Shown here: positions 1 to 64,000 of the stretch, piece by piece
Numbering within the stretch: the stretch's first letter is position 1
Layout of the letters: each line of letters begins with the position of its first letter
Assembly: GCA_903828455.1 (NCBI GenBank)
Contig: CAIKMJ010000080.1
Coordinates: forward strand, 1 to 64,000
Direction: 5' to 3'
From: an uncultured Acidobacteriia bacterium
Lineage (GTDB): Bacteria > Acidobacteriota > Terriglobia > Bryobacterales > Bryobacteraceae
Length of the DNA stretch: 64,000 bases
Notes under the pieces: generated by a model
Told to the model about the DNA's origin: nothing
Databases searched by the model: none
The model's input: the letters and a program-made list of their open reading frames with translations, nothing else
Position numbers and translations under genes: made by a program

Positions 1-2
1 CC

Positions 3-140
3 GCCCAGCCTGCGCCCGCCGCGACCGCGCCCGCCCAACCCGCGCCCGCTCCGACCGCGCCCGCGCCAACCGCGCTCGCCCAGCCCGCGCTCGCGCCAAC
101 CGCGCTCGCCCAACCCGCGACCGCCCCGACCGCGCCCGAC
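3..140 (+). repeat. Imperfect GC-rich tandem repeat coding for a Pro/Ala/Thr/Gln linker
   Basis: Units related to GCGCCAACCGCGCTCGCCCA recur with small changes. They stay in frame and encode variants of A-Q-P-A-x-A-P-T-A. The repeat continues beyond the left edge. Such in-frame repeats are prone to length change by slippage. There are no CRISPR-like spacers. Confidence 0.7.
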
Positions 141-866
141 GCAGCTTCTCCCGCCTCCGCCCCGCACTGCGAGGAACCGCCCCCGCTGCTCCGCTGGCAG
201 GACTACCAGGGGCCCCTGCAGAAAGTCGTCGGCATCTTCGCCGGCGCCCTGGAACTCAAAGCCGCCCATCCTCCCCACTACAAGCCGGGAACCGTGCTCT
301 GCTCACTCGAAGCGAAGGACAAGTTCGTGCTCTTCATTCGCGACACGGCCAATCCCCTCTCCGTGCTTCAGTCTGCCTTCGACGCCGGCATGGATCAGGC
401 CTCCGCCCGCGATCCCTCCTTCGGGCCAGGCGGGTCCGGCTACGGCAAGCGCTACGGCGCTGCCTTCGTCGGCGCCACTGCCGGCCGGTTCTTCGGCGAC
501 TTCGCCTACCCCACCCTCTTCTCCGAAGACCCCCGCTACTACCGCATGATTCACGGCGCCGCCACCCGCCGCTTCCTCCACGCCGTCGCGCACACGTTTG
601 TCGCCCATCGCGACAACGGCGCTCGCATGTTCAATGTCTCGGCGTGGCTGTCGACCGCAACCGTCGCCTCGCTCGACGATCTGTATCATCCCGGCAACCA
701 GCGCGGCCTCCGTCCCGCCGTACGCGCCGGCGGCTACTCCATGCTCACCGGCATCGGCTTCGATGTCCTTCGCGAATTCTGGCCCGATATCGCCCGCCGC
801 CTCCACATGCCTTTCCGCGACACCGGCGAAACTGCAGCCACGGAGACCCGCCGTGTTCCGCAATGA
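3..866 (+). CDS. Conserved acidobacterial protein with Pro/Ala-rich linker, 5' truncated
   Basis: The reading frame is already open at the left edge, so this is the C-terminal part of a larger gene; the start is outside the window. The first ~45 visible codons are almost only Pro, Ala, Thr and Gln, a flexible linker. The rest (about 230 residues) is a globular domain with 'GYGKRYGAAF', 'SEDPRYYRM' and a C-terminal 'REFWPDI'. I recognise this layout from conserved acidobacterial proteins of unknown function, often with a signal peptide and a low-complexity linker. No catalytic motif is visible. Short helical stretches (around 'GAAFVGATAGRFFGDF') could associate with a membrane. It converges on the ABC transporter gene downstream, with only about 20 bases between the two stops. 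Confidence 0.75.
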   Translation, partial: AQPAPAATAPAQPAPAPTAPAPTALAQPALAPTALAQPATAPTAPDAASPASAPHCEEPPPLLRWQDYQGPLQKVVGIFAGALELKAAHPPHYKPGTVLCSLEAKDKFVLFIRDTANPLSVLQSAFDAGMDQASARDPSFGPGGSGYGKRYGAAFVGATAGRFFGDFAYPTLFSEDPRYYRMIHGAATRRFLHAVAHTFVAHRDNGARMFNVSAWLSTATVASLDDLYHPGNQRGLRPAVRAGGYSMLTGIGFDVLREFWPDIARRLHMPFRDTGETAATETRRVPQ

Positions 867-885
867 TCGGGGCTCACAGGCGCTG

Positions 886-2769
886 CTACTCCTGCGCCGC
901 CGTTTCCTGCACTGCCGCTTCCTGCGCTGCCGCCTCCAGCACTGCCGCCTCGCCGTTAGTGGACTGCTGCGCCAGCTTCGCAAACCAGCCGTCGCCCGTC
1001 ATCAGCTTCTCCGGCGGACCGTGCTCGGCCACCGCGCCCTCATTGATCACGTACACGTAATCGGCATTCTTCATCATCGTGTACCGGTGCGCAATAATCA
1101 GCATCGTCGGCCGCGGCGAAATCTGCTCCAGCGCCGCGCGCACTTCCAGCTCCGTCGCGTAATCCAGATTCGCCGTCGCCTCATCCAGCACCAGCACCCG
1201 CGGCCTGTCCACCAGCATCCTCGCAATCTGCAGCCGCTGCCGTTCGCCCGCCGAAAGCCCCACGCCCTTCTCGCCAACCTCCGTCGCCAGTCCCTCCGGC
1301 AGCCGTTCGAGCGCCCGCCCCAGATCCGCCGCCATCGCCGCCGCGCGCACCTCTTCGTCCGTCGCCTGCGGTCTCTTGTAGCGGATGTTCTCCGCCAGCG
1401 TCCCGCGGAACACCGTGCCGTCCGTCGCCACCACGCCGATTGCCGCCCGTATCGCCGAGCAGCCCGCCTCGCTCAGCCGCTGCCCGTCCACCAGAATCTC
1501 GCCCGACCACGGCTCGAACAGCTTCAGCAGCAGATCCGCCGTCGTCGTCTTCCCCGCGCCCGACGGGCCCGCCAGCGCCGTGATCTTGCCCGGCTCCAGC
1601 GTCAGACTCAGCCCCCGCAGCACCTCCCGGCCCGGCACATATCCGAAGCGCACGTCGCGGAACTCCACCCGCCCCTGCCCTTCCTTCAGCGGCTGCCCCT
1701 GCGCCTCAACCGGCCCCGTGTCCCGCAGATTCACCGCTCTCCGCAGCGACGTCAGGTTCTGCTGCAGACTCACCGCCAGCCCGTTCAGCGCATCGATCGG
1801 CGAATACAAACGATCCAGATACGCCGCAAACATCACCACATCGCCCGGCGTCAGCCGGTGCCGCAGCACCAGCCACCCTCCGTAACCCAGCACCAGCGAC
1901 TTGCTGAAGTTGCTCAGCGCGTTCTGCGAGATGTAGTAGCGCTGCGCCGTCCGGATGCGCTCCAGATACACGTCGTACGCCCGGATCGACTGCGCCCTCA
2001 GCCGCTCTTCCTCGCGCGCCTCCGCCCCCGAAAGCTTCACCGTCTTCACCGCTCCGATGGCGTCCGCAATGCGCGCCGAAATGTCCTCCCACAGCTGGTA
2101 GTACGGATCCAGATTCGCCCGCGTCCGCAGCGCACTGCGCCGCGCCAGCCAGATGTACGGCGGCAGCATGCATACCGAGACGAGCGACATCTCCCAGTTC
2201 TGCGTCAGCATAATCGCGCAGATGCCCACCAGACGCATCGCCTCCGGCGCAATCTGCTGCGAGAACGCATGCACCACCGGAGCCACCTGATCGCACTGAT
2301 CGATCCTCTTCGCCAGCCCGGCGCTCGCCTGCCGGTTGAAGAACGTGAGCGGCAGCCGCAGCACGTGGCCGAACGTATCCACGATCAGTTTCGACTCGAT
2401 ATGGCTCGCAACCCGCGCCCCGTAGTAGCTGGCCCGCTGGTAAAAGTAATAGGAGCTGAGCCCGATCGCGAACAGCATCGCCACCGATTCGATCAGCGTC
2501 CGCAGCGTCTCCTGCGGCGTGCGCGATGCCACCACCGCCGCGCCCTGAGCCGCCGCAATCGTCTGCCCCACGAACAACCCCGCGACATCGTTGATCGCGC
2601 GTCGGTACACCAGCGGCTGCAGCAGATCGAGACCCGTGTAGAGAAACGAAAACAGACTGACGACCAGAAACTGACGCCGGTGCTGTCTGGCCAGATCGAA
2701 CAGCACACGGAACACACGGCGGCTGAACGGAGACTCCGCGCCGGGCTCTTCACTTCGTGCGTCAGTCAT
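886..2769 (-). CDS. ABC transporter, fused permease and ATPase (MsbA-like exporter half)
   Basis: This 627-residue protein has the membrane domain first (about residues 25-335, six predicted membrane helices) and the nucleotide-binding domain after it (about 360-600). The ATPase motifs are complete: Walker A GPSGAGKTT, signature LSAGERQRLQIAR, Walker B VLVLDEATANLD and the H-loop in IIAHR. This is the architecture of homodimeric lipid, peptide or drug exporters; the substrate cannot be read from sequence. The last ~20 residues form an odd Ala/Gln/Glu repeat (AAQEAAVQETAAQE) not typical of the family. It lies 75 bases downstream of another ABC gene on the same strand and may be co-transcribed with it. 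Confidence 0.9.
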   Translation of the reverse strand: MTDARSEEPGAESPFSRRVFRVLFDLARQHRRQFLVVSLFSFLYTGLDLLQPLVYRRAINDVAGLFVGQTIAAAQGAAVVASRTPQETLRTLIESVAMLFAIGLSSYYFYQRASYYGARVASHIESKLIVDTFGHVLRLPLTFFNRQASAGLAKRIDQCDQVAPVVHAFSQQIAPEAMRLVGICAIMLTQNWEMSLVSVCMLPPYIWLARRSALRTRANLDPYYQLWEDISARIADAIGAVKTVKLSGAEAREEERLRAQSIRAYDVYLERIRTAQRYYISQNALSNFSKSLVLGYGGWLVLRHRLTPGDVVMFAAYLDRLYSPIDALNGLAVSLQQNLTSLRRAVNLRDTGPVEAQGQPLKEGQGRVEFRDVRFGYVPGREVLRGLSLTLEPGKITALAGPSGAGKTTTADLLLKLFEPWSGEILVDGQRLSEAGCSAIRAAIGVVATDGTVFRGTLAENIRYKRPQATDEEVRAAAMAADLGRALERLPEGLATEVGEKGVGLSAGERQRLQIARMLVDRPRVLVLDEATANLDYATELEVRAALEQISPRPTMLIIAHRYTMMKNADYVYVINEGAVAEHGPPEKLMTGDGWFAKLAQQSTNGEAAVLEAAAQEAAVQETAAQE

Positions 2770-2844
2770 GTTGGTTACTCACGGCTGATTATAAGGGAAC
2801 GCGGCCGCCTGCCGGAGCTCGTGAATATACGCGTCGCGGCCGCA

Positions 2845-4557
2845 TTACAGCAGCTCTTCGGTGAACCGGAAATCGCTCGCGGCATGCAGTCGCCAGCCGC
2901 CGTCCGCGGTCAGTTCGAGGACCTGCGAATGGAACTTCACCAGCGCCGGATGATGGCTCACGCTCACCAGCGTAGTCGAGGTCGAGATCAGCTGCCGGTA
3001 AAGCGCCGCTTCATTCTCGTGATCCAGCGCGCTGGTGGCTTCATCGAGCAGCACATACCGCGGATGCTTCAGCAGTACCCGCGCGAACGCCAGCCGCTGC
3101 CGTTCGCCCACCGACAGGATCTTCTCGAAGTCGAACTCAATGTCGAAGCCGCCGCTGCGCTCCACAAGGTCCGGCAGATTCACGCGCTCCAGCACCTCGC
3201 GCAGTTCTTCATCCGAAACCGTTCGCTCCAGGTTGGGATAAACCAGCTGACCCCGCAGACTGCCCACGATCGTGTAGGCATGCTGCGGCAGGAACAGAAT
3301 GTCCTCGGGTCCGGGGCGCTCGATCATTCCGGCGCCCGCGTCCCACAGGCCCGCCGTGAGCCGGAGCAGGGAACTCTTGCCGAGCCCGCTTTCGCCCACA
3401 ATCATCAGCCCTTCGCCCGGCGGCACCGAAACGTTCAGTCCCTTCACCAGCGTTCGTTCGTAGTCGGGCGTCTGCAGCGTGATGTCCTCAAACCGCAGAT
3501 GCTCGCCTTTCCGCGTCACGATTCTGCTGCGTCCCGGATCCGGCTGCTGGTACTCCGGCTTCATGCTGTCGGCGAATGTATCGAGCCGGTTGACGCCCGC
3601 CGCGAAACGGCTCAGATACTCCACGTTGTTCAGCAGCAGCGTGAGGGCCGCCATGATGGCCGCGAATGCGCCTTCGGCCTGCACGATGCGCCCCACTTCG
3701 AGCTCGCCGGAAAGCACCCGCGGCGCGATCACGATGCTCGGCAGCATGATCATCAGCAGGCTCTGCGTGTACTGAAAGAAATTCAGACGCAGCTGCCAGC
3801 GGATCAGCATGAGGGAATTGGCGAACAGTTCCCCGAAGTAGCGGCGGACCTGCGCCAGTTCCTGCCGCTCCCCGTGATACAGCGCGATCGCTTCGGCATT
3901 CTCGCGGATGCGCACCAGTCCGAAGCGGAAGTCGGCCTCCCGCCGGCGCTGGTTGAAGTACAGGAAGCTCATCTTCTCGCCGAAAACGCCAAACGTCACC
4001 AGCGTCCCCACCGTTGCGTAAACAATCAGGAAGAACACGAGATAGCCGGAGATGGACCACAAGACGCGGCTGAACGCCAGCAACTGAAACAGGCCGCTGG
4101 TGACAATGAGCAGGAACGTCAGCGACTGCTGCGTGAACGATGCAATGTCTTCCGAGATGCGCTGGTCCGGGTTGTCGATCTCCGGTCTCGCCAGCAGCTT
4201 GTAGAACGAATGATTGCCGAAGTAGCGTTCGAGGTACGAATTGCTCAGCCAGCGCCGCCAGTTGAGCGCCAGCCTGTCGCGCACGTAGTAGTAGCAGGCG
4301 TAGATGGGCACGGCAGCCAGAATCAGGCCGAAGAAGATGCGGATGGAATGCCAGAAGCGCGCTGCATCGCGGGCCGCCAGCGCCGACGTGAATTCGCCCG
4401 ACTGCTCATTGAACAGCACGTTGAACTCCGTGTCGCCGAGCAGCAGCAGGACGATCAGAACGAGCAGCCAGCGGGCCTGCCGCTTCTCTGCCGAAAACCA
4501 GTAAGGCTTCGCGAGTGCGAGGGAGCGCCGCAGCAGGCTGAGATCGAGTTTATTCAT
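2845..4557 (-). CDS. ABC transporter ATP-binding/permease of the YddA/SbmA-BacA type
   Basis: This 570-residue protein starts MNKLDLSLLRRSLALAKPYW and carries the 'ABC_membrane_2' type transmembrane domain (about 20-330). Typical segments are EIDNPDQRI and RREADFRFGLVRIRENAE. A nucleotide-binding domain follows, with Walker A GESGLGKSS, signature LSVGERQRLAFAR and Walker B YVLLDEATSALD. Relatives include YddA, mycobacterial Rv1819c and the ATPase-less SbmA/BacA, which move cobalamin, antimicrobial peptides or very-long-chain lipids. It is the first gene of a likely two-gene unit with the exporter half downstream, so two structurally different ABC families sit side by side. The substrate is unknown. 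Confidence 0.88.
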   Translation of the reverse strand: MNKLDLSLLRRSLALAKPYWFSAEKRQARWLLVLIVLLLLGDTEFNVLFNEQSGEFTSALAARDAARFWHSIRIFFGLILAAVPIYACYYYVRDRLALNWRRWLSNSYLERYFGNHSFYKLLARPEIDNPDQRISEDIASFTQQSLTFLLIVTSGLFQLLAFSRVLWSISGYLVFFLIVYATVGTLVTFGVFGEKMSFLYFNQRRREADFRFGLVRIRENAEAIALYHGERQELAQVRRYFGELFANSLMLIRWQLRLNFFQYTQSLLMIMLPSIVIAPRVLSGELEVGRIVQAEGAFAAIMAALTLLLNNVEYLSRFAAGVNRLDTFADSMKPEYQQPDPGRSRIVTRKGEHLRFEDITLQTPDYERTLVKGLNVSVPPGEGLMIVGESGLGKSSLLRLTAGLWDAGAGMIERPGPEDILFLPQHAYTIVGSLRGQLVYPNLERTVSDEELREVLERVNLPDLVERSGGFDIEFDFEKILSVGERQRLAFARVLLKHPRYVLLDEATSALDHENEAALYRQLISTSTTLVSVSHHPALVKFHSQVLELTADGGWRLHAASDFRFTEELL

Positions 4558-4730
4558 GGGGCGCGTCGCTGATCTGGCTCCAGTGTGTCATTCGCGAGGC
4601 AGCGAATGGAAGTTTCGCCAGACCGGCCCATCGAAATGGTCCGGCTTGAAGTATTCTACGCCGCGTGTGCTCCATCGGCCTCCTAATTGCAGTAACTAAT
4701 GCGCGTACCGCCCGAGCGGAGTAAGTTTAT

Positions 4731-5819
4731 ATGGCAGGATCCAAAGTTGCGGTGCTCCGGACTACTCCGGCCACGGTCGTCAGCGATTACTCGCGCCTGA
4801 TGCATCTGGCCGATTATGGGAACTTTCTTCCTCGCGACAAGGAGACTGCACTCAAAGTCAACGTCAGCTGGCACCACTATTACCCCGCCTGCTCCACCAC
4901 GCCGTGGCAGCTCGACGGCGTCATCTCGACGCTGCTCGAAGACGGCTACAGCAAAGAGAAACTGTGGGCGGCGCATAACCGCACCGTTGTTGTGGACGCG
5001 CGGCGCGGCGAGGTCGCCAATAAGCAGAAGCAGGTCATCGTCGGCAAATACGGACTGGGGAACATCCATCTCTACGACGCCGGCGAGGAGTGGATTCATT
5101 TCGAACCGAAGGCGAAGCTGCTGGTGCTGGACGGAATCTATCCCGAAGGCATCCGCATTCCGAAGCGGCTGGTGGGCTCGAACATCATCCACTTACCCAC
5201 CATGAAGACCCACGTCTTCACGCAGATGACCGGCGCGATGAAGAACGCCTTCGGTGGACTTCTCTTCGAAAAGCGTCACTGGACGCACGGCGTGATCCAC
5301 GAAACACTGGTAGATCTCCTGGCGATCCAGAAAGAGATTCACCCTGGTCTGTTCGCCGTCATGGACGGGACTTTTGCGGGGGACGGGCCCGGTCCGCGGT
5401 GCATGATCCCGCGAATAAAAAATTTTATTCTGGCCGGCGGCGACATGGTGGCGCTTGACGCGGTGGCTGCAAAGATGATGGGATTCGATCCGCTTTCGAT
5501 CCCGTTCATCCGCCTCGCCCATGAACGCGGCCTCGGTTGCGGCGACGTGCGCGAGATTGAAATCGCCGGCGAAGATATCAGTGAAGTGAATTTTCACTTT
5601 GCCGCTCATGAAGATACGCTGGCCAGCCGCGGGCAGAAGCTGATCTACTGGGGCGCGCTGAAGCCGCTCGAACACCTTCTGCTGCGCACATCCATCGCTC
5701 CGTGGTCTTATCTGGCGTCGCGGCTTTATCACGACGTGTACTGGTATAACTTCGTGGGCCGGCGCCGCGTGCGGGCGGCGATGCAATCGGATTGGGGAAA
5801 GCTGTTCGCCACTTACTAA
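4731..5819 (+). CDS. DUF362 domain-containing protein
   Basis: This 362-residue soluble protein has the DUF362 pattern: a Lys-rich early block (ALKVNVSWHHYYPACSTTPW), the central 'IIHLPTMKTHVFTQMTGAMK' and the later 'ALDAVAAKMMGFDPLSIPFI'. DUF362 proteins occur with or without ferredoxin domains; no Cys cluster is present here. The biochemical role of the domain is not established. A GGAG about nine bases before the ATG supports this start. The next gene begins 12 bases downstream on the same strand, so the two probably form a small operon. Confidence 0.82.
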   Translation: MAGSKVAVLRTTPATVVSDYSRLMHLADYGNFLPRDKETALKVNVSWHHYYPACSTTPWQLDGVISTLLEDGYSKEKLWAAHNRTVVVDARRGEVANKQKQVIVGKYGLGNIHLYDAGEEWIHFEPKAKLLVLDGIYPEGIRIPKRLVGSNIIHLPTMKTHVFTQMTGAMKNAFGGLLFEKRHWTHGVIHETLVDLLAIQKEIHPGLFAVMDGTFAGDGPGPRCMIPRIKNFILAGGDMVALDAVAAKMMGFDPLSIPFIRLAHERGLGCGDVREIEIAGEDISEVNFHFAAHEDTLASRGQKLIYWGALKPLEHLLLRTSIAPWSYLASRLYHDVYWYNFVGRRRVRAAMQSDWGKLFATY

Positions 5820-5831
5820 ACAATCTCCGGT

Positions 5832-6833
5832 ATGCTGAAGGTTCTGTCGCCCTTGCTGTCCATGCAGTCCTTCCTTCCCATCCGGAGACCCGCTTTCCTG
5901 TGTCTGTGTCTGGTGCTCGCCGGCGCCGGCAGCGGCACGGCCGATGGTCCGGCGCTGCTGATGCCCGGCATTGCGGCCGCGCTGACGCGGAGCATTCCCG
6001 CGGAGCCGGCCAGTGTGCTCACGGGTTCGCAGTTCGCCGAACGCATCGACAAGCTGGATTCGGGCGCGCGCGAGCAGGCGATCGAAAAGGAGATCCTGGC
6101 GGGTCACATGCCGGGCTTCCTGCGCAACCTCATTCCGGTGACGCTGAGTTACACGTCGCCGCAGGGTAAGTCGGTCCATGCAACGATCTTCACCATGCCG
6201 GAGTATCTGGCAATCGGCACCGATACGAATTTCCTGCGTATTCCGATGAATCTCTACACCGCGTCGGCTGTTGCGCGGCGGCTTGGCTTCATCCTGCCGA
6301 CCCGAAAGATGGTCGATGCGATCTACGCACAATCGGCATTTCATTACTCGCCGGAGCCGATGACGGCGGGGCCGGAGATGCGGTCCACGCGTTACTATGT
6401 TGTCCACAACGGCAAGGTGGAGGCGCAGTCCCGCTCGCTCGGAGTTACGATTGGCGCACTGGTGTCCGGGCACAAGAAGGACGTGGTGATTACCAATCGG
6501 CTCGACCACAACCCCGGGCGAATTGCCATCTACGGATGGCAGCGGCCCGGCGGGGCGCCGATCCAGCCGCTCAGCACGGTTCACGGCGCGTGCTATGCCG
6601 ATTACAGTCACGGCATCCGGCTGATCAGCGAGACGGTTCTGGTGGATGGCGCGCCGCGTTCGGTCTATGACCTGCTGCAGGATCCGGCGCTGGCCGGCGT
6701 TCTGAGCGATGAGGGTCCGATGCCGAATGTTCGTTCGCTGCTGTCGGGCGCGGCGGACCAGTCCTGCGGGCAGTCGCAGACCGCTGCTGTCGCAGGTTCC
6801 GCGACCGCCCTTCCGCATCCGCGGCTGTTTTAA
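5832..6833 (+). CDS. Conserved exported protein of unknown function
   Basis: This 333-residue protein (304 after the probable signal peptide) starts with a basic stretch and a hydrophobic core (RRPAFLCLCLVLAGAGSG). A second ATG at 5862 would give a more compact signal peptide and may be the real start. The mature part has 'GHKKDVVITNRL', 'RIAIYGW' and 'STVHGACYADYSHGIRL', which I recall from a widespread uncharacterised family of secreted bacterial proteins. Conserved His, Tyr and Asp residues hint at an enzyme, but no known catalytic motif can be named. It follows the DUF362 gene by 12 bases and converges on the sulfatase-modifying-factor-like gene, ending three bases before its stop. Confidence 0.75.
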   Translation: MLKVLSPLLSMQSFLPIRRPAFLCLCLVLAGAGSGTADGPALLMPGIAAALTRSIPAEPASVLTGSQFAERIDKLDSGAREQAIEKEILAGHMPGFLRNLIPVTLSYTSPQGKSVHATIFTMPEYLAIGTDTNFLRIPMNLYTASAVARRLGFILPTRKMVDAIYAQSAFHYSPEPMTAGPEMRSTRYYVVHNGKVEAQSRSLGVTIGALVSGHKKDVVITNRLDHNPGRIAIYGWQRPGGAPIQPLSTVHGACYADYSHGIRLISETVLVDGAPRSVYDLLQDPALAGVLSDEGPMPNVRSLLSGAADQSCGQSQTAAVAGSATALPHPRLF

Positions 6834-6836
6834 TTC

Positions 6837-7862
6837 TTACTTCAGCGTTTTCACGCAACGGAAGCCGAGGTGATAGTTGGCGTGGCTGTGCTCATCCATC
6901 ACGAGCGAGCCGTGCCAGAACGGCGCGCGCCAGCGGCACCAGTCCTCGTGCGCCCGGTATTTGTCGAAGATGAACCAGCTGCCTTTCATCTCCGTGTAGC
7001 CGAGCGTGCGGCTGCCGAGGCTCGACATCTGACTTTCGCTGATCGGCAGGTTCATATGTTCCGCCGCGTTGCCGTTGAGATCGTAAACGTCCAGAGGGCT
7101 GCGGCAGGCGGGGAAGCTGCCCGCGGGATAGGTATTGGAACCGCAGCCGGACCAGTTGCCTCCGTTGCAGCCATCGGTCTTGACGCTCCCGGTGGCGCAG
7201 ATTCCCGTTTTGTATTCCGGCCCGTAGCTCCAGCGTTTGGTGGCGGCGTCGGCCTGGTTATGAACAGCACGCATGCGCGCGATGGCTGCCTCGGGACTGA
7301 GTCCCTTTAGTAACTCGAAACGATAATCGGGCGGCTCCAGATCGCCCTGGCATGCGCCTTCCCATTCGTGCGCATCGGCGAGGCGCTCGCCTTCGGCCCA
7401 GCAGATCTCGGCGGCCTCGCGGGCCTTCACCCACACGACGGGGTAAGCGCAGGGGATGTCGGGAAACTCGAACTGGTCGATGCAGACTTTCGCGTCTTCC
7501 GGTTGCTGCGTTTTCGGATCGTAAAGCGGCGCCAGGTACTTGCCGCCGCAGATCTTTTCGAAGCGCGGATTCCCGTACTGCGCGCCCTGCTGTTTCAGCT
7601 TTGCGGCGCACTGTTCGGGCGTCAGCGGATGCTTCGCCACGGCCGGATTCCCCTGGCCGATATAGCCGGAACGTTCGAAGATGCGGCGGATGGCGGCGAT
7701 CTGATCGTCGGACAATCCACGGATTTGCTTCAGCTGGCGGAACAGAATCTCATTCTGCTCGCGAAGAGCCTGCAGGGAAGCCGAGGCTTCGGAAGACGCG
7801 GCGAAACCGGTCACGGCGGGAAAGGCAAACAGAGTGACGAGAATGGCGAGCAGGAACTTCAT
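6837..7862 (-). CDS. Secreted formylglycine-generating-enzyme/SUMF1-like domain protein
   Basis: This 341-residue protein has an N-terminal signal peptide (LLAILVTLFAFPAVTGFA), a short coiled segment (about 28-65) and a SUMF1/EgtB-type domain (about 105-341). Family hallmarks are WVKAREAAEICWAEGERL, YDLNGNAAEH and the terminal GFRCV. The family includes true formylglycine-generating enzymes, sulfoxide synthases and many non-catalytic binding proteins. The paired active-site cysteines of true FGE cannot be assigned with confidence, although the domain is Cys-rich (CNGGNWSGC). Its ATG overlaps the TGA of the preceding gene by four bases, so it is the third gene of a coupled operon. A role in modifying an exported product of that operon is inference. 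Confidence 0.8.
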   Translation of the reverse strand: MKFLLAILVTLFAFPAVTGFAASSEASASLQALREQNEILFRQLKQIRGLSDDQIAAIRRIFERSGYIGQGNPAVAKHPLTPEQCAAKLKQQGAQYGNPRFEKICGGKYLAPLYDPKTQQPEDAKVCIDQFEFPDIPCAYPVVWVKAREAAEICWAEGERLADAHEWEGACQGDLEPPDYRFELLKGLSPEAAIARMRAVHNQADAATKRWSYGPEYKTGICATGSVKTDGCNGGNWSGCGSNTYPAGSFPACRSPLDVYDLNGNAAEHMNLPISESQMSSLGSRTLGYTEMKGSWFIFDKYRAHEDWCRWRAPFWHGSLVMDEHSHANYHLGFRCVKTLK

Positions 7863-9673
7863 GGCCTGGCCTCCCTGTCGGTGCGCCGCATGACGTAAAA
7901 GAAATCGCGGTTATCCGGATAGCCCAGAAAGCGCGGCACTACTTCGCCCGACACCGATTTATCCAGCACGCTCATGCCCGTCAGCAGGTGATCGACCGTC
8001 ATGACGCCGCCGGAACGACGGTATACGGCGAGGTAGGTGTGCTCGAGCGCGTTCATATCGGTGAGCATGGCGTAATCGCACCGGTAGGCCTGAAAGACGC
8101 GGGCCATGGCGGACGGGGTGGCGTCGGAGAACACGGCGTAGATCAGGAACCGCTTGCCGTCGCGCCTGGCGAGCGCGAGGCCGGCCCGGATGGTCCGCAG
8201 CTTCTCGTCCTCCGAACCCGACCAGTTGCCTGCTCCCCACCGGTTCACCAGACCGCCGGGCGCGGCGGCGCCGGATGCGGCATCGGGTTCCAGCAGCGGG
8301 ACTCCGTTCTGCCGCGCATACCGGATGCGGCGGAGAAGAGTGTTGTCGGAATCCTGCCAGGTCTTCATTTCAAGCGAGCCGTCGTCGGTGACGAAGAGAG
8401 TCGCGAGGCCGGGCTGCAGTCTGCTGAGCACCACGCCGCTGACGATGAAACCGTAATGGCTGCCGCTGTTCTTCATCGCCAGCGCGCCGCTCCGGAAGGC
8501 ACCGTGGTTGCGCTTGAAGCCGCCGGTGAAGGTAGCGACGGTGCGCAGGGCCTCGTCGGGCCGGATCAGGCCCGTGGAGATGAGCGGCGAAATGGCGCCG
8601 ATGCCGTCGGGTCCGGGGAGCCGGGAATCTTTCATCGGAGCGACGACGCGATCGGACCAGTTGACCTGCGGATGCTCGGTGCCCGGCGCGAAGCCGACGT
8701 CGAAGCGGTCGGCATCGAAGGCGATGAGATAGACGAGCGAGGTGGCTTCCACGTTGTCGAGGCGGCTGACGAGCCTGGGGTAGCTGGCGAGAATCGCCGG
8801 AGCAATCAGGCTGGGCTGAACGATGCTGACGTAGATCCCGGGGTTGCCGGCGGCGGCGTACCAGGCGCCGGGGTTCATGCCGTTCGTGGTTGCGTCGTGC
8901 GATTCGAGGGCGATGCCGAGCCCGGCGGGCTTGACCGGCCGGCCCGTGCGAGCGGGATCGAGAAGCGCCGGCGCCGGACTGCCGGCGGCGGCTGCAGGTG
9001 CCTCGGCGCTGCGCTCCGCGGTGCCCGCCTCGGCGGTTTCGCGATAACGATCCGATAAGACGTGGTGGAAGAGGTCGATCATTTTCTCTCCGCCCCAGAC
9101 CTGGTTGCGGAGAAAGTCGGTGGCGGATTCCAGCAGGGTGCGGGCGCCTTTGGCGGGATTGCGCAGCCAGAGGCGGCCGTCGCACAAGGGGTAGTAAATA
9201 TGCTGCGAGCGGGTGCCGGTCTCCAGCGCGCCTGGCGCCGTAGCGGAGCCGAACAGGTCGCAGGGTATGCGCCGCGCGCCGTCTACGATCACGAGCCCGG
9301 CGGAGTAGGTTTCGTCGAGAGTGATCTGCGCCACCCGCGGCCGGGGATTTTCCAGATGCCAGAACGACGCGGGCTCGCCGCCGCTCCAGTTCACGCTGAG
9401 TACGTACCAGGTGTTGATGGCGGGGTTGAGATTGACCAGAGTTGCGATACCGGAGCGGCCCGCGCTGGCGCGGATGCGGGCGGAAACCGACTGGCGGAAT
9501 GGCTGCAGATCGACAACCGTTTTCGGGAGTACGGTGCTGTCCTGCGCCGGCGGACTGGCGGGCGAGGCAGCGGGACGGATGGAGGCCGCGGCGAGAAGAC
9601 TCAGTGCGAGGAGCCTGGCAGGTGTGGAACGGGCAGGTGTGGAACGGGCAGGCGTGGAGCGGACAGACATCAT
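7859..9673 (-). CDS. Exported protein of unknown function, phosphodiester-glycosidase-like at best
   Basis: I chose the ATG at 9673 because it overlaps the TGA of the upstream UbiA gene by four bases; this gives 604 residues. The N-terminus carries the repeat STPARSTPARSTPAR, then a hydrophobic signal-like helix (LLALSLLAAASI). The mature part contains 'TFTGGFKRNHGAFRSGA', 'GLATLFVTDDGSLEMKTW' and 'CDYAMLTDMNALEH'. These segments recall the phosphodiester glycosidase (NAGPA) fold, but the diagnostic glycine-rich catalytic segment is not convincingly present, so this is only a hint. Its own stop overlaps the start of the SUMF1-like gene by four bases, which makes it the middle gene of a coupled trio. 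Confidence 0.7.
   Translation of the reverse strand: MMSVRSTPARSTPARSTPARLLALSLLAAASIRPAASPASPPAQDSTVLPKTVVDLQPFRQSVSARIRASAGRSGIATLVNLNPAINTWYVLSVNWSGGEPASFWHLENPRPRVAQITLDETYSAGLVIVDGARRIPCDLFGSATAPGALETGTRSQHIYYPLCDGRLWLRNPAKGARTLLESATDFLRNQVWGGEKMIDLFHHVLSDRYRETAEAGTAERSAEAPAAAAGSPAPALLDPARTGRPVKPAGLGIALESHDATTNGMNPGAWYAAAGNPGIYVSIVQPSLIAPAILASYPRLVSRLDNVEATSLVYLIAFDADRFDVGFAPGTEHPQVNWSDRVVAPMKDSRLPGPDGIGAISPLISTGLIRPDEALRTVATFTGGFKRNHGAFRSGALAMKNSGSHYGFIVSGVVLSRLQPGLATLFVTDDGSLEMKTWQDSDNTLLRRIRYARQNGVPLLEPDAASGAAAPGGLVNRWGAGNWSGSEDEKLRTIRAGLALARRDGKRFLIYAVFSDATPSAMARVFQAYRCDYAMLTDMNALEHTYLAVYRRSGGVMTVDHLLTGMSVLDKSVSGEVVPRFLGYPDNRDFFYVMRRTDREARP
9617..9661. repeat. Three 15-bp tandem repeats encoding STPAR units
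   Basis: Three copies of GGCAGGTGTGGAACG lie head to tail, the last with two substitutions. On the minus strand they encode consecutive Ser-Thr-Pro-Ala-Arg units at the very N-terminus of the 604-residue exported protein. A 15-bp unit keeps the frame, so copy number could vary without disrupting the gene. Confidence 0.85.
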
Positions 9674-11184
9674 ACGGCCGCCAGTGCTGCGATCAGCATC
9701 AGAACAATCAGGATCCGGCTGGTGCGGTCGCCGATGGCGAATACGACCGGATCGTCGGGCATGTGGCCGCGGTGCGCCGTCAGCCAGACGAAGCTGATCC
9801 AGTAGAGAAGAAGCGGGCACTCGAGCCACAACAGTTGGCGCGTGGAATAGAGGGTGTGGGCTTTCTCGGTGGCGATGTAGAGCGCCATCACCAGCACCGC
9901 GAGATAGCCGCTGGCGACGCCCATGGCGGCCAGCAGTTCGCCGTCGCTGAGTTGGTAGGCGCGGGCGGCGGCGCTGTTGCCGTTGGCCTGCCGCATGACG
10001 ACCAGTTCGCCGTAGCGTTTCACCAGCGCGAGGCTGAAGAACAGGAAGGTGGAGAAGGCCAGCAGCCAGTGAGACGGCCAGATGCCGGTGGCCGCCGAGC
10101 CAGCGAGGATGCGCACGGTGTAAAGCCCCGCGAGGAACAAAACGTCGAGGATGACCAGTTTCTTGATGCGAAGCGTGTAGAGAGCGCTCATCAGGAAATA
10201 GAGCAGCAGAACGGCGAACAGCGCCGGCGAGGCGAGCATGCCCAGAAGGCAGCCGAGGAGCAGCAGCAGAGGAATCATGCCGAGGGCGTATGACAGCGGC
10301 AGGTCGCCGGCTGCGAAGGGGCGGAGACGCTTGTGCGGGTGGTGGCGGTCGGCGTCCAGATCGATGAGGTCGTTGAAGAGATAGCCGCTCGATGCGCAGC
10401 AGCCGAAGGCGACAAAGGCGAGGAGCGACTTCAGCAGCAGGCCGTCGACGGGGACGCGCTGAGCTGCCAGGACGGGCACCAGAACCAGCAGATTCTTCAG
10501 CCAGTGGGCGGGACGGAGCGGATTCAGCCAGAGCGCGGCCGGGGGCTTTTGTTTGCCGAAGATGCGTTCGACGGTGGAGGTTCGGGTGGCCTCGGCACTG
10601 ACGCTGCGCGCGGGGTTGACCAGAATGGAGCGCCGCGCCGAGGCCCAGATGGCGAGATCGGAGTGGCGCAGGCCGCCGCCGTCGGCCGCGTAGTCGAAGC
10701 CGCGGTCGCCGAAGCGCCGGACCAGCAGGTCTCGTTTGGAGTCGCCGCTGAGGTTGTCGGCTCCGTTGCTGGCGAAGACTGCGTCAAACAACCCCAGATG
10801 ATCGGCGACCTGACGGGCGAGGCGTTCGTCGCTGGCTGTTGCGAGGATCAGCGAACGGCCCTGTGCGCGCTGTGACGCAAGATATTCGATGAGCTGCGTG
10901 TTCCAGGGCAGAATGCTCACGTCGAGCGAGGTGCGGGCGGCCGTCTGTTGCTTCAGCCACGCGGTGCCGCGCGCCATCCAGAAGGGCAGGGAAAGCAGAC
11001 GCCACGGGGAGGTTCGCAGTATCGACAGGATCGATTCGATCAGGAGATCGGTTCGGACGAGGGTGTCGTCGAGATCGACCACAAGCGGAACGGCGGAAAG
11101 CAGTCGCGGGGTTGCTTCGTCCGCCGGCGAAACCGGAATGTGCGCACCGGAAGCGTGGGCCATTTGCCCGGGAGAGGTGCACAT
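9670..11184 (-). CDS. HAD phosphatase-UbiA prenyltransferase fusion
   Basis: This 504-residue protein has an N-terminal HAD-like domain (about 30-200; VVDLDDTLV with D37 and D39, and ATASDERLA as motif II). A polytopic UbiA-type domain follows (about 215-504). The prenyl-diphosphate/Mg site NDLIDLDADRHHPHK starts at N271, with a reduced second Asp motif near VILDVLFLAGLYTVRI. This matches UbiA proteins close to decaprenyl-phosphate phosphoribosyltransferase, which load a polyprenyl-phosphate carrier with a sugar phosphate. A fused HAD domain could dephosphorylate the product. It is the first gene of a coupled operon with an exported protein and a SUMF1-like protein, which suggests a lipid-linked sugar or surface-glycan pathway (inference). 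Confidence 0.85.
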   Translation of the reverse strand: MCTSPGQMAHASGAHIPVSPADEATPRLLSAVPLVVDLDDTLVRTDLLIESILSILRTSPWRLLSLPFWMARGTAWLKQQTAARTSLDVSILPWNTQLIEYLASQRAQGRSLILATASDERLARQVADHLGLFDAVFASNGADNLSGDSKRDLLVRRFGDRGFDYAADGGGLRHSDLAIWASARRSILVNPARSVSAEATRTSTVERIFGKQKPPAALWLNPLRPAHWLKNLLVLVPVLAAQRVPVDGLLLKSLLAFVAFGCCASSGYLFNDLIDLDADRHHPHKRLRPFAAGDLPLSYALGMIPLLLLLGCLLGMLASPALFAVLLLYFLMSALYTLRIKKLVILDVLFLAGLYTVRILAGSAATGIWPSHWLLAFSTFLFFSLALVKRYGELVVMRQANGNSAAARAYQLSDGELLAAMGVASGYLAVLVMALYIATEKAHTLYSTRQLLWLECPLLLYWISFVWLTAHRGHMPDDPVVFAIGDRTSRILIVLMLIAALAAV

Positions 11185-11516
11185 GCACTGCCAATCGAAG
11201 AACCGGCGGGCTCGGGTCCCGCGGCGCTGACGGAATCAGGTGAAATCGTCTGCGCGTTTTCGCACAGGATGGGCCGGGCGACAGCAGGTCGCCACCCGCA
11301 ATATCCGTCCGCGTGGCGGCGGTTTTCAGGACGGTACCGGAACCAAAATCCACCATCCATAGCATTCTGGTGCTTTCCGAAGTCCGGATTGCAACGTAAA
11401 GTCGGGAGCATGGGAACCGGTCACGAGGGAAGCGCAGTATCACGCTCGAAACGACATCGGCGGCAGGGCGTTTTGCGCGTGACATTGTCAACCCCTGGGA
11501 TGACGGACCGGCGCGG
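11185..11516. other. Intergenic stretch with no supportable gene
   Basis: Between the UbiA gene start and the next hypothetical gene I see only frames with poor amino-acid composition. The stretch must hold the promoter of the minus-strand UbiA operon. No clear -35/-10 pair, repeat or RNA structure stood out. Confidence 0.4.
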
Positions 11517-12278
11517 ATGAAGCGGGTGCTCTCCACTGAACCTCCAATAAAGAGCAGAACGGGTCTCGGTACAAGCGCATGGCTGATCCCGAAGACGCCG
11601 GAATCGGACGCAGCTCAACGCGACGCAGAGTTCGTCGATCATTTCGGCGATCCTTCCGGTGGCCATTCCCGGCGTTTGGTTAAAGCCCTGCCGGGGAGCG
11701 ATCACGCAGGCAGTACAAGTGGACCGTTGGGCGGAGAGCGGCGTTCCTTCCAGTCCGTGGACGCTGGCCGGAATTCGCTCGGGATTGTCACCTTACCTAA
11801 CCCAGTCAGGTTATCCGCGCCCGCCGGAGATGCCGTCGCGTACCGGGGGACAGATGCATCGTTTAACGCCCAGTGCCTGGTTTCCCGCTATCGCCCCTTG
11901 CTGCGCCTTGCGGCCCGGATGGATAGCGCATACGTGAAGCAGGCGCACGGCAAAACGCTCGCCGGAGTCTACCGCGGAATACAGCGAGATCTCCTGCGCG
12001 AATATCTGCGGGATCTGTGGATCGATTTGAACGGCATCTTTGCTGTTCTTACTGCGTCGTCCGTGCGCAATCGCGGCGATGACGGCGGAGCGCTGCTGGA
12101 GATAACTGAGCAGCGGACCAGATTCGTCTTCCTGATCTGGGCAATCGAAGTCCGGCTCTTTCTGGACGCGGTGATGCCCGGGACGCTCGACATCAAGCCC
12201 CTGGTTTCGGCCATCGAGGCGCTCGTGACGCAGACGCAGTCGGCCTCACGGCTGCAACTGAGTCTTCACGTTTCGTAG
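11517..12278 (+). CDS. Hypothetical alpha-helical protein, start uncertain
   Basis: The frame is open for 253 codons from an ATG at 11517. Only the C-terminal ~130 residues (from SRYRPLLRLAARMDSAYV, about position 11890) look like a real protein: amphipathic helices such as GIQRDLLREYLRDLWIDLN and FVFLIWAIEVRLFLDAV. The N-terminal half is rich in Ser, Pro, Gly and Arg and may be untranslated. A non-ATG start nearer 11800-11900 is possible. The helical part resembles small conserved acidobacterial proteins of unknown function. No membrane segment or catalytic motif is evident. It stands alone between two minus-strand units. Confidence 0.5.
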   Translation: MKRVLSTEPPIKSRTGLGTSAWLIPKTPESDAAQRDAEFVDHFGDPSGGHSRRLVKALPGSDHAGSTSGPLGGERRSFQSVDAGRNSLGIVTLPNPVRLSAPAGDAVAYRGTDASFNAQCLVSRYRPLLRLAARMDSAYVKQAHGKTLAGVYRGIQRDLLREYLRDLWIDLNGIFAVLTASSVRNRGDDGGALLEITEQRTRFVFLIWAIEVRLFLDAVMPGTLDIKPLVSAIEALVTQTQSASRLQLSLHVS

Positions 12279-12362
12279 CACGAGTCAGCAGGAATCGACC
12301 GGCAGGTATTCAACAACGCAAAGTCCCGCGTCGACGGCACTGGCCGGGCGCTTTCAGGTCAC

Positions 12363-13475
12363 TTAGTTCGGGCGAATGTTATTCCTGCCGGAAAGTTCCT
12401 TGCAGCCATATGCGACGTGCGGCTCGGCGGTGAGGCGCACAACGTCCGCACCCGCGAATTCGGTTTTCCAGTACACCGGGTCCTGCGCTTTATAAGTTCG
12501 CGTGAGAGTGAGCGCCTTTGGATCGAAGACGAACCGTTCTTCGCCGTGCATCTTCTCGCTGAACGGCGTTCCGATCAGGTGCGCCAGCGTTCCGGCGGTG
12601 AAGCCGATGGTATCCACCACCAGCGTGTCTCCCTCCCAGTGGCCGATCGAGTCGCCGCCAAGGCTCGGCTTGATGACCGCGGGGTGCTGTGAGTTCAGAC
12701 GAATGGTCCGTACAAAATCCATGAACCCATAGTTGAGAACGATCTCCTTGTCGGTCTGCGTGATGAGGTTGACGTGGAGGTCATAAGGCCAGGCGAGAAA
12801 GATGTTGGAAATGGCGCATTTCAGCGTGGGATCGTCGAATCGCGCATCATACTTCGCCACAATGGCCTGGCCCGCTGCATTGAGTTCCGGGTAGCCGCCG
12901 CCTCGGCCGGCGCCGGGCGCTCCCGGTGTTGCGGCCGGACGGCCGAAGCCGCCGGCTCCGCCCACGGCAAGCCAGTTGCCGGCGATATTCGGCTGCCCGT
13001 TGGGCAGGCGGGCAGGCCGGTTGCCGGCATCGGTAATGAACTGCGGACCACGGGCGGCTTCCGGCGTAACGGTGTCGCGGGCCGAGAACTCTTTGCCGTC
13101 GTCGCGAACCCAGGAAGACATCACGCACACGTTGTCTTCGCGGCGGGCGGGCGAGCCTTTCACGGTAATCGTCATGCCGGTCGTGAAGGTCTCCTGCGTC
13201 CAGCCATTGCGGGCCAGTGAAACGCGTGCCGCCATCTCGCAGCGCCAGGGTGTCTTTTTACCGTCGGCTCCGGTCACATCGAAGAACACATACGAGTGCG
13301 GATTGACGAACTCGAATTTGGTGACCGTGCCTTTCACGGTGATCTTTTTTTCCAGATCGTAGTGCGGCGCGCCGGAGTGGTGAGCACCGGCCTGTGGCAC
13401 GAATGCGAAGAGCAACGCCGCGGCGAAGGCAATTAAACGCGCGCGAGACGAAATCAAGCTGTAGGTGAGTCGCAT
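12363..13475 (-). CDS. DUF6152-type exported protein
   Basis: This 370-residue protein starts with a signal peptide (about residues 1-31, ending FVPQAGA). Next comes the DUF6152 pattern: HHSGAPHYDLEKKITVKGTV, then FEFVNPHSYVFFDV and a CVMSSW segment (about 32-125). A Gly/Pro-rich linker around residue 175-195 joins a second domain (about 205-360) with the motif GHWEGDTLVVDTIGF. That motif is shared with the two genes further along this strand, so all three are relatives. Members are abundant in acidobacterial genomes and their function is unknown. A periplasmic location is inferred from the signal peptide. Confidence 0.8.
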   Translation of the reverse strand: MRLTYSLISSRARLIAFAAALLFAFVPQAGAHHSGAPHYDLEKKITVKGTVTKFEFVNPHSYVFFDVTGADGKKTPWRCEMAARVSLARNGWTQETFTTGMTITVKGSPARREDNVCVMSSWVRDDGKEFSARDTVTPEAARGPQFITDAGNRPARLPNGQPNIAGNWLAVGGAGGFGRPAATPGAPGAGRGGGYPELNAAGQAIVAKYDARFDDPTLKCAISNIFLAWPYDLHVNLITQTDKEIVLNYGFMDFVRTIRLNSQHPAVIKPSLGGDSIGHWEGDTLVVDTIGFTAGTLAHLIGTPFSEKMHGEERFVFDPKALTLTRTYKAQDPVYWKTEFAGADVVRLTAEPHVAYGCKELSGRNNIRPN

Positions 13476-13648
13476 GTTTTTGGGCCGATGTTACACGGGA
13501 TTTAGATTTTGGCGCCCGGTAAGAGGCCAGTATACTCCTGATTTTCGCCCTGCAATCCGGCACGAACGCACGCGTGATGCGTGCGATCTCCCGAACCGGT
13601 GAGCCCCCGGGGCTGTCGTTTGTGGCCCGCACTTACTATCTGCGCGTG

Positions 13649-14422
13649 TTATTTACCGACGAGATGTGAGAAGTCCTTTTCGTTTTCGCAGACGCCGTCC
13701 AGCAATTCGGTGTCGGCCCGCAGCACCCATGGGATTCTGACCGTCCAGGGCTTTGCGTAGGCTTTCGGGTCGTCGATGGTAATTTCGACTTCCATGTGAC
13801 CGAAGTCAGGGCGGCGGAAATGTTCGATTATGTGGAGCGCGTCGCTGTGCGGGTGGCCCGCGTCGTCGAGCCAGGTCCGCTCATTAATGCCGATTGTATT
13901 TACGACAAGCGTGCTCCCCTCCCACTTACCAACCGAGTAACCGAACCAGGCGGGATTTATCACCTCCGGCAAACTGCGTCCGTCGATGAAGATCTCGCGG
14001 AAGGAATGGTAGTCCTCGAAAAGCATCGTCAGTTCGGTTCGATCCTGCAATACTTTTCGGGGCGTGAAGTGTGCGTCGTAATCGGTGACGCTGTGTGGAA
14101 GGCAGCGCTCGCTGGGCCGTCCGATTCCCGCAGCGTCCTGCCGTTGTTTAAACAGCGCCGCGGCCCACGGCTGCAGAGGAACTTCGATTCCGTCGGCGGC
14201 GAGGTTCCCCAGATACTTACCCGTTGGGGTTTCCCAGATACCGGATAAGTCAGGCTTGCCGTCCGCCGTTCTGGGCGCCGGCGCCGACAGGTCGGGCTTG
14301 CCGTCCTGCGTGCGCGGGATGCCCGGTGTGGGATGGCTAACCCATTGGGCGGCCGCCGGCAGCGCGAAGCATAGAAGAATAAACGGACGTATCGCGACCA
14401 AAGAAAGCGCTGCAGGTTTCAT
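13649..14422 (-). CDS. Exported acidobacterial family protein ('GIPRTxDGKPDL' type), paralog 1
   Basis: This 257-residue protein has a signal peptide ending PAAA, then the tandem motif GIPRTQDGKPDLSAPAPR followed by a second DGKPDLSGIW. The C-terminal domain carries WEGSTLVVNTIGI, TWLDDAGHPHSDALHIIEHF and DFGHMEVEITIDDPKAY. The neighbour at 14611-15447 has the same order of motifs, so the two are tandem paralogs. The 'TLVVNT' block is shared with the DUF6152-type protein downstream. The family is common in Acidobacteria; its biochemical function is not known. About 190 bases separate it from the upstream paralog. Confidence 0.75.
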   Translation of the reverse strand: MKPAALSLVAIRPFILLCFALPAAAQWVSHPTPGIPRTQDGKPDLSAPAPRTADGKPDLSGIWETPTGKYLGNLAADGIEVPLQPWAAALFKQRQDAAGIGRPSERCLPHSVTDYDAHFTPRKVLQDRTELTMLFEDYHSFREIFIDGRSLPEVINPAWFGYSVGKWEGSTLVVNTIGINERTWLDDAGHPHSDALHIIEHFRRPDFGHMEVEITIDDPKAYAKPWTVRIPWVLRADTELLDGVCENEKDFSHLVGK

Positions 14423-14610
14423 GTTTTTGACCGTTTCAAGTATTCTTCCGGCCTGGCTGGTGCTTCTATATTAGGCTGTTTTGGACGAAGTCGTTCGGCA
14501 AACATGTGGCAGGCCACGGCGCTGCCGGCAACGCCGTACGAAGTCTTCCCGGTCCACCGAAGATGTCTGCGTTTACACACACCAACGCCGCAGCATCCGC
14601 GGGAGTGATG

Positions 14611-15447
14611 TTACCGGAAATGTTGCCGGTCCTTCTCGTTCTCTGTGCAAACCGACTCCTGCAGGTCTGAATCCGGCAACAGATTGGCGACAAACTTTAC
14701 CGTGAACGGCTTCTTATACATCTTTGGATCGTCCAGCGTCACTTCAATATTCAGATGGCCGAAATCTCTGCGGGAGATCCGTTCCACCGTATGCAGCGCG
14801 TCACTTCGCGGACTGCCCCGGTTGTCGAGCCACCCGTTGTCTTTGAATCCAACCGTATCGACAACCAACGTGTCCCGATCCCAGGTTCCGACAGAGTACC
14901 CCATGTAGGTCGGCTGCGGATCGGCGGTGTGCTTCCTGCCGTCGGTGTAGATTTGCCGGACCGCGGAGTCGCTTTCGTACAGCACAACCAGGAGCTCAGG
15001 CGTCTGAATCAATTTGAACGGATAAGGCAGAGTCATGCTGAGCGGAATTCCGCCCGGCAGGCACCGGCTGGAAGGAAGGTCCGCCGATTCACTGAGCCGC
15101 CGCTGCCGGTAGATCTCCTGCGCAGCCGGCAGCATGGGCGAATCTTCCGGCTTGAAGTCCGCGAGTATGTTAAACAAATACCGGTTGCGTATGGGCGCGG
15201 CCGAAGGCGCCTCGAACGCAGTCCCCGAGGCGGCTTGAGGAGGAAGATCGGCCACTGGCGTCGCCTCGACCACCCACAACCCGCCGAGGTCCGGTTTGCC
15301 CGTTGCTGCCCGGGGCGCCGGCGCGCGCAAATCCGGCTTTCCATCCCTGGTCCTGGGAATGCCAGGCGCCGGATAATTCAGCCACTGCCCCTGCAGGTGC
15401 AAACAGGTTCCAAACAGGGCCAAGCGAACCCACATACCGCCACGCAT
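14611..15447 (-). CDS. Exported acidobacterial family protein ('GIPRTxDGKPDL' type), paralog 2
   Basis: This 278-residue paralog of the 13649-14422 product has a short hydrophobic N-terminus (WVRLALFGTCLHLQG), then GIPRTRDGKPDLRAPAPR with a second GKPDLGGLW. The C-terminal domain has WDRDTLVVDTVGF, WLDNRGSPRSDALHTVERI and DFGHLNIEVTLDDPKMY. A second in-frame ATG four codons in (15435) is an alternative start. It is the first of three related genes on this strand. Function unknown. Relative to paralog 1 it has an insertion between the DGKPDL repeats and the central domain. Confidence 0.75.
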   Translation of the reverse strand: MRGGMWVRLALFGTCLHLQGQWLNYPAPGIPRTRDGKPDLRAPAPRAATGKPDLGGLWVVEATPVADLPPQAASGTAFEAPSAAPIRNRYLFNILADFKPEDSPMLPAAQEIYRQRRLSESADLPSSRCLPGGIPLSMTLPYPFKLIQTPELLVVLYESDSAVRQIYTDGRKHTADPQPTYMGYSVGTWDRDTLVVDTVGFKDNGWLDNRGSPRSDALHTVERISRRDFGHLNIEVTLDDPKMYKKPFTVKFVANLLPDSDLQESVCTENEKDRQHFR

Positions 15448-15594
15448 GCTCCCGATTACATCACATAGTTACCCGTTCTACTGAGGACTTATTCGGCGCG
15501 AACGTTGAGAGAAGCATGCTGGCGGGAGCAACGGGGTACAGGAGCGAGTCCTCAATCCCGCGGCGAAGTTAATTTGCAATTCTCCTGTTTTCGA

Positions 15595-15623
15595 TTGACT
15601 TACTTACGCTCCGGAGATACCCT
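15595..15623 (+). promoter_or_regulatory. Candidate sigma-70-type promoter for the Oar-like receptor
   Basis: TTGACT at 15595-15600 matches five of six -35 bases. After a 17-base spacer, TACCCT matches three of six -10 bases. Transcription would start near 15630, leaving about 30 bases of leader and an AGAGGG ribosome-binding site before the ATG at 15660. The -10 match is poor. Confidence 0.35.
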
Positions 15624-15659
15624 TGCAAGCAACTATGTCCGGCTGAGAGAGGGATCGAT

Positions 15660-18600
15660 ATGAAAGCGAGTTTTGGTTTAAACCTGCCCAGGGCGGCAGC
15701 TTTAGTATTTGCGACCTTCCTGATGGGGGCGGGTCTGCTGCCGGCCCAAACATCCACGGCGACCATCTCGGGAACGGTGACCGACGGCTCTGGTGCCGCA
15801 GTGCCGGGCGCGAAAGTGGAAGCGAAAAACATCCAGACGGGAATCGTTCAGGCTACGGCGGCCGATGGACAGGGGCGCTTTCGCGTCGGTGAACTGTTGG
15901 TCGGTACTTACGAGGTCCAGGCCGCGCAGACCGGATTTGAAACGGTGCTGCGCAAGAATCTGACTCTTACGGTGGGCAGCGAAGTGGTCGTCGATATTTC
16001 GCTTCCGGTCGGGCAGTCGCAGCAGACCGTGACCGTGGAATCGCAGGTATCGAGGGTGGAAACCTCTTCGGTGGCGGTTTCAACGCTGGTGGAAAGAACC
16101 CAGATGGAAGACCTTCCACTGAACGGGCGCAACTTCGAGTCGCTGATCGCACTGGCTCCGGGAGTGATTACGATCCCGAATACAGGCGGTCCCTTTTACG
16201 GCAAGAACGATAACTATTCGATCGCGGGTTCGCGCCCGCTGGGTCAGCAGATCCTGATCGACGATACGAATTTCATGGGCTTCTGGGGCCATTCGACCGG
16301 ATCCGGCGCAGCGGGTTCGTCGCTGGGGCTGGAAGCTATCGCCGAATTCCAGACGCTGACCAACACGTACACCGCGCAGTTCGGCGGCAATGGCGGAGTG
16401 ATCAACGCGTCCAGCAAATCGGGCACCAATAGTTTTCACGGTTCCGCTTTTGAGTTCCTGAGAAACAGCGCGATGGACTCCCGCAGTCCGTTCGACACGG
16501 TGGTGCTGCCGGGAAAGACAACCGCGCACGTACCCGAGTACCGGAGGAATCAATACGGGGGAAGTATTGGCGGACCCATTAAGAAAGACAAGGCGTTCTT
16601 TTTTGTGGACTACGAGGGAGTGCGCGCAGCGCAGGGAAACTCGACGGTTGTGACCAACACGCCGGATGTGAATGCGCATCAGGGCTACCTGCCATGCAAC
16701 GTGGCGGGCGCCGCCTTTGCGTGTAACAGTACGACGAATCTCGCCTACGTCGGCGTAGCGCCGAGTATTGCGCCGATCCTGGCGCTGTTCCCGTCAGCTG
16801 CGGCGTCACCGAGCGGCTCCGGCAACATCACCGAGGTGCTGAATAACATCACACACGAGGACTATGTTCTGGCTCGCGCCGACTACACGCTTTCCACAAA
16901 AGACAATATCTTCGTCCGCTACGTGCGGGACACGGCAACTTACTTTTCGCCGCAATCGATCGCACCCTTCGTTGAACTGGATGCCACCAATAACAACTTC
17001 GCGACGATCGAAGAGCGGCACATTTTTTCGGCCACCCTCGTAAACCTGGCCCATGTCAGTTTCACGCGGCCTACGGAAACGCAGACGCAGGAATCGCCGA
17101 ACATCGCAGCGCTGGTCTTCGCCGCGGGGCGGCCCAATGGCCGTGTCGCACTGACCGGCGGCCCGACCCTCGGGCTGAACGGGCTGGCTCCAAATTCGCT
17201 GAAGCCGAATCACTTTGTGGAAGGCGAAGACGTGATCTGGACCCGGGGTGCGCACACCGTCCGCGCCGGCGTGTCTTTGGAGCGCGTGGACGATAATACA
17301 ACCGGCGTGGGAACGCTGGGTGGTCTCTATACGTTCCCGAATCTGGTCGGTCTGCTGACCGCCACGCCCAACCAGGTTACGATACCGCTGCAGGGGCAGA
17401 CCAACGCCACGCGCGGCGTGCGTACGTGGTTTTTGTCTCCCTATGTGCAGGACGAATGGAAATACAACCGGCGACTGACATTTAATCTGGGACTGCGGTA
17501 TGAGTGGGGATCGGACCCGACCGAGGTCAACAATCTTCTCTACAACGTCAACGTGGTGAATGGCGCCGTGGCTGGTACCGGCTATGTAAATACGCCGAAC
17601 CTGTACCTCAAAAATATTACGAGCCGGAACTTTGCTCCTCGTGCCGGTTTTGCGTACGATCTTTTTGGCGATCACAAGACCTCCGTCCGCGGCGGCTATG
17701 GCATCTTCTATCAGTTGCTGCAGACCAAGGACGTTGTACAGGCTCTTTGGGGATCGCCGCCGTTTGTGAGCGGCACGGCGAACAACCCGAGTTTCCCGAA
17801 CCCCTTCGTGGGCACCGGTCCTGCCGCGCCGCTTCCCGGCACAGGTATCGGGATCTATGACGGCTCAGCAAGCACGCCGCTGACAATGCAGTACAACCTG
17901 AATATCCAGCGGGATCTCAGCAGGGGCCTGATCCTGACGCTCGGGTACACAGGGTCGCGCGGCATGCATCTGCTGTTGCCGCGTGACTACAACACGCCGC
18001 AGTTGATCAATGGCGCGTGGGGAACGCCCGGCCCCAATGGCACCACGACGCCGAACATCCGGCTCGATCCAAACTTTTCCGGCTTTACGATGCGCAACAC
18101 CGTTGGCAACTCAAACTACAACGGACTCATCGTCAGCCTGAACCGGCGTTTTGCCAACCATTGGCAGACGCAGATCTCATACACCTACTCCAAGTCGCTG
18201 GATAACGGTTCGGCCGGACAAGGCGCGGAAGCCGGTCCCAACGCGCCCAACTATCCTTCGAACCCTTATAACGCCGCCGCCGACTACGGACGCTCCAGCT
18301 TTGACCGCACACAGGCGGCACGGATCAGCGTCATTTATGAACTCCCGGGGCGCGGGATGCTGCTGAGCGGTTGGAGGATCACCGGGTTGTATACGCGGAC
18401 CACGGGCACCGCGGTCACGCCGTTCACTGGCTTCGATCGTTCCGGTCTCGGGGGCGGCGCTGATGCCCGTCCCAACCTGGTTCCCGGCGCGAGCCCCAAC
18501 CCGATTCTGGGCGGGCCAAACCAATACTTCAATCCGGCCGCATTTTCGCTGCAGCCGCTGGGCACGCTCGGCAACCTGGGCCGCAGCACGCTGAGCGGAC

Positions 18601-18851
18601 CCGGGTACTCAAACCTGGACATGGCAGTATTCAAGAACACGCCAGTCAAGAGGGTCTCGGAAGTGTTCAACATTCAGCTGCGGGCGGAGTTTTTCAATCT
18701 GCCGAATCATCCCAACTGGGGCCAGCCGAACCAGAACGTTTTCAACAACGGCGTTGGACCGAATGGAACGCTCAACCCGAACGTCGGTCGAATTACCTCG
18801 ATTGTGGGGACGTCCCGGCAGATCCAGCTGGGGATCAGAATCGGCTTCTGA
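15660..18851 (+). CDS. Oar-like TonB-dependent receptor with carboxypeptidase-regulatory domain
   Basis: This 1063-residue outer-membrane protein has a signal peptide (to about residue 30), a carboxypeptidase-regulatory/Cna-B-like domain (about 33-120), a plug region with DLPLNGRNFESLIALAPGV (about 145-165) and a long beta-barrel to the C-terminal GIRIGF. Proteins of this type are greatly expanded in Acidobacteria and are usually called Oar-like or TonB-dependent receptors; ligands are mostly unknown. AGAGGG seven bases before the ATG supports the start. It converges on the beta-glucuronidase-like gene and may or may not belong to the polysaccharide locus that follows. The second receptor gene, not this one, is coupled to enzymes. 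Confidence 0.9.
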   Translation: MKASFGLNLPRAAALVFATFLMGAGLLPAQTSTATISGTVTDGSGAAVPGAKVEAKNIQTGIVQATAADGQGRFRVGELLVGTYEVQAAQTGFETVLRKNLTLTVGSEVVVDISLPVGQSQQTVTVESQVSRVETSSVAVSTLVERTQMEDLPLNGRNFESLIALAPGVITIPNTGGPFYGKNDNYSIAGSRPLGQQILIDDTNFMGFWGHSTGSGAAGSSLGLEAIAEFQTLTNTYTAQFGGNGGVINASSKSGTNSFHGSAFEFLRNSAMDSRSPFDTVVLPGKTTAHVPEYRRNQYGGSIGGPIKKDKAFFFVDYEGVRAAQGNSTVVTNTPDVNAHQGYLPCNVAGAAFACNSTTNLAYVGVAPSIAPILALFPSAAASPSGSGNITEVLNNITHEDYVLARADYTLSTKDNIFVRYVRDTATYFSPQSIAPFVELDATNNNFATIEERHIFSATLVNLAHVSFTRPTETQTQESPNIAALVFAAGRPNGRVALTGGPTLGLNGLAPNSLKPNHFVEGEDVIWTRGAHTVRAGVSLERVDDNTTGVGTLGGLYTFPNLVGLLTATPNQVTIPLQGQTNATRGVRTWFLSPYVQDEWKYNRRLTFNLGLRYEWGSDPTEVNNLLYNVNVVNGAVAGTGYVNTPNLYLKNITSRNFAPRAGFAYDLFGDHKTSVRGGYGIFYQLLQTKDVVQALWGSPPFVSGTANNPSFPNPFVGTGPAAPLPGTGIGIYDGSASTPLTMQYNLNIQRDLSRGLILTLGYTGSRGMHLLLPRDYNTPQLINGAWGTPGPNGTTTPNIRLDPNFSGFTMRNTVGNSNYNGLIVSLNRRFANHWQTQISYTYSKSLDNGSAGQGAEAGPNAPNYPSNPYNAAADYGRSSFDRTQAARISVIYELPGRGMLLSGWRITGLYTRTTGTAVTPFTGFDRSGLGGGADARPNLVPGASPNPILGGPNQYFNPAAFSLQPLGTLGNLGRSTLSGPGYSNLDMAVFKNTPVKRVSEVFNIQLRAEFFNLPNHPNWGQPNQNVFNNGVGPNGTLNPNVGRITSIVGTSRQIQLGIRIGF

Positions 18852-18876
18852 GCAGCCGGCGTTTGGAGAATGTGGC

Positions 18877-18912
18877 GCGAGGATGCGCAACAGAGTTCGT
18901 TGCGCACCTCGC
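18877..18912. terminator. Strong hairpin between convergent genes, possible bidirectional terminator
   Basis: Arms GCGAGGATGCGCAAC and GTTGCGCACCTCGC pair across a 7-base loop with one bulged A. The hairpin lies 25 bases after the receptor stop and before the end of the convergent GH2 gene. There is no T-run on either side, so factor-independent termination is uncertain. Confidence 0.4.
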
Positions 18913-19092
18913 TTGCCGCTCGCGGGTCCGGCACGTTCCTGTAGGGCGCCGGGGGCCGTGCGGGAGTTGCACGAAGCCGTGCGGCACAACTGCACTGCAA
19001 ACGGTATGAAGGCGGCCGGTTCGACGTCAAGCGGGGTTCAGGTCAGCGGGGAACGCGAGTTCCGGCGAACTGTATTCCGCAGCGAACGCTTG

Positions 19093-20910
19093 TCACTTTT
19101 CAGCGGCCTTGCGGCGGTAGTAATCCTGCATCACGCCAAAGGCTTTCTTCTTTTCGCCGCGGATCGAAACGAGTCCTTTGCGGTTGAAATAGTCTTCGAT
19201 GTCGGGAAGGGTGCGGCGCGGGCTGCGGAAATCCATGAGGATCCAGGGTGAGGTGCCGCGAAGGAAGGGAATGCGGTCGAGCATGGCGAGCTGGTGTTGA
19301 AAGACCTTTTCCTGATACTCCTCGGTCCACCGGGTCTGATCGTCCCCATGCTTTCCGAAAAGCGCATCGGCTCCGAATTCACTCATGATCAGGGGCTTGT
19401 TGTAAGGCGAAGACCAGGTGGTGCGGTCTGCCTTCTCGGGTGTGCCGTCGTACCAGCCGATATATTCATTGCAGCCGAGTACATCGAGTACGGCTCCGAG
19501 CGGATCATCGAGCACGATTGAGTTCGAAGTGGCGGTGGCTTTCGCGTCGGCTTCATGAAGCATTGCGGCAGTGACGAGACGGGTGGGATCTGCCTGCTTC
19601 ACCTGACGAACCAGACGAGTGAGAAAGTCCGTGCGCGCGGCACCGATGGGGGTTTCATTCGCGACGGACCACAGAATGATTGCCGCGCGGTTCTTGTCCC
19701 GCCTGATGCTTTCGTCGATCTGATTGGCGGCGTTGGCGAAGGTGGCGGGATTATCCCAGGCGATGGTCCAGTAAACCGGCGTTTCGGACCACACCATGAG
19801 GCCGAGGCGGTCGGCCTCGCGCAGCATGAACTCGTTGTGAGGGTAGTGTGCCAGACGGACAAAATTGCAGCCTAATTCCTTTGCCCAGCCGAGCAGCGTT
19901 CTGGCGTCCTCGTCGCTGAAAGCCCGGCCGGAGCGAAAGGGCGCCTCCTCATGGATGGAAACGCCGCGCAGGAACACGGGCTTGCCGTTGAGAAGGATAT
20001 CGGTGCCGCGTGTTTCGATGGAGCGGAAGCCGATGCGGTCGGTGACTTTGTCGGTCCCGGTGGAAACGGTTACTTCGTAAAGTTTCGGCTCTTCGGGCGA
20101 CCAGAGTTTCAGACTGGACACCGGGATGTGCAGCGCCGCGTAGCCTGTTTCATCGGTAGTTGTTGTGACATCGATGCCGGCTTCCGGAATACGCACGCTC
20201 ACCTTTTGACCGGCTTTCCCGCCGTTGATCCGCACCCAGCCGGCAATCACATTGCCCGAACCCTTTTGAAGCTGGATCAGATAGTCTTCAATGAACGTGG
20301 CGGGAAGCTGAATGACGGAGACCTCCCGGGTGATGCCGCCATAATTCCACCAGTCGGCGTTCGTCGTCGGGACGGCTTCCTTGTGCCGGGTGTTATCTGC
20401 TTTCACGACAACGGAGTTTCCGGTTGGTTTCACCTTGCCGGTGATTTCGAAATCGAACGGAGTAAAGCCGCCGGTATGATCGCCCAGCTTTTCGCCGTTG
20501 AGCCACACGGACGCCTGATAGTTCACCGCGCCAAAATGCAGCCATGCACGATTGCCAGGCTTCAGGGAATAGTCGAACTTTTGCCGGTACCAGACGGTGC
20601 CTTCATAGAAGAAGAGCTTGTCCATCTGGCTGTTCCAGTCACCGGGAACATCGAGCTGCGGCGAGGTGTCGAAGTCGTACTCGAGGCGCGTGCTCTTGTC
20701 CTTCGGCTTGGCGTCGTTGAAATACGGCTCTTTGCTGGGCTGCATCCTGGCGTCGTAGAGCCCGTACTCGAACGGGTCCACGATGACGCGCCACTTTCCG
20801 TTGAGACTCTGGCTGGCCCGTGCCGGGGCGTTGCCGATCAAGACCGGGGTGTCTGCGCGAACTCCGGTCGTCGTGCCAAGGAGTATGAGTGTCAGCAGAA
20901 GATATTTCAT
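19093..20910 (-). CDS. GH2 family glycoside hydrolase, beta-glucuronidase-like
   Basis: I chose the ATG at 20910 because it overlaps the TGA of the esterase gene by four bases and opens a signal peptide (MKYLLLTLILLGTTTGVRA); this gives 605 residues. The domains are a sugar-binding jelly roll (about 35-200), an Ig-like domain (200-300) and a TIM barrel (300-600). The acid/base is E419 in WSVANET and the nucleophile E511 in PLIMSEFGAD. Near the C-terminus N576-R577-K578 (YFNRKGLV) matches the N-x-K motif that beta-glucuronidases use to hold the substrate carboxylate. It is the last gene of a minus-strand unit: receptor, esterase, GH2. A periplasmic exo-uronidase role is inferred. Confidence 0.85.
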   Translation of the reverse strand: MKYLLLTLILLGTTTGVRADTPVLIGNAPARASQSLNGKWRVIVDPFEYGLYDARMQPSKEPYFNDAKPKDKSTRLEYDFDTSPQLDVPGDWNSQMDKLFFYEGTVWYRQKFDYSLKPGNRAWLHFGAVNYQASVWLNGEKLGDHTGGFTPFDFEITGKVKPTGNSVVVKADNTRHKEAVPTTNADWWNYGGITREVSVIQLPATFIEDYLIQLQKGSGNVIAGWVRINGGKAGQKVSVRIPEAGIDVTTTTDETGYAALHIPVSSLKLWSPEEPKLYEVTVSTGTDKVTDRIGFRSIETRGTDILLNGKPVFLRGVSIHEEAPFRSGRAFSDEDARTLLGWAKELGCNFVRLAHYPHNEFMLREADRLGLMVWSETPVYWTIAWDNPATFANAANQIDESIRRDKNRAAIILWSVANETPIGAARTDFLTRLVRQVKQADPTRLVTAAMLHEADAKATATSNSIVLDDPLGAVLDVLGCNEYIGWYDGTPEKADRTTWSSPYNKPLIMSEFGADALFGKHGDDQTRWTEEYQEKVFQHQLAMLDRIPFLRGTSPWILMDFRSPRRTLPDIEDYFNRKGLVSIRGEKKKAFGVMQDYYRRKAAEK

Positions 20911-21725
20911 TTGGTTCCGGAAAATACGCTGAGCAGGAAGACTTCCATGGCTTTGAACGACGGCTCCATCCACTTTTCCTGCGACCAGAAAGTATGGGGC
21001 GCGCCTTCGGCGGTGAAGAGTTCGGCGCGCACTCCGGCCGCCTTCAGCTTTGCGATCATTTCGGGCGATTGCCGATAGGGCGCCGTTTCATCGGCTGTAC
21101 CGTGCAGAATCAGAAATGGCGCGGCGGAACGCGTTACATAGTTGGTGGGAGAAGCTTTGCCGCACAGCTCCGGCAGTTCGCCGCAGGTGCCGCCGAGGAA
21201 CTTTGCATTCGATACGTCTTTGTGCTGAAACAGATCGACGATCGGATTAAATGCCACCACGGCCTGTACGCGAGAGTCGCCTTCGCCGGTAACGCCCAGC
21301 AGCGCGGCGAGATGGCCGCCCGCTGAACTGCCCACGGCGGCGACGCGATTCGGGTCCACCCGATACTTCGCCGCATTGGCACGCAGCCACGCGACGGCCG
21401 CACGGGAATCGTCGACAGCCGCCGGATACTTCCACTCGGGAGCGAGCCGGTAATCGATGGCAAATCCCATGACCCCGAGCGCCGCCATTCGCGCTGCCTG
21501 GCGGCGAAGCTGCGTGCGGTCACCGCTGCTCCAGGCGCCGCCGTGAAGATAGACAGCCGCGGGGAAGGGTCCGGCGCCCTTCGGCAGATACAAGTCGGCT
21601 TTCAGTGCGACGCCCTGCGGTGACGCCCAGACGAGGCCGTCGACAAAATCGTACGCCGGACTTTGCTGCGCCGGCAGCAGCGCCGGCGCTGCGCAGCACA
21701 GGAGGACGGCGAAGGCGAGACGCAT
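20907..21725 (-). CDS. Exported alpha/beta-hydrolase (carbohydrate-esterase-like)
   Basis: This 272-residue protein has a signal peptide (about 1-20) and an alpha/beta-hydrolase fold of the BD-FAE/hormone-sensitive-lipase-like group. The oxyanion motif is HGGAW (residues 61-65), the nucleophile S134 lies in VGSSAGG, the acid is probably in HGTADETAP and the base His in EGAPHTFW. Its ATG overlaps the receptor's TGA by one base, and its stop overlaps the GH2 start by four bases. The three genes are therefore tightly coupled. In this setting a likely task is removal of acetyl or other ester groups from a polysaccharide; that is inference. A lipase or peptidase role cannot be excluded. Confidence 0.85.
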   Translation of the reverse strand: MRLAFAVLLCCAAPALLPAQQSPAYDFVDGLVWASPQGVALKADLYLPKGAGPFPAAVYLHGGAWSSGDRTQLRRQAARMAALGVMGFAIDYRLAPEWKYPAAVDDSRAAVAWLRANAAKYRVDPNRVAAVGSSAGGHLAALLGVTGEGDSRVQAVVAFNPIVDLFQHKDVSNAKFLGGTCGELPELCGKASPTNYVTRSAAPFLILHGTADETAPYRQSPEMIAKLKAAGVRAELFTAEGAPHTFWSQEKWMEPSFKAMEVFLLSVFSGTK

Positions 21726-24700
21726 CAGAAGCCCAGGCGTAAACCGAACTGGAGATTGCGGGCGGGGTACGCACCGGTCAGCGTGCCGAAGCCTGCGCTC
21801 GTCTGCACAACGCCGAGGGTGTTCAGGTTGACGTTATTGAAGGCGTTGAAGAAATCGGTCTGGAAGCGAAGATCGTAGCGTTCGCGAATCGGGAAGTGCT
21901 TGGCGAGCGACAGATCGTAATTGCGAAGACCGGGGGCTTCAATTATTCCCACGCCGGCGTTGCCGTATGCGCCGGCCGGCGCCGGACCGAAGGCCGCGGG
22001 GTTCACCCAGCCATTCGGCCCGCGGTCGGCCGCGAGGACCGGGCCACCGAGGTACTGTGCGCGGCGGGTTCCGATTGCGGTGTTGGCTGTGGGCGTGAGG
22101 TAGGGACCGGACTGCATCCTGACGACGGCGCTCAGTTGCCAGCCGCCGGCCGCTTCGCGGATCAACGCGTTCTGGTGCGAGAGTTTCGGCATCGCCCAGA
22201 CGATTGTGTCGACGAACTGATGACGCCGGTCGAACGTGGCGGGGCCGTAATTGAAGTGGCGATTGTTGGGATCGTCGGTGCCGCTGGTGGTGTCGTTGTA
22301 GGCGCTCGAATCGCTCAGTACCTTGGAGAATGTATAGCCGGTGTTGAAGGTCAGGGAGCCTTTGCGCCGGGCGAGGAAGACCTGCAACGCGTGATAGTTG
22401 GAGGTGGAATCGCTGCGGAACTGATTAATTGTCGAGTAGCCCTTGTAGGGGTTGAGGTAAATCGTGTTGACCTGCTGCGAGGTGGGCAGCGCGGCATTGG
22501 CAGCCAGCGCGGCGAAGTCCGGCTTGTTGAGGTTTACCTCGCGGATCAGGTGGCGGCCGAGGTTGCCGACGTACGAGGATTCGAGGAAGAGTCCCCACGG
22601 GAGCGTCCGCTGGATGTTGAAACTGTACTGCTGGTTGTAGGAGAACTTCAGGTTGGGATCGATGGACGTAATGGTCCCGAGAACCGTGGAGGTGGAAGGA
22701 GTGCCGCCGCTGGGATTGCTGAGATTGCCGTTCTGGAAGATGCCGCTGAGTGTGACCGGCGGCACATTCAGCTGGCTGAAGATCAGATTGCCCTGCGGGC
22801 GGTCGAAATAGATGCCGTAGCCGCCGCGAACCACCGTCTTATCGTTGACCGAATAGGCAAAGCCCACGCGCGGGGCGAAGGTGTTTTCCGAGTTATAGAA
22901 GCCGCGAGGCGCGCCGACCGGAACAGCTGAGAAGGCGGCGCCGGTCGAGCCCGGGACCCGGCCCTGCTGATCGGCGGGAACGCCGCTGCCGGCGAGGATC
23001 AGCCCGTCGTACGGATTGCCCGATCCCGGAACGATGGTGCCGGTCGTGGTGATTCTCACCGCTGTGGCCGGATTGTAGAGGGACGGCAGGAAATTTGCCG
23101 CATTGTTGGCCTGAAGGTGCCACGGCTGCATGGATTGGTAGCGGACGCCGAGTTCGAGGCTGAGCTTGCGGTTGACGCGCCAGCTGTCCTGAACGAAAGC
23201 TTCCGGCTCGGTGTAGCGGAAGAATCCGAGGGGATCGCTGGCGGACTCCTGGTAGGTGGCAAAGTTGCCCATCATCGCATCGGCGAGCGCGTTACCGCTG
23301 GTGTGGGTGTTTCCCGTGGTGGCGAAGGTGAGGTTTCCGGTGTAATCGGTGCGGCCATTTTGATCGTTGCGGCCGCGGATCAGGACGAAGCCGGCCTTGA
23401 AGGTATGGTCGCCCCTGATCAACGAGACGGTGTCGTTGAACTGGATGTCGGTGCCGGGCGAATGCAGGGAAAAGCCCGGGCCCTTGAAATTCGATATGTT
23501 ACTGATCGAAACGCTGGGGATGCCGCTTTCATAAGGTCCGCCGTTGGGAAAGAGCTGCGGGTACTGGAAGCCATAGTTGCTACGCTGCCAGGAAGTGCCG
23601 TAAGGCGGAATGTTCTGGGATGACCAGCCCACGCTCGCACGCACTTCATTGACCAGATGGGGATTGACGACCCAGGTTTCGGCGACGAGGAAGCTTTCGC
23701 CCGGGCGGAGACGGTTGGATTCAATTACGGGCAGGTTGGAACTGGAGAAGGTTCCAAAGGGATCGATCAGATCATTGGCGTCCTGAATCCAGCGACCGTA
23801 AATCATGTGGTTATCGTTGATCTTGTAGTCCAGCCGGATCAGTGCTTCGCGGAAATTCAGCGGGCTGGCCGGGGCCGTCACCGCGTTGTTCGTGACGGCC
23901 TGATCAGTAAAGCCGGCCAGCGTTTGCTGCATGTAGCGATACACATTGGCGATTGCCTGGCCATCCGGCGTGAGGAGGGACTTGAAGATCTGGTTGCCGG
24001 GGAACGGGATGGTGGTTCCCGGCTGGTAGATGGCGGTCTTTGAAGAGCTGAAATCCCCGTTTAGCTGGGCCGTGCTCGGCAGCGTGACGCGCTTGGCGTC
24101 CTGATTCTGGCGCAGTCGCTTCCATTCCATTCCGGCGAAGAAGAAAAACTTGTTTTTGCGGATGGGGCCGCCGGCATCGCCACCGAAATCGTTGAACCGC
24201 AGTTCGCTTTTGGAAGGAGCGAAGAAGTTGCGCGCATCGACGGCGTCATTCCTCAGGTATTCGAACGCAGCGCCGTGGAAATCGTTGGTGCCGTTTTTGG
24301 TCACGATGTTAAACGCGGCCCCGGACTTGCGGCCGTATTCGGCGGAATAATTGGAAGTCTGAATCTTCACTTCCTGTACGAAGTCGACGCCTACATTATT
24401 AATTAAGCTTCCGTTGCTGCCCGCGACCTGGTTATAGGCTCCGTCTACCGTGAGGTTGTTGGAGTCTACACGATTGCCGTTGACTGACTGCGTGTTGGAA
24501 GCGAGGCTGGTTGTGGTCCCGAAGGAATCGATCGTGGTGACGACAGTACCGGGAACTAGCGTCAGCAGCTGGATGTAGTTCCGGCCGTTGAGCGCCAGGT
24601 TCGCGACGTCCTTGCTGTCAATCACCCGAGCCAGTTCACCGGAGACGGTGTTGATCTGCTCGGTTTGCCCCGCCACGACTTCCACGGTTTCGGTGACGGC

Positions 24701-25051
24701 GCCGATCTGGAGGGCGAAGTCCACGGTGAGGCGGGAGTCGGCGAAGAGTTCGAGGTCGTTGCGAACTTCCCGCTTGAAGCCCTTTTGGTCTGCCTCGACC
24801 CGGTAGTGGCCAATCGGGAGGTTGGTGGCGACGTAGAAGCCGGCGGCGTCGGCGGCCACGGTGCGGGCCTCCTGCGTGTCGGTGTCAAGGATGGTTATGG
24901 CCGTCCCCGCGACCGGGGCACCGCTCGGATCGGTGACCGAACCGGAGATACGACCGGCGCTGGTCTGGCCGAGGAGCAATCCGGCTCCTGCGCATAAAAG
25001 AAGAATAGACGGCGTCGCGATCCAGGGCGACCGGCTGCGAAAACGTAGCAT
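21725..25051 (-). CDS. Oar-like TonB-dependent receptor of the uronate locus
   Basis: A GGAG five bases before the ATG at 25051 fixes the start, giving 1108 residues; a longer frame reaching 25120 is less likely. The order is signal peptide (ending LLLGQ), carboxypeptidase-regulatory domain (about 35-110), plug with NLALNGRNYIQLLTLVPG, and a large beta-barrel ending FGLRLGF. It is the first gene of a coupled unit with an esterase and a GH2 beta-glucuronidase-like enzyme. It is divergent from a membrane regulator-like gene and a lyase operon. This placement suggests that it imports oligosaccharides derived from a uronic-acid polymer. No SusD-like lipoprotein is present in the window. Confidence 0.9.
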   Translation of the reverse strand: MLRFRSRSPWIATPSILLLCAGAGLLLGQTSAGRISGSVTDPSGAPVAGTAITILDTDTQEARTVAADAAGFYVATNLPIGHYRVEADQKGFKREVRNDLELFADSRLTVDFALQIGAVTETVEVVAGQTEQINTVSGELARVIDSKDVANLALNGRNYIQLLTLVPGTVVTTIDSFGTTTSLASNTQSVNGNRVDSNNLTVDGAYNQVAGSNGSLINNVGVDFVQEVKIQTSNYSAEYGRKSGAAFNIVTKNGTNDFHGAAFEYLRNDAVDARNFFAPSKSELRFNDFGGDAGGPIRKNKFFFFAGMEWKRLRQNQDAKRVTLPSTAQLNGDFSSSKTAIYQPGTTIPFPGNQIFKSLLTPDGQAIANVYRYMQQTLAGFTDQAVTNNAVTAPASPLNFREALIRLDYKINDNHMIYGRWIQDANDLIDPFGTFSSSNLPVIESNRLRPGESFLVAETWVVNPHLVNEVRASVGWSSQNIPPYGTSWQRSNYGFQYPQLFPNGGPYESGIPSVSISNISNFKGPGFSLHSPGTDIQFNDTVSLIRGDHTFKAGFVLIRGRNDQNGRTDYTGNLTFATTGNTHTSGNALADAMMGNFATYQESASDPLGFFRYTEPEAFVQDSWRVNRKLSLELGVRYQSMQPWHLQANNAANFLPSLYNPATAVRITTTGTIVPGSGNPYDGLILAGSGVPADQQGRVPGSTGAAFSAVPVGAPRGFYNSENTFAPRVGFAYSVNDKTVVRGGYGIYFDRPQGNLIFSQLNVPPVTLSGIFQNGNLSNPSGGTPSTSTVLGTITSIDPNLKFSYNQQYSFNIQRTLPWGLFLESSYVGNLGRHLIREVNLNKPDFAALAANAALPTSQQVNTIYLNPYKGYSTINQFRSDSTSNYHALQVFLARRKGSLTFNTGYTFSKVLSDSSAYNDTTSGTDDPNNRHFNYGPATFDRRHQFVDTIVWAMPKLSHQNALIREAAGGWQLSAVVRMQSGPYLTPTANTAIGTRRAQYLGGPVLAADRGPNGWVNPAAFGPAPAGAYGNAGVGIIEAPGLRNYDLSLAKHFPIRERYDLRFQTDFFNAFNNVNLNTLGVVQTSAGFGTLTGAYPARNLQFGLRLGF

Positions 25052-25121
25052 CGTTACTCCAAACAATTGAAAGTCCAGCTTACATTTATCGCCCAGAGCC
25101 TTGCGACAGGCAAGCCTCAAG

Positions 25122-25142
25122 ACGTTACGAGCTACGTTACGA
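25122..25142. promoter_or_regulatory. Direct repeat ACGTTACGA, period 12, in divergent control region
   Basis: ACGTTACGA occurs at 25122-25130 and exactly again at 25134-25142, with ATCGTTA just after. The spacing puts both copies near the same helix face. They sit in the 118-base gap between the receptor operon and the regulator-like gene and could be an operator. TAGAAT at 25158-25163 ends only six bases before the ATG at 25170, so a short or leaderless transcript is possible. Confidence 0.4.
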
Positions 25143-25169
25143 AATCGTTAATTGCTGTAGAATCAATGC

Positions 25170-26513
25170 ATGCAGTTGGACCAGTGCAACGAAGCGCCGG
25201 TGCTGGAGGCTGAAAAGCTCGAGGCGCTGGCGGCCGTTCTGAGCAGCGAAACCTTCGCCCGCGCCGAACAGCTGCGTTCATTTTTGCGCGTTGTCTGCCA
25301 ACTGGAACTCGAGGGGCGAAGCGCCGAGATCACCGAATACGTCATCGGAGTACAAGCCCTGGGGCGTCCCGCCGATTATTCACCGACGGAGGATTCATCG
25401 GTTCGAACCAGGGCGTATGAACTTCGTCAGCGACTGAAAAAATTCTACGAACAGGAACGGCCGGAGCTTCCGCTACAGATCGAGTTGCCGAAGGGCTCGT
25501 ATGTACCGAGGTTTCAGCGAATCACCGGACGCACAGAAACTGCATTTGTCGAAGCTGAATCGGTGCCGGTCTCGACTTCAGCAATTCCTGTCTCGACTTC
25601 AGTAAATCAGAGCCAGCTTTTGCCGACGCGCGTGCCGGGGTGGGCGGCCGGGTTTCTCCTCGGCGTGCTGCTGATGTCCGGCATCTGGTGGTGGAAAGCG
25701 TCGCTGGTGACCGATGTATCGCCGGGTCCGGTGCTGCGGGAGGCTTGGGCGCCACTGCTGGGGAGGGATCCGGATGTGCTGATAGCGGTTGCCGCCCCGC
25801 TCCACCTGCTGGTGTCGCCGTTCATGAGCACCACCCCGGGAAGTCTGCCCAAATACCCGGCGCCCCCCGGGCTGGAGGAACTGTTCAGCCGATTCCGGCC
25901 TCTTCCGTCCGGCGCAAAGCTGGAAATGCAACCGGTCCAAAAGTCGCTGGAGATGGGGGACGCACAGGCCGTCGCTCAGGTTGCCGAGATGCTGAATGGT
26001 CTTGGTGCAAAATCGCGCATTCTGCCGGAATCGAATTCCCCGCTGCCTTCGATGCGGAAGCGCAGCGCGGTTTTGGTCGGCTCGCCGTGGTACAGCCGCA
26101 GCGCGACGACGCTTCTGGAGCAGACGCCGTGGACGATGCGTCTCGACCCGGACATCCACGAGATCGGGATTTTCGGTCAGGGGCCGCGCGCGGGGCAGAA
26201 ATATCTTCCGGCCCGGGGTGAACGGCGTGAGTATCAGGAGGTATTTGGGCTGCTGACTGTTCTGAATAACGATGCCGCGCCGGATGATCCGCGCACGCTG
26301 GTATTGTTCTCCGGTCTGACGTCGGTGGGGACGCATGGAGCTGCCGCGTTTTTCAGCTCGGCGAAGTCCATGCAGGAGCTTAAAAAGCGTTTTGAAAGGG
26401 AAGGGATAAACGGCTTCCCGCACTCGTATCAGGTGATCATCCGCTGCCGCGCCAGCCAGGATGCGCAACTCCTTTCCTATTCGTACGAAGCCCACGGGCT
26501 GATCTCGCGCTGA
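25170..26513 (+). CDS. Membrane-anchored regulator-like protein of acidobacterial type
   Basis: This 447-residue protein has an N-terminal conserved region (about 25-115) with FLRVVCQLELEGRSAEITEY, VIGVQALGRPADYSPTEDS and SVRTRAYELRQRLKKFY, ending in LPKGSYVPRF. I know this block from acidobacterial proteins that join it to a membrane helix and varied C-terminal domains; a regulatory role is often assumed but I cannot cite proof. A short VPVSTSAIPVSTS repeat precedes one membrane helix (about 156-175). The C-terminal domain (190-447) resembles no family I can name. It lies divergent to the receptor operon and upstream of the lyase operon, so it is a good candidate for the locus regulator (inference). 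Confidence 0.75.
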   Translation: MQLDQCNEAPVLEAEKLEALAAVLSSETFARAEQLRSFLRVVCQLELEGRSAEITEYVIGVQALGRPADYSPTEDSSVRTRAYELRQRLKKFYEQERPELPLQIELPKGSYVPRFQRITGRTETAFVEAESVPVSTSAIPVSTSVNQSQLLPTRVPGWAAGFLLGVLLMSGIWWWKASLVTDVSPGPVLREAWAPLLGRDPDVLIAVAAPLHLLVSPFMSTTPGSLPKYPAPPGLEELFSRFRPLPSGAKLEMQPVQKSLEMGDAQAVAQVAEMLNGLGAKSRILPESNSPLPSMRKRSAVLVGSPWYSRSATTLLEQTPWTMRLDPDIHEIGIFGQGPRAGQKYLPARGERREYQEVFGLLTVLNNDAAPDDPRTLVLFSGLTSVGTHGAAAFFSSAKSMQELKKRFEREGINGFPHSYQVIIRCRASQDAQLLSYSYEAHGLISR

Positions 26514-26579
26514 TTCGGCCCGCGCAAAATCTGTCCGGCCAGGTTCTGTCCCGGCACTCGGCATCGCCGGTCTTCACAG

Positions 26580-26588
26580 TGCTATATT
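26580..26588 (+). promoter_or_regulatory. Candidate extended -10 promoter of the lyase operon
   Basis: TGCTATATT has the TG extension and a five-of-six match to TATAAT. It lies about 95 bases upstream of the first gene of the four-gene plus-strand operon. No convincing -35 is seen. The 171-base gap between 26513 and 26685 shows nothing else that I can support. Confidence 0.3.
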
Positions 26589-26684
26589 CTTTGCTCAGAG
26601 TGACGCGCCGGCCCGCGGGGCGCCGCGCAAAATGAGGCCGTCGCCGCCGGTGGGGCGCAAAGACGAAAGGCCGGTGAGGCAAAG

Positions 26685-27533
26685 ATGAAATCGCAATCCT
26701 TCGGCTTAACGCTTCTGCTGCTGATGACGCCGGCCGTGTTTGGCCAGAAAATGCTGGTGGCGGACGGGCATACCGATACCTACACGCTCATCAACAAGGC
26801 TTTCGGCGGATCGGCGGAAGAGCCGCCGGACTGTGGGCATCCGGCATTCGGTCCGCACATCACACAGGACGCGGATGCGGAACTCGGCCGGCCGGTCTTC
26901 CTTTTTCACATGCACCTGACGCCGGATAACGACCGCTGCAGCAACTTCGGCAGGCAAAGGAATGAGATCAAGACGTACGGTCCTTCGCCGGATGCTCTGA
27001 AGGGGTTCTACGGCGACACGGTTACGTTTCGCTGGAAGTTTCGTCTGGAAGCGGGATTCCGCCCGTCCGGCGTATTCACCCACCTTCATCAGGTGAAGGC
27101 CGCGGACGGGGACGATGCCTTTGCGCTTATCACGATCAGCGCTCACGCCGGGGGCGCTCAGGCGGGGAAACCGAACACGCTGCGGGTGATCGGCATCGAT
27201 TCCAAAAACACGACGACGATACTGAAGGAGCAGCCGCTCGATCCCTTTGTCGGCCACTGGATTGAGGCTTACGAACGAATCCAGTACGGCGGACCGACGC
27301 ATGGGGCCGGCGAGTCCGGAACATACCGGCTGAGTCTGACGGATGTGGCGACCGGCAAGGTGCTGCTGGAATACGTGAACCCCAGCCTGGATCTGTGGCG
27401 AAGCGGCACAACCTTCGTGCGGCCCAAGTGGGGAATTTACCGGAGCCTCGAGGACAAAGAACAGCTGCGGGATGAAATCGTGCGTTTCAACGATTTCTGC
27501 CTGGCCAAAGGAAAGGAAGACTGCCGGCCATGA
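26685..27533 (+). CDS. Exported lyase-like jelly-roll protein
   Basis: This 282-residue protein has a signal peptide (MKSQSFGLTLLLLMTPAVFG) and a single domain. It contains TFRWKFRLEAGF, SGVFTHLHQVKAADGDDAF, GHWIEAYERIQYG and SGTTFVRPKWGIYRSL. This pattern (aromatic 'W-E-x-x-E', 'R-P-K-W-G-I-Y') is that of the beta-jelly-roll polysaccharide lyases and related heparin-lyase-I-like proteins. I cannot assign a PL family. GAGG five bases before the ATG supports the start. It is the first gene of a coupled four-gene operon; its TGA overlaps the next ATG by four bases. It probably cleaves or binds a uronic-acid-containing polymer. Confidence 0.65.
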   Translation: MKSQSFGLTLLLLMTPAVFGQKMLVADGHTDTYTLINKAFGGSAEEPPDCGHPAFGPHITQDADAELGRPVFLFHMHLTPDNDRCSNFGRQRNEIKTYGPSPDALKGFYGDTVTFRWKFRLEAGFRPSGVFTHLHQVKAADGDDAFALITISAHAGGAQAGKPNTLRVIGIDSKNTTTILKEQPLDPFVGHWIEAYERIQYGGPTHGAGESGTYRLSLTDVATGKVLLEYVNPSLDLWRSGTTFVRPKWGIYRSLEDKEQLRDEIVRFNDFCLAKGKEDCRP

Positions 27534-28687
27534 ACCGCAGAGTCTTTCTGGCCGCGGCAGCGGCGAACCTTTCGCGACGCGCAATCGCCGGTGAGCGGTT
27601 CGACGCGGCGGCGTTCGACAGAGCCCGCGTTCTGCGCCAGGCGCGCTTGCTGCTGAAGCAGAATCCGGTCACGGTTACGGCAGCGCAGAGTCCGCGCAGC
27701 GCCGGCGGGCTGCATGATTTTTTCTCCGAGGGCGATTACTGGTGGCCCGATCCGAAAAATCCCTCCGGACCGTATGTGCAGCGGGACGGGCTGACAAACC
27801 TGGACAACTTTGTCGCTCATCGTCAGTCCCTGATGAAGCTCAGCGTCGCGGTGCCGGCTCTGACCGCGGCGTGGAAGCTGACGCGCGAGAAGGCGTTTGC
27901 GGAGCATGCGGCTCGGCACGTTCGCGCGTGGTTTGTGGACGAAGCCACGCGAATGAATCCGAATCTGCAGTTTGCGCAGGCGATCCACGGTAAGACGAGC
28001 GGGCGAGGGACCGGCGTGATCGACACCATTCATCTGGTGGAGGTCGCAAGGGCAATTCCTTGGCTCGCCGAATCGCGGGCCATGAGCAGCGGAGAGTTCG
28101 ACGCGGCGCGCGCCTGGTTTGCGGACTACCTCAACTGGATGAGCACCAGCCCGAACGGCATTGAAGAGCGCGACACGAAGAACAACCACACCACGTGCTG
28201 GGTCATGCAGGCGGCGGCGTTTGCGAGCCTCGCGGGAAACCGCCCGATGCTCCTCTGGTGCGCCAACCGGTTTCGCAGTGTGATCGTTCCCGGACAGATT
28301 GCGCCGGACGGCAGGTTGCCGCTCGAACTGGCGCGAACCAAGCCCTACGGTTACTGCCTTTTCAATCTGGATGCGCTGGCGACGATCTGCCGGATCGTGT
28401 CAGCGGACGGCGACGATCTCTGGAACTTCGTTACGCCGGACGGGCGGGGAATGAAGAAAGCGGTGGAGTACATGTTCCCCTATATCGCAGACAAGCGACG
28501 CTGGCCGCTGCCGCCGGATGTGATGTACGACGAATACTGGCCGATGCGGCAGGCGGCTCTGTTATTCGGCGGGCTGGCATGGGATCGGGCGGAATATCTG
28601 GCGGTGTGGAAGAAACTTCCGGCCGAATCCGGTGTTGACGAAGTGATCCGCAATTATTTTATTCGCCAGCCCGTGCTTTGGGTGTGA
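27530..28687 (+). CDS. Alginate-lyase-family protein (PF05426 type), exported
   Basis: This 385-residue protein starts MNRRVFLAAAAAN, a twin-arginine-like leader. An (alpha/alpha) toroid-type domain follows, with GDYWWPDPKNPSGPYVQRDG, the central KNNHTTCW (H220) and the terminal NYFIRQPVLWV. These are hallmarks of the alginate_lyase family, which includes PL5 and PL38 enzymes that cut uronate polymers by beta-elimination and leave unsaturated uronyl ends. The PL38 branch acts on glucuronan or alginate; which substrate applies here cannot be told. It is second in the operon and overlaps its neighbour by four bases. It fits well upstream of the GH88 enzyme that would process its products. Confidence 0.85.
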   Translation: MNRRVFLAAAAANLSRRAIAGERFDAAAFDRARVLRQARLLLKQNPVTVTAAQSPRSAGGLHDFFSEGDYWWPDPKNPSGPYVQRDGLTNLDNFVAHRQSLMKLSVAVPALTAAWKLTREKAFAEHAARHVRAWFVDEATRMNPNLQFAQAIHGKTSGRGTGVIDTIHLVEVARAIPWLAESRAMSSGEFDAARAWFADYLNWMSTSPNGIEERDTKNNHTTCWVMQAAAFASLAGNRPMLLWCANRFRSVIVPGQIAPDGRLPLELARTKPYGYCLFNLDALATICRIVSADGDDLWNFVTPDGRGMKKAVEYMFPYIADKRRWPLPPDVMYDEYWPMRQAALLFGGLAWDRAEYLAVWKKLPAESGVDEVIRNYFIRQPVLWV

Positions 28688-28715
28688 TGGCCGGTTACGA
28701 AGGACGGCGAGAAGG

Positions 28716-31184
28716 ATGACGAGACGAACTCTTCTGCAGGGTGTTACAGGCGCCACGATTGCGGGCCGGCTTGCCTCCTTCGCGCGCGGCGCAACGGACG
28801 GGGTGAAGACCTACTCGCAGCGTCTGCTTAAAGGCTGGGAGTGCTATCGCGGAAATCTGGGCGGACCGTGGGAAGCATTTCGGGGCAGCGCGGCGGCGGC
28901 CAACGTGGAATGGACCGCGATCCCGTCCATGCCGCATTGCTTCAACGATCGTGATGCGGCCGATCCGGACCAGGGCTACTATCAGGGTCCGGGCTGGTAT
29001 CGGACGACGCTGAAGCCGGAGAATCCTTACGCGAACGGCCGCACGCTGCTTCACTTCGAAGGGGCCGGACAGAAGACACGGGTGTTTGTCTACCTGAATC
29101 CGGTTGCCGAACACGTCGGCGGATACGACGAGTGGGGAGTCGACATTACCGACGCAGTTGCCGCTGAAGTCAGGGCGAATAAGGGCAACGTCCGGCTGGC
29201 AGTGTGGTCGGACAATTCGCGGGATCAGGAGATGATCCCGTCGAGCCAGAGCGATTTCAATTTGTATGGCGGGCTCTACCGCTATGTGAACCTGGTTTAC
29301 GTTCCCGCCATTTCGCTGGAGCGGGTCCACATCGAAAGCAAAGCGGAGGCAGGAGGCAAAGCGTCCGCCGCGGTGCGCGTGCGATTGTACAATCCGTCTG
29401 CGCTGACCGATGAGGTCGAGATCGGAATTGAAATTCTGGATCCCGCGGGGAAGGCGATCCACACTTCCTCGCGACGGATGGCGCCGTGGCAGGGTGAGCA
29501 GCAGCTCGTTGGTTTTGCTGTCGCCGATGCGCAGCTGTGGTCTCCGGACAGGCCCGCTTTGTATCGCTGCCAGGTGACGCTGAAAAGCGTGCATGGTGAG
29601 ACGGCGGCGAGCGAGCGATTCGGCCTCCGGTACTTCGAATGGGTGGAGCACGGCCCGTTCAAACTGAATGGAGAACGACTGCTGCTGCGCGGCACGCATC
29701 GTCATGAGGACCACGCCGGAGTCGCGGCGGCGATGACCGAAGAGCTGATCCGCAGGGAGTTGCTCATGATCCGCGGGATGGGGGCCAACTTTATGCGCCT
29801 CGCGCACATTCAGCAGTCTCCTTTGGTGCTGGATCTCTGCGACGAACTGGGCATTCTCATCTGGGAAGAGATTCCGTGGTGCCGGGGCGGCGTGGGCGGC
29901 GACAAATACAAGGAACAGGCCCGCCGCATGCTGCGCAACATGATCGACCAGCACTATAACCATCCGTCGGTCATCCTTTGGGGACTGGGGAATGAGAACG
30001 ACTGGCCGGGCGATTTCCCGAAGTTCGATGAAGAAGGGATCAAGTCCTTCATGCGGGAGCTGAACGGAATTGCGCACGCCGCCGATCCGTCGCGCAAGAC
30101 GGTGATCCGGCGTTGCCCGTTCGCGGCGGATATACCGGATGTTTATTCGCCATCCATCTGGGCCGGCTGGTACAGCGGAACGTTCCCGGAGTACCGGAAG
30201 TCGGTTGAAGCAGAAATGAAGAAGGTGAAACACTTCTTCCACGCCGAATGGGGCGGCGACAGCCACGCCCGCCGCCATTCGGAAAATCCCGACGCAGGGC
30301 TGGCGAAGATTGCCACCGGCCAGGGAACCGAGGAGCGCAGCCTGGACTATCTGCTGACCGGCGGACAGGCTCGGGCGTCCAAAGACGGAGACTGGTCGGA
30401 GACCTATATCTGCAATCTGTTCGACTGGCACCTGAAAGAGCAGGAGGCGATCCCGAATTTGACCGGCGCGGCGCAGTGGATTTTCAAGGATTTTTCGACG
30501 CCGCTGCGGCCGGAAAATCCCGTCCCGCGCATGAACCAGAAAGGGGTGGTGGAGCGCGATCTCACGCCGAAAGAGAGCTACTACGTCTTTCAGTCTTATT
30601 GGGCGCAAAAGCCGATGGTCCGAATCTACGGACATACGTGGCCGATTCGCTGGGGCGAGGCCGGTGAGGCGAAGCTCGTGAAGGTCTATTCGAATTGCGC
30701 AACCGCGGAGCTTTTTCTGAACGGCAAGACGTGCGGAGTCAGGAATCGCAACAGTCAGGACTTTCCTGCCGCGGGGCTGCGGTGGTCGGTGCAGTTTCGC
30801 GCCGGAGAAAACCGGCTTCGGGTGGTGGCCGCGCGGAACGGCGTTACGGTCACAGATGAGATCTCGTTCCTTTATCAGACCGAGAAGTGGGGAGCGCCGG
30901 CAAGGCTTGAGCTGACCGAGGTGAGTCGCAGCGGCGGCGCGTCGACGGTGGAAGCGCGGCTCTTCGATGAGGCGGGTATCGCTTGTCTCGACGCGCGCCA
31001 GCGTGTGCGTTTTGCGCTTTCGGGAGACGGAACACTACTCGACAATCTGGGGACTTCGACGGGTTCGCGCGAGGTTGAACTTTACAACGGCCGGGCGATG
31101 ATTTCATTGCGCACCAACGGCGGAGTTTCCGAAGTCAGTGCCGCGGTGAAGGGGTTGCGATCGGCGTTTCTGAGGATCGCATAG
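28716..31184 (+). CDS. GH2 family glycoside hydrolase, beta-galactosidase/uronidase type
   Basis: This 822-residue protein has a Tat-like leader (MTRRTLLQGVTGATIAG), a GH2 sugar-binding domain (about 35-200), an Ig-like domain (200-310), a TIM barrel (310-600) and C-terminal Ig-like domains (about 640-822). The acid/base is E427 in LGNEND and the nucleophile E511 in FFHAEWGGD. N607-Q608-K609 (MNQKGVV) is again an N-x-K motif; in GH2 it is used by beta-glucuronidases but is also seen in some beta-galactosidase-like enzymes, so specificity is open. It starts 28 bases after the alginate-lyase gene and its stop is directly followed by the GH88 ATG. A periplasmic role in trimming oligosaccharides is inferred. 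Confidence 0.85.
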   Translation: MTRRTLLQGVTGATIAGRLASFARGATDGVKTYSQRLLKGWECYRGNLGGPWEAFRGSAAAANVEWTAIPSMPHCFNDRDAADPDQGYYQGPGWYRTTLKPENPYANGRTLLHFEGAGQKTRVFVYLNPVAEHVGGYDEWGVDITDAVAAEVRANKGNVRLAVWSDNSRDQEMIPSSQSDFNLYGGLYRYVNLVYVPAISLERVHIESKAEAGGKASAAVRVRLYNPSALTDEVEIGIEILDPAGKAIHTSSRRMAPWQGEQQLVGFAVADAQLWSPDRPALYRCQVTLKSVHGETAASERFGLRYFEWVEHGPFKLNGERLLLRGTHRHEDHAGVAAAMTEELIRRELLMIRGMGANFMRLAHIQQSPLVLDLCDELGILIWEEIPWCRGGVGGDKYKEQARRMLRNMIDQHYNHPSVILWGLGNENDWPGDFPKFDEEGIKSFMRELNGIAHAADPSRKTVIRRCPFAADIPDVYSPSIWAGWYSGTFPEYRKSVEAEMKKVKHFFHAEWGGDSHARRHSENPDAGLAKIATGQGTEERSLDYLLTGGQARASKDGDWSETYICNLFDWHLKEQEAIPNLTGAAQWIFKDFSTPLRPENPVPRMNQKGVVERDLTPKESYYVFQSYWAQKPMVRIYGHTWPIRWGEAGEAKLVKVYSNCATAELFLNGKTCGVRNRNSQDFPAAGLRWSVQFRAGENRLRVVAARNGVTVTDEISFLYQTEKWGAPARLELTEVSRSGGASTVEARLFDEAGIACLDARQRVRFALSGDGTLLDNLGTSTGSREVELYNGRAMISLRTNGGVSEVSAAVKGLRSAFLRIA

Positions 31185-32903
31185 ATGCGAGGTCTCGTCG
31201 GTCTTTTTGCGATGGTGACGCTGGCTGGGCAGCTTGCGGCCGCACCGCACGTGAAGGTCGTGAAGTTCTCTGTCTCGAATCCCTCGGATCAGCCGCGGGT
31301 GGACGGGAATGTCGCGCTGAAGATTGGCGACATACGGAAAATTGCGCCGGATTTTTCGCCAGCCGATGCGATCGTAACCGCCACCGAAGCCGCCACCCTG
31401 GCGGCAGATGCGGCGGTGTTGCAGGCGAGCGAAATTCCGTTTCGTGTGACTCCGACAGAGCTGATCGTGCAGCTTGGTCTTGCGCCGCATCAGACCCGGA
31501 TCGTGACTGTTGCGTGGGGCGAGCGAACAACGATCCTTCGACTCAGACAGAATGGCGCGGACAACCAGACCGGAATCCTCCTGCCCGGCGCAGCCTCACC
31601 GACACGGCTTCACCCCGCTGCCGTATTCCGCGACGGGGTGGCGGCCGTCGATCCGCCGGCGCGGGTGCAGTTGCTGTCGCGCTCCGGTGCGGCACAGTCG
31701 GCGCCTCCGGACACGCTGACACCCGTGCGCCGCAGCCGTGCTCAGGCGATCGCGCTCATGCAGGAAGCCGCTTCCCGCACCGCACGCAAATTTGAACCAT
31801 TGATCGGCGCGACCGATCCGAAGGCCGCCGACAAATATGCGGGCGCGGGCTTTTTCACCGAAGGCGACGCTGCGACGGGTGAATGGAAGCCGCAGAAAGG
31901 TTACTTCTGGACGGCCGGCTTCTGGGCGGGGGAACTGTGGGCGCTGTATGAACGAAGCCACGACCCGGAGTTCCGGCGATGGGCCGAGTTGTGGACGGCA
32001 CGGCTGCTGGGCAACGAGTCGAAACAGAACCACGATACCGGGATGCTGAATTTTAATTCGTCAGCGGCCGCATATCGAATTACTCACGACGCGAAATACC
32101 GCGAGGGTGGATTGCGCGCGGCCGAGCGACTGCGTGAGCACTTCAACACGCGGACCGGCCTCGTTGCAGCCTGGGCGCCGAACGGAGACGACTCAATCAT
32201 CGATACGATGATGAATCTGCAGATCTGGTGGTGGGCTGCCGACGAGACCGGTGACCCGAAGTGGCGCGAACCGGGCCGCAGCCACGCGCTGCGCGCGGCG
32301 GAGTGGCTGATGCGAAGCGACGGCTCGGCGTATCACTCGGTACACTACAATCCCGGCGACAATCGCCAGAAATTCACATCCAGTGGAAAGATACTGACGC
32401 TGGCAAACGAGACGGCGCCAGGTCAGCTGGTATTCAACCACACCCACCAGGGCTACGCGGCCGATTCGGCATGGGCGAGAGGTCAGGGCTGGGCGGTCTA
32501 CGGATTCGCGGAAGCATATCGCGCGACACGCGAAGCGAGGTTGCTCGAAACGGCGGAGCACGCAGCCCAATTTGCCATCGATCACCTGCCGGACGATGGC
32601 GTCCCCTGGTACGACTATTCCGATGAAGGAGTCTTCTTCCGCAATCGTGACAGTTCGGCCGGCGCGATTCTGGCGAGTGGCCTGCTGCGCCTCGCGGAAC
32701 TGACACCGGATTCCGCGCGGGCGACCGTGTATCGCCGCGAAGCGGAGCGCATTACGGAATCCCTGATCGAGCGATACCTGTCGCCTGCCGGCACACTTCG
32801 CCACGGTTCCTCGACCCGGCCGAGCGACGTGTCTCTCATATACGGGGACTACTATTTGCTGGAGTCGCTCTTCCGGCTGGAAGATAATTCCGCTCGTCAC
32901 TGA
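31185..32903 (+). CDS. GH88-family unsaturated glucuronyl hydrolase with N-terminal extension
   Basis: This 572-residue protein has a signal peptide (to about residue 20), an extra N-terminal beta-rich domain (20-175) and a GH88 domain (about 185-565). Family segments are [25 protein letters not shown] (D284), [14 protein letters not shown] (D340), [20 protein letters not shown] and [12 protein letters not shown]284 and D340 correspond to the two catalytic Asp residues of bacterial unsaturated glucuronyl hydrolases. Such enzymes hydrate the 4,5-unsaturated uronyl residue that lyases leave at the non-reducing end. It is the last gene of the operon and begins immediately after the previous stop. 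The ~155-residue N-terminal domain is unusual for GH88. Confidence 0.9.
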
Positions 32904-33085
32904 GATCAGGCAGGGTCGTCGGGACAGTCGTGTGGTCCGAAAGTTCGTTCTTCCTGAAATGAAGCACGAACCTGCGGAGCGCAGAGATGATCTGAGCGAC
33001 AGTTATTGGCCGCTTTGACAACGATAACGGTCCAGTGATCCGAAGCCGGAAATAAGGGAGCTACGAGCGAAAATCCGGGGTGAGG

Positions 33086-33151
<66 letters not shown>

Positions 33152-33161
<10 letters not shown>

Positions 33162-34924
33162 GCTTTAGCGGTCCTGATCGTTGTACCGTGCCGCGTGGTA
33201 ATTTCGGCAGGCGCCGCCGGAATGACCGGCAGCAGAACGAAAGAAGCCCTCTCTCGATCATGGTACAACGTCTGCGTCGCCCGCTGAAAGCGTGTGGCGT
33301 CGGCTTCCGTCTCGCCGGTGTTGGGATTGCGATCGAAGCGGGGGAAATTGCTGCTCGAAATCTCTACGCGGATGCGATGCCCCGCTTTGAAAACATTGCT
33401 GGTCACGCCCGCGTCGACGTTCACTTTCGCCACCTCGCCGGGCGGGAGCAGCCTGGGCGCGCTCAGCGATTCGCGGTACCGCAGCCGCAGCACGCCATCG
33501 GTCAGGTTGATGGCGCGGCCGTCGGGATAGACATCCACCAGCTTTGCGGTGAAGTCGGTGTCGGGCGCGGTTGACGCCACGTAAAGCACGGCCTGCACGG
33601 GTCCGGTCACTTCCGTGTCCTTCACCATGGCACCGCTCGTGTAGACCAGCACGTCGCGCCGCTGTTCGACGCCGCGCTGATTCATAGGGCCCCACGGGAA
33701 GATCTTCGGATCGCAGCAGACCGCGCCGCCGGTGGTGGGCACGGGGTTGTGAGGATCGTAAACAAAGCTGTCCTTTGCCACGCCGGCGTCAGGACGCGTC
33801 GCCAGCGCGCCATCGCCCTGCAGGGTGTTGGCGTGCCCGAAACTGGTGAGGTAAAACTTCACCGGTTTGGCTCGCGCGAGCGGCCACTCGTCTTCGTCGC
33901 GCCACTGATTGCTGCCCATAACGAACAAACGGACGGCGTGTGACGGCGTATCGGCGTTCTGACCTTTAAGCCAGCGGTCGAACCAGGCGATCTGTTCGGT
34001 ACGCAGGGAAACCTGGGAGTCTTTGCCGAAGTCCAGCGCGTCGAACTTTGTGTTGAAGATGTGCGCCCACGGGCCGATCATGATGCGCGCCCGCGTGTCG
34101 TGGCGGCTCATCTCCTCGAACGCTTCGAGATCGCTTTCGGCGAAGTTGTCGTACCAGCCGGCGACGGAGTACACCGGTAAACGGAGTTCACGGAGGTGTT
34201 CCCGCACACTCACGCTCTTCCAGAAATCATCGTAGGCGGGATGCGCCGTGGCTTCTTTCCAGACGTCGAGCCGGTGTCCGGTGGCCAGGCGGTCGGCATC
34301 GCGCAGCGGCAGAGCCTGCACGTACTTCACGAAGTCGGGCGGCACGAAGCCGGGGGCGTGCATGTTGTCGGCGAGCCACATCAGCCGGTGCCCCAGTTTC
34401 ATGGCGCCGCCGGTGGAGTAGAATCGGTCGCGGTAATCGTCGTCGCCGGCCACGTAGGGGAAGATCGCCTTCAGGTGCGGATTGTGGGACAGCGCCGCTT
34501 TCCACTGGGCGATCCCCAGATAGCTGCCGCCGTACATTCCGACTGAACCGTCCGACCACGCCTGCGCCGCAATCCAGTTGATCGTGTCGTCGCCGTCGCG
34601 CACTTCCTGATTGATGGGCTCGAAGACGCCGCCGGACTGGTAGCGCCCGCGCACATCCTGCACCACGACGGCGTAGCCATGGTTGACGAATGACTGGTAA
34701 TTGGCAGTGGCGGACTTTCCCTTGCCGTAGGGCGTTCGCAGCAGGATGGCCGGATAGCGTCCGGGCGAGGCGGGGCGGAACACGTTGGCGCTGAGCCGGA
34801 CGCCGTCGCGCATGAGCGCGGTGATGTTGAATTCGCTTGTGGTGGGCACCATCGGGGCGGGACGGACGGTGGAGGCGGTCAGGGACAAGGTGCCCGCCGC
34901 CAGTCCGCAGCCGAAAATGATCAT
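33152..34924 (-). CDS. CocE/NonD family hydrolase (peptidase S15-like)
   Basis: I take the ATG at 34924, which overlaps the glycosyltransferase stop by four bases; this gives 590 residues with a hydrophobic, probably exported N-terminus (MIIFGCGLAAGTLSLTAS). The alpha/beta-hydrolase core has GMYGGSYLG with nucleophile S134, and GPWAHIF with the likely catalytic His. The C-terminal half is the jelly-roll domain of the X-Pro dipeptidyl-peptidase/CocE family (RDVLVYTSGAMVKDTEVTGP, RIRVEISSSNFPRFDRN). Members hydrolyse acyl esters, beta-lactam side chains or X-Pro peptides; substrate unknown. The last three codons and the stop lie within the tRNA-Cys gene, so transcript processing at the tRNA 5' end would cut into this coding region. 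Confidence 0.88.
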
Positions 34925-36009
34925 GCCGAATCGCACAAGACCTGCCAGTACCTTTTCGCCACCGCTTCTATTGCGTGATGCCCGGCGATCCACTTTCGCG
35001 CCTGTTCGCCGATGTCGCGCGCCACCTGCGGAAACGCCGCCGCCAAAACCATATGGTCGAATAATTCGCCGCGCTCGGCAATGCCCGGACGCACGCGCAG
35101 CACGGCGGTTTCCGGGTAAGCAGCATTCTCCGCGAGGTCCGACAGGATCACCGGTTTGCCCATTGCCATCAGTCGTACCGCGATTCCGGACGTTTCGCCG
35201 GCAGCGGGATAACGCAGATTCAGGCAGCAGTCGACGGCGGCCGCGGCAATCATTAAATCTTCTTCACGCAGGTGTCCGAGGCGGCGGATGGCCCGGTGCG
35301 GCGGTTCCTGATCGAGCGCGCGCGCCAGATCCTTCGACACCGGGTCGCCGGCAATCAGCAGCGCCGTGTCGGGTCGCGCGGCGTGCAGTTCGCGGAAGGC
35401 GGAGATGCATGTCATGACGCGCTTGGGTTCGCGCAGGTAGCCGAACATGCCGAACAGCCGCGCCCCTGGTGCGACGCCGATGCGGTTCCGGAAGGCAGCG
35501 ATGGTGGCGGCATCCGGCACGGTCACCGGTTCGACGAAATGCGGAATCACTTCGACACGCTTCGCTCCGTGCGCCCGCGCCATCTCCGCCGCGCCGGGGT
35601 TGTGGACGATGACGGTGCGCGAGGTTTCCGCAATCCGCCGCAGCATGGGGAATTCGAAATAGCGCGGGTCGACGCCGGCGCGCCCGCTGCCGCGCCACAA
35701 CTCCTCGCCGAGATCGCGGCGCCAGGTGCCGTAGTTGTGGAGCCACTCGGCCATGTATTCGTCATGCGTCAGGGTGCCGAGGAAGAAGTGCTGCAGCACG
35801 GTATCGTGCAGTACGGCGACGCCGGGGCGGCTCAGCGCAGCCGCATATATCGTCTGATGAAAGCGGTTGTTGCCGATGTGATAAAGATTCACGTCGCCGT
35901 CGCCGGGACGGACGTCTCCCGGTTGCCGCAAAGCCCGCAGCAGCGTTTCGGCGTAATCGGCGACGCCGGTTGCCGAACCGGGCGGCGGCGCATGCCAGCC
36001 GACGGTCAT
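34921..36009 (-). CDS. Glycosyltransferase family 4-type protein
   Basis: The ATG at 36009 overlaps the yggS stop by four bases and gives 362 residues starting MTVGWHAPPPGSATGVADYA, typical for GT-B glycosyltransferases (acceptor domain with GVADY). The donor half has FGMFGYLREPKRV, ALLIAGDPVSKD and the nucleotide-sugar region RYPAAGETSGIAVRLMAMG. GT4 enzymes transfer sugars from nucleotide donors to lipids, glycans or proteins; the acceptor is unknown. It is the middle gene of a coupled unit: yggS, this gene, CocE-like hydrolase. No membrane helix is visible, so it is probably cytoplasmic. Confidence 0.88.
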   Translation of the reverse strand: MTVGWHAPPPGSATGVADYAETLLRALRQPGDVRPGDGDVNLYHIGNNRFHQTIYAAALSRPGVAVLHDTVLQHFFLGTLTHDEYMAEWLHNYGTWRRDLGEELWRGSGRAGVDPRYFEFPMLRRIAETSRTVIVHNPGAAEMARAHGAKRVEVIPHFVEPVTVPDAATIAAFRNRIGVAPGARLFGMFGYLREPKRVMTCISAFRELHAARPDTALLIAGDPVSKDLARALDQEPPHRAIRRLGHLREEDLMIAAAAVDCCLNLRYPAAGETSGIAVRLMAMGKPVILSDLAENAAYPETAVLRVRPGIAERGELFDHMVLAAAFPQVARDIGEQARKWIAGHHAIEAVAKRYWQVLCDSA

Positions 36010-36677
36010 GGTTTGCGACGCCGGCCGAACAGCGCCGTTCCGACCCGCACCCACGTGGCGCCCTCTTCGATGGCAACTTCGAGGTCATTCGACATTCCCA
36101 TGGAAAGTTCCGTGACGCCGTGCTTTGCCGCCAGTTCGCGCAGCGTCGCGAAATACGGCCGCGCCGTTTCGGCGTCTTCCGACCACGGCGGCACCGTCAT
36201 CATCCCGGTCAGCCGCAGATTCGCCGACGCGCGGATCGCCTCCACAATCGCCGGCACCTCGGCTGCATCCGCGCCCGACTTGGCCTCTTCCGCGGACAGT
36301 TTGACTTCGATCATGACGTCGAGCGGCCTGCCCTCGGCGTCGAGCCTGCGGGCCAGCTTGACCGAATCCACGGTATCGACGGAGGCGAACAGTTCCGCCG
36401 CCTTCTTCGTCTTATTGGATTGCAGATGCCCGATCAGATGGAAGCGCGCGCCGCCGAGGCCCGCGACCGCGGCGGCCTTGCGCTCCATTTCCTGCACGTA
36501 GTTTTCGCCGAACTCGCGCAGTCCGGCCGCGTACGCTTCGAGAATCACTTCGGCCGGGAAGACCTTCGTTACGGCCAGCAGCTTCACGTCCGCCGGATTT
36601 CGTCCCGACCGCGCGCACGCCCGTCCGATGCGCTCCCGCACCCGCTCCAGCCTTTCGCTCAGGGATTCTTCCGCCAT
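36006..36677 (-). CDS. yggS: YggS-family pyridoxal-phosphate homeostasis protein
   Basis: This 223-residue protein (usual family length) binds PLP through K38 in LLAVTKVFP. Other hallmarks are FGENYVQE, FHLIGHLQSNKTK and SMGMSNDLEVAIEEGATWVRVGTALFG. The family (YggS/PLPBP) has no catalytic activity and buffers cellular PLP and amino-acid pools. It is the first gene of a unit with a glycosyltransferase and a CocE-type hydrolase. A 151-base gap separates it from divergent speA, which encodes another PLP protein. Confidence 0.93.
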   Translation of the reverse strand: MAEESLSERLERVRERIGRACARSGRNPADVKLLAVTKVFPAEVILEAYAAGLREFGENYVQEMERKAAAVAGLGGARFHLIGHLQSNKTKKAAELFASVDTVDSVKLARRLDAEGRPLDVMIEVKLSAEEAKSGADAAEVPAIVEAIRASANLRLTGMMTVPPWSEDAETARPYFATLRELAAKHGVTELSMGMSNDLEVAIEEGATWVRVGTALFGRRRKP

Positions 36678-36828
36678 GCTCTAACCGATCATATCCGGCG
36701 GCGACGCGGCCGGCCCGCGCGGTGCGGCCGGATTACGGTACGCCGCAGGCCGGAGGAAACTTTTTGTTGCTCCCGCCGTCAATCCGAAGGACACTAATAA
36801 TTTCGTGGTTTAGTCGCGAGGCCGCCGC

Positions 36829-38820
36829 GTGCGAGCGGTCCGGATTGTTACAAAAGAGGCACAGAAACAGTTGGAAAAAAACGGCCGCAAAGGCACTTTG
36901 GTTCTGGAACCCACCGATCGCTGGTCCGCGCAGGACGCGCGCGATCTTTATGACGTCGCCAGCTGGGGCAAGGGCTACTTCTCGGTGAGCGAGGAAGGCC
37001 ACGTCCTGGTTCATCCGGAAAAGGACGCGCTGCGCTCCATCGATCTCAAGAAGCTCATCGACACGCTCCTGCTGCGTGGCATTCCGCTGCCGATTCTGAT
37101 CCGCTTCGCCGAAATTCTGAAGCACCGCCTCGGCGAGATGCACGATGCGTTCGAAACGGCCATCACCGAGCATAAGTACAACGGCAAGTACTGCCTGGTT
37201 TATCCGATCAAAGTGAATCAGCAGCGCCAGGTGGTGGAAGAAGTTCTGGAGTTCGGCAAGCCTTACGGATTCGGCATGGAAGCCGGCTCGAAGCCGGAGC
37301 TGCTGGCGGTGATGGCGCTGGTGGATAACGACACCCAGATCATCTGCAACGGTTTTAAGGACGACGAGTACATCGAAATGGCGATGATGGCCCAGAAGAT
37401 GGGCCGCAAGATCATTCCGGTGGTGGAGAAGTACACGGAGCTCGGCCTGATCGAACAATACTCGGCGCGCGTGGGCGTGCGGCCCACGGTGGGCATTCGC
37501 GCCAAGCTCGCCAGCCGCGGTTCGGGGCGCTGGAAGTCGTCGGGCGGTTATCGTTCCAAGTTCGGCCTGAGCATCACGGAAGCGCTGCGGGCGTTGCAGG
37601 AACTGCAGCTCAAGGGCATGGGCGACTGCCTGAAGCTGCTCCATTTTCATTTGGGCAGTCAGATCACCAATATTCGACAGGTGAAGGGCGCGGTTACGGA
37701 AGCGGCGCGCATTTACGCCGAACTGTGGCGGGCCGGCGCGACCGGACTCGAATTCATGGACGTCGGCGGCGGACTCGGGATCGATTACGACGGTTCGCAG
37801 ACCGACTTCGAATCGAGCGTGAACTACACGCTGCAGGAGTACGCCAACGACGTCGTCTATCACATTCAGAACGTGTGCGACGAAGCCGGCGTGCCGCATC
37901 CGACGATCATTACGGAGAGCGGCCGCGCGGTGACCGCGTATCACAGCGTGCTCGTATTCAACGTGCTGGGCGTGTCGGGCCTCGGCGAAGAGGAAGTGCC
38001 GCAGGAGCTGACGGGCGATCCGGAGCAGCCGCTGATCGACATGCTCGAGACGTACCGTTCGGTGAACTCGCGCAATCTGCTGGAGGCTTATCACGACGCA
38101 CAGCAGGCGCTCGATTCGGCGCTCAATCTGTTCAGCCTCGGCTATCTGCCGCTCGACCAGCGCTGCACGGCGGAAAACCTGTTCTGGGCGATTTGCCGCA
38201 AGATTCAGAAGATGGCGCGCGAACTGGATTTCTTCCCCGAGGAGCTGGAAGGTCTGGATTCGATGCTGTCGGACACCTATTTCTGCAACTTCTCCTTGTT
38301 CCAGAGCATGCCGGACAGCTGGGCGATCAAGCAGTTGTTCCCGATCATGCCCATCCACCGGCTGGCGGAGAAGCCCACTCATCACGCGGTGCTGGGCGAC
38401 ATTACCTGCGATTCGGACGGCAAGGTGGATCAGTTCATCGACCGGCGCGACGTGAAGCGTACGCTGGCGCTGCACGATTTCGACGGCAAAGAATACTACA
38501 TCGGCGCGTTTCTGGTGGGTGCCTACCAGGAGATTCTGGGCGACCTGCACAACCTGTTCGGCGATACCAATGCCGTGCACGTCAGGCTGGGCCCGGATGG
38601 CGAGGTGATGCTCGACGAGGTCATCAAGGGCGACACCGTGCGCGAAGTGCTGGACTACGTGCAGTTCAAGTCGGACAACCTGGTGAAGGCCCTGCGGCGC
38701 GACGTGGAAGCCGCGGTGCGCGAAGGCCGGCTGACGTACGAAGAATCCGGGCAGTTACTTCGCTACTACGAAGAAGGCCTGCACGGATACACGTATCTGG
38801 AAGACGTGCACGAAAGGTAG
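36829..38820 (+). CDS. speA: Biosynthetic arginine decarboxylase
   Basis: This 663-residue PLP enzyme converts arginine to agmatine, the first step of the agmatine route to putrescine. The alanine-racemase-type barrel binds PLP at K128 in VYPIKVNQ. Typical family segments are GSKPELLAVM, LLHFHLGSQITNIR, MDVGGGLGIDYDGS and SMPDSWAIKQLFPIMPIHRL. The start is GTG (36829), with a loosely spaced GAGG upstream. Length matches the family. It converges on aceE over a ~107-base gap filled by short repeats. Confidence 0.95.
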   Translation: MRAVRIVTKEAQKQLEKNGRKGTLVLEPTDRWSAQDARDLYDVASWGKGYFSVSEEGHVLVHPEKDALRSIDLKKLIDTLLLRGIPLPILIRFAEILKHRLGEMHDAFETAITEHKYNGKYCLVYPIKVNQQRQVVEEVLEFGKPYGFGMEAGSKPELLAVMALVDNDTQIICNGFKDDEYIEMAMMAQKMGRKIIPVVEKYTELGLIEQYSARVGVRPTVGIRAKLASRGSGRWKSSGGYRSKFGLSITEALRALQELQLKGMGDCLKLLHFHLGSQITNIRQVKGAVTEAARIYAELWRAGATGLEFMDVGGGLGIDYDGSQTDFESSVNYTLQEYANDVVYHIQNVCDEAGVPHPTIITESGRAVTAYHSVLVFNVLGVSGLGEEEVPQELTGDPEQPLIDMLETYRSVNSRNLLEAYHDAQQALDSALNLFSLGYLPLDQRCTAENLFWAICRKIQKMARELDFFPEELEGLDSMLSDTYFCNFSLFQSMPDSWAIKQLFPIMPIHRLAEKPTHHAVLGDITCDSDGKVDQFIDRRDVKRTLALHDFDGKEYYIGAFLVGAYQEILGDLHNLFGDTNAVHVRLGPDGEVMLDEVIKGDTVREVLDYVQFKSDNLVKALRRDVEAAVREGRLTYEESGQLLRYYEEGLHGYTYLEDVHER

Positions 38821-38847
38821 CGCGCCGCGCTGCCTGCTTTGTTCAGT

Positions 38848-38912
38848 TAATCGGGTCCAATCAATCGGGTCCAGTCAATCGGGCCCGATCTCCTGGCTCG
38901 ATCTCCTGGCCC
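38848..38912. repeat. Short tandem repeats between convergent speA and aceE
   Basis: Three 14-base units related to CAATCGGGTCCAGT run from 38848 to 38889, followed by two units starting CTCCTGGC(T/C)C at 38890 and 38903. Sequence drifts from unit to unit. The repeat occupies most of the gap between the two stops and has no coding potential. Confidence 0.7.
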
Positions 38913-38927
38913 ATTACCCGTTAGTGG

Positions 38928-41645
<2,718 letters not shown>

Positions 41646-41744
41646 GGGGTATGCCCCATTATAGGCGAAGGGTCAATCCGGACGAGGCCGGAATGGACCG
41701 ATTATTATGCGTAATTAGTTCTACGAAAAAATCCTGACTGGTGT

Positions 41745-41759
41745 CCCGTGAACCACGGG
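41745..41759. promoter_or_regulatory. Perfect inverted repeat CCCGTG-AAC-CACGGG
   Basis: Six-base perfect arms flank a three-base centre in the gap between aceE and the zinc-ribbon gene, with TATAGG just after. The site is the size of a small operator half-pair or a short hairpin. No known regulator site is recognised. Confidence 0.3.
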
Positions 41760-41788
41760 TTATAGGATAGAGCGAATGGGGAGTGTTC

Positions 41789-41965
41789 ATGACGTGTCCG
41801 AGCTGTAAGAGCAGCTTTGTTCGCCGCCGCAGGCGAAAGACACTGATGATGTTTCTGCAAAGCTTATGGGGCGAACGGCCCTATAAGTGTGGCCGCTGCG
41901 GGCGGATTTTCCAAGGGGAACATTCTCCTGCTAACCAAAAGGAACTTAGAAAACAAAAGAGTTAA
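41789..41965 (+). CDS. Small zinc-ribbon protein
   Basis: GGAG five bases before the ATG at 41789 favours this start over a GTG two codons earlier; the protein is 58 residues. Two CxxC knuckles, CPSC near the start and CGRC near residue 36, can bind one zinc. Between them lies a very basic and hydrophobic stretch (RRRRRKTLMMFLQSLWG). The C-terminus is Lys-rich. This suggests an RNA-, DNA- or protein-binding adaptor, but function is unknown. It is divergent from aceE and 16 bases upstream of the epimerase gene, so it may share its transcript. Confidence 0.65.
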   Translation: MTCPSCKSSFVRRRRRKTLMMFLQSLWGERPYKCGRCGRIFQGEHSPANQKELRKQKS

Positions 41966-41981
41966 GCCCTAGAATCGGGGG

Positions 41982-43025
41982 GTGAATCAGAACACTGTTC
42001 TCGTCACCGGGGGCTCCGGATTCTTTGGCGGCATCCTCAAGCGCCGTCTGCTGGACGCGGAATGCCGCGTGGTCAATATCGATCTGCAGCCAGACGATCT
42101 GCAGCATCCCGGCCTGACCTCCATTCAGGGCGATATCCGCGATCAGGCGCTGATGTCGCGGATCTACAGTGAGACGCGCTTTGACGCCGTCTACCATTGC
42201 GCCGCGATGCTGGCGCACGAGGTGCGCGACCGCGACACGCTTTGGACTTCCAACGTGGACGGCACGCGGATCGTGGCCGAGGGCGCCCGCCAGTCGGGTG
42301 TTTCGAACCTGGTGTTCACTTCGTCCAACTGCCTGTGGGGCAAAGGTTACGACTACGCGCTGGCGGAACACGAGCGGCCGGCGCCGGTGGAGATTTACGG
42401 AAGCTCGAAATGGGTCGGGGAGCGCGTGCTGCGCGAGTACTCGGCGGACATGAACATCGTCACGCTGCGCTGCCCCACGATTCTGGACTTCGGGCGACTG
42501 GGGCTGCTTTCGATTCTGTTCGAATTCATCAACGAAGGCCGGCGGGTGTGGACCGTGGGCGGCGGACACAACCGCTACCAGTTCATCTACGCGCAGGATC
42601 TGGCTGATGCGTGCATTGCCGCGGCCGAGCATCCGCGTTCGAATCTCTTCCACATCGGTTCGGACGGCGTGAAATCGATGCGGGAGATCTACCAGCACGT
42701 TATCGAGCGCGCGGGCACCGGGGCGAAGGTTTCGGCGCTGCCGAAGGAGGCGACGCTGATGGCGATGCGGATCGCGCACCATCTGCGGATTTCGCCGCTC
42801 GGGCCGTATCACTACAAGATGATCGCCGAAAACTTCCTGTTCGACACGACGAAGATCAAGGCGGAACTGGCGTGGAAGCCCACGCTGACCAACGAAGAGA
42901 TGCTGTACCGGGCGTATCTTTACTACGATCAGAACCGGCGCGAGATTGAAGTCCGCAAGGATGCTTCGGCGCACCGGCAGGCGGCCGATATGGGCGTCAT
43001 CCGCATTCTGAAGTGGCTCTCGTAA
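41982..43025 (+). CDS. NAD(P)-dependent epimerase/dehydratase (extended SDR)
   Basis: This 347-residue extended short-chain dehydrogenase starts at a GTG directly after a G-rich ribosome-binding site. The Rossmann motif is TGGSGFFGG (about 8-16), the NAD-domain Asp is in GDIRDQAL, and the active-site pair is YGSSK. Members act on nucleotide sugars or sterol-like substrates. The C-terminal part (YHYKMIAENFLFDTTKIKAE) resembles the subgroup annotated as NAD-dependent epimerases or 3-beta-hydroxysteroid-type enzymes. The substrate is not determined. It converges on the MmcQ/YjbR gene. Confidence 0.85.
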   Translation: MNQNTVLVTGGSGFFGGILKRRLLDAECRVVNIDLQPDDLQHPGLTSIQGDIRDQALMSRIYSETRFDAVYHCAAMLAHEVRDRDTLWTSNVDGTRIVAEGARQSGVSNLVFTSSNCLWGKGYDYALAEHERPAPVEIYGSSKWVGERVLREYSADMNIVTLRCPTILDFGRLGLLSILFEFINEGRRVWTVGGGHNRYQFIYAQDLADACIAAAEHPRSNLFHIGSDGVKSMREIYQHVIERAGTGAKVSALPKEATLMAMRIAHHLRISPLGPYHYKMIAENFLFDTTKIKAELAWKPTLTNEEMLYRAYLYYDQNRREIEVRKDASAHRQAADMGVIRILKWLS

Positions 43026-43052
43026 CGCCGCGGCATCAGGTGCGGCGCGCAC

Positions 43053-43409
43053 TCAACGGACAGGATTCCGGCTCAGCCCGTCGCGGGTCTTCTTTGGCAG
43101 CCTGGCGGTGACCAGTTCATAAGACGTACTGAGGCGCTGCCGGAGTTCGGCGGCGGGCAGCGCGTCAGCATCCAGCAGGCTCACCCAGTACGCGCGCGCC
43201 AGATAAGGGGCCGGGACGATATCTTCCCGTTCGATGAGTTCGGCGAAATCTTCGGGCGAACACCTGAACGAAAGCGCTGTTCCTGTTTCCAGATTGAGCA
43301 CCGCGAATATCTTGCCCCCCACTTTGAAGACGAGATTATCGCCCCACTGCACGTTTTCCGTGGCGCCCGGCAATTTCATGCAGTGGGCGCGAATGGCGGA
43401 GCGGGTCAC
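43053..43409 (-). CDS. MmcQ/YjbR family protein
   Basis: This 118-residue protein is taken from the GTG at 43409, because the family usually starts 'TR-x-x-I/F-R-x-x-C-x-x-LPG' exactly as here (VTRSAIRAHCMKLPGATENV). A downstream ATG would cut the first helix. The rest has the family pattern QWGDNLVFKVGGKIFAV, SFRCSPEDFAEL and the C-terminal SYELVTARLPKK. The CyaY-like fold is described as possibly DNA-binding, but function is unproven. It begins two bases after the RCC1-like gene ends and is probably co-transcribed with it. Confidence 0.82.
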   Translation of the reverse strand: MTRSAIRAHCMKLPGATENVQWGDNLVFKVGGKIFAVLNLETGTALSFRCSPEDFAELIEREDIVPAPYLARAYWVSLLDADALPAAELRQRLSTSYELVTARLPKKTRDGLSRNPVR

Positions 43410-43411
43410 GG

Positions 43412-44662
43412 CTACTTTTTCGCACCGCCCGCGGGTTGGGGATTTTTCGGCTGCCCGGTGACGGGGAAGGCGACAGGCGCGTTGGCGCTGAAATCGTGGC
43501 CCCAGCAGGAGATGCCGCCGCCACGCGCCACCGCGCAGGCGCTGCCGCTTGACACCGCGATTTCCCGATACCGCTGATTGCCGGCAACAGGAACCGGCAC
43601 GTAGGCCCATAGTTCGGGTGAGCCGGTGCCGAGTACGCCGTCTGTTCCCGGTCCCCAGCAAAACGCATGGCCTCTGCGATCGAGCGCGCAGGCGTTGGTT
43701 CGGATCAGACTGACGCTGCGGGGACGTCGTGAGGCATGCCATTGTGCTCCCACCGCGAGAGGTTTGCTCGCGCAGTTGAATTGCAGGTTGCCCTGCGTGT
43801 AGCAGGTTTCCGACACGGCCGGCACGCCGAGCGCGAATTCGATATTGCCTCCCCAGCAATGAACCGGACCTGACGCGGTGGCGCCGCACACGGCATTGGC
43901 GCCTTTCGTCAGCCATGTAAATTTCAGGCCGCCGGCGACCGCCACCGGGACCTTCGCGTTTGCGTGCTGCGGCAGCCCGTCGCCGAGTTGTTCGTACTGG
44001 TCGTCACCCCAGCACCAGGCGGGGCCGGCCGTCGTGATGCCGCAGGCGGTACTGTCGCCGGCCATGATGCTCGTGAATTTCAAACCGCCTTTCACGAGCA
44101 GCGGTGCATAGGAGCAGGGACGACCGGACTGGCACTGATCCGTCGCGGTCAGACTATCCTGCCCGAGTTCGCCGCTGCCGGCGTCGCCCCAGCAGTATGC
44201 GTCGCCGGCGGGAGTCACGGCGCAGGAGTTCGTGCGGCTGGTCGAGATCTGCGTGAACTGCATCGATCCGGAGACGGCGACGGGAACGAGGGCGCATGCG
44301 GATTTGCCCGCTCCTTCATTGCATAGCTCGGTGGTTTTGACGCCCAGCTGGCCGTTGGCATTCTGGCCCCAGCAGTAGGCGTGGCGGTCCCCGACCGTGA
44401 TGCCACAGGTGGTGGCCGAGCCGGCGGCGAGCATGGAGAACTTCAGATTCCCCGCCACCGGCACCGCGCTGGCGGAATTGGCTGTGGAATGGTTGCCCAG
44501 TTGGCCCAGGACTCCCTGCCCCCAGCAGTACGCGCTGCCATCGGCCGAGAGCGCGCAGAAGTGTGCTCCGCCCGCCACAATCGAGTGAAAGCGTGATTCA
44601 GCGGCTGGCAGGGTCGTGCAGAATGCGGAAAGAAAAATCAGTCCGGCAAACACGAATTTCAT
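43412..44662 (-). CDS. Exported RCC1-like repeat protein with paired cysteines
   Basis: The ATG at 44662 has GGAG six bases upstream and begins a signal peptide (MKFVFAGLIFLSAFCTTLPA), giving 416 residues. Seven repeats follow, each shaped like x-C-A-x-x-x-x-G-x-A-Y-C-W-G with a trailing GQLG, as in RCC1 beta-propellers; seven would close one propeller. Each repeat has one Cys near its start and one in 'CWG', so a disulfide per blade is likely in the periplasm or outside. Such proteins usually bind partners or ligands; none is known here. It lies divergent from a subtilisin-like protease gene. Confidence 0.85.
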   Translation of the reverse strand: MKFVFAGLIFLSAFCTTLPAAESRFHSIVAGGAHFCALSADGSAYCWGQGVLGQLGNHSTANSASAVPVAGNLKFSMLAAGSATTCGITVGDRHAYCWGQNANGQLGVKTTELCNEGAGKSACALVPVAVSGSMQFTQISTSRTNSCAVTPAGDAYCWGDAGSGELGQDSLTATDQCQSGRPCSYAPLLVKGGLKFTSIMAGDSTACGITTAGPAWCWGDDQYEQLGDGLPQHANAKVPVAVAGGLKFTWLTKGANAVCGATASGPVHCWGGNIEFALGVPAVSETCYTQGNLQFNCASKPLAVGAQWHASRRPRSVSLIRTNACALDRRGHAFCWGPGTDGVLGTGSPELWAYVPVPVAGNQRYREIAVSSGSACAVARGGGISCWGHDFSANAPVAFPVTGQPKNPQPAGGAKK

Positions 44663-44859
44663 GGTCATCTCCTCGGGAAATATGGAAGATTCGAACTGCT
44701 TTTGTTGCGCTGGACTCGGATAGCGTAACACGAACCGGATCGTCCGTGGTTGTTACGGCGCGCGGCAGTCACAATTATTTTTGGCGAAAAAAGCCAGAAA
44801 ACACGTGAATTGTGGAAAATGTCAGGATTTCCTCGTGCTACGTTCACGGCGGAAACAGT

Positions 44860-46347
44860 ATGTCTGACAAGCCGGATTTTCGCGCGCGCCTCGGGCGCTT
44901 CACCGTTTCGCCGTTCGTTCACGATCCGCAGGAGCGAAACCGCCGCTGGGGACTGCCGGCGGACGATGAGACGCCGGGCGACTACATCGTGGAACTGAAC
45001 CTCCGGTACGCGGGTGGCGTGGAACGCGCCGCGGCGGAACTTCTCTCGCTTTGCGAGGCCACCACCGGTGAGCGAGGACGCGCGGTGTTGATCTCGAGGA
45101 GCTATTACAAGGTCCGCCTCAGCGCGCGCGAATTGCGCGAACTGGCGGCGGCGGATGAAGCAAGGGGCGGAGAAGTTCCGGGCGGAGACGCGGCGCGCGC
45201 GATCTATAAAATCTGGCCCGATTTTCCGGTGCGTGCCCTGATTGACCGTTCCGTTGCCACCGTGAAGGCCGATGCCGCCGTTCGAGCCTTCGAGGCAACC
45301 GGCGACGGCATTGTCTGGGCGATTCTCGATTCGGGCATCGATGCGACGCACATTCACTTCGGCCCCGGCGCTGAGGGCAACGGCGCGAACCGCTTCTGCA
45401 ACACGCTGCTCGACCCTTCGGTGGCGTGGCTGCATCGCGACTTTACGCAGAATCCGTTTCCGGAGCGCGCGGCGTTTGCCGACGACGCGGCGTGGAATGC
45501 GGCGCTGGATGCAAGCATTCAGTCGGCACTGCGGGACGACTTCGGACACGGTACGCACGTGGCCGGAATCGTTGCCGGCGGCCTGGCCGAGCCGGGTACG
45601 AATGCGGCGCCCGTCGACGTTCGCGTTTGTCAGCGTGTGTTTCGCGCCAGTCCGGACGGGCAATCGCACAGCGTGGATATTGAGAATCGCGCGGTCCCGG
45701 CCCACGCGCTGCGCGGTGTGGCGCCGCAGTGCCGGCTCATCAGCCTGAAGGTTCTCGATCAGAACGGATGCGGCTCGACGAGCAGCATTATGCGGGCGCT
45801 GCGCTACATCCGCGAAAATCTCAACGAAGATCCGAAGCTGCCGCGTGTACACGGCGTGAATCTCAGCCTCGGGTATGAGTTCGATGCGGAGATGTTCGCG
45901 TGCGGGCAGAGTCCGCTGTGCGTGGAGGTGGACCGCCTGGTGAAGAGCGGTGTTGTTGTGGTGGCGGCCGCCGGCAACACCGGCTACGGCGCGGTGGCGG
46001 CGGATGTGCGTTATACAAAAGCGGCGATTTCCAATTCGATCAACGATCCGGGCAACGCAGGGCTGGCCATCACCGTCGGTTCCGCCCACCGCGATTCCCC
46101 GCATACGTACGGCGTGTCGTTCTTTTCCTCGAAGGGTCCGACGGCTGACGGCCGGTTGAAGCCGGATCTGGTGGCGCCCGGGGAGCGAATTACTTCGGCC
46201 GCGGCCGCGTCGCATCTCCGGCGGCTGGGCGTGCAGAATCCGCCCGCGGCGAATTGCTACATCGACGACTCCGGCACGAGCATGGCAGCGCCCCACGTCT
46301 CCGGCGCCATCGCGGCGTTTCTTTCGGTGCGGCGGGAGTTTATCTGA
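44860..46347 (+). CDS. Subtilisin-like serine protease (S8), ended early by in-frame TGA
   Basis: From the ATG at 44860 the frame codes for 495 residues and stops at TGA 46345-46347. The catalytic triad is complete: D157 in ILDSGID, H230 in FGHGTHVAG and S474 in DSGTSMAAPHVSG. A propeptide-like N-terminal region lacks a clear signal peptide. After the TGA the same frame goes on for 37 codons that read like a normal subtilase C-terminus (EEVKKIFLDSATPLG, then GHGLVDVMRAIQSV) and end in TGA. So the gene has lost its last helix by one nonsense codon, or the TGA is read through. It is divergent from the RCC1-like gene. Confidence 0.85.
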   Translation: MSDKPDFRARLGRFTVSPFVHDPQERNRRWGLPADDETPGDYIVELNLRYAGGVERAAAELLSLCEATTGERGRAVLISRSYYKVRLSARELRELAAADEARGGEVPGGDAARAIYKIWPDFPVRALIDRSVATVKADAAVRAFEATGDGIVWAILDSGIDATHIHFGPGAEGNGANRFCNTLLDPSVAWLHRDFTQNPFPERAAFADDAAWNAALDASIQSALRDDFGHGTHVAGIVAGGLAEPGTNAAPVDVRVCQRVFRASPDGQSHSVDIENRAVPAHALRGVAPQCRLISLKVLDQNGCGSTSSIMRALRYIRENLNEDPKLPRVHGVNLSLGYEFDAEMFACGQSPLCVEVDRLVKSGVVVVAAAGNTGYGAVAADVRYTKAAISNSINDPGNAGLAITVGSAHRDSPHTYGVSFFSSKGPTADGRLKPDLVAPGERITSAAAASHLRRLGVQNPPAANCYIDDSGTSMAAPHVSGAIAAFLSVRREFI

Positions 46348-46461
46348 CAGCCGGAAGAAGTAAAGAAAATCTTTCTCGACAGCGCGACGCCGCTGGGGCG
46401 CGAGCGGTACTTCGAAGGACACGGACTGGTCGATGTGATGCGGGCGATTCAGTCGGTGTGA
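46345..46461 (+). other. In-frame TGA and 37-codon continuation of the S8 protease
   Basis: The TGA stands where relatives have a small residue in 'REFI-x-x-PEEV'; GGA or CGA to TGA would be a single base change. The next base is C, a context known to weaken UGA termination. The 37 following codons keep family-specific sequence with no other defect, so the event is recent, suppressed, or a base-calling error. Confidence 0.75.
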
Positions 46462-46474
46462 CGGCGCGCGGTGT

Positions 46475-47539
46475 TCAGGCCGGATCGAGAGTCGGATAGT
46501 CGGTGTAGCCTTTGGGTCCGGGCGTGTAGAAAGCAGATTTATCCGCCTCGGCGAGCGGAGCGTCGCGTTCGAGGCGCGTCACCAGATCCGGATTGGCGAT
46601 GTAGGGGGTGCCGAACACCACGGCATCCGCGCTGCCGCCGGCAAGTGTGGCGTTGGCTTCCGCCTTCCCGAAGCCACCGCCGACGAGCAGCGTACCGGCG
46701 AAGGCTTCGCGCAGTTTGGTTTCGGCTCCGATTCCGGTGCGCATCACGTGAAGGTAGGCCGGATGCAGTGGCGCGATGGCCTGGGCGAGCGCGATGCTGG
46801 CGGGGATCGGATCGGGATCCTGAATGTCGTTGAAGTTCATGCCGGGGCTGATCTTGATGCCGACCTTGCCGGACGAACCGGCGGCGGCAATCATGGCGGC
46901 AAGCGTTTCGACGACGAAGCGGATACGGTTTTCGATGGAGCCCCCGTACGCATCGGTGCGCTGATTGCTGCCGGGCGCGAGGAACTGGTTGGGCAGGTAG
47001 CCGGAAGCGGCGTGGAGTTCGACGCCGTCGAAGCCCGCGGCGAGCGCGTTGCGGGTGGCCTGCGCGTATTCGGCGATGACAGCCGGGATTTCGGCGGTTT
47101 CGAGCGCGCGCGGTTCGTCGTTGGGCTGCATACCCTGGGCATCGGTCCACATCTGGCCGGCGGCGCGGATGGCCGAGGGCGCAACCGGCGCATCGGGAAT
47201 CGTGCGGTTGGCGGAGTGGGCGATGCGGCCGACATGCATGATCTGCAGGAAGATTTTGCCGCCGCGCGCGTGGACCGCCGCGGTGACGGCGCGCCAGGCG
47301 TCGATCTGGGCGTTGTCATAGATGCCGGGCGTGCGCGCGTAGCCGAGGCCGGCGGCGCTGGGCGCGGTGCCCTCCGTGATGATGAGGCCGGCGTCGGCGC
47401 GCGCGCCATAGTATTCGGCGGTGAGCGGTGAGACCACGCCCTTCGCGTCGGCGCGCGAGCGGGTCATCGGAGCCATGACGATTCGGTTGCGAAGAGTGTA
47501 GTCGCCAAGAGCAATTTGCGTGAACAGATCAGTGGGCAC
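46475..47539 (-). CDS. Old-yellow-enzyme family alkene reductase
   Basis: I use the GTG at 47539 (354 residues, VPTDLFTQIALGDYTLRNR), because family members begin here; an upstream ATG at 47617 would overlap the divergent gene. It is a flavin-binding TIM barrel: RIVMAPMTRSRA, LQIMHVGRIAH (His of the substrate site), FDGVELHAASGYLPNQFLAP and GSIENRIRFVVE. These enzymes reduce activated C=C bonds or nitro-esters with NAD(P)H and FMN, as in NemA or xenobiotic reductases. The H-x-x-x pairing of the active site (His-Asn type) is uncertain. It is divergent from the DapA-like gene. Confidence 0.88.
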   Translation of the reverse strand: MPTDLFTQIALGDYTLRNRIVMAPMTRSRADAKGVVSPLTAEYYGARADAGLIITEGTAPSAAGLGYARTPGIYDNAQIDAWRAVTAAVHARGGKIFLQIMHVGRIAHSANRTIPDAPVAPSAIRAAGQMWTDAQGMQPNDEPRALETAEIPAVIAEYAQATRNALAAGFDGVELHAASGYLPNQFLAPGSNQRTDAYGGSIENRIRFVVETLAAMIAAAGSSGKVGIKISPGMNFNDIQDPDPIPASIALAQAIAPLHPAYLHVMRTGIGAETKLREAFAGTLLVGGGFGKAEANATLAGGSADAVVFGTPYIANPDLVTRLERDAPLAEADKSAFYTPGPKGYTDYPTLDPA

Positions 47540-47610
47540 GTGATGTGGATGCTGTGCGGCGGCTGCGGGATTCACCGGATCGGTGGTAGCCTGACAATCG
47601 CATAGAGACG

Positions 47611-48537
47611 ATGGCACGCGCGGGGCGACAACTCGAACTGAAGGGCGTAATCGCGTCGGCGGTGACGCCGCACCGCGACGGGTCAGAGGACCCGGATTAT
47701 TCCTCCTGCCTCGACATGCTGGACTTTCTGGCGGCGGGCGGGGCGAAGGCGATCTGTCTGCTCGACGGCGTCGGCGAGTTTTTCAACTACGGCTTTGCGG
47801 ACCGGCAGCGGCTGGTGTATCTGGCGGCCAAGCGCAGTCGCGTGCCGCTGATGGTGGGTGTTGGACACACCACGCTGGCCGGGGCAGTCCAACTCGCCGA
47901 GGAGGCGATCGGGGCCGGCGCGGACGGGTTGTTGCTGATGCCGCCCTACTTCTTCGGGTACGAACAGCCGGAGGTGGAGGCGTTCTATCGCGAGTTTGCG
48001 GCCGAGACGCGCGAGGCGGTGCCGCTGCTGATCGCGAATGCCCCGCGGAATGCCACGGGCCTTGCGGTGGACACCGTGCGGCGGTTGCTCGATACGGGGC
48101 GATTTGCGGGCGTGAGCGATGCGAGCGGCGATGCTGCTTATTTCGAAGAGCTGGCAGGGCTGAAACGCGAGCGGGATTTCGCCCTCGTGACGGCCGACGA
48201 CGCGACCGCGGCGCGGGCGTTGAGAAGCGGAGCCGACGCGTGGCTGTCGCCTGCCGCATGCGCCGTGCCGGAACTGGCATCGGGATTGGCGGAGGCGATC
48301 GCGCGGGGAGAAGAACTCGTGGAGGCCGAAGCGGCGTTCGATGAATTGATGCACTGGATCGGGCGGTTTCCTGCGCCGGCGGGGATCAAGCGCGCGGTGG
48401 AGTTGCGCGGGCAGAAGGCGGGGCCTCCGCTGGTGCCGCTGTCGCCGGCAACCGGGCAGGCGATGGATGAGTTTGCCGAGTGGTTCCGGGAATGGTTCAA
48501 AGCCCGGCAGGCGGGCAGTGGAAAGGCGGGCCGGTAG
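47611..48537 (+). CDS. DapA-like protein lacking the Schiff-base lysine and catalytic tyrosine
   Basis: This 308-residue protein has the dihydrodipicolinate synthase/N-acetylneuraminate lyase fold: GVIASAVTPHRDGSED at the start, LLMPPYFFGY in the middle. Where the family has G-[IV]-K-D-[AS]-S-G-D, this protein reads GVSDASGD, so the Schiff-base lysine is S169. Where the family has Y-N-x-P, it reads IANAP, so the tyrosine is A142. The 'GTTGE' substrate loop is also altered (GVGEFF). It therefore cannot act as a normal aldolase. Its TAG is directly followed by the GTG start of a PLP decarboxylase, which suggests joint function. Confidence 0.82.
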   Translation: MARAGRQLELKGVIASAVTPHRDGSEDPDYSSCLDMLDFLAAGGAKAICLLDGVGEFFNYGFADRQRLVYLAAKRSRVPLMVGVGHTTLAGAVQLAEEAIGAGADGLLLMPPYFFGYEQPEVEAFYREFAAETREAVPLLIANAPRNATGLAVDTVRRLLDTGRFAGVSDASGDAAYFEELAGLKRERDFALVTADDATAARALRSGADAWLSPAACAVPELASGLAEAIARGEELVEAEAAFDELMHWIGRFPAPAGIKRAVELRGQKAGPPLVPLSPATGQAMDEFAEWFREWFKARQAGSGKAGR

Positions 48538-49917
48538 GTGGAAGAGTTTCGCGAATGGGGCCACAGGCTCGTCGACTGGGTGGCCGATTACTTGCAAAAT
48601 GCCGGCGAGCGCCCGGTGCTGCATTCGGTACGGCCCAATGACATCGTCAACGCGCTGCCGGCGCGCGGGCCGGAGCAGGGCGAACCGATGGAGCGCATCT
48701 GGGCCGACTTTGAGAAGATCGTTCTGCCCGGCGTGACGCACTGGAATCACCCGAATTTTCTGGCGTACTTTGCCAATACGTCGGCGCCGCCCGCCATTCT
48801 GGCGGAGTTCGTGGCGGCGGCGCTGAATGCGAACGGCATTCTGTGGAAGACTTCGCCGGCAGTGACGGAACTCGAAGTCGTTACGCTGCGCTGGCTGCTC
48901 GACTGGCTCGGACTTCCCGCCGAATGGTTCGGCATGATTCTGGATACGGCGTCGACCAGCACGCTGCATGCGCTGGCGGCGGCGCGCGTGCATGTGGCGC
49001 CGGAGACGCGCGACGCCGGGGCCCCGCCGAACCTGGTGGTGTACTGCTCCGATCAGGCGCATTCTTCCGTGGAGAAGGGCGCGATGGCGCTGGGCTTCGG
49101 ACGGCGGCAGGTACGGCTTATCGCGTCGGACGAAGCATTTCGCATGCGCGCGGATGCGCTGCAGGAGACGATCCGGCGGGATCGCGCGGCGGGGCTGCTG
49201 CCGTGCTGCGTCGTGGCGACGGTGGGGACGACCTCGACGACGAGCGTGGATCCGGTGCGCGCGATTGCCGAGGTGGCCGAGCGCGAGGGGCTGTGGCTGC
49301 ACGTGGATGCGGCCTACGCGGGGTCCGCGGCGGTGGCGCCGGAGCTGCGCTGGCTGCTCGATGGCTGCGAGCGGGCCGATTCGCTGGTCTTCAATCCGCA
49401 CAAATGGCTGATGGTGCCGGTGGACTGCAGCGTGCTGTATTCGCGGCATCCGGAAACCCTGCAGCGAGCGTTTTCCCTGGTGCCGCCGATCCTGAACACA
49501 ACCGACGGCGGGCTGAACATGATGGATTACGGAGTTCCGCTGGGGCGGCGCTTCCGGTCCCTCAAACTTTGGTTCGTGCTTCGCTACTACGGGCGAGAGG
49601 GGCTGGCGCAGGTGATCCGCGAGCAGGTGGCAATGACGGCGGAGCTGCGGGACCGGATTGCGGCGGATTCGCGCTTTGAAATTTGCGCGCCGTGCAACTT
49701 GTCGGTGGTGTGCTTCCGTTTACGCGGAACGAACGAAGCCAATTCGCGGTTATTAGAAGCGGTCAACCGCGGCGGGCGCTTCTTCCTGTCGCAGACGGTG
49801 CTGGGCGGGCGCGTGGTGCTGCGGATCGCGGTGGGCAATATGTGGACGAAGCGCGAGACGCTGGACGCGGTTTGGGGAGAGATCGAGCGGCTGGCTCGAA
49901 CTGCATTTCCTGAATAG
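48538..49917 (+). CDS. Group II PLP-dependent amino-acid decarboxylase
   Basis: This 459-residue enzyme belongs to the aromatic-L-amino-acid/glutamate decarboxylase group. The PLP lysine is K289 in VFNPHKWLM; other segments are THWNHPNFLAYFANTSAPP, DQAHSSVEKGAMALG and LHVDAAYAGSAAV. Length and order match bacterial tryptophan/phenylalanine decarboxylase-type proteins; the real substrate is unknown. The start is GTG, immediately after the stop of the DapA-like gene, so both are translated from one mRNA. It converges on the VapC gene. Confidence 0.88.
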   Translation: MEEFREWGHRLVDWVADYLQNAGERPVLHSVRPNDIVNALPARGPEQGEPMERIWADFEKIVLPGVTHWNHPNFLAYFANTSAPPAILAEFVAAALNANGILWKTSPAVTELEVVTLRWLLDWLGLPAEWFGMILDTASTSTLHALAAARVHVAPETRDAGAPPNLVVYCSDQAHSSVEKGAMALGFGRRQVRLIASDEAFRMRADALQETIRRDRAAGLLPCCVVATVGTTSTTSVDPVRAIAEVAEREGLWLHVDAAYAGSAAVAPELRWLLDGCERADSLVFNPHKWLMVPVDCSVLYSRHPETLQRAFSLVPPILNTTDGGLNMMDYGVPLGRRFRSLKLWFVLRYYGREGLAQVIREQVAMTAELRDRIAADSRFEICAPCNLSVVCFRLRGTNEANSRLLEAVNRGGRFFLSQTVLGGRVVLRIAVGNMWTKRETLDAVWGEIERLARTAFPE

Positions 49918-49976
49918 TAAGCGAGTCCCGGGAAAAGTTCGACGCCATTTCCGGGCCCGAATGCTCATCTATCGCT

Positions 49977-49994
49977 GCCTGGCTGAAACCAGGC
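49977..49994. terminator. Perfect 6-bp hairpin between convergent decarboxylase and VapC genes
   Basis: GCCTGG and CCAGGC pair across a CTGAAA loop, and outer CTATC/GATAG bases at 49970 and 50003 could extend the structure. No T-run follows. It lies in the 120-base gap between two converging stops. Confidence 0.3.
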
Positions 49995-50037
49995 GCACCC
50001 GGATGATAGTGTTTCCCATAGCGCTCGGCGGGCGCCG

Positions 50038-50427
50038 CTATCGAACCACTCGTACGGTGTCCGACGCGTAGTTCGGAATCGCGCCGTCCGTGGTCACGAG
50101 GGTCATGTCTTCCGCGATCGACTGGGCGATCAAAGCGCGATCGAACGGGTCCTGATGGATCGGCGGCAGCGAGGAGATTGCGGCGATGTGTTCGGGGCGA
50201 AGCAGCAGCGGTCGCAACCCGAGGGCATCGAGCGAATGAGTGAACCATTGCCGCGGATCGCCTACGTCAATCATTCCTTTCGTGGATTTGATGGTGACTT
50301 CCCAGTAAACGACCACACTCAGGAATGCCGGCCCCTTCTCGATTGCCGCTTTCACCGGCGCGGAAAGGAGTTCCGGTGTACTCATCGCGAGCAGCGCGAC
50401 GTTTGTATCGAGTAAGTAGCCTTTCAA
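50038..50427 (-). CDS. vapC: PIN-domain toxin (VapC-like)
   Basis: This 129-residue protein uses a TTG start at 50427, directly after the antitoxin gene. It has the PIN-domain acidic residues: Asp in LLDTNV, Glu in YWEVTIK, Asp in DPFDRALIAQ and Asp in LVTTDGAI. PIN toxins are ribonucleases that cut tRNA or rRNA and are held in check by the partner antitoxin. The start is 10 bases after the antitoxin stop, so translation is probably coupled. An upstream in-frame start would run through the antitoxin gene and is less likely. Confidence 0.85.
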   Translation of the reverse strand: MKGYLLDTNVALLAMSTPELLSAPVKAAIEKGPAFLSVVVYWEVTIKSTKGMIDVGDPRQWFTHSLDALGLRPLLLRPEHIAAISSLPPIHQDPFDRALIAQSIAEDMTLVTTDGAIPNYASDTVRVVR

Positions 50428-50437
50428 GATCCACCCG

Positions 50438-50668
50438 TCAGAATCCACCCGAAAGAAATGTATCGACGTCAATCGGTTGATCCCAGCCGGGCTTGAGATG
50501 GATTCGTCCGCGCATCGTTCCGAAGCGGACAGACCGGCCCTCGGGTGGCGGCGGGACGAGTCGCGCAACGGGCTTGCCGTTACGCGTGATGAGGACATCT
50601 TCGCCGGCTTCGACGGACCGAAGCAGTTCGGAGAGATGGTTTTTGGCGTCGGCGACGGAGACATCCAT
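50438..50668 (-). CDS. Phd/YefM-type antitoxin
   Basis: This 76-residue protein has the Phd/YefM N-terminal pattern: MDVSVADAKNHLSELLRSVE, then EDVLITRNGKPVARLVPP. It forms the DNA-binding dimer; the C-terminal ~30 residues would cover the toxin. It is first in the operon, so the pair is expected to repress its own promoter. The promoter region is within the gap to groES (50669 on). Confidence 0.88.
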   Translation of the reverse strand: MDVSVADAKNHLSELLRSVEAGEDVLITRNGKPVARLVPPPPEGRSVRFGTMRGRIHLKPGWDQPIDVDTFLSGGF

Positions 50669-50938
50669 AACTTTGATTATAGCCAGAAAAAATAGCCAAC
50701 TCGGGTGGCTCGCTCAAAGCGCCATGATGAGCGTGGTTCCGGCCGCGGGTCGTGGCCCTGGTAATATAGTCGGCCTCGTCTGGGATGTCGAGGGTGGAGC
50801 GCACAAGCGCATGTTAGTACAAGAGCATAGAGGATCGGCGCGCCAGTCGGTGCGGCCATTTGGTAAGATTACCTGAGTCTGATTCTATCAAGTCAATAAA
50901 TATTTTCCCTGTCATATCAATCGCTTGCGCTCTGTTGT
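50669..50938. other. Gap between VapBC and groES without a gene
   Basis: The stretch must carry the antitoxin promoter (minus strand) and the distal promoter of groESL. I see no convincing ORF, RNA or repeat. AT-rich tracts lie near 50895-50915 (AATAAATATTTT). Confidence 0.4.
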
Positions 50939-50965
50939 CTGGCACTCGCCCGGGGAGTGTGCTAA
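50939..50965 (+). promoter_or_regulatory. CIRCE-like HrcA operator of groESL
   Basis: The arms CTGGCACTC and GTGTGCTAA are separated by exactly nine bases. Against the CIRCE consensus TTAGCACTC-N9-GAGTGCTAA they match 7 of 9 and 8 of 9 bases. It lies 113 bases upstream of groES. HrcA binding here would repress chaperonin genes until heat stress; hrcA itself is not in this window. Confidence 0.8.
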
Positions 50966-51078
50966 TAATGGTCGTGGGAAGGGCTGCGGTCGTCCGCAGT
51001 ATTCCCAAATTGGGCTCGGCCCCTAAGATTTCACAAGTTTACCGATTCTCAACTCAACCTATTTGGAGGTTCAACGTA

Positions 51079-51399
51079 ATGAACATTCGTCCGCTCTATG
51101 ACCGCATCGTGGTCAAGCGTCTCGACAACGAAGCTGAAAAGACCAGTGGTGGGCTTTTCATCCCCGACAGTGCAAAAGAAAAGCCGCAGGAAGGCCTCGT
51201 CGTCTCCGTCGGCAAGGGCAAGCGCCTCGAAGACGGTAAGGTTGTGGCGCTCGACGTTGCGCCCGGCGACAAGATCCTGTTCGGCAAGTACTCCGGCAGC
51301 GAAATCAAGCTGGACGGAGAAGAGTTCCTGATCATGCGTGAGGATGAAGTCCTCGGCATCCTCGACAGCAAGCCCGCGGCCGCCAAAAAGGCCAGCTAG
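51079..51399 (+). CDS. groES: Co-chaperonin GroES
   Basis: This 106-residue protein starts [18 protein letters not shown], with GGAGG eight bases upstream of the ATG. It has the mobile loop ([20 protein letters not shown]) and the beta-barrel strands of Cpn10. It caps the GroEL cavity. It lies 37 bases upstream of groEL in the usual operon, behind a CIRCE-like operator. The length is slightly longer than E. coli GroES, from a Lys/Ala-rich tail. Confidence 0.97.
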
Positions 51400-51415
51400 T
51401 TCAGTCCCTCAGTAA

Positions 51416-53065
<1,650 letters not shown>

Positions 53066-53125
53066 GAAGCCTGCCGGACGGCGCGGCGCTTCGGCGCTGA
53101 ACCTGTCCGGCAATCCTGTACGACG

Positions 53126-53162
53126 AAAGCCGCGGCCCCCGCAAGGGTGTCGCGGCTTTTTT
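53126..53162 (+). terminator. Rho-independent terminator of groESL
   Basis: AAAGCCGCG and CGCGGCTTT pair across a loop and are followed by a run of T. It starts about 60 bases after the groEL stop. The A-tract before the stem means that it could also work on the opposite strand for the hydrolase gene ending at 53190. Confidence 0.85.
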
Positions 53163-53189
53163 ACGTCAGAGCATTTTGTATCAGAGCTT

Positions 53190-53822
53190 CTAATGTCCGA
53201 ACCAGGGCACCAACGAATTGGCTTCGTTTTTTCCGCGCGCCAGGTCGTGACCTGCCCCCGGTACCGTGCGGAGCTCCGTTCGTGCCTCGATCAGACTCAA
53301 CGCGGCGCGCATTTCTTCGGGCGAGCCGAACGGATCCTTTGTGCCATGCACGAACAGGGCCGGCGTCCGCAGGGCGGGGAAGTGAGCCGTACGGAGTTGC
53401 TCCGGCCTCTTCGGTGGGTGCAGCGGGTAGGAGAGCAACAACAGGGCATCGGCGAGCCCCGGGGCTTCGGCGGCGAGGATAGTCGCCTGACGCCCTCCAT
53501 ACGAGTGACCGCCGAGCACGACTTTGCTCGCCCCGCGGCTGCGCATCATCGCGACGGCCTCGCGGAGTCCTTCACGATCCTGCGCGGCCGCCGAGGGGTG
53601 CGGAGGACCGGACGGTCGCTTTTGGCGAAATGGCAGGTCGCAGCGGAGCACCGTCCATCCGGCGGCGCAAAATGCGTCGGCGACGCCCACCAGCAGGAGC
53701 GCGGCGGCGTTGCTGCCGGCGCCGTGAGTGAGGACGAGGGCCTCGCCGGTGGCCTCGGCGGGTTCATGGAGGAAACCGCTCACGGAGCCCTCCCCAACCG
53801 TCACGAGTTGTTTTTCAAGCAA
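53190..53822 (-). CDS. Small alpha/beta-hydrolase, KANL3/Tex30-like
   Basis: This 210-residue protein has an alpha/beta-hydrolase fold: ALVLTHGAGSN (oxyanion region), the nucleophile elbow GGHSYGGRQA, Asp in HGTKDPFG and His in GAGHDLARG. The order and short size match the KANL3/Tex30 hydrolase-like group; substrate unknown. The first codon is TTG; a GTG six codons downstream (53804) is an alternative start. It is divergent from an outer-membrane-like gene with only about 35 bases between starts. Confidence 0.8.
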   Translation of the reverse strand: MLEKQLVTVGEGSVSGFLHEPAEATGEALVLTHGAGSNAAALLLVGVADAFCAAGWTVLRCDLPFRQKRPSGPPHPSAAAQDREGLREAVAMMRSRGASKVVLGGHSYGGRQATILAAEAPGLADALLLLSYPLHPPKRPEQLRTAHFPALRTPALFVHGTKDPFGSPEEMRAALSLIEARTELRTVPGAGHDLARGKNEANSLVPWFGH

Positions 53823-53857
53823 ACTTCAGTCCTTCTGTATAAAATAGTGCAGCCGCA

Positions 53858-54631
53858 ATGAAACTCGAAATCTCTCTTTTGGGACTGGTGGCGCTTGGCC
53901 TGCTCGCCGCGCCGGTGATGAGCTTCGCTCAGACGGATGAGATCCAGGTGTACGACGCCGCCATCGCCGATAAAGGCAAGGCCAATCTCATGATCCACAG
54001 CAACTTTACCCCGCGCGGACAGAAGGAGCCGTCGTTTCCCGGCGCCGTGCAGTCCAACCATACCTTTGTCGGTGTGGCGGAGTGGGCTTACGGGGTGACG
54101 GACTGGTTTGAACAGGGACTGTATCTGCCGCTTTACAGCTTTTCGCCCAACGACGGCGCGACGTATAACGGCTTCAAGCTGCGCTCCCTGTTCGTCACGC
54201 CGCACGCCGATGAGCGGAAGTTTTTCTACGGCGTGAACTTTGAATTCAGCGTGAACCAGAAGCAGTGGGACTCGCGGCGAATCACCTCGGAAGTGCGGCC
54301 TATCGTGGGCTGGCATCTGAAGCCTGTCGATATCATCGTTAATCCGATCATGGACACGTCGTACACCGGCGGATTCCGGGGCCTCGACTTCGCGCCCGCT
54401 ATGCGCGTCGCCTGGGGAGTGTCGGAAAAGTGGAAAGTGGCTGCAGAGCATTATGCCGACTACGGCCAGTTCCGCGACATCCACGGCGCGAGCGAGCAGA
54501 CGCACCAGATCTGGGCCGTGGTCAATCATGAGGGCAAGACCATCAACGTCGAGACGGGAATCGGCTTCGGGTTGACGGCGGCGTCCGACAAAGTAACGCT
54601 GAAGCTGATGCTGTCGCGGGATCTGAACTAA
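53858..54631 (+). CDS. Outer-membrane-barrel-like exported protein
   Basis: This 257-residue protein has a signal peptide (about 1-25, ending MSFAQ). The rest alternates short polar and aromatic stretches such as HTFVGVAEWAYGVTDWFEQG, FFYGVNFEF and GIGFGLTAASDKVTLKLML. This is the look of a small beta-barrel related to 'outer membrane transporter/phenol MetA-pathway' type proteins. No Walker, Cys or catalytic motif is visible; function unknown. TATAAA at 53838-53843 is a possible -10, which would give a very short leader. XdhC follows 33 bases downstream. Confidence 0.7.
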   Translation: MKLEISLLGLVALGLLAAPVMSFAQTDEIQVYDAAIADKGKANLMIHSNFTPRGQKEPSFPGAVQSNHTFVGVAEWAYGVTDWFEQGLYLPLYSFSPNDGATYNGFKLRSLFVTPHADERKFFYGVNFEFSVNQKQWDSRRITSEVRPIVGWHLKPVDIIVNPIMDTSYTGGFRGLDFAPAMRVAWGVSEKWKVAAEHYADYGQFRDIHGASEQTHQIWAVVNHEGKTINVETGIGFGLTAASDKVTLKLMLSRDLN

Positions 54632-54649
54632 TACAGGCCCGGTTCCCGA

Positions 54650-54655
54650 TATAAT
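54650..54655 (+). promoter_or_regulatory. Perfect -10 hexamer TATAAT before xdhC
   Basis: The hexamer ends nine bases before the ATG at 54665, so transcription would start close to the start codon and the mRNA would have almost no leader. No good -35 element was found. Confidence 0.35.
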
Positions 54656-54664
54656 CAGGTTGTA

Positions 54665-55501
54665 ATGGATGTTTTCGACGAACTGACGCGGCTGCGCAAC
54701 GACGGGCAAAAGTGCGCGCTGGCGACGATTGTGCAGGTACGCGGCTCGATTCCGAGCTTTGAAAGCGCCAAGCTGCTGGTGCGCGAAGACGGGTCGATGG
54801 TGGGTACTATCGGCGGCGGTTGCGTGGAAGCGGAAGTGTGGAATGCGGCGCGCGAGGTGATTGCGACGGAAAAGCCGCGGCACATGTCGTTCAACCTGGG
54901 GCAGGATGCGGCGTACGATAACGGGCTCATCTGTGGAGGCCAACTGGACGTGTTCGTGGAGTGCATCTCACCGCAGCCGGCCGCGATGATCTTCGGCGGC
55001 GGCCACATTTCGAAGAGCCTGGCGAAGGTGCTGGATCTGGCGGGCTTCCGCGTGTCGGTGATCGACGATCGCGAGGCGTTTGCAAATCGCGAACGTTTTC
55101 CCGAAGCCGCCGAAGTGCATGCCGAAGACTACGAGGCCGTGTTTCCGAAGCTGAACGTGAACGAATCCACTTACATTGTGATCGTGACGCGCGGCCATCG
55201 CGACGACATGCGGGTTTTGAAATGGGCGGTGACCACGCGGGCCCGCTACATATCGATGATTGGCAGCAAACGGAAAGTGATTTCGGTGATCAAAGAGCTG
55301 GAAAAAGAAGGTACGCCCAAAGAGGCATTCGAGCGGGTGTACGCGCCGATGGGCTTCGAGATCGGGGCAATTACGCCGGAAGAGATTGCGATTTCGGTGG
55401 GGGCCGAGATGGTGGCGATGCGGCGGATTCCGGAAGGCGGGTGGCGCACGCTGTCGAAGTCGGTGTTCGCCGATGAGCACCTGAGCGCCCACCTGAAGTG
55501 A
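54665..55501 (+). CDS. xdhC: XdhC/CoxI family protein
   Basis: This 278-residue protein has the XdhC_CoxI N-terminal domain (VRGSIPSFESAKLLV, IGGGCVEAEVW) and the C-terminal Rossmann-like XdhC_C domain (MIFGGGHISKSLAKVLDLAG, IGSKRKV, GFEIGAITPEEIAISVGAE). XdhC binds and sulfurates molybdenum cofactor and delivers it to xanthine-dehydrogenase-family enzymes. The next gene overlaps its TGA by four bases and encodes a MobA/MocA-like nucleotidyltransferase, a usual partner. The target molybdoenzyme is not in this window. Confidence 0.92.
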   Translation: MDVFDELTRLRNDGQKCALATIVQVRGSIPSFESAKLLVREDGSMVGTIGGGCVEAEVWNAAREVIATEKPRHMSFNLGQDAAYDNGLICGGQLDVFVECISPQPAAMIFGGGHISKSLAKVLDLAGFRVSVIDDREAFANRERFPEAAEVHAEDYEAVFPKLNVNESTYIVIVTRGHRDDMRVLKWAVTTRARYISMIGSKRKVISVIKELEKEGTPKEAFERVYAPMGFEIGAITPEEIAISVGAEMVAMRRIPEGGWRTLSKSVFADEHLSAHLK

Positions 55502-56103
55502 GCAGCACAGAGTTGAAGGCTGCGGGGATCATTCTGGCGGCAGGTGAATCGCGGCGCATGGGGCGCCCGAAGGCGCTGTTGCCATTCCGTGAAGGGACGT
55601 TTGTTTCCGAGATCGCGGCCGTGCTCGGCGAGCAGTGTACGCCGGTGATCGCGGTATTCGGATTCGACGCCGCGCGGGTCATCCGGCAGGCCAAGGGCCC
55701 GTTCACGAGGGTGGAAAATCCCGACTACCGAAAAGGAATGCTGACGTCGCTGCAGGCAGGTCTGCGGGCGGTGCCGGCGGATTGCGACGCCGTCATGTTC
55801 ACGCTGGTGGATCATCCGGCGGTTGAGTCCTCCACGGTGGCGGCATTGTACGGAGCGGCGGCGCGCTCCGATGCGCCCATTGTCATTCCGCGGCGGCAGG
55901 GCAGGCGCGGGCATCCGGTGCTGATCCGGCGCGCGATTGTGGCGGAGTTCCTCGCCGAACCCGCCGAACACATGGTTCGCGATGTGATCGACCGTCACGC
56001 CGCGGAGATTCTCTACCTTGAAGTGGAGGACAGCGGAATTTCCGACGACATCGATACGCCGGAATTGTATGAGCAATTGCTGGCGCGCGAGGCCGGCCAA
56101 TAA
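55498..56103 (+). CDS. MobA/MocA-like molybdenum-cofactor nucleotidyltransferase
   Basis: This 201-residue protein starts at a GTG overlapping the xdhC stop (GTGA). The nucleotide-binding motif is AAGIILAAGESRRMGRPKAL, followed by VENPDYRKGMLTSLQAGL and the Mg-binding DAVMFTLVDHPAV. Relatives transfer CMP or GMP to molybdopterin; the xdhC neighbour favours the cytidylyltransferase MocA type used for xanthine-dehydrogenase-family enzymes. The AsmA-like gene begins directly at its stop. Confidence 0.88.
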   Translation: MSSTELKAAGIILAAGESRRMGRPKALLPFREGTFVSEIAAVLGEQCTPVIAVFGFDAARVIRQAKGPFTRVENPDYRKGMLTSLQAGLRAVPADCDAVMFTLVDHPAVESSTVAALYGAAARSDAPIVIPRRQGRRGHPVLIRRAIVAEFLAEPAEHMVRDVIDRHAAEILYLEVEDSGISDDIDTPELYEQLLAREAGQ

Positions 56104-58488
56104 ATGCGGCAGCCGATGAAGCCCGGCGTGAAGCGCGGGCTGAAGATCTTCATCCGGGTGGCTGCGGTGTACGGTTTGCTGGCGGCGATTCTGCCGCGCG
56201 TGCCGGTGGGAGCGCTGCGGGAACCGATCCGCAAAGCCCTGCAGGACGCGCTGGGGCGGCATGTGGAAGTGGGCGACGTTCGCCTGGGCGTGTGGCCGCA
56301 ACCGGGCTTCACGGTGGAAAACGTCACGATCGGCGAAGATCCCGCGGTGGGCGCCGAACCTGCGGTGTATGTCAACACGATGCGCGCCGTGCCGGGGCTG
56401 CGGACTTTCCTCGGCGGGCCGCTTTCCTTCGCCTCCGTGAACCTGACCGATGCAAGCGTGAATCTGACGCGCGGGGATCGCGCCGGCGCCGATGTGCGCT
56501 GGAATTTCGCCTCGCTGCTGCGGCCGGAACTGCTGGCGACCTTTCCGAGCGTGCATCTGCGCGGCGGGCGTGTCAATTTCAAATTCGACGACACCAAGTC
56601 GATCTTCTATCTGCTCGATACGGACGTTGATCTTTGGCCGCCGGACGCCGCCGACGGCCCCTGGACGGTGCGCGTCAAAGGCGAGCCGGCGCGGACGGAT
56701 CGTCCCTCGCGCGGCTTCGGCAATTTCATTGCGCGCGGCGAATGGCTGTCGAAAGCGGGGACGGCGACGGTCGACGTCCAGCTGGAGCGCAGCGAACTGG
56801 GCGACATGATCACGCTGTTCAACGGCTATGAATCGGGCATCGAAGGAACGGTGTCCGGAGATGCACATCTGGCCGGCCCGCTGAGCCGGTTGGGCCTTGC
56901 GGGGCACCTGGCGGTATCGAACCTGCATGGCTGGGATCAGAAGCCACCGGGCGGGGCGGCGTGGCCGCTGGAGGTTTCGGGCACGATGGATGCGCCGAGC
57001 CAGAGTATCGATTTTTATGCGAAGCTGCCGGGGGATAAATCGCCGCTGGCGCTGCGATATCGCGTGTCGGATTATCTGAAGCGGCCGCGCTGGGGCGTGA
57101 CGGTCAATGTCAACGCGTTTTCGCTGGAGCCGCTCCCCGCGGTGCTGCGCAACCTTGGCGTGGCGCTGCCGGCCGAACTCCGGGCGAGCGGCACCGCGGA
57201 AGGTGCGTTCGGATGGTCGCTGCCCGAGGGCACCCCGCGGATGGATGGAGCGCTGCACGTCATGAACGCGCAGCTTATAACGCCGGGCACGCAGCCGCTG
57301 GAAATCCATGAGGCCTCCGTGCTGCTTTCCGGCAGCAGTGTGCGCCTTGCTCCCGCGAAAGTAACGAACGGGCCGGACGACAGCGCGACGCTGGCGGCGG
57401 TGTGGGACGCCGGGGCGTCGACAACGGCAGTCGAACTGGCCAGCGACGGGATGGCGATTGCGCCGCTGCACCGCAACATTCTTGCGGCGAAGATTCCGCT
57501 GCTGAGTTTTGCCACGGCCGGGCGATGGAAGGGAAAGCTCCGGCGCACGGGCGATGTTCATTCCGGCGAACCGGGCAAGTGGAGCGGCGACCTGCATCTG
57601 GAAGATACCGACATCCCGTTTGAAGCTTTTGCCGAACCGTTGCATGTGGCGTCGGCCGATGCCGTGCTGGATGGCGCGGATCTGTTGGTAAAAAAAATGA
57701 GCCTGGCGGCGGGCGGCATGCAGGCGCAGGGCGATTATCATTACGTGCCGGGCGCTGAGCATCCGCATCAGTTTCATCTCACCGCGCCGAAGGTGGACGC
57801 GGCGGCGCTGGAGAAACTGCTGATGCCCACGCTGCGGCGAGGCAATCTGCTGACTTATGCGTTCAACTTCGGGCGCGCGCCGCAACCGGACTGGCTGCGC
57901 GAAATGAAGGCGGACGGAGTGATTCAGACGCCGTCTTTCGTGCTGGCGGGCGTTGAGATGACGCGGGTGCGTTCGCGCGTGTTGTGGGATGGCGCATCGG
58001 TGGAACTGAGCGGTCTGCAGTGGCAGCGGGGAACGGCAGGCTTTTCCGGCACGGGGGCGATTCAACTGGCCAATCGGGAGCCGGTATACAAGATGGAAGG
58101 GCACCTTGCAGGCTGGCCGTGGCGCGGAGGGATGGTCAACGCCGAGGGCGATCTGGTGACCACAGGGACGGGGGCGCAACTGCTGGCGAACCTCAAGGTT
58201 TCGGGTAAGTTTCAGGCGAGGCGGATCGATCTGAGCGCGTTCGACCTGGCGCGGCTCGAAGGTGCATCCCGCGGCGTTTGGGATGCGGTGACCGGCGGCT
58301 TTGAGTGGGCGTGGGCCGGCAGCGCGCCGCGCATGCGCTTCACCGATCTGGCTCTGAAGAACGGCACCCGCACCTATGAAGGCAGCGGGGAGACGCAGAG
58401 CGACGGGCAGGTGATGCTGCAGGTCGGCGATGGCGTGAAGAAGATTCAGGCGTCGGGCGCGCTGCTGAGCGGCACCGCGAAGAATTAA
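56104..58488 (+). CDS. AsmA-like protein
   Basis: This 794-residue protein has one N-terminal membrane helix (about 13-32, FIRVAAVYGLLAAILP), then a long beta-rich body of repeated groove units. Features are LGRHVEVGDVRLGVWPQPGF and PALL-type segments, and a C-terminal region with LKNGTRTYEGSGETQ. AsmA/TamB-type proteins form lipid-conducting or membrane-assembly bridges across the periplasm. The start abuts the stop of the nucleotidyltransferase gene, so it is third in a dense plus-strand unit, although its role there is unlikely to be tied to molybdenum. It converges on the histidine kinase gene. Confidence 0.82.
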   Translation: MRQPMKPGVKRGLKIFIRVAAVYGLLAAILPRVPVGALREPIRKALQDALGRHVEVGDVRLGVWPQPGFTVENVTIGEDPAVGAEPAVYVNTMRAVPGLRTFLGGPLSFASVNLTDASVNLTRGDRAGADVRWNFASLLRPELLATFPSVHLRGGRVNFKFDDTKSIFYLLDTDVDLWPPDAADGPWTVRVKGEPARTDRPSRGFGNFIARGEWLSKAGTATVDVQLERSELGDMITLFNGYESGIEGTVSGDAHLAGPLSRLGLAGHLAVSNLHGWDQKPPGGAAWPLEVSGTMDAPSQSIDFYAKLPGDKSPLALRYRVSDYLKRPRWGVTVNVNAFSLEPLPAVLRNLGVALPAELRASGTAEGAFGWSLPEGTPRMDGALHVMNAQLITPGTQPLEIHEASVLLSGSSVRLAPAKVTNGPDDSATLAAVWDAGASTTAVELASDGMAIAPLHRNILAAKIPLLSFATAGRWKGKLRRTGDVHSGEPGKWSGDLHLEDTDIPFEAFAEPLHVASADAVLDGADLLVKKMSLAAGGMQAQGDYHYVPGAEHPHQFHLTAPKVDAAALEKLLMPTLRRGNLLTYAFNFGRAPQPDWLREMKADGVIQTPSFVLAGVEMTRVRSRVLWDGASVELSGLQWQRGTAGFSGTGAIQLANREPVYKMEGHLAGWPWRGGMVNAEGDLVTTGTGAQLLANLKVSGKFQARRIDLSAFDLARLEGASRGVWDAVTGGFEWAWAGSAPRMRFTDLALKNGTRTYEGSGETQSDGQVMLQVGDGVKKIQASGALLSGTAKN

Positions 58489-58509
58489 TCTCCGCACACA
58501 CACAAATAC

Positions 58510-59187
58510 TCAGGACGGGAATCCTGACGGACGGCGCCGCCAGTCGGCGGGCGGCTCTTTGCCATCGGGCCGGCGGAAGCGCAACGTGAAGCGCGCTCCC
58601 ACCTTGCAGGCCGGATCGAGTTGCACCGTACCGCCGCACTGCCGCATGGTTTCGCGGACGACTGCGAGGCCAAGGCCGGTTCCGGCGTCGCCTTTGGTGG
58701 TAAAGAAGGGTTCAAAAGCGCGGCGCGCGATCTCCGGCGGGATGCCGGGGCCGGAGTCGCGAACCTGAATGACCATCGGCGAAGCGCTGACCTTGACGAT
58801 GCCGCGATAGTTCATCGCTTCGCAGGAGTTCAGAATCAGATTGTAGAGCGCGCGGCGCAGCGCGACGGGATCGGCCCAGATGCAGGGCAGGTTCGGCAAC
58901 ACGGAGCGCACGAGCAGAATTTCCGGCGGCAGGCGGAGCGAATCGAGAAATTCGCGCAGGAAAGTATTGGGGCGGATGGGGCACAGATCGGGCACCGTAC
59001 CCTTGCTGTAAGTCAGGAGCGCGTCGACGAGATCCGAGCACTGACGCGTGGCGGCGCGGGCGGCTTCGAGATCCTGCGCCTCCAGATGATTCACAATGAG
59101 AGTCAGCTGATTGTTGAGGTCGTGGGCGAGGCCGGCGGCTGCCGAGCCAATCGTCTGGAGCCGTTCGGCGCGTGTGTGTGCGTGCAT
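58510..59187 (-). CDS. Compact histidine kinase without sensor domain
   Basis: This 225-residue protein starts MHAHTRAERLQTIGSAAAG. H22 in GLAHDLNNQLTLIVNHL is the phospho-acceptor. The ATP-binding domain (about 105-215) has the N-box NLILNSCEA, the G1 box DSGPGIPPE, the F-box FEPFFTTK and the G2 box GTGLGLAVV. No membrane helix, PAS or other sensor domain is present, so it must receive its signal from a partner. No response-regulator gene lies nearby. The ATG at 59187 is chosen because the frame upstream is not protein-like. Confidence 0.85.
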   Translation of the reverse strand: MHAHTRAERLQTIGSAAAGLAHDLNNQLTLIVNHLEAQDLEAARAATRQCSDLVDALLTYSKGTVPDLCPIRPNTFLREFLDSLRLPPEILLVRSVLPNLPCIWADPVALRRALYNLILNSCEAMNYRGIVKVSASPMVIQVRDSGPGIPPEIARRAFEPFFTTKGDAGTGLGLAVVRETMRQCGGTVQLDPACKVGARFTLRFRRPDGKEPPADWRRRPSGFPS

Positions 59188-59259
59188 CTTCTGTCCCGAT
59201 CCGATGCTACTGCGCTGAGTCGGCGCCGCCGGCGGGCTGGCTTCGTAAGTTGTTCGATT

Positions 59260-60936
59260 ATGAGAAGAAAAATACTTGCTGGTCTGGTGACTGCCGCGAT
59301 GACGATGAACCTTTACGGCGCCGATGCGACGCTGGCGGAACTGAAAACGATGAGCGCGAGGTTTGCGCCGGTCGAACTGCGCGTGGATGTTTCGCATCTT
59401 TCGGCGGGTGACCGGGCTGCGCTGGCGAAGCTGATCGAGGCGGCGCGGATCCTGAACCGCATCTTTCTCGAACAACTCTGGAGCGGCAACCCGCTGGCCG
59501 AGCAGCAACTGCGCGGCGACCATTCGGAAGCCGGCAAGGCACGCCTCGAGTATTTCCTGCTGAATAAAGGCCCGTGGTCGGAGATTGACGATCACAAGGC
59601 GTTCATTGCCGGCGTTCCGGCGCGCAAGCCAGCGGGCGCGGGTTTTTATCCGGCCAATCTGACCAAGGCGGAGTTCGAGACATGGGCGCACGCCCTGCCG
59701 CCGGCCGATAAGGCGAAGGCGGAGGGGTTCTTCAGCATTGTGGGGCGCGGGCCGGACGGAAAGCTGCGGGCATGGAGCTATTCGCAGATCTGGAGCAAGC
59801 CGCTCGGGGAGTGCGCTTCGCTGCTGCGGGAGGCGGCCGGGCTGACGGAAAACGCGTCGCTGAAGCACTTCCTGCAGGCGCGGGCGGCGGCACTGCTCAA
59901 CGATGATTACTACGCGAGCGATGTGGCGTGGATGGATCTGGATGCGCCGCTGGACATTACGTTCGGGCCGTACGAGACCTACAATGACGAACTCTTCGGC
60001 TACAAGGCCGCGTACGAGGCGTACATCAACATCCGCGACGAGGCGGAGACCGCGAAGCTGAAGTTCTTTGGCGATCACATGCAGGAGATGGAGAATAACC
60101 TGCCGATGGAGGCGAAGTACCGGAATCCGAAGATCGGAGCGCTGGCGCCGATCCGGGTGGTGAACCAGGTGTTTGCCTCGGGCGACGCCGACCACGGCGT
60201 AAAGACGGCTGCGTACAATCTTCCCAACGACGAACGCGTGGTGCGGGAAAAGGGCAGCAAACGCGTGATGCTGCGCAACGTGCAGGAGGCGAAGTTCCGG
60301 ACCACGCTGACGCCGATTTCAAAATCGGTGCTGGCGCAGTCGGCCCAGGGCGCGGTGAGCTTCGAGGCGTTCTTCACGCACATTCTGGCGCACGAGATGA
60401 GCCACGGCATCGGGCCGCAACAGATTACGGTGGCGGGAAGGAAGACGACGCCGCGACAGGAGCTGAAGGAACTGTACAGCGCGATCGAAGAGGCCAAGGC
60501 GGATGTGCTGGGGCTATTCATGCTGCAGCATTTTTACGATCGCGGTTATCTGAAGAACGATGAGAAGGCACTGCATACGACGTACCTGGCGTCGTCATTC
60601 CGCACGCTGCGGTTCGGACTGCATGAGGCGCACGGCAAGGGTATGGCGCTGCAGTTCAACTATCTGACCGACAAGGGCGCGTTTGTTGCGCGCAACGGCG
60701 TGTGGGAAGTGGATGAGGCGAAGATGCGCGGCGCGGTTCGCGATCTGGCGCACGATCTGCTGACGCTGGAGGCAACCGGCGATTATGCGGGCGCGAAAAA
60801 GATGCTGGACACGCTGGGCGTGCTGCGGCCGGAGATGAGCGCGAGCATCGCAAAGGTGAGCGGCGTGCCGGTGGATATCAATCCGGCCTTTGTGACTGCC
60901 GATCAGATCGCGCCGGAAAAGGCGGCGCAGCGGTAG
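59260..60936 (+). CDS. Exported M49-type metallopeptidase (dipeptidyl-peptidase III-like)
   Basis: This 558-residue protein has a signal peptide (MRRKILAGLVTAAMTMNLYG). The zinc site is HEMSH (H378, E379, H382) with the second motif EEAKAD (E411 likely zinc ligand, D415). The order, spacing and segments such as TTYLASSFRTLRFGLHEAHG mark the M49 family. Eukaryotic members have a hexapeptide HExxGH; this pentapeptide HExxH form is known from some bacteria. The enzyme removes dipeptides from peptide N-termini; exported placement suggests peptide scavenging. The start is divergent from the histidine kinase, 72 bases apart. Confidence 0.85.
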   Translation: MRRKILAGLVTAAMTMNLYGADATLAELKTMSARFAPVELRVDVSHLSAGDRAALAKLIEAARILNRIFLEQLWSGNPLAEQQLRGDHSEAGKARLEYFLLNKGPWSEIDDHKAFIAGVPARKPAGAGFYPANLTKAEFETWAHALPPADKAKAEGFFSIVGRGPDGKLRAWSYSQIWSKPLGECASLLREAAGLTENASLKHFLQARAAALLNDDYYASDVAWMDLDAPLDITFGPYETYNDELFGYKAAYEAYINIRDEAETAKLKFFGDHMQEMENNLPMEAKYRNPKIGALAPIRVVNQVFASGDADHGVKTAAYNLPNDERVVREKGSKRVMLRNVQEAKFRTTLTPISKSVLAQSAQGAVSFEAFFTHILAHEMSHGIGPQQITVAGRKTTPRQELKELYSAIEEAKADVLGLFMLQHFYDRGYLKNDEKALHTTYLASSFRTLRFGLHEAHGKGMALQFNYLTDKGAFVARNGVWEVDEAKMRGAVRDLAHDLLTLEATGDYAGAKKMLDTLGVLRPEMSASIAKVSGVPVDINPAFVTADQIAPEKAAQR

Positions 60937-60947
60937 GGAGAGAGAAT

Positions 60948-61034
60948 TGGTGCGGATGAGAGGACTTGAACCTCCACTTCCTTTCGGAAACCAGAACCTA
61001 AATCTGGCGCGTCTGCCAGTTTCGCCACATCCGC
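60948..61034 (-). tRNA. tRNA-Leu (UAG)
   Basis: On the minus strand the acceptor GCGGATG/CATCCGC, a long variable arm and anticodon loop TTTAGGT (anticodon UAG) give a class II leucine tRNA. The 3' CCA is encoded at 60948-60950. It lies 12 bases after the M49 gene on the other strand. Confidence 0.95.
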
Positions 61035-61145
61035 ACGTGGAGTTGGTTCAATTTTAGCAGCGCGCCGCTCAGGGCGAGGCGCGTTGTCGCGTGCTAATCT
61101 GACTAAGCGGGTTCTTTCTGGGGCCTTGCGAATCAATCACAGGAA

Positions 61146-61221
61146 GAGCCGGTAGCTCAGTTGGTAGAGCATCGCACTTTTAATGCGGTGGTCGCGGGTT
61201 CGAGCCCCGCCCGGCTCACCA
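61146..61221 (+). tRNA. tRNA-Lys (UUU)
   Basis: A clean cloverleaf with acceptor GAGCCGG/CCGGCTC, D-arm GCTCAGTTGGTAGAGC, anticodon loop CTTTTAA (anticodon UUU) and T-arm GGGTTCGAGCCCC. The 3' CCA is encoded at 61219-61221. It is divergent from tRNA-Leu, with 111 bases between. Confidence 0.96.
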
Positions 61222-61267
61222 TTTCTCTGTTCATCTCCATCGAAACCATCGGGATTCAGGGTCTGTC

Positions 61268-62221
61268 ATGATTGCTGTTCATCTGGAGGGCGGCCGCGTG
61301 GAAATTCGCGACGCGAAGATCCCGGAGCGACCGGCGGGCTACGCGCTCATCCGCTTGCTGGTCGGCGGCATCTGCAACACGGATCTGGAACTGCAGCGCG
61401 GCTACTACGGCTTCACCGGCGTGCCGGGCCACGAATTTGTGGGCGAGGTGGTGGCGGCCGATTCACCAGCGCTGGCCGGTAAACGCGTGGTCGGCGAAAT
61501 CAACCTCGCGTGCGGCGAGTGCGAATGGTGCCGGCGCGGACTGCAGCGGCACTGCCCCACCCGGACGGTTCTCGGCATTGTCCGGCAGGCCGGGGCTTTT
61601 GAGGAGTTCTTCCTTTTGCCGGAACGCAATCTTTACGTGGTGCCGGACGGACTGGCGAACGATATCGCCGTTTTTACCGAACCCGTCGCGGCCGCCTGCG
61701 AGATTCTGGATCAGGTTACGATTCCGGCTGGTACGCCGGTGGCGGTGCTCGGCGATGGAAAACTGGGGTTGCTGGTCGCGCAGGTGCTGCAGGTTAACGG
61801 CGCGAAGGTGCATCAGTTCGGGCGGCATCGCGAAAAGCTGCGGATTGCCGAACGGGCGGGCGTCACTACGGAGGTCGCCGGCGAGCATCTGCCGCAACGC
61901 GAATACGACTGGGTTGTGGATGCCACCGGTTCGCGCGACGGGCTGGCTTCCGCGGTGCGGATGACGCGTTCGCGCGGCACGGTCATTCTGAAATCGACCG
62001 TACATGGCGAAGTGCCTGTCGATACCGCGCCGGTGATTGTCGATGAGATTACGCTGGTGGGGTCGCGCTGTGGCCGCTTCGAACCAGCGCTCGCTTTACT
62101 TCAGCGCGGCGTGATTCACGTGGAGCCGATGATCTCGGAACGGATGCGCCTCGCCGACGCGCCGCGCGCCTTCGACCATGCCGCAAAAAAAGGTGTCCTG
62201 AAAGTTTTGCTCGAAGCCTAG
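61268..62221 (+). CDS. Zinc-dependent medium-chain alcohol dehydrogenase
   Basis: This 317-residue MDR-family dehydrogenase has the catalytic zinc ligands Cys in GGICNTD and His in GHEFVGE, with the structural zinc knot CGECEWCRRGLQRHC. The Rossmann motif VAVLGDGKLGLLV replaces the usual GxGxxG by GDGKLG, as in sorbitol/threonine-dehydrogenase-like members. Substrate unknown. It shares its stop region with the CobA-HemD gene: the two TAG codons on opposite strands overlap within CTAG. Confidence 0.9.
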   Translation: MIAVHLEGGRVEIRDAKIPERPAGYALIRLLVGGICNTDLELQRGYYGFTGVPGHEFVGEVVAADSPALAGKRVVGEINLACGECEWCRRGLQRHCPTRTVLGIVRQAGAFEEFFLLPERNLYVVPDGLANDIAVFTEPVAAACEILDQVTIPAGTPVAVLGDGKLGLLVAQVLQVNGAKVHQFGRHREKLRIAERAGVTTEVAGEHLPQREYDWVVDATGSRDGLASAVRMTRSRGTVILKSTVHGEVPVDTAPVIVDEITLVGSRCGRFEPALALLQRGVIHVEPMISERMRLADAPRAFDHAAKKGVLKVLLEA

Positions 62222-63732
62222 ACTGCGCGTTCCGCCTGCAGGATCGCTTCGATCAGCCCCGGTACGGTAAATTCAGCCGCTTCGATTGTGACCGGCACGC
62301 CGAGTTCGCGCAGTGTCGCGCTGGTAATCGGTCCGATGCTCGCCGTGCGCACGTTCTGCAGCGCTTCCGCGCCGGCTGCGTTGACGAGGTTGCGAACCGT
62401 CGAGGAACTGGTGAAGGTAATCCAGTCCGGCCGGCGCGCCAGCAGTGCGGCCGCGCGCGCGGCGAGGTCTTCCGGCGGTACCGTACGATAAGCTTCCACT
62501 ACTTCCACGTGCGCGCCGCGCTGCGTGAGCTCAACCGGCAGCGTGTCGCGAGCCACAGCCGCCCGCGCGATCAGCACCCGCGAGCCTTTGAGCTCGTACC
62601 CCGAGAGGGCGGCCAGCAGGCCTTCGGCCACGTACTGTTCCGCCATCACGTCTACTTTCAGGTGGAAGCGTTCCAGCGCCTCGCGGGTGGCAGGTCCGAT
62701 GGCGCAAATGCGTCCGCGGATGGCACGCAGGTCAAGCGCGCTGGCGTCGAGGCGATCCAGAAAATAACGAACGCCGTTCGTGCTCGTGAAGATCAGCCAG
62801 TCGTAGGCATCGAGTTTCGCGATGGCGCGATCCAGCGCGGTGTAGTCGGGCGCGGGCTGGATTTCAATCGTCGGCAGTTCGACTACGTCGGCGCCCAGCG
62901 AACGCAGCGACCGGGTCAGTGTGCCAGCCTGTTCCCGCGTACGCGTGACGACGATGCGGCGGCCGAACAGCGGCAGATGTTCGAACCAGCTGATCTTGTC
63001 GCGCAGGCCCACGACTTCGCCCACGATGATCGTCGCCGGCGGCCGCAGATCGCGCTCGTGTATCAGCTTCGGCAGCGTGGCCAGCGTGCCTCGCAGCACA
63101 TCCTGATTCGGACGCGTGCCCCAGCGCACAGCCATGGCAGGCGTGTCTGGCGAACGGCCGGCGGCGAGAATCCGTTCGGCAATCTGATCGAAATGGGAAA
63201 GCCCCATGAAGACCACCAGCGTTTCCGCCAGGCCGGTCCGGTTCCAGTCGATCTTATCGACCTCGTGTCCCGTCACGAACGTGACAACCGAGGTGTGATC
63301 GCGATGCGTGAGCGGCACGCCCGTGTAGGCCGCGATGCCGAGCGGCGAAGTCACGCCAGGGACGACTTCGAAAAGGATGCCCGCGCCCACCAGCGCTTCG
63401 GCCTCTTCGCCCCCGCGGCCGAACATGAACGGATCGCCGCCCTTGAGGCGCACCACGTTGATGCCCAGCCTGCCGCGCTCCACCAGCAGTTCGCAGATTT
63501 CCTCCTGCGTCATCGCGTGGTCGGACTTCTTTTTTCCGACGTAGATTCGTTCGGCTTTCGCCGGCACCAGCGTAAGGAGTTCGGCGGGCGCGAGGTGATC
63601 GTAGAGGACGCAGTCGGCCTGTTCGAGCAGCCGTTTGGCTTTGAGCGTGATGAGTTCCGGATCGCCCGGGCCGGCGCCCACCAGATAGACCTTCTTCGTC
63701 ATGCCGCCGCGCGGACTGGATGCATCGCTCAT
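62218..63732 (-). CDS. cobA-hemD: CobA-HemD fusion: uroporphyrinogen-III methyltransferase and synthase
   Basis: This 504-residue bifunctional protein joins a SAM-dependent uroporphyrinogen-III C-methyltransferase (about 12-255; VYLVGAGPGDPELITLKA, YDHLAP, VVRLKGGDPFMFGRGGEE) with uroporphyrinogen-III synthase (about 260-500; RRIVVTRTREQAGTL, FTSTNGVRYFLDRL, ITFTSSSTVRNLV). The synthase closes the tetrapyrrole ring from hydroxymethylbilane; the methyltransferase begins the siroheme/cobalamin branch. It follows hemC by 18 bases on the same strand. A second ATG ten codons in (63702) is a possible start. The fusion is well known from several phyla. Confidence 0.95.
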   Translation of the reverse strand: MSDASSPRGGMTKKVYLVGAGPGDPELITLKAKRLLEQADCVLYDHLAPAELLTLVPAKAERIYVGKKKSDHAMTQEEICELLVERGRLGINVVRLKGGDPFMFGRGGEEAEALVGAGILFEVVPGVTSPLGIAAYTGVPLTHRDHTSVVTFVTGHEVDKIDWNRTGLAETLVVFMGLSHFDQIAERILAAGRSPDTPAMAVRWGTRPNQDVLRGTLATLPKLIHERDLRPPATIIVGEVVGLRDKISWFEHLPLFGRRIVVTRTREQAGTLTRSLRSLGADVVELPTIEIQPAPDYTALDRAIAKLDAYDWLIFTSTNGVRYFLDRLDASALDLRAIRGRICAIGPATREALERFHLKVDVMAEQYVAEGLLAALSGYELKGSRVLIARAAVARDTLPVELTQRGAHVEVVEAYRTVPPEDLAARAAALLARRPDWITFTSSSTVRNLVNAAGAEALQNVRTASIGPITSATLRELGVPVTIEAAEFTVPGLIEAILQAERAV

Positions 63733-63750
63733 CGCCTGTCCGGACCGCGC

Positions 63751-64000
63751 CTACACCGCACCGTCGCGGGCGGGCTCGTTCTCGTACACAAGATCGAGAA
63801 CGGCCTGCGCGCCGCGGTTGAGAAGAACCCTGGCCACGTTGCGCCCGAGCTCGTTCGGTTTCGTGCAGTCACCGGCGGCCGTGTAGCGGATCATCGTGGT
63901 GCCGTCCGGCGAAAAGACCGCGCCGGTGAGAAAGAGTTCGGTGTTCTCCAGCGTGCCGTAGGCGCCGATGGGCACCTGGCAACCCCCGCCGAGTTCGGCC
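63751..64000 (-). CDS. hemC: Hydroxymethylbilane synthase, C-terminal part (gene cut by right edge)
   Basis: The last ~83 codons of hemC are inside the window. GGGCQVPIGA holds the cysteine that carries the dipyrromethane cofactor (codon 63979-63981). The rest is the C-terminal domain with TELFLTGAVFSPDGTTM and NRGAQAVLDLV. The enzyme links four porphobilinogen molecules into hydroxymethylbilane, the substrate of the downstream HemD domain. The start lies beyond 64000. Confidence 0.95.
   Translation of the reverse strand, partial: AELGGGCQVPIGAYGTLENTELFLTGAVFSPDGTTMIRYTAAGDCTKPNELGRNVARVLLNRGAQAVLDLVYENEPARDGAV

Follow-up and report, generated by a model that had tools for sequence, protein, structure and literature searches.

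A candidate acidobacterial uronate-polymer utilization locus with an Oar-type receptor and no SusD match

Introduction

In Bacteroidetes, polysaccharide utilization loci (PULs) are recognized by adjacent SusC and SusD genes. The glucuronan lyase system of the fungus Trichoderma parareesei counts a PL38 enzyme among those acting on glucuronan and is reportedly secreted, with neither an importer nor a linked regulator. Carbohydrate loci with a TonB-dependent receptor (TBDR) but no SusD have been known since 2007: CUT loci of Xanthomonas and aquatic Proteobacteria combine a TBDR with degradative enzymes, an inner-membrane transporter, and a regulator (PMC1790865). The absence of SusD is therefore not new in itself. 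Among PL38 enzymes, BoPL38 and Aly38A are alginate lyases, and TpPL38A is also named (PMC13027841). In Akkermansia, a PL38 and a GH105 were shown to act on glycosaminoglycans (GAGs), with growth on GAGs absent (PMC11790493); their locus tags, Amuc_0778 and Amuc_0863, place the two genes at a distance from each other.

As far as a limited full-text literature search shows, acidobacterial glycan import is sparsely described, and that search found no comparable acidobacterial glycan-import locus. Here, we analyze an eight-gene acidobacterial locus that is probably, judging from its sequence, a uronate-polymer utilization locus, PUL-like in its working, in which an Oar-type receptor replaces SusC/SusD.

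Results

The window (the whole 64-kb stretch of DNA analyzed) holds the eight genes in the order originally predicted, with the predicted overlaps and N-x-K motif (ORF list, Pfam scan, and motif check) (Table 1). ORF coordinates bear out the coupling claimed for the minus unit, in which the receptor and esterase genes overlap by 1 base and the esterase and GH2a genes by 4 bases, counting GH2a from its ATG. The near-zero spacing claimed for the plus unit also holds, with a 4-base overlap between the P5 and PL38 genes, a 28-base gap before GH2b, and no gap between GH2b and GH88. The picture of two units facing each other around a regulator-like gene was only partly right: the minus unit is divergent, but the regulator gene is codirectional with the plus unit, its start lying 118 bases from that of the receptor gene. 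As predicted, a single receptor with a carboxypeptidase-regulatory domain is present, and a Pfam scan of ten ORFs (15660-34993) gave no SusD match.

Table 1. Features of the locus, by position in the window (signal-peptide and Tat-like calls throughout were read by eye)
Feature	Position	Strand	Basis
GH2a, GH2 beta-hexuronidase (6d1n- and AqGalA-like), predicted	19093..20910	-	Pfam GH2; PDB relatives; N576-K578, N418-E419, E511; signal peptide
Alpha/beta-hydrolase esterase (BD-FAE/Abhydrolase_3), candidate deacetylase	20907..21725	-	Pfam; signal peptide
Oar-type TonB-dependent receptor	21725..25051	-	CarboxypepD_reg + OMP_b-brl_4 (Pfam)
Receptor-regulator intergenic region	25052..25169		Candidate operator: ACGTTACGA, directly repeated at 25122 and 25134
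Candidate one-piece membrane regulator	25170..26513	+	N-terminal helical/hairpin (wHTH-like) part; C-terminal part presumably periplasmic
P5, uncharacterized lyase-like protein	26685..27533	+	Distantly related to PF14099 Polysacc_lyase; signal peptide
PL38 polysaccharide lyase (Alginate_lyase PF05426), predicted	27530..28687	+	Pfam E 7.4e-88; PDB relatives; catalytic residues
GH2b, GH2 beta-glucuronidase with DUF4982 (6d7j-like), predicted	28716..31184	+	N-x-K N607-K609; Tat-like start
GH88 unsaturated glucuronyl hydrolase	31185..32903	+	D284 in HDTG, D340 in IIDTM; Pfam; PDB relatives

The assignment of the 27530 product to an alginate-lyase family stands, and the protein is PL38-like by its solved relatives, 3nfv (211 bits) and 8bdq (131 bits). 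From the matching residue numbering, we take 8bdq and 9fi1 to be, probably, BoPL38. H220 and Y275 align with the BoPL38 catalytic residues H243 and Y298 (PMC13169297), and this His/Tyr pair, together with full-length similarity, places the protein among predicted PL38 members.

The 31185 product scored 36.7 bits against the GH88 Pfam cutoff of 26.6. It matched eight distinct PDB sequences at E<=0.01 (1vd5, 159 bits), five named unsaturated uronyl hydrolase or GH88 and three uncharacterized gbs1889. By this similarity and its two catalytic aspartates, D284 and D340, it belongs to GH88; in unsaturated glucuronyl hydrolases the pair is D88/D149. A truncated DUF4861 remnant occupies about residues 1-125.

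Both GH2 proteins combine GH2 domains with N-x-K, the motif of GH2 hexuronidases (PMC12243196). The motif predicted for GH2a is present (N576-R-K578), but it is not exclusive to that protein, since GH2b carries N607-Q-K609. GH2b (6d7j, 1020 bits) is thus a predicted beta-glucuronidase, its specificity being likewise predicted. GH2a, a likely beta-hexuronidase, matches 6d1n at 743 bits and 7vqm at 697 bits, the latter carrying the name GH2 beta-galacturonate AqGalA; it is a candidate glucuronidase or galacturonidase, two activities that its sequence does not tell apart.

P5 had been predicted to be lyase-like. P5 itself falls under the curated cutoff of PF14099 Polysacc_lyase (17.3 versus 29.9 bits; E 0.0046), but all nine aligned members of its family match PF14099 at E<=0.01 (best 8.7e-7), and the member in locus L119 scores 26.0 bits. 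We thus regard P5, on sequence grounds, as a distant relative of PF14099, not filed as a member, that looks like a lyase of an undescribed kind. A profile search of the PDB with the P5 family returned no lyase and one chance match at E 0.29, and an AlphaFold2 model computed from P5 with no alignment was of poor quality (mean pLDDT, 42.9). A pattern scan of the genome contigs gave no P5 match although relatives exist, which marks a limit of that method. P5 was found in 1 of 396 Acidobacteriota, namely, the locus's own genome, and in 1 of 12 genomes carrying PL38 loci, being missing from the other 11. In the phylum of the Ignavibacteria locus, 8 of 395 genomes carry P5, including the one PL38-locus genome that has it; none of 246 genomes did in the phylum of the Phycisphaerales locus, in a search run without a positive control.

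For the candidate regulator, a Pfam scan gave no match, and one hydrophobic stretch was seen by eye at about residues 158-175. An AlphaFold2-type model from three sequences was poor (mean score, 49.8), with the N-terminal part modeled best, and had no Foldseek match at E<=0.001. The wHTH reading therefore rests on secondary structure and on the general architecture of such membrane regulators. The regulator's two closest relatives are divergent to receptor-sulfatase-PL38 operons.

We then compared gene neighborhoods, in which gene names come from BLAST to our representatives except where a Pfam call is cited. PL38 lies near GH2b in 4 of 9 other acidobacterial GH2b neighborhoods, and a PF07470 hydrolase is present in 7. 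For PL38, we examined the best 80 of at least 563 relatives; since 24 of the 80 loci lie on contigs longer than 20.5 kb and many on short ones, these counts describe a biased sample. Relatives of GH2b (>=38%) occur in 13 of the 80, excluding a locus with a 25% GH2 match (L077), those of GH88 in 7, and a sulfatase in 14, ten of them among loci at 63-70% identity; for those relatives, this points to a polymer that is sulfated. Cultured acidobacteria with PL38 and GH2b in one neighborhood include Granulicella mallensis (L094) and Edaphobacter modestus (L086). No GH2a match exceeded 31% identity in these best 80 loci. The receptor is 44% identical over 1126 aa to a receptor adjoining a GH2a relative in L147, the only one of three GH2a neighborhoods fetched in which this pairing is kept. 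The GH2b neighborhoods, the best 80 PL38 loci, and the regulator neighborhoods yielded no esterase relative, and at the thresholds used, two genomes of the locus's own family contained no P5, GH2b, GH2a, or GH88.

In the Bacteroidetes locus L118, SusC, SusD, GH88, GH2b, a P5 relative, and a GH2a relative follow in a row; the 19 kb fetched contained no PL38. Given this, the lack of closer GH2a matches in PL38 loci, and the pairing confined to L147, the whole set was not conserved in the loci looked at. GH88 and GH2 form a single ORF in three loci (Ignavibacteria/Bacteroidetes), and the fusion domains were confirmed for L106, which has the same gene as one of them (L102). L119 groups GH88, GH2-DUF4861, two PL38 genes, a P5 fusion, an SDR, and KduI; in four further loci, GH88 relatives lie near MFS, SDR, KduI-like, KdgF-like, and KdgK-like genes. 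Such context supports a shared pathway for the locus genes, and its fusions appear to tie DUF4861 to uronate-oligosaccharide processing.

Discussion

Like L118, the nearest SusC/SusD PUL, the acidobacterial locus has a TonB-dependent importer and several uronate enzymes, with GH88, GH2b, P5, and GH2a in common. It differs in having an Oar-type OMP_b-brl_4 receptor, no SusD and hence no adjacent SusC/SusD pair, and another regulator; it also adds an esterase and has PL38 inside the cluster. It shares with CUT loci (PMC1790865) the receptor, carbohydrate enzymes, and regulator without SusD; it comes from a different phylum and showed no inner-membrane transporter among the genes scanned, making it a partial CUT locus at best. 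In the Akkermansia pair, too, an unsaturated uronyl hydrolase comes after PL38, but it is a GH105 and not a GH88 (PMC11790493).

The receptor would bind the polymer or large oligomers and carry them through the outer membrane. The esterase may strip acyl groups, and beta-elimination by P5 and PL38 would break the chain into pieces with 4,5-unsaturated uronyl ends, which GH88 would take off, saturated uronyl units being removed by one or both GH2 beta-glucuronidases. Glucuronate would then reach the cytoplasm via a transporter encoded elsewhere in the genome and be passed to UxaC, which adjoins an SDR in this genome. A product detected across the inner membrane might be the regulator's cue for controlling the divergent promoters. 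The enzyme families, their catalytic residues, and gene context across phyla uphold the predicted succession of lyase, GH88, and GH2, but calling it complete is too strong, since the locus genes scanned include no transporter and no KduI, KduD, or KdgK, and the genome has no match to PF04962 (KduI).

Beta-1,4-glucuronan occurs in soil bacteria and in Mucoromycota walls. In its acetylated or plain form it fits the enzyme set best, a choice within the known PL38 range, and we tentatively name it as the most likely polymer. Next in rank are other GlcA polymers, GAG-like ones among them. A GAG-like or sulfated GlcA polymer of the hyaluronan/chondroitin type, for which other parts of the genome would provide the sulfatases and hexosaminidases, would suit the sulfatases of the relatives (14 of the best 80 PL38 loci), the unsaturated chondroitin disaccharide hydrolase among the solved GH88 relatives, and the GAG activity of PL38 from Akkermansia and Roseihalotalea (PMC11790493; PMC13027841). 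We nevertheless consider it doubtful: phmmer searches with three sulfatases (E<=1e-10) found no sulfatase ORF anywhere on the contig, the window included, the Pfam scan found no hexosaminidase among the locus genes, and two GH2 hexuronidases seem beyond a GAG's needs.

We infer that both units serve one substrate. That they are instead unrelated neighbors, the receptor, esterase, and GH2a handling a glycoside or polymer of their own, such as a beta-galacturonide, and the PL38 unit a different one, would explain why the receptor-GH2a pair of L147 has no PL38 within 19 kb, the match of GH2a to AqGalA, and its lack of closer matches in the best 80 PL38 loci; this is unlikely, because L118 sets GH2a beside P5, GH2b, and GH88 in one locus and the regulator's close relatives are divergent to receptors of PL38 operons. 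An alginate locus is highly improbable despite the alginate lyases BoPL38 and Aly38A and the chondroitinase-B/PL6-type genes adjoining P5 relatives in three loci, given that neither PL6 nor PL17, typically paired in alginate loci (PMC13377030), is among the genes scanned and that it is hard to see what the GH88/GH2 pair would do on mannuronate/guluronate chains.

Most of the enzyme families here are known. What is new is the P5 family, the exchange of receptor and regulator, and DUF4861, for which a limited literature search returned no paper. It is conceivable, and we propose it with reserve, that the P5 family is a new uronate-polymer lyase family, that DUF4861 is an unrecognized component of the unsaturated-uronate step, and that a glucuronan-type cassette has been kept across Bacteroidota and Acidobacteriota while importer and regulator were exchanged. 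The P5 family and DUF4861 both offer small targets suited to expression, and their activity would widen uronate-polymer enzyme classification; the same four enzyme kinds in a SusC/SusD locus make import by an Oar-type receptor without SusD testable. We reject a recent en-bloc transfer from Bacteroidetes, as GH2a, GH2b, and GH88 are each nearer to acidobacterial relatives (62%, 77%, and 60% identity) than to their L118 counterparts (52%, 40%, and 32%), and the P5 gene resembles its neighbors in GC and GC3.

Layout of the locus

The genes and positions that the original prediction assigned to a candidate uronate-polymer locus were borne out by the ORFs present, as was the coupling of the minus unit by 1- and 4-base overlaps, given ATG starts at 25051 and 20910. 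In the plus unit, the first two genes overlap by 4 bases, the next two are 28 bases apart and the last two abut. Sec- or Tat-like starts of the locus proteins were judged by eye. Among the matches listed, the closest PL38 relatives of 27530 belong to Acidobacteriia and Bryobacterales metagenome-assembled genomes (66-72% identity), which argues for an acidobacterial host. A second Oar-type receptor lies upstream and adjoins an uncharacterised protein.

Features of the locus, its flank and related stretches elsewhere
Feature	Position	Strand	Pfam content
Uncharacterised protein	14611-15447		
Second Oar-type TonB-dependent receptor	15660-18851	+	
GH2a (minus unit)	19093-20910	-	GH2
BD-FAE-type esterase (minus unit)		-	BD-FAE type
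Oar-type TonB-dependent receptor (minus unit)		-	OMP_b-brl_4, CarboxypepD_reg
9-base direct repeat ACGTTACGA, two copies, between receptor and regulator	25122 and 25134 (25122-25142)		
Regulator-like ORF, between the two units	25170-26513	+	zero matches
P5 (plus unit)	26685	+	
PL38 (plus unit)	27530	+	Alginate_lyase (PF05426)
GH2b (plus unit)	28716-31184	+	GH2, DUF4982
GH88 (plus unit)	31185	+	GH88
DUF4861 stretch kept in GH88 gene	31185-31559	+	
Own-genome cluster: small kinase, GDSL esterase, LarA-family epimerase, SDR, UxaC	G000:C46:31242-36278 (L150:3743-8779)		
P5 relative within a 1121-aa protein	L119:6801-10166		
31185 relative with complete DUF4861	L143:8893-11469		PF16153 (E 7e-67)

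P5 is a putative lyase family

TonB-dependent receptor loci lacking SusD are already known as CUT loci (PMC1790865, in the text accessible), and the locus here has one undescribed lyase-like family, P5. Glucuronan is among the putative lyase targets in metagenome-assembled Terracidiphilus genomes in PMC9599518, in whose main text the words SusD, TonB and polysaccharide utilization are absent. Literature on acidobacterial polysaccharide utilization or TonB-dependent receptors, judged by titles and the starts of abstracts, yielded no such locus.

P5 matched PF14099 (Polysacc_lyase) weakly (E 0.0046) and no NCBIfam model. Among 396 Acidobacteriota genomes, one had it, the window's own; relatives occurred in 1 of 12 genomes with PL38 loci and, at 35-52% identity, in 8 of 395 genomes from the same phylum as locus L102 (Ignavibacteria). 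All nine aligned members matched PF14099 at E<=0.01 (best 8.7e-7) and share H52, H58, H77, E94, Q136, K138 and an RPKWG motif. Another uronate lyase or the GH88/GH2 pair was present in five of the eight neighbourhoods of P5 relatives: chondroitinase-B/PL6-type enzymes in L105 and L117; PL6-type, PL38-like and heparinase II/III-like enzymes in L115; GH88, GH2b and GH2a in L118; and two PL38, GH88 and GH2b in L119. L114 held an alpha-fucosidase and, by BLAST, a weak GH105-like match; L116 and L120 held nothing that matched the locus query set. From these sequence comparisons, we read P5 as a distant, undescribed, putative lyase family. In L119 the protein holding the P5 relative also has an fn3 domain and carries a type IX secretion tail; its gene is flanked by KduI, an SDR, two PL38 genes and some that are TRAP-like by eye.

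The neighbouring enzymes form recurrent modules

The 27530 product is assigned to PL38 from its PDB matches, which score 211 bits for 3nfv and 131 bits for the 8bdq group; its H220 and Y275 align with H243 and Y298, named as catalytic in BoPL38 in the text seen of PMC13169297. GH2b matched 6d7j, a named beta-glucuronidase, over almost its full length (1020 bits). GH2a is near both 6d1n (743 bits) and the AqGalA structure 7vqm (697 bits), so that a glucuronidase and a galacturonidase are both possible. Both GH2 proteins carry N-x-K, described as a mark of GH2 hexuronidases (PMC12243196). The top PDB matches of 31185, which total 8 distinct sequences when E<=0.01 is required, are unsaturated-uronyl-hydrolase chains (1vd5, 159 bits).

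Across 297 Acidobacteriota genomes, relatives of GH2b (E<=1e-100) occurred in 10, the window's own counted, of GH2a (E<=1e-120) in 22 and of GH88 (E<=1e-40) in 8. PL38 was near GH2b in four of nine other acidobacterial neighbourhoods (L014, L017, L018 and L020), and a second kind of PF07470 hydrolase, taken for GH105, in seven (Pfam-checked in four of them). The best 80 of at least 563 PL38 relatives' loci held a GH2b relative in 13 cases and a GH88 relative in 7. GH88 and GH2 form a single ORF of ~1180 aa in L089, L095 and L102; in the case of L102, whose gene is also that of L106, both domains were confirmed. Recent import of locus pieces was rejected, GH2a, GH2b and GH88 each being nearer to acidobacterial relatives.

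L118 is the most telling comparison locus. Its row of SusC, SusD, GH88, GH2b, P5 and GH2a (52% identical) places four of the window's enzyme kinds on SusC/SusD, whereas here they stand with an Oar-type receptor. PL38 was not found in the 19 kb covered there.

Glucuronan is a tentative first choice of substrate

In the accessible text of PMC13027841, four PL38 enzymes are given as alginate or glucuronan lyases, and one added there is active on HA and CS; that of PMC11790493 describes an Akkermansia PL38 active on every GAG tested but heparan. The locus holds two GH2 hexuronidases and an esterase; PL17, hexosaminidase, rhamnosidase and sulfatase were not found in it. Because an acylated GlcA homopolymer would require only the enzymes present, glucuronan is our first choice, at somewhat less than even chances. 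Against it counts a sulfatase in 14 of the best 80 PL38 loci, from at least 563 relatives (L026, L028-L031, L035, L037, L040-L042, L081, L083, L096 and L102), so relatives may serve sulfated polymers. In other bacteria, for the most part Acidobacteria, the sulfatase-bearing loci suggest that the uronate polymers are sulfated.

A possible route for the products

GH88 products normally require a route for unsaturated uronate. KduI (PF04962) had zero matches in the window's genome; among 14 control genomes, the family was found in 6. The window's genome has a UxaC gene, lying 17 bases downstream of an SDR match; a GDSL esterase and a LarA-family gene (Lar_N) come before these two, and the small kinase, on the opposite strand, looks gluconokinase-like by eye. 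In genome G084 (L149), the same kinds of SDR (65% identity), kinase (43%; matching shikimate-kinase/AAA_33 models) and LarA (33% over 324 aa) lie beside a GH2a relative. Among the homologues of LarA are D-gluconate 2-epimerases, of which one group occurs in uronic-acid contexts (PMC7583248, text seen in part). Together, the own-genome cluster and this literature suggest a LarA-based glucuronate route, possibly GlcA to fructuronate, mannonate, gluconate and 6-phosphogluconate. An Eda-type aldolase is also present.

DUF4861 and the regulator

In L143-L146, the proteins related to 31185 have lengths of 858-969 aa, with DUF4861 ahead of the GH88 part; the L144 match contains one in-frame TGA. The window's gene keeps the first ~125 residues of the DUF4861 stretch, about a third, and ~260 are missing. 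DUF4861 is also fused to the PF07470 hydrolase in L017 and to GH2b in L119; fusion to three partners from a single pathway suggests that it takes part in processing uronate oligosaccharides. A literature search found no paper naming DUF4861.

Full-length relatives of the regulator occur in L037 and L035 (41% and 39% identity), each divergent to the receptor gene heading a receptor-sulfatase-PL38 operon, and remoter ones near GH2b in L017, L020 and L021. By eye, a hydrophobic stretch at residues ~158-175 splits the protein; a low-confidence structure model, for which a fold search gave no match, has five helices and a hairpin in the N-terminal part and an alpha/beta C-terminal part. We read the protein as a putative one-piece regulator, membrane-bound and with its sensor in the periplasm. 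The two copies of ACGTTACGA, with a 12-base period, are its only occurrences in the window. Upstream of the regulator relatives in L035 and L037 there are likewise short direct repeats, of a TTGCARCA type.
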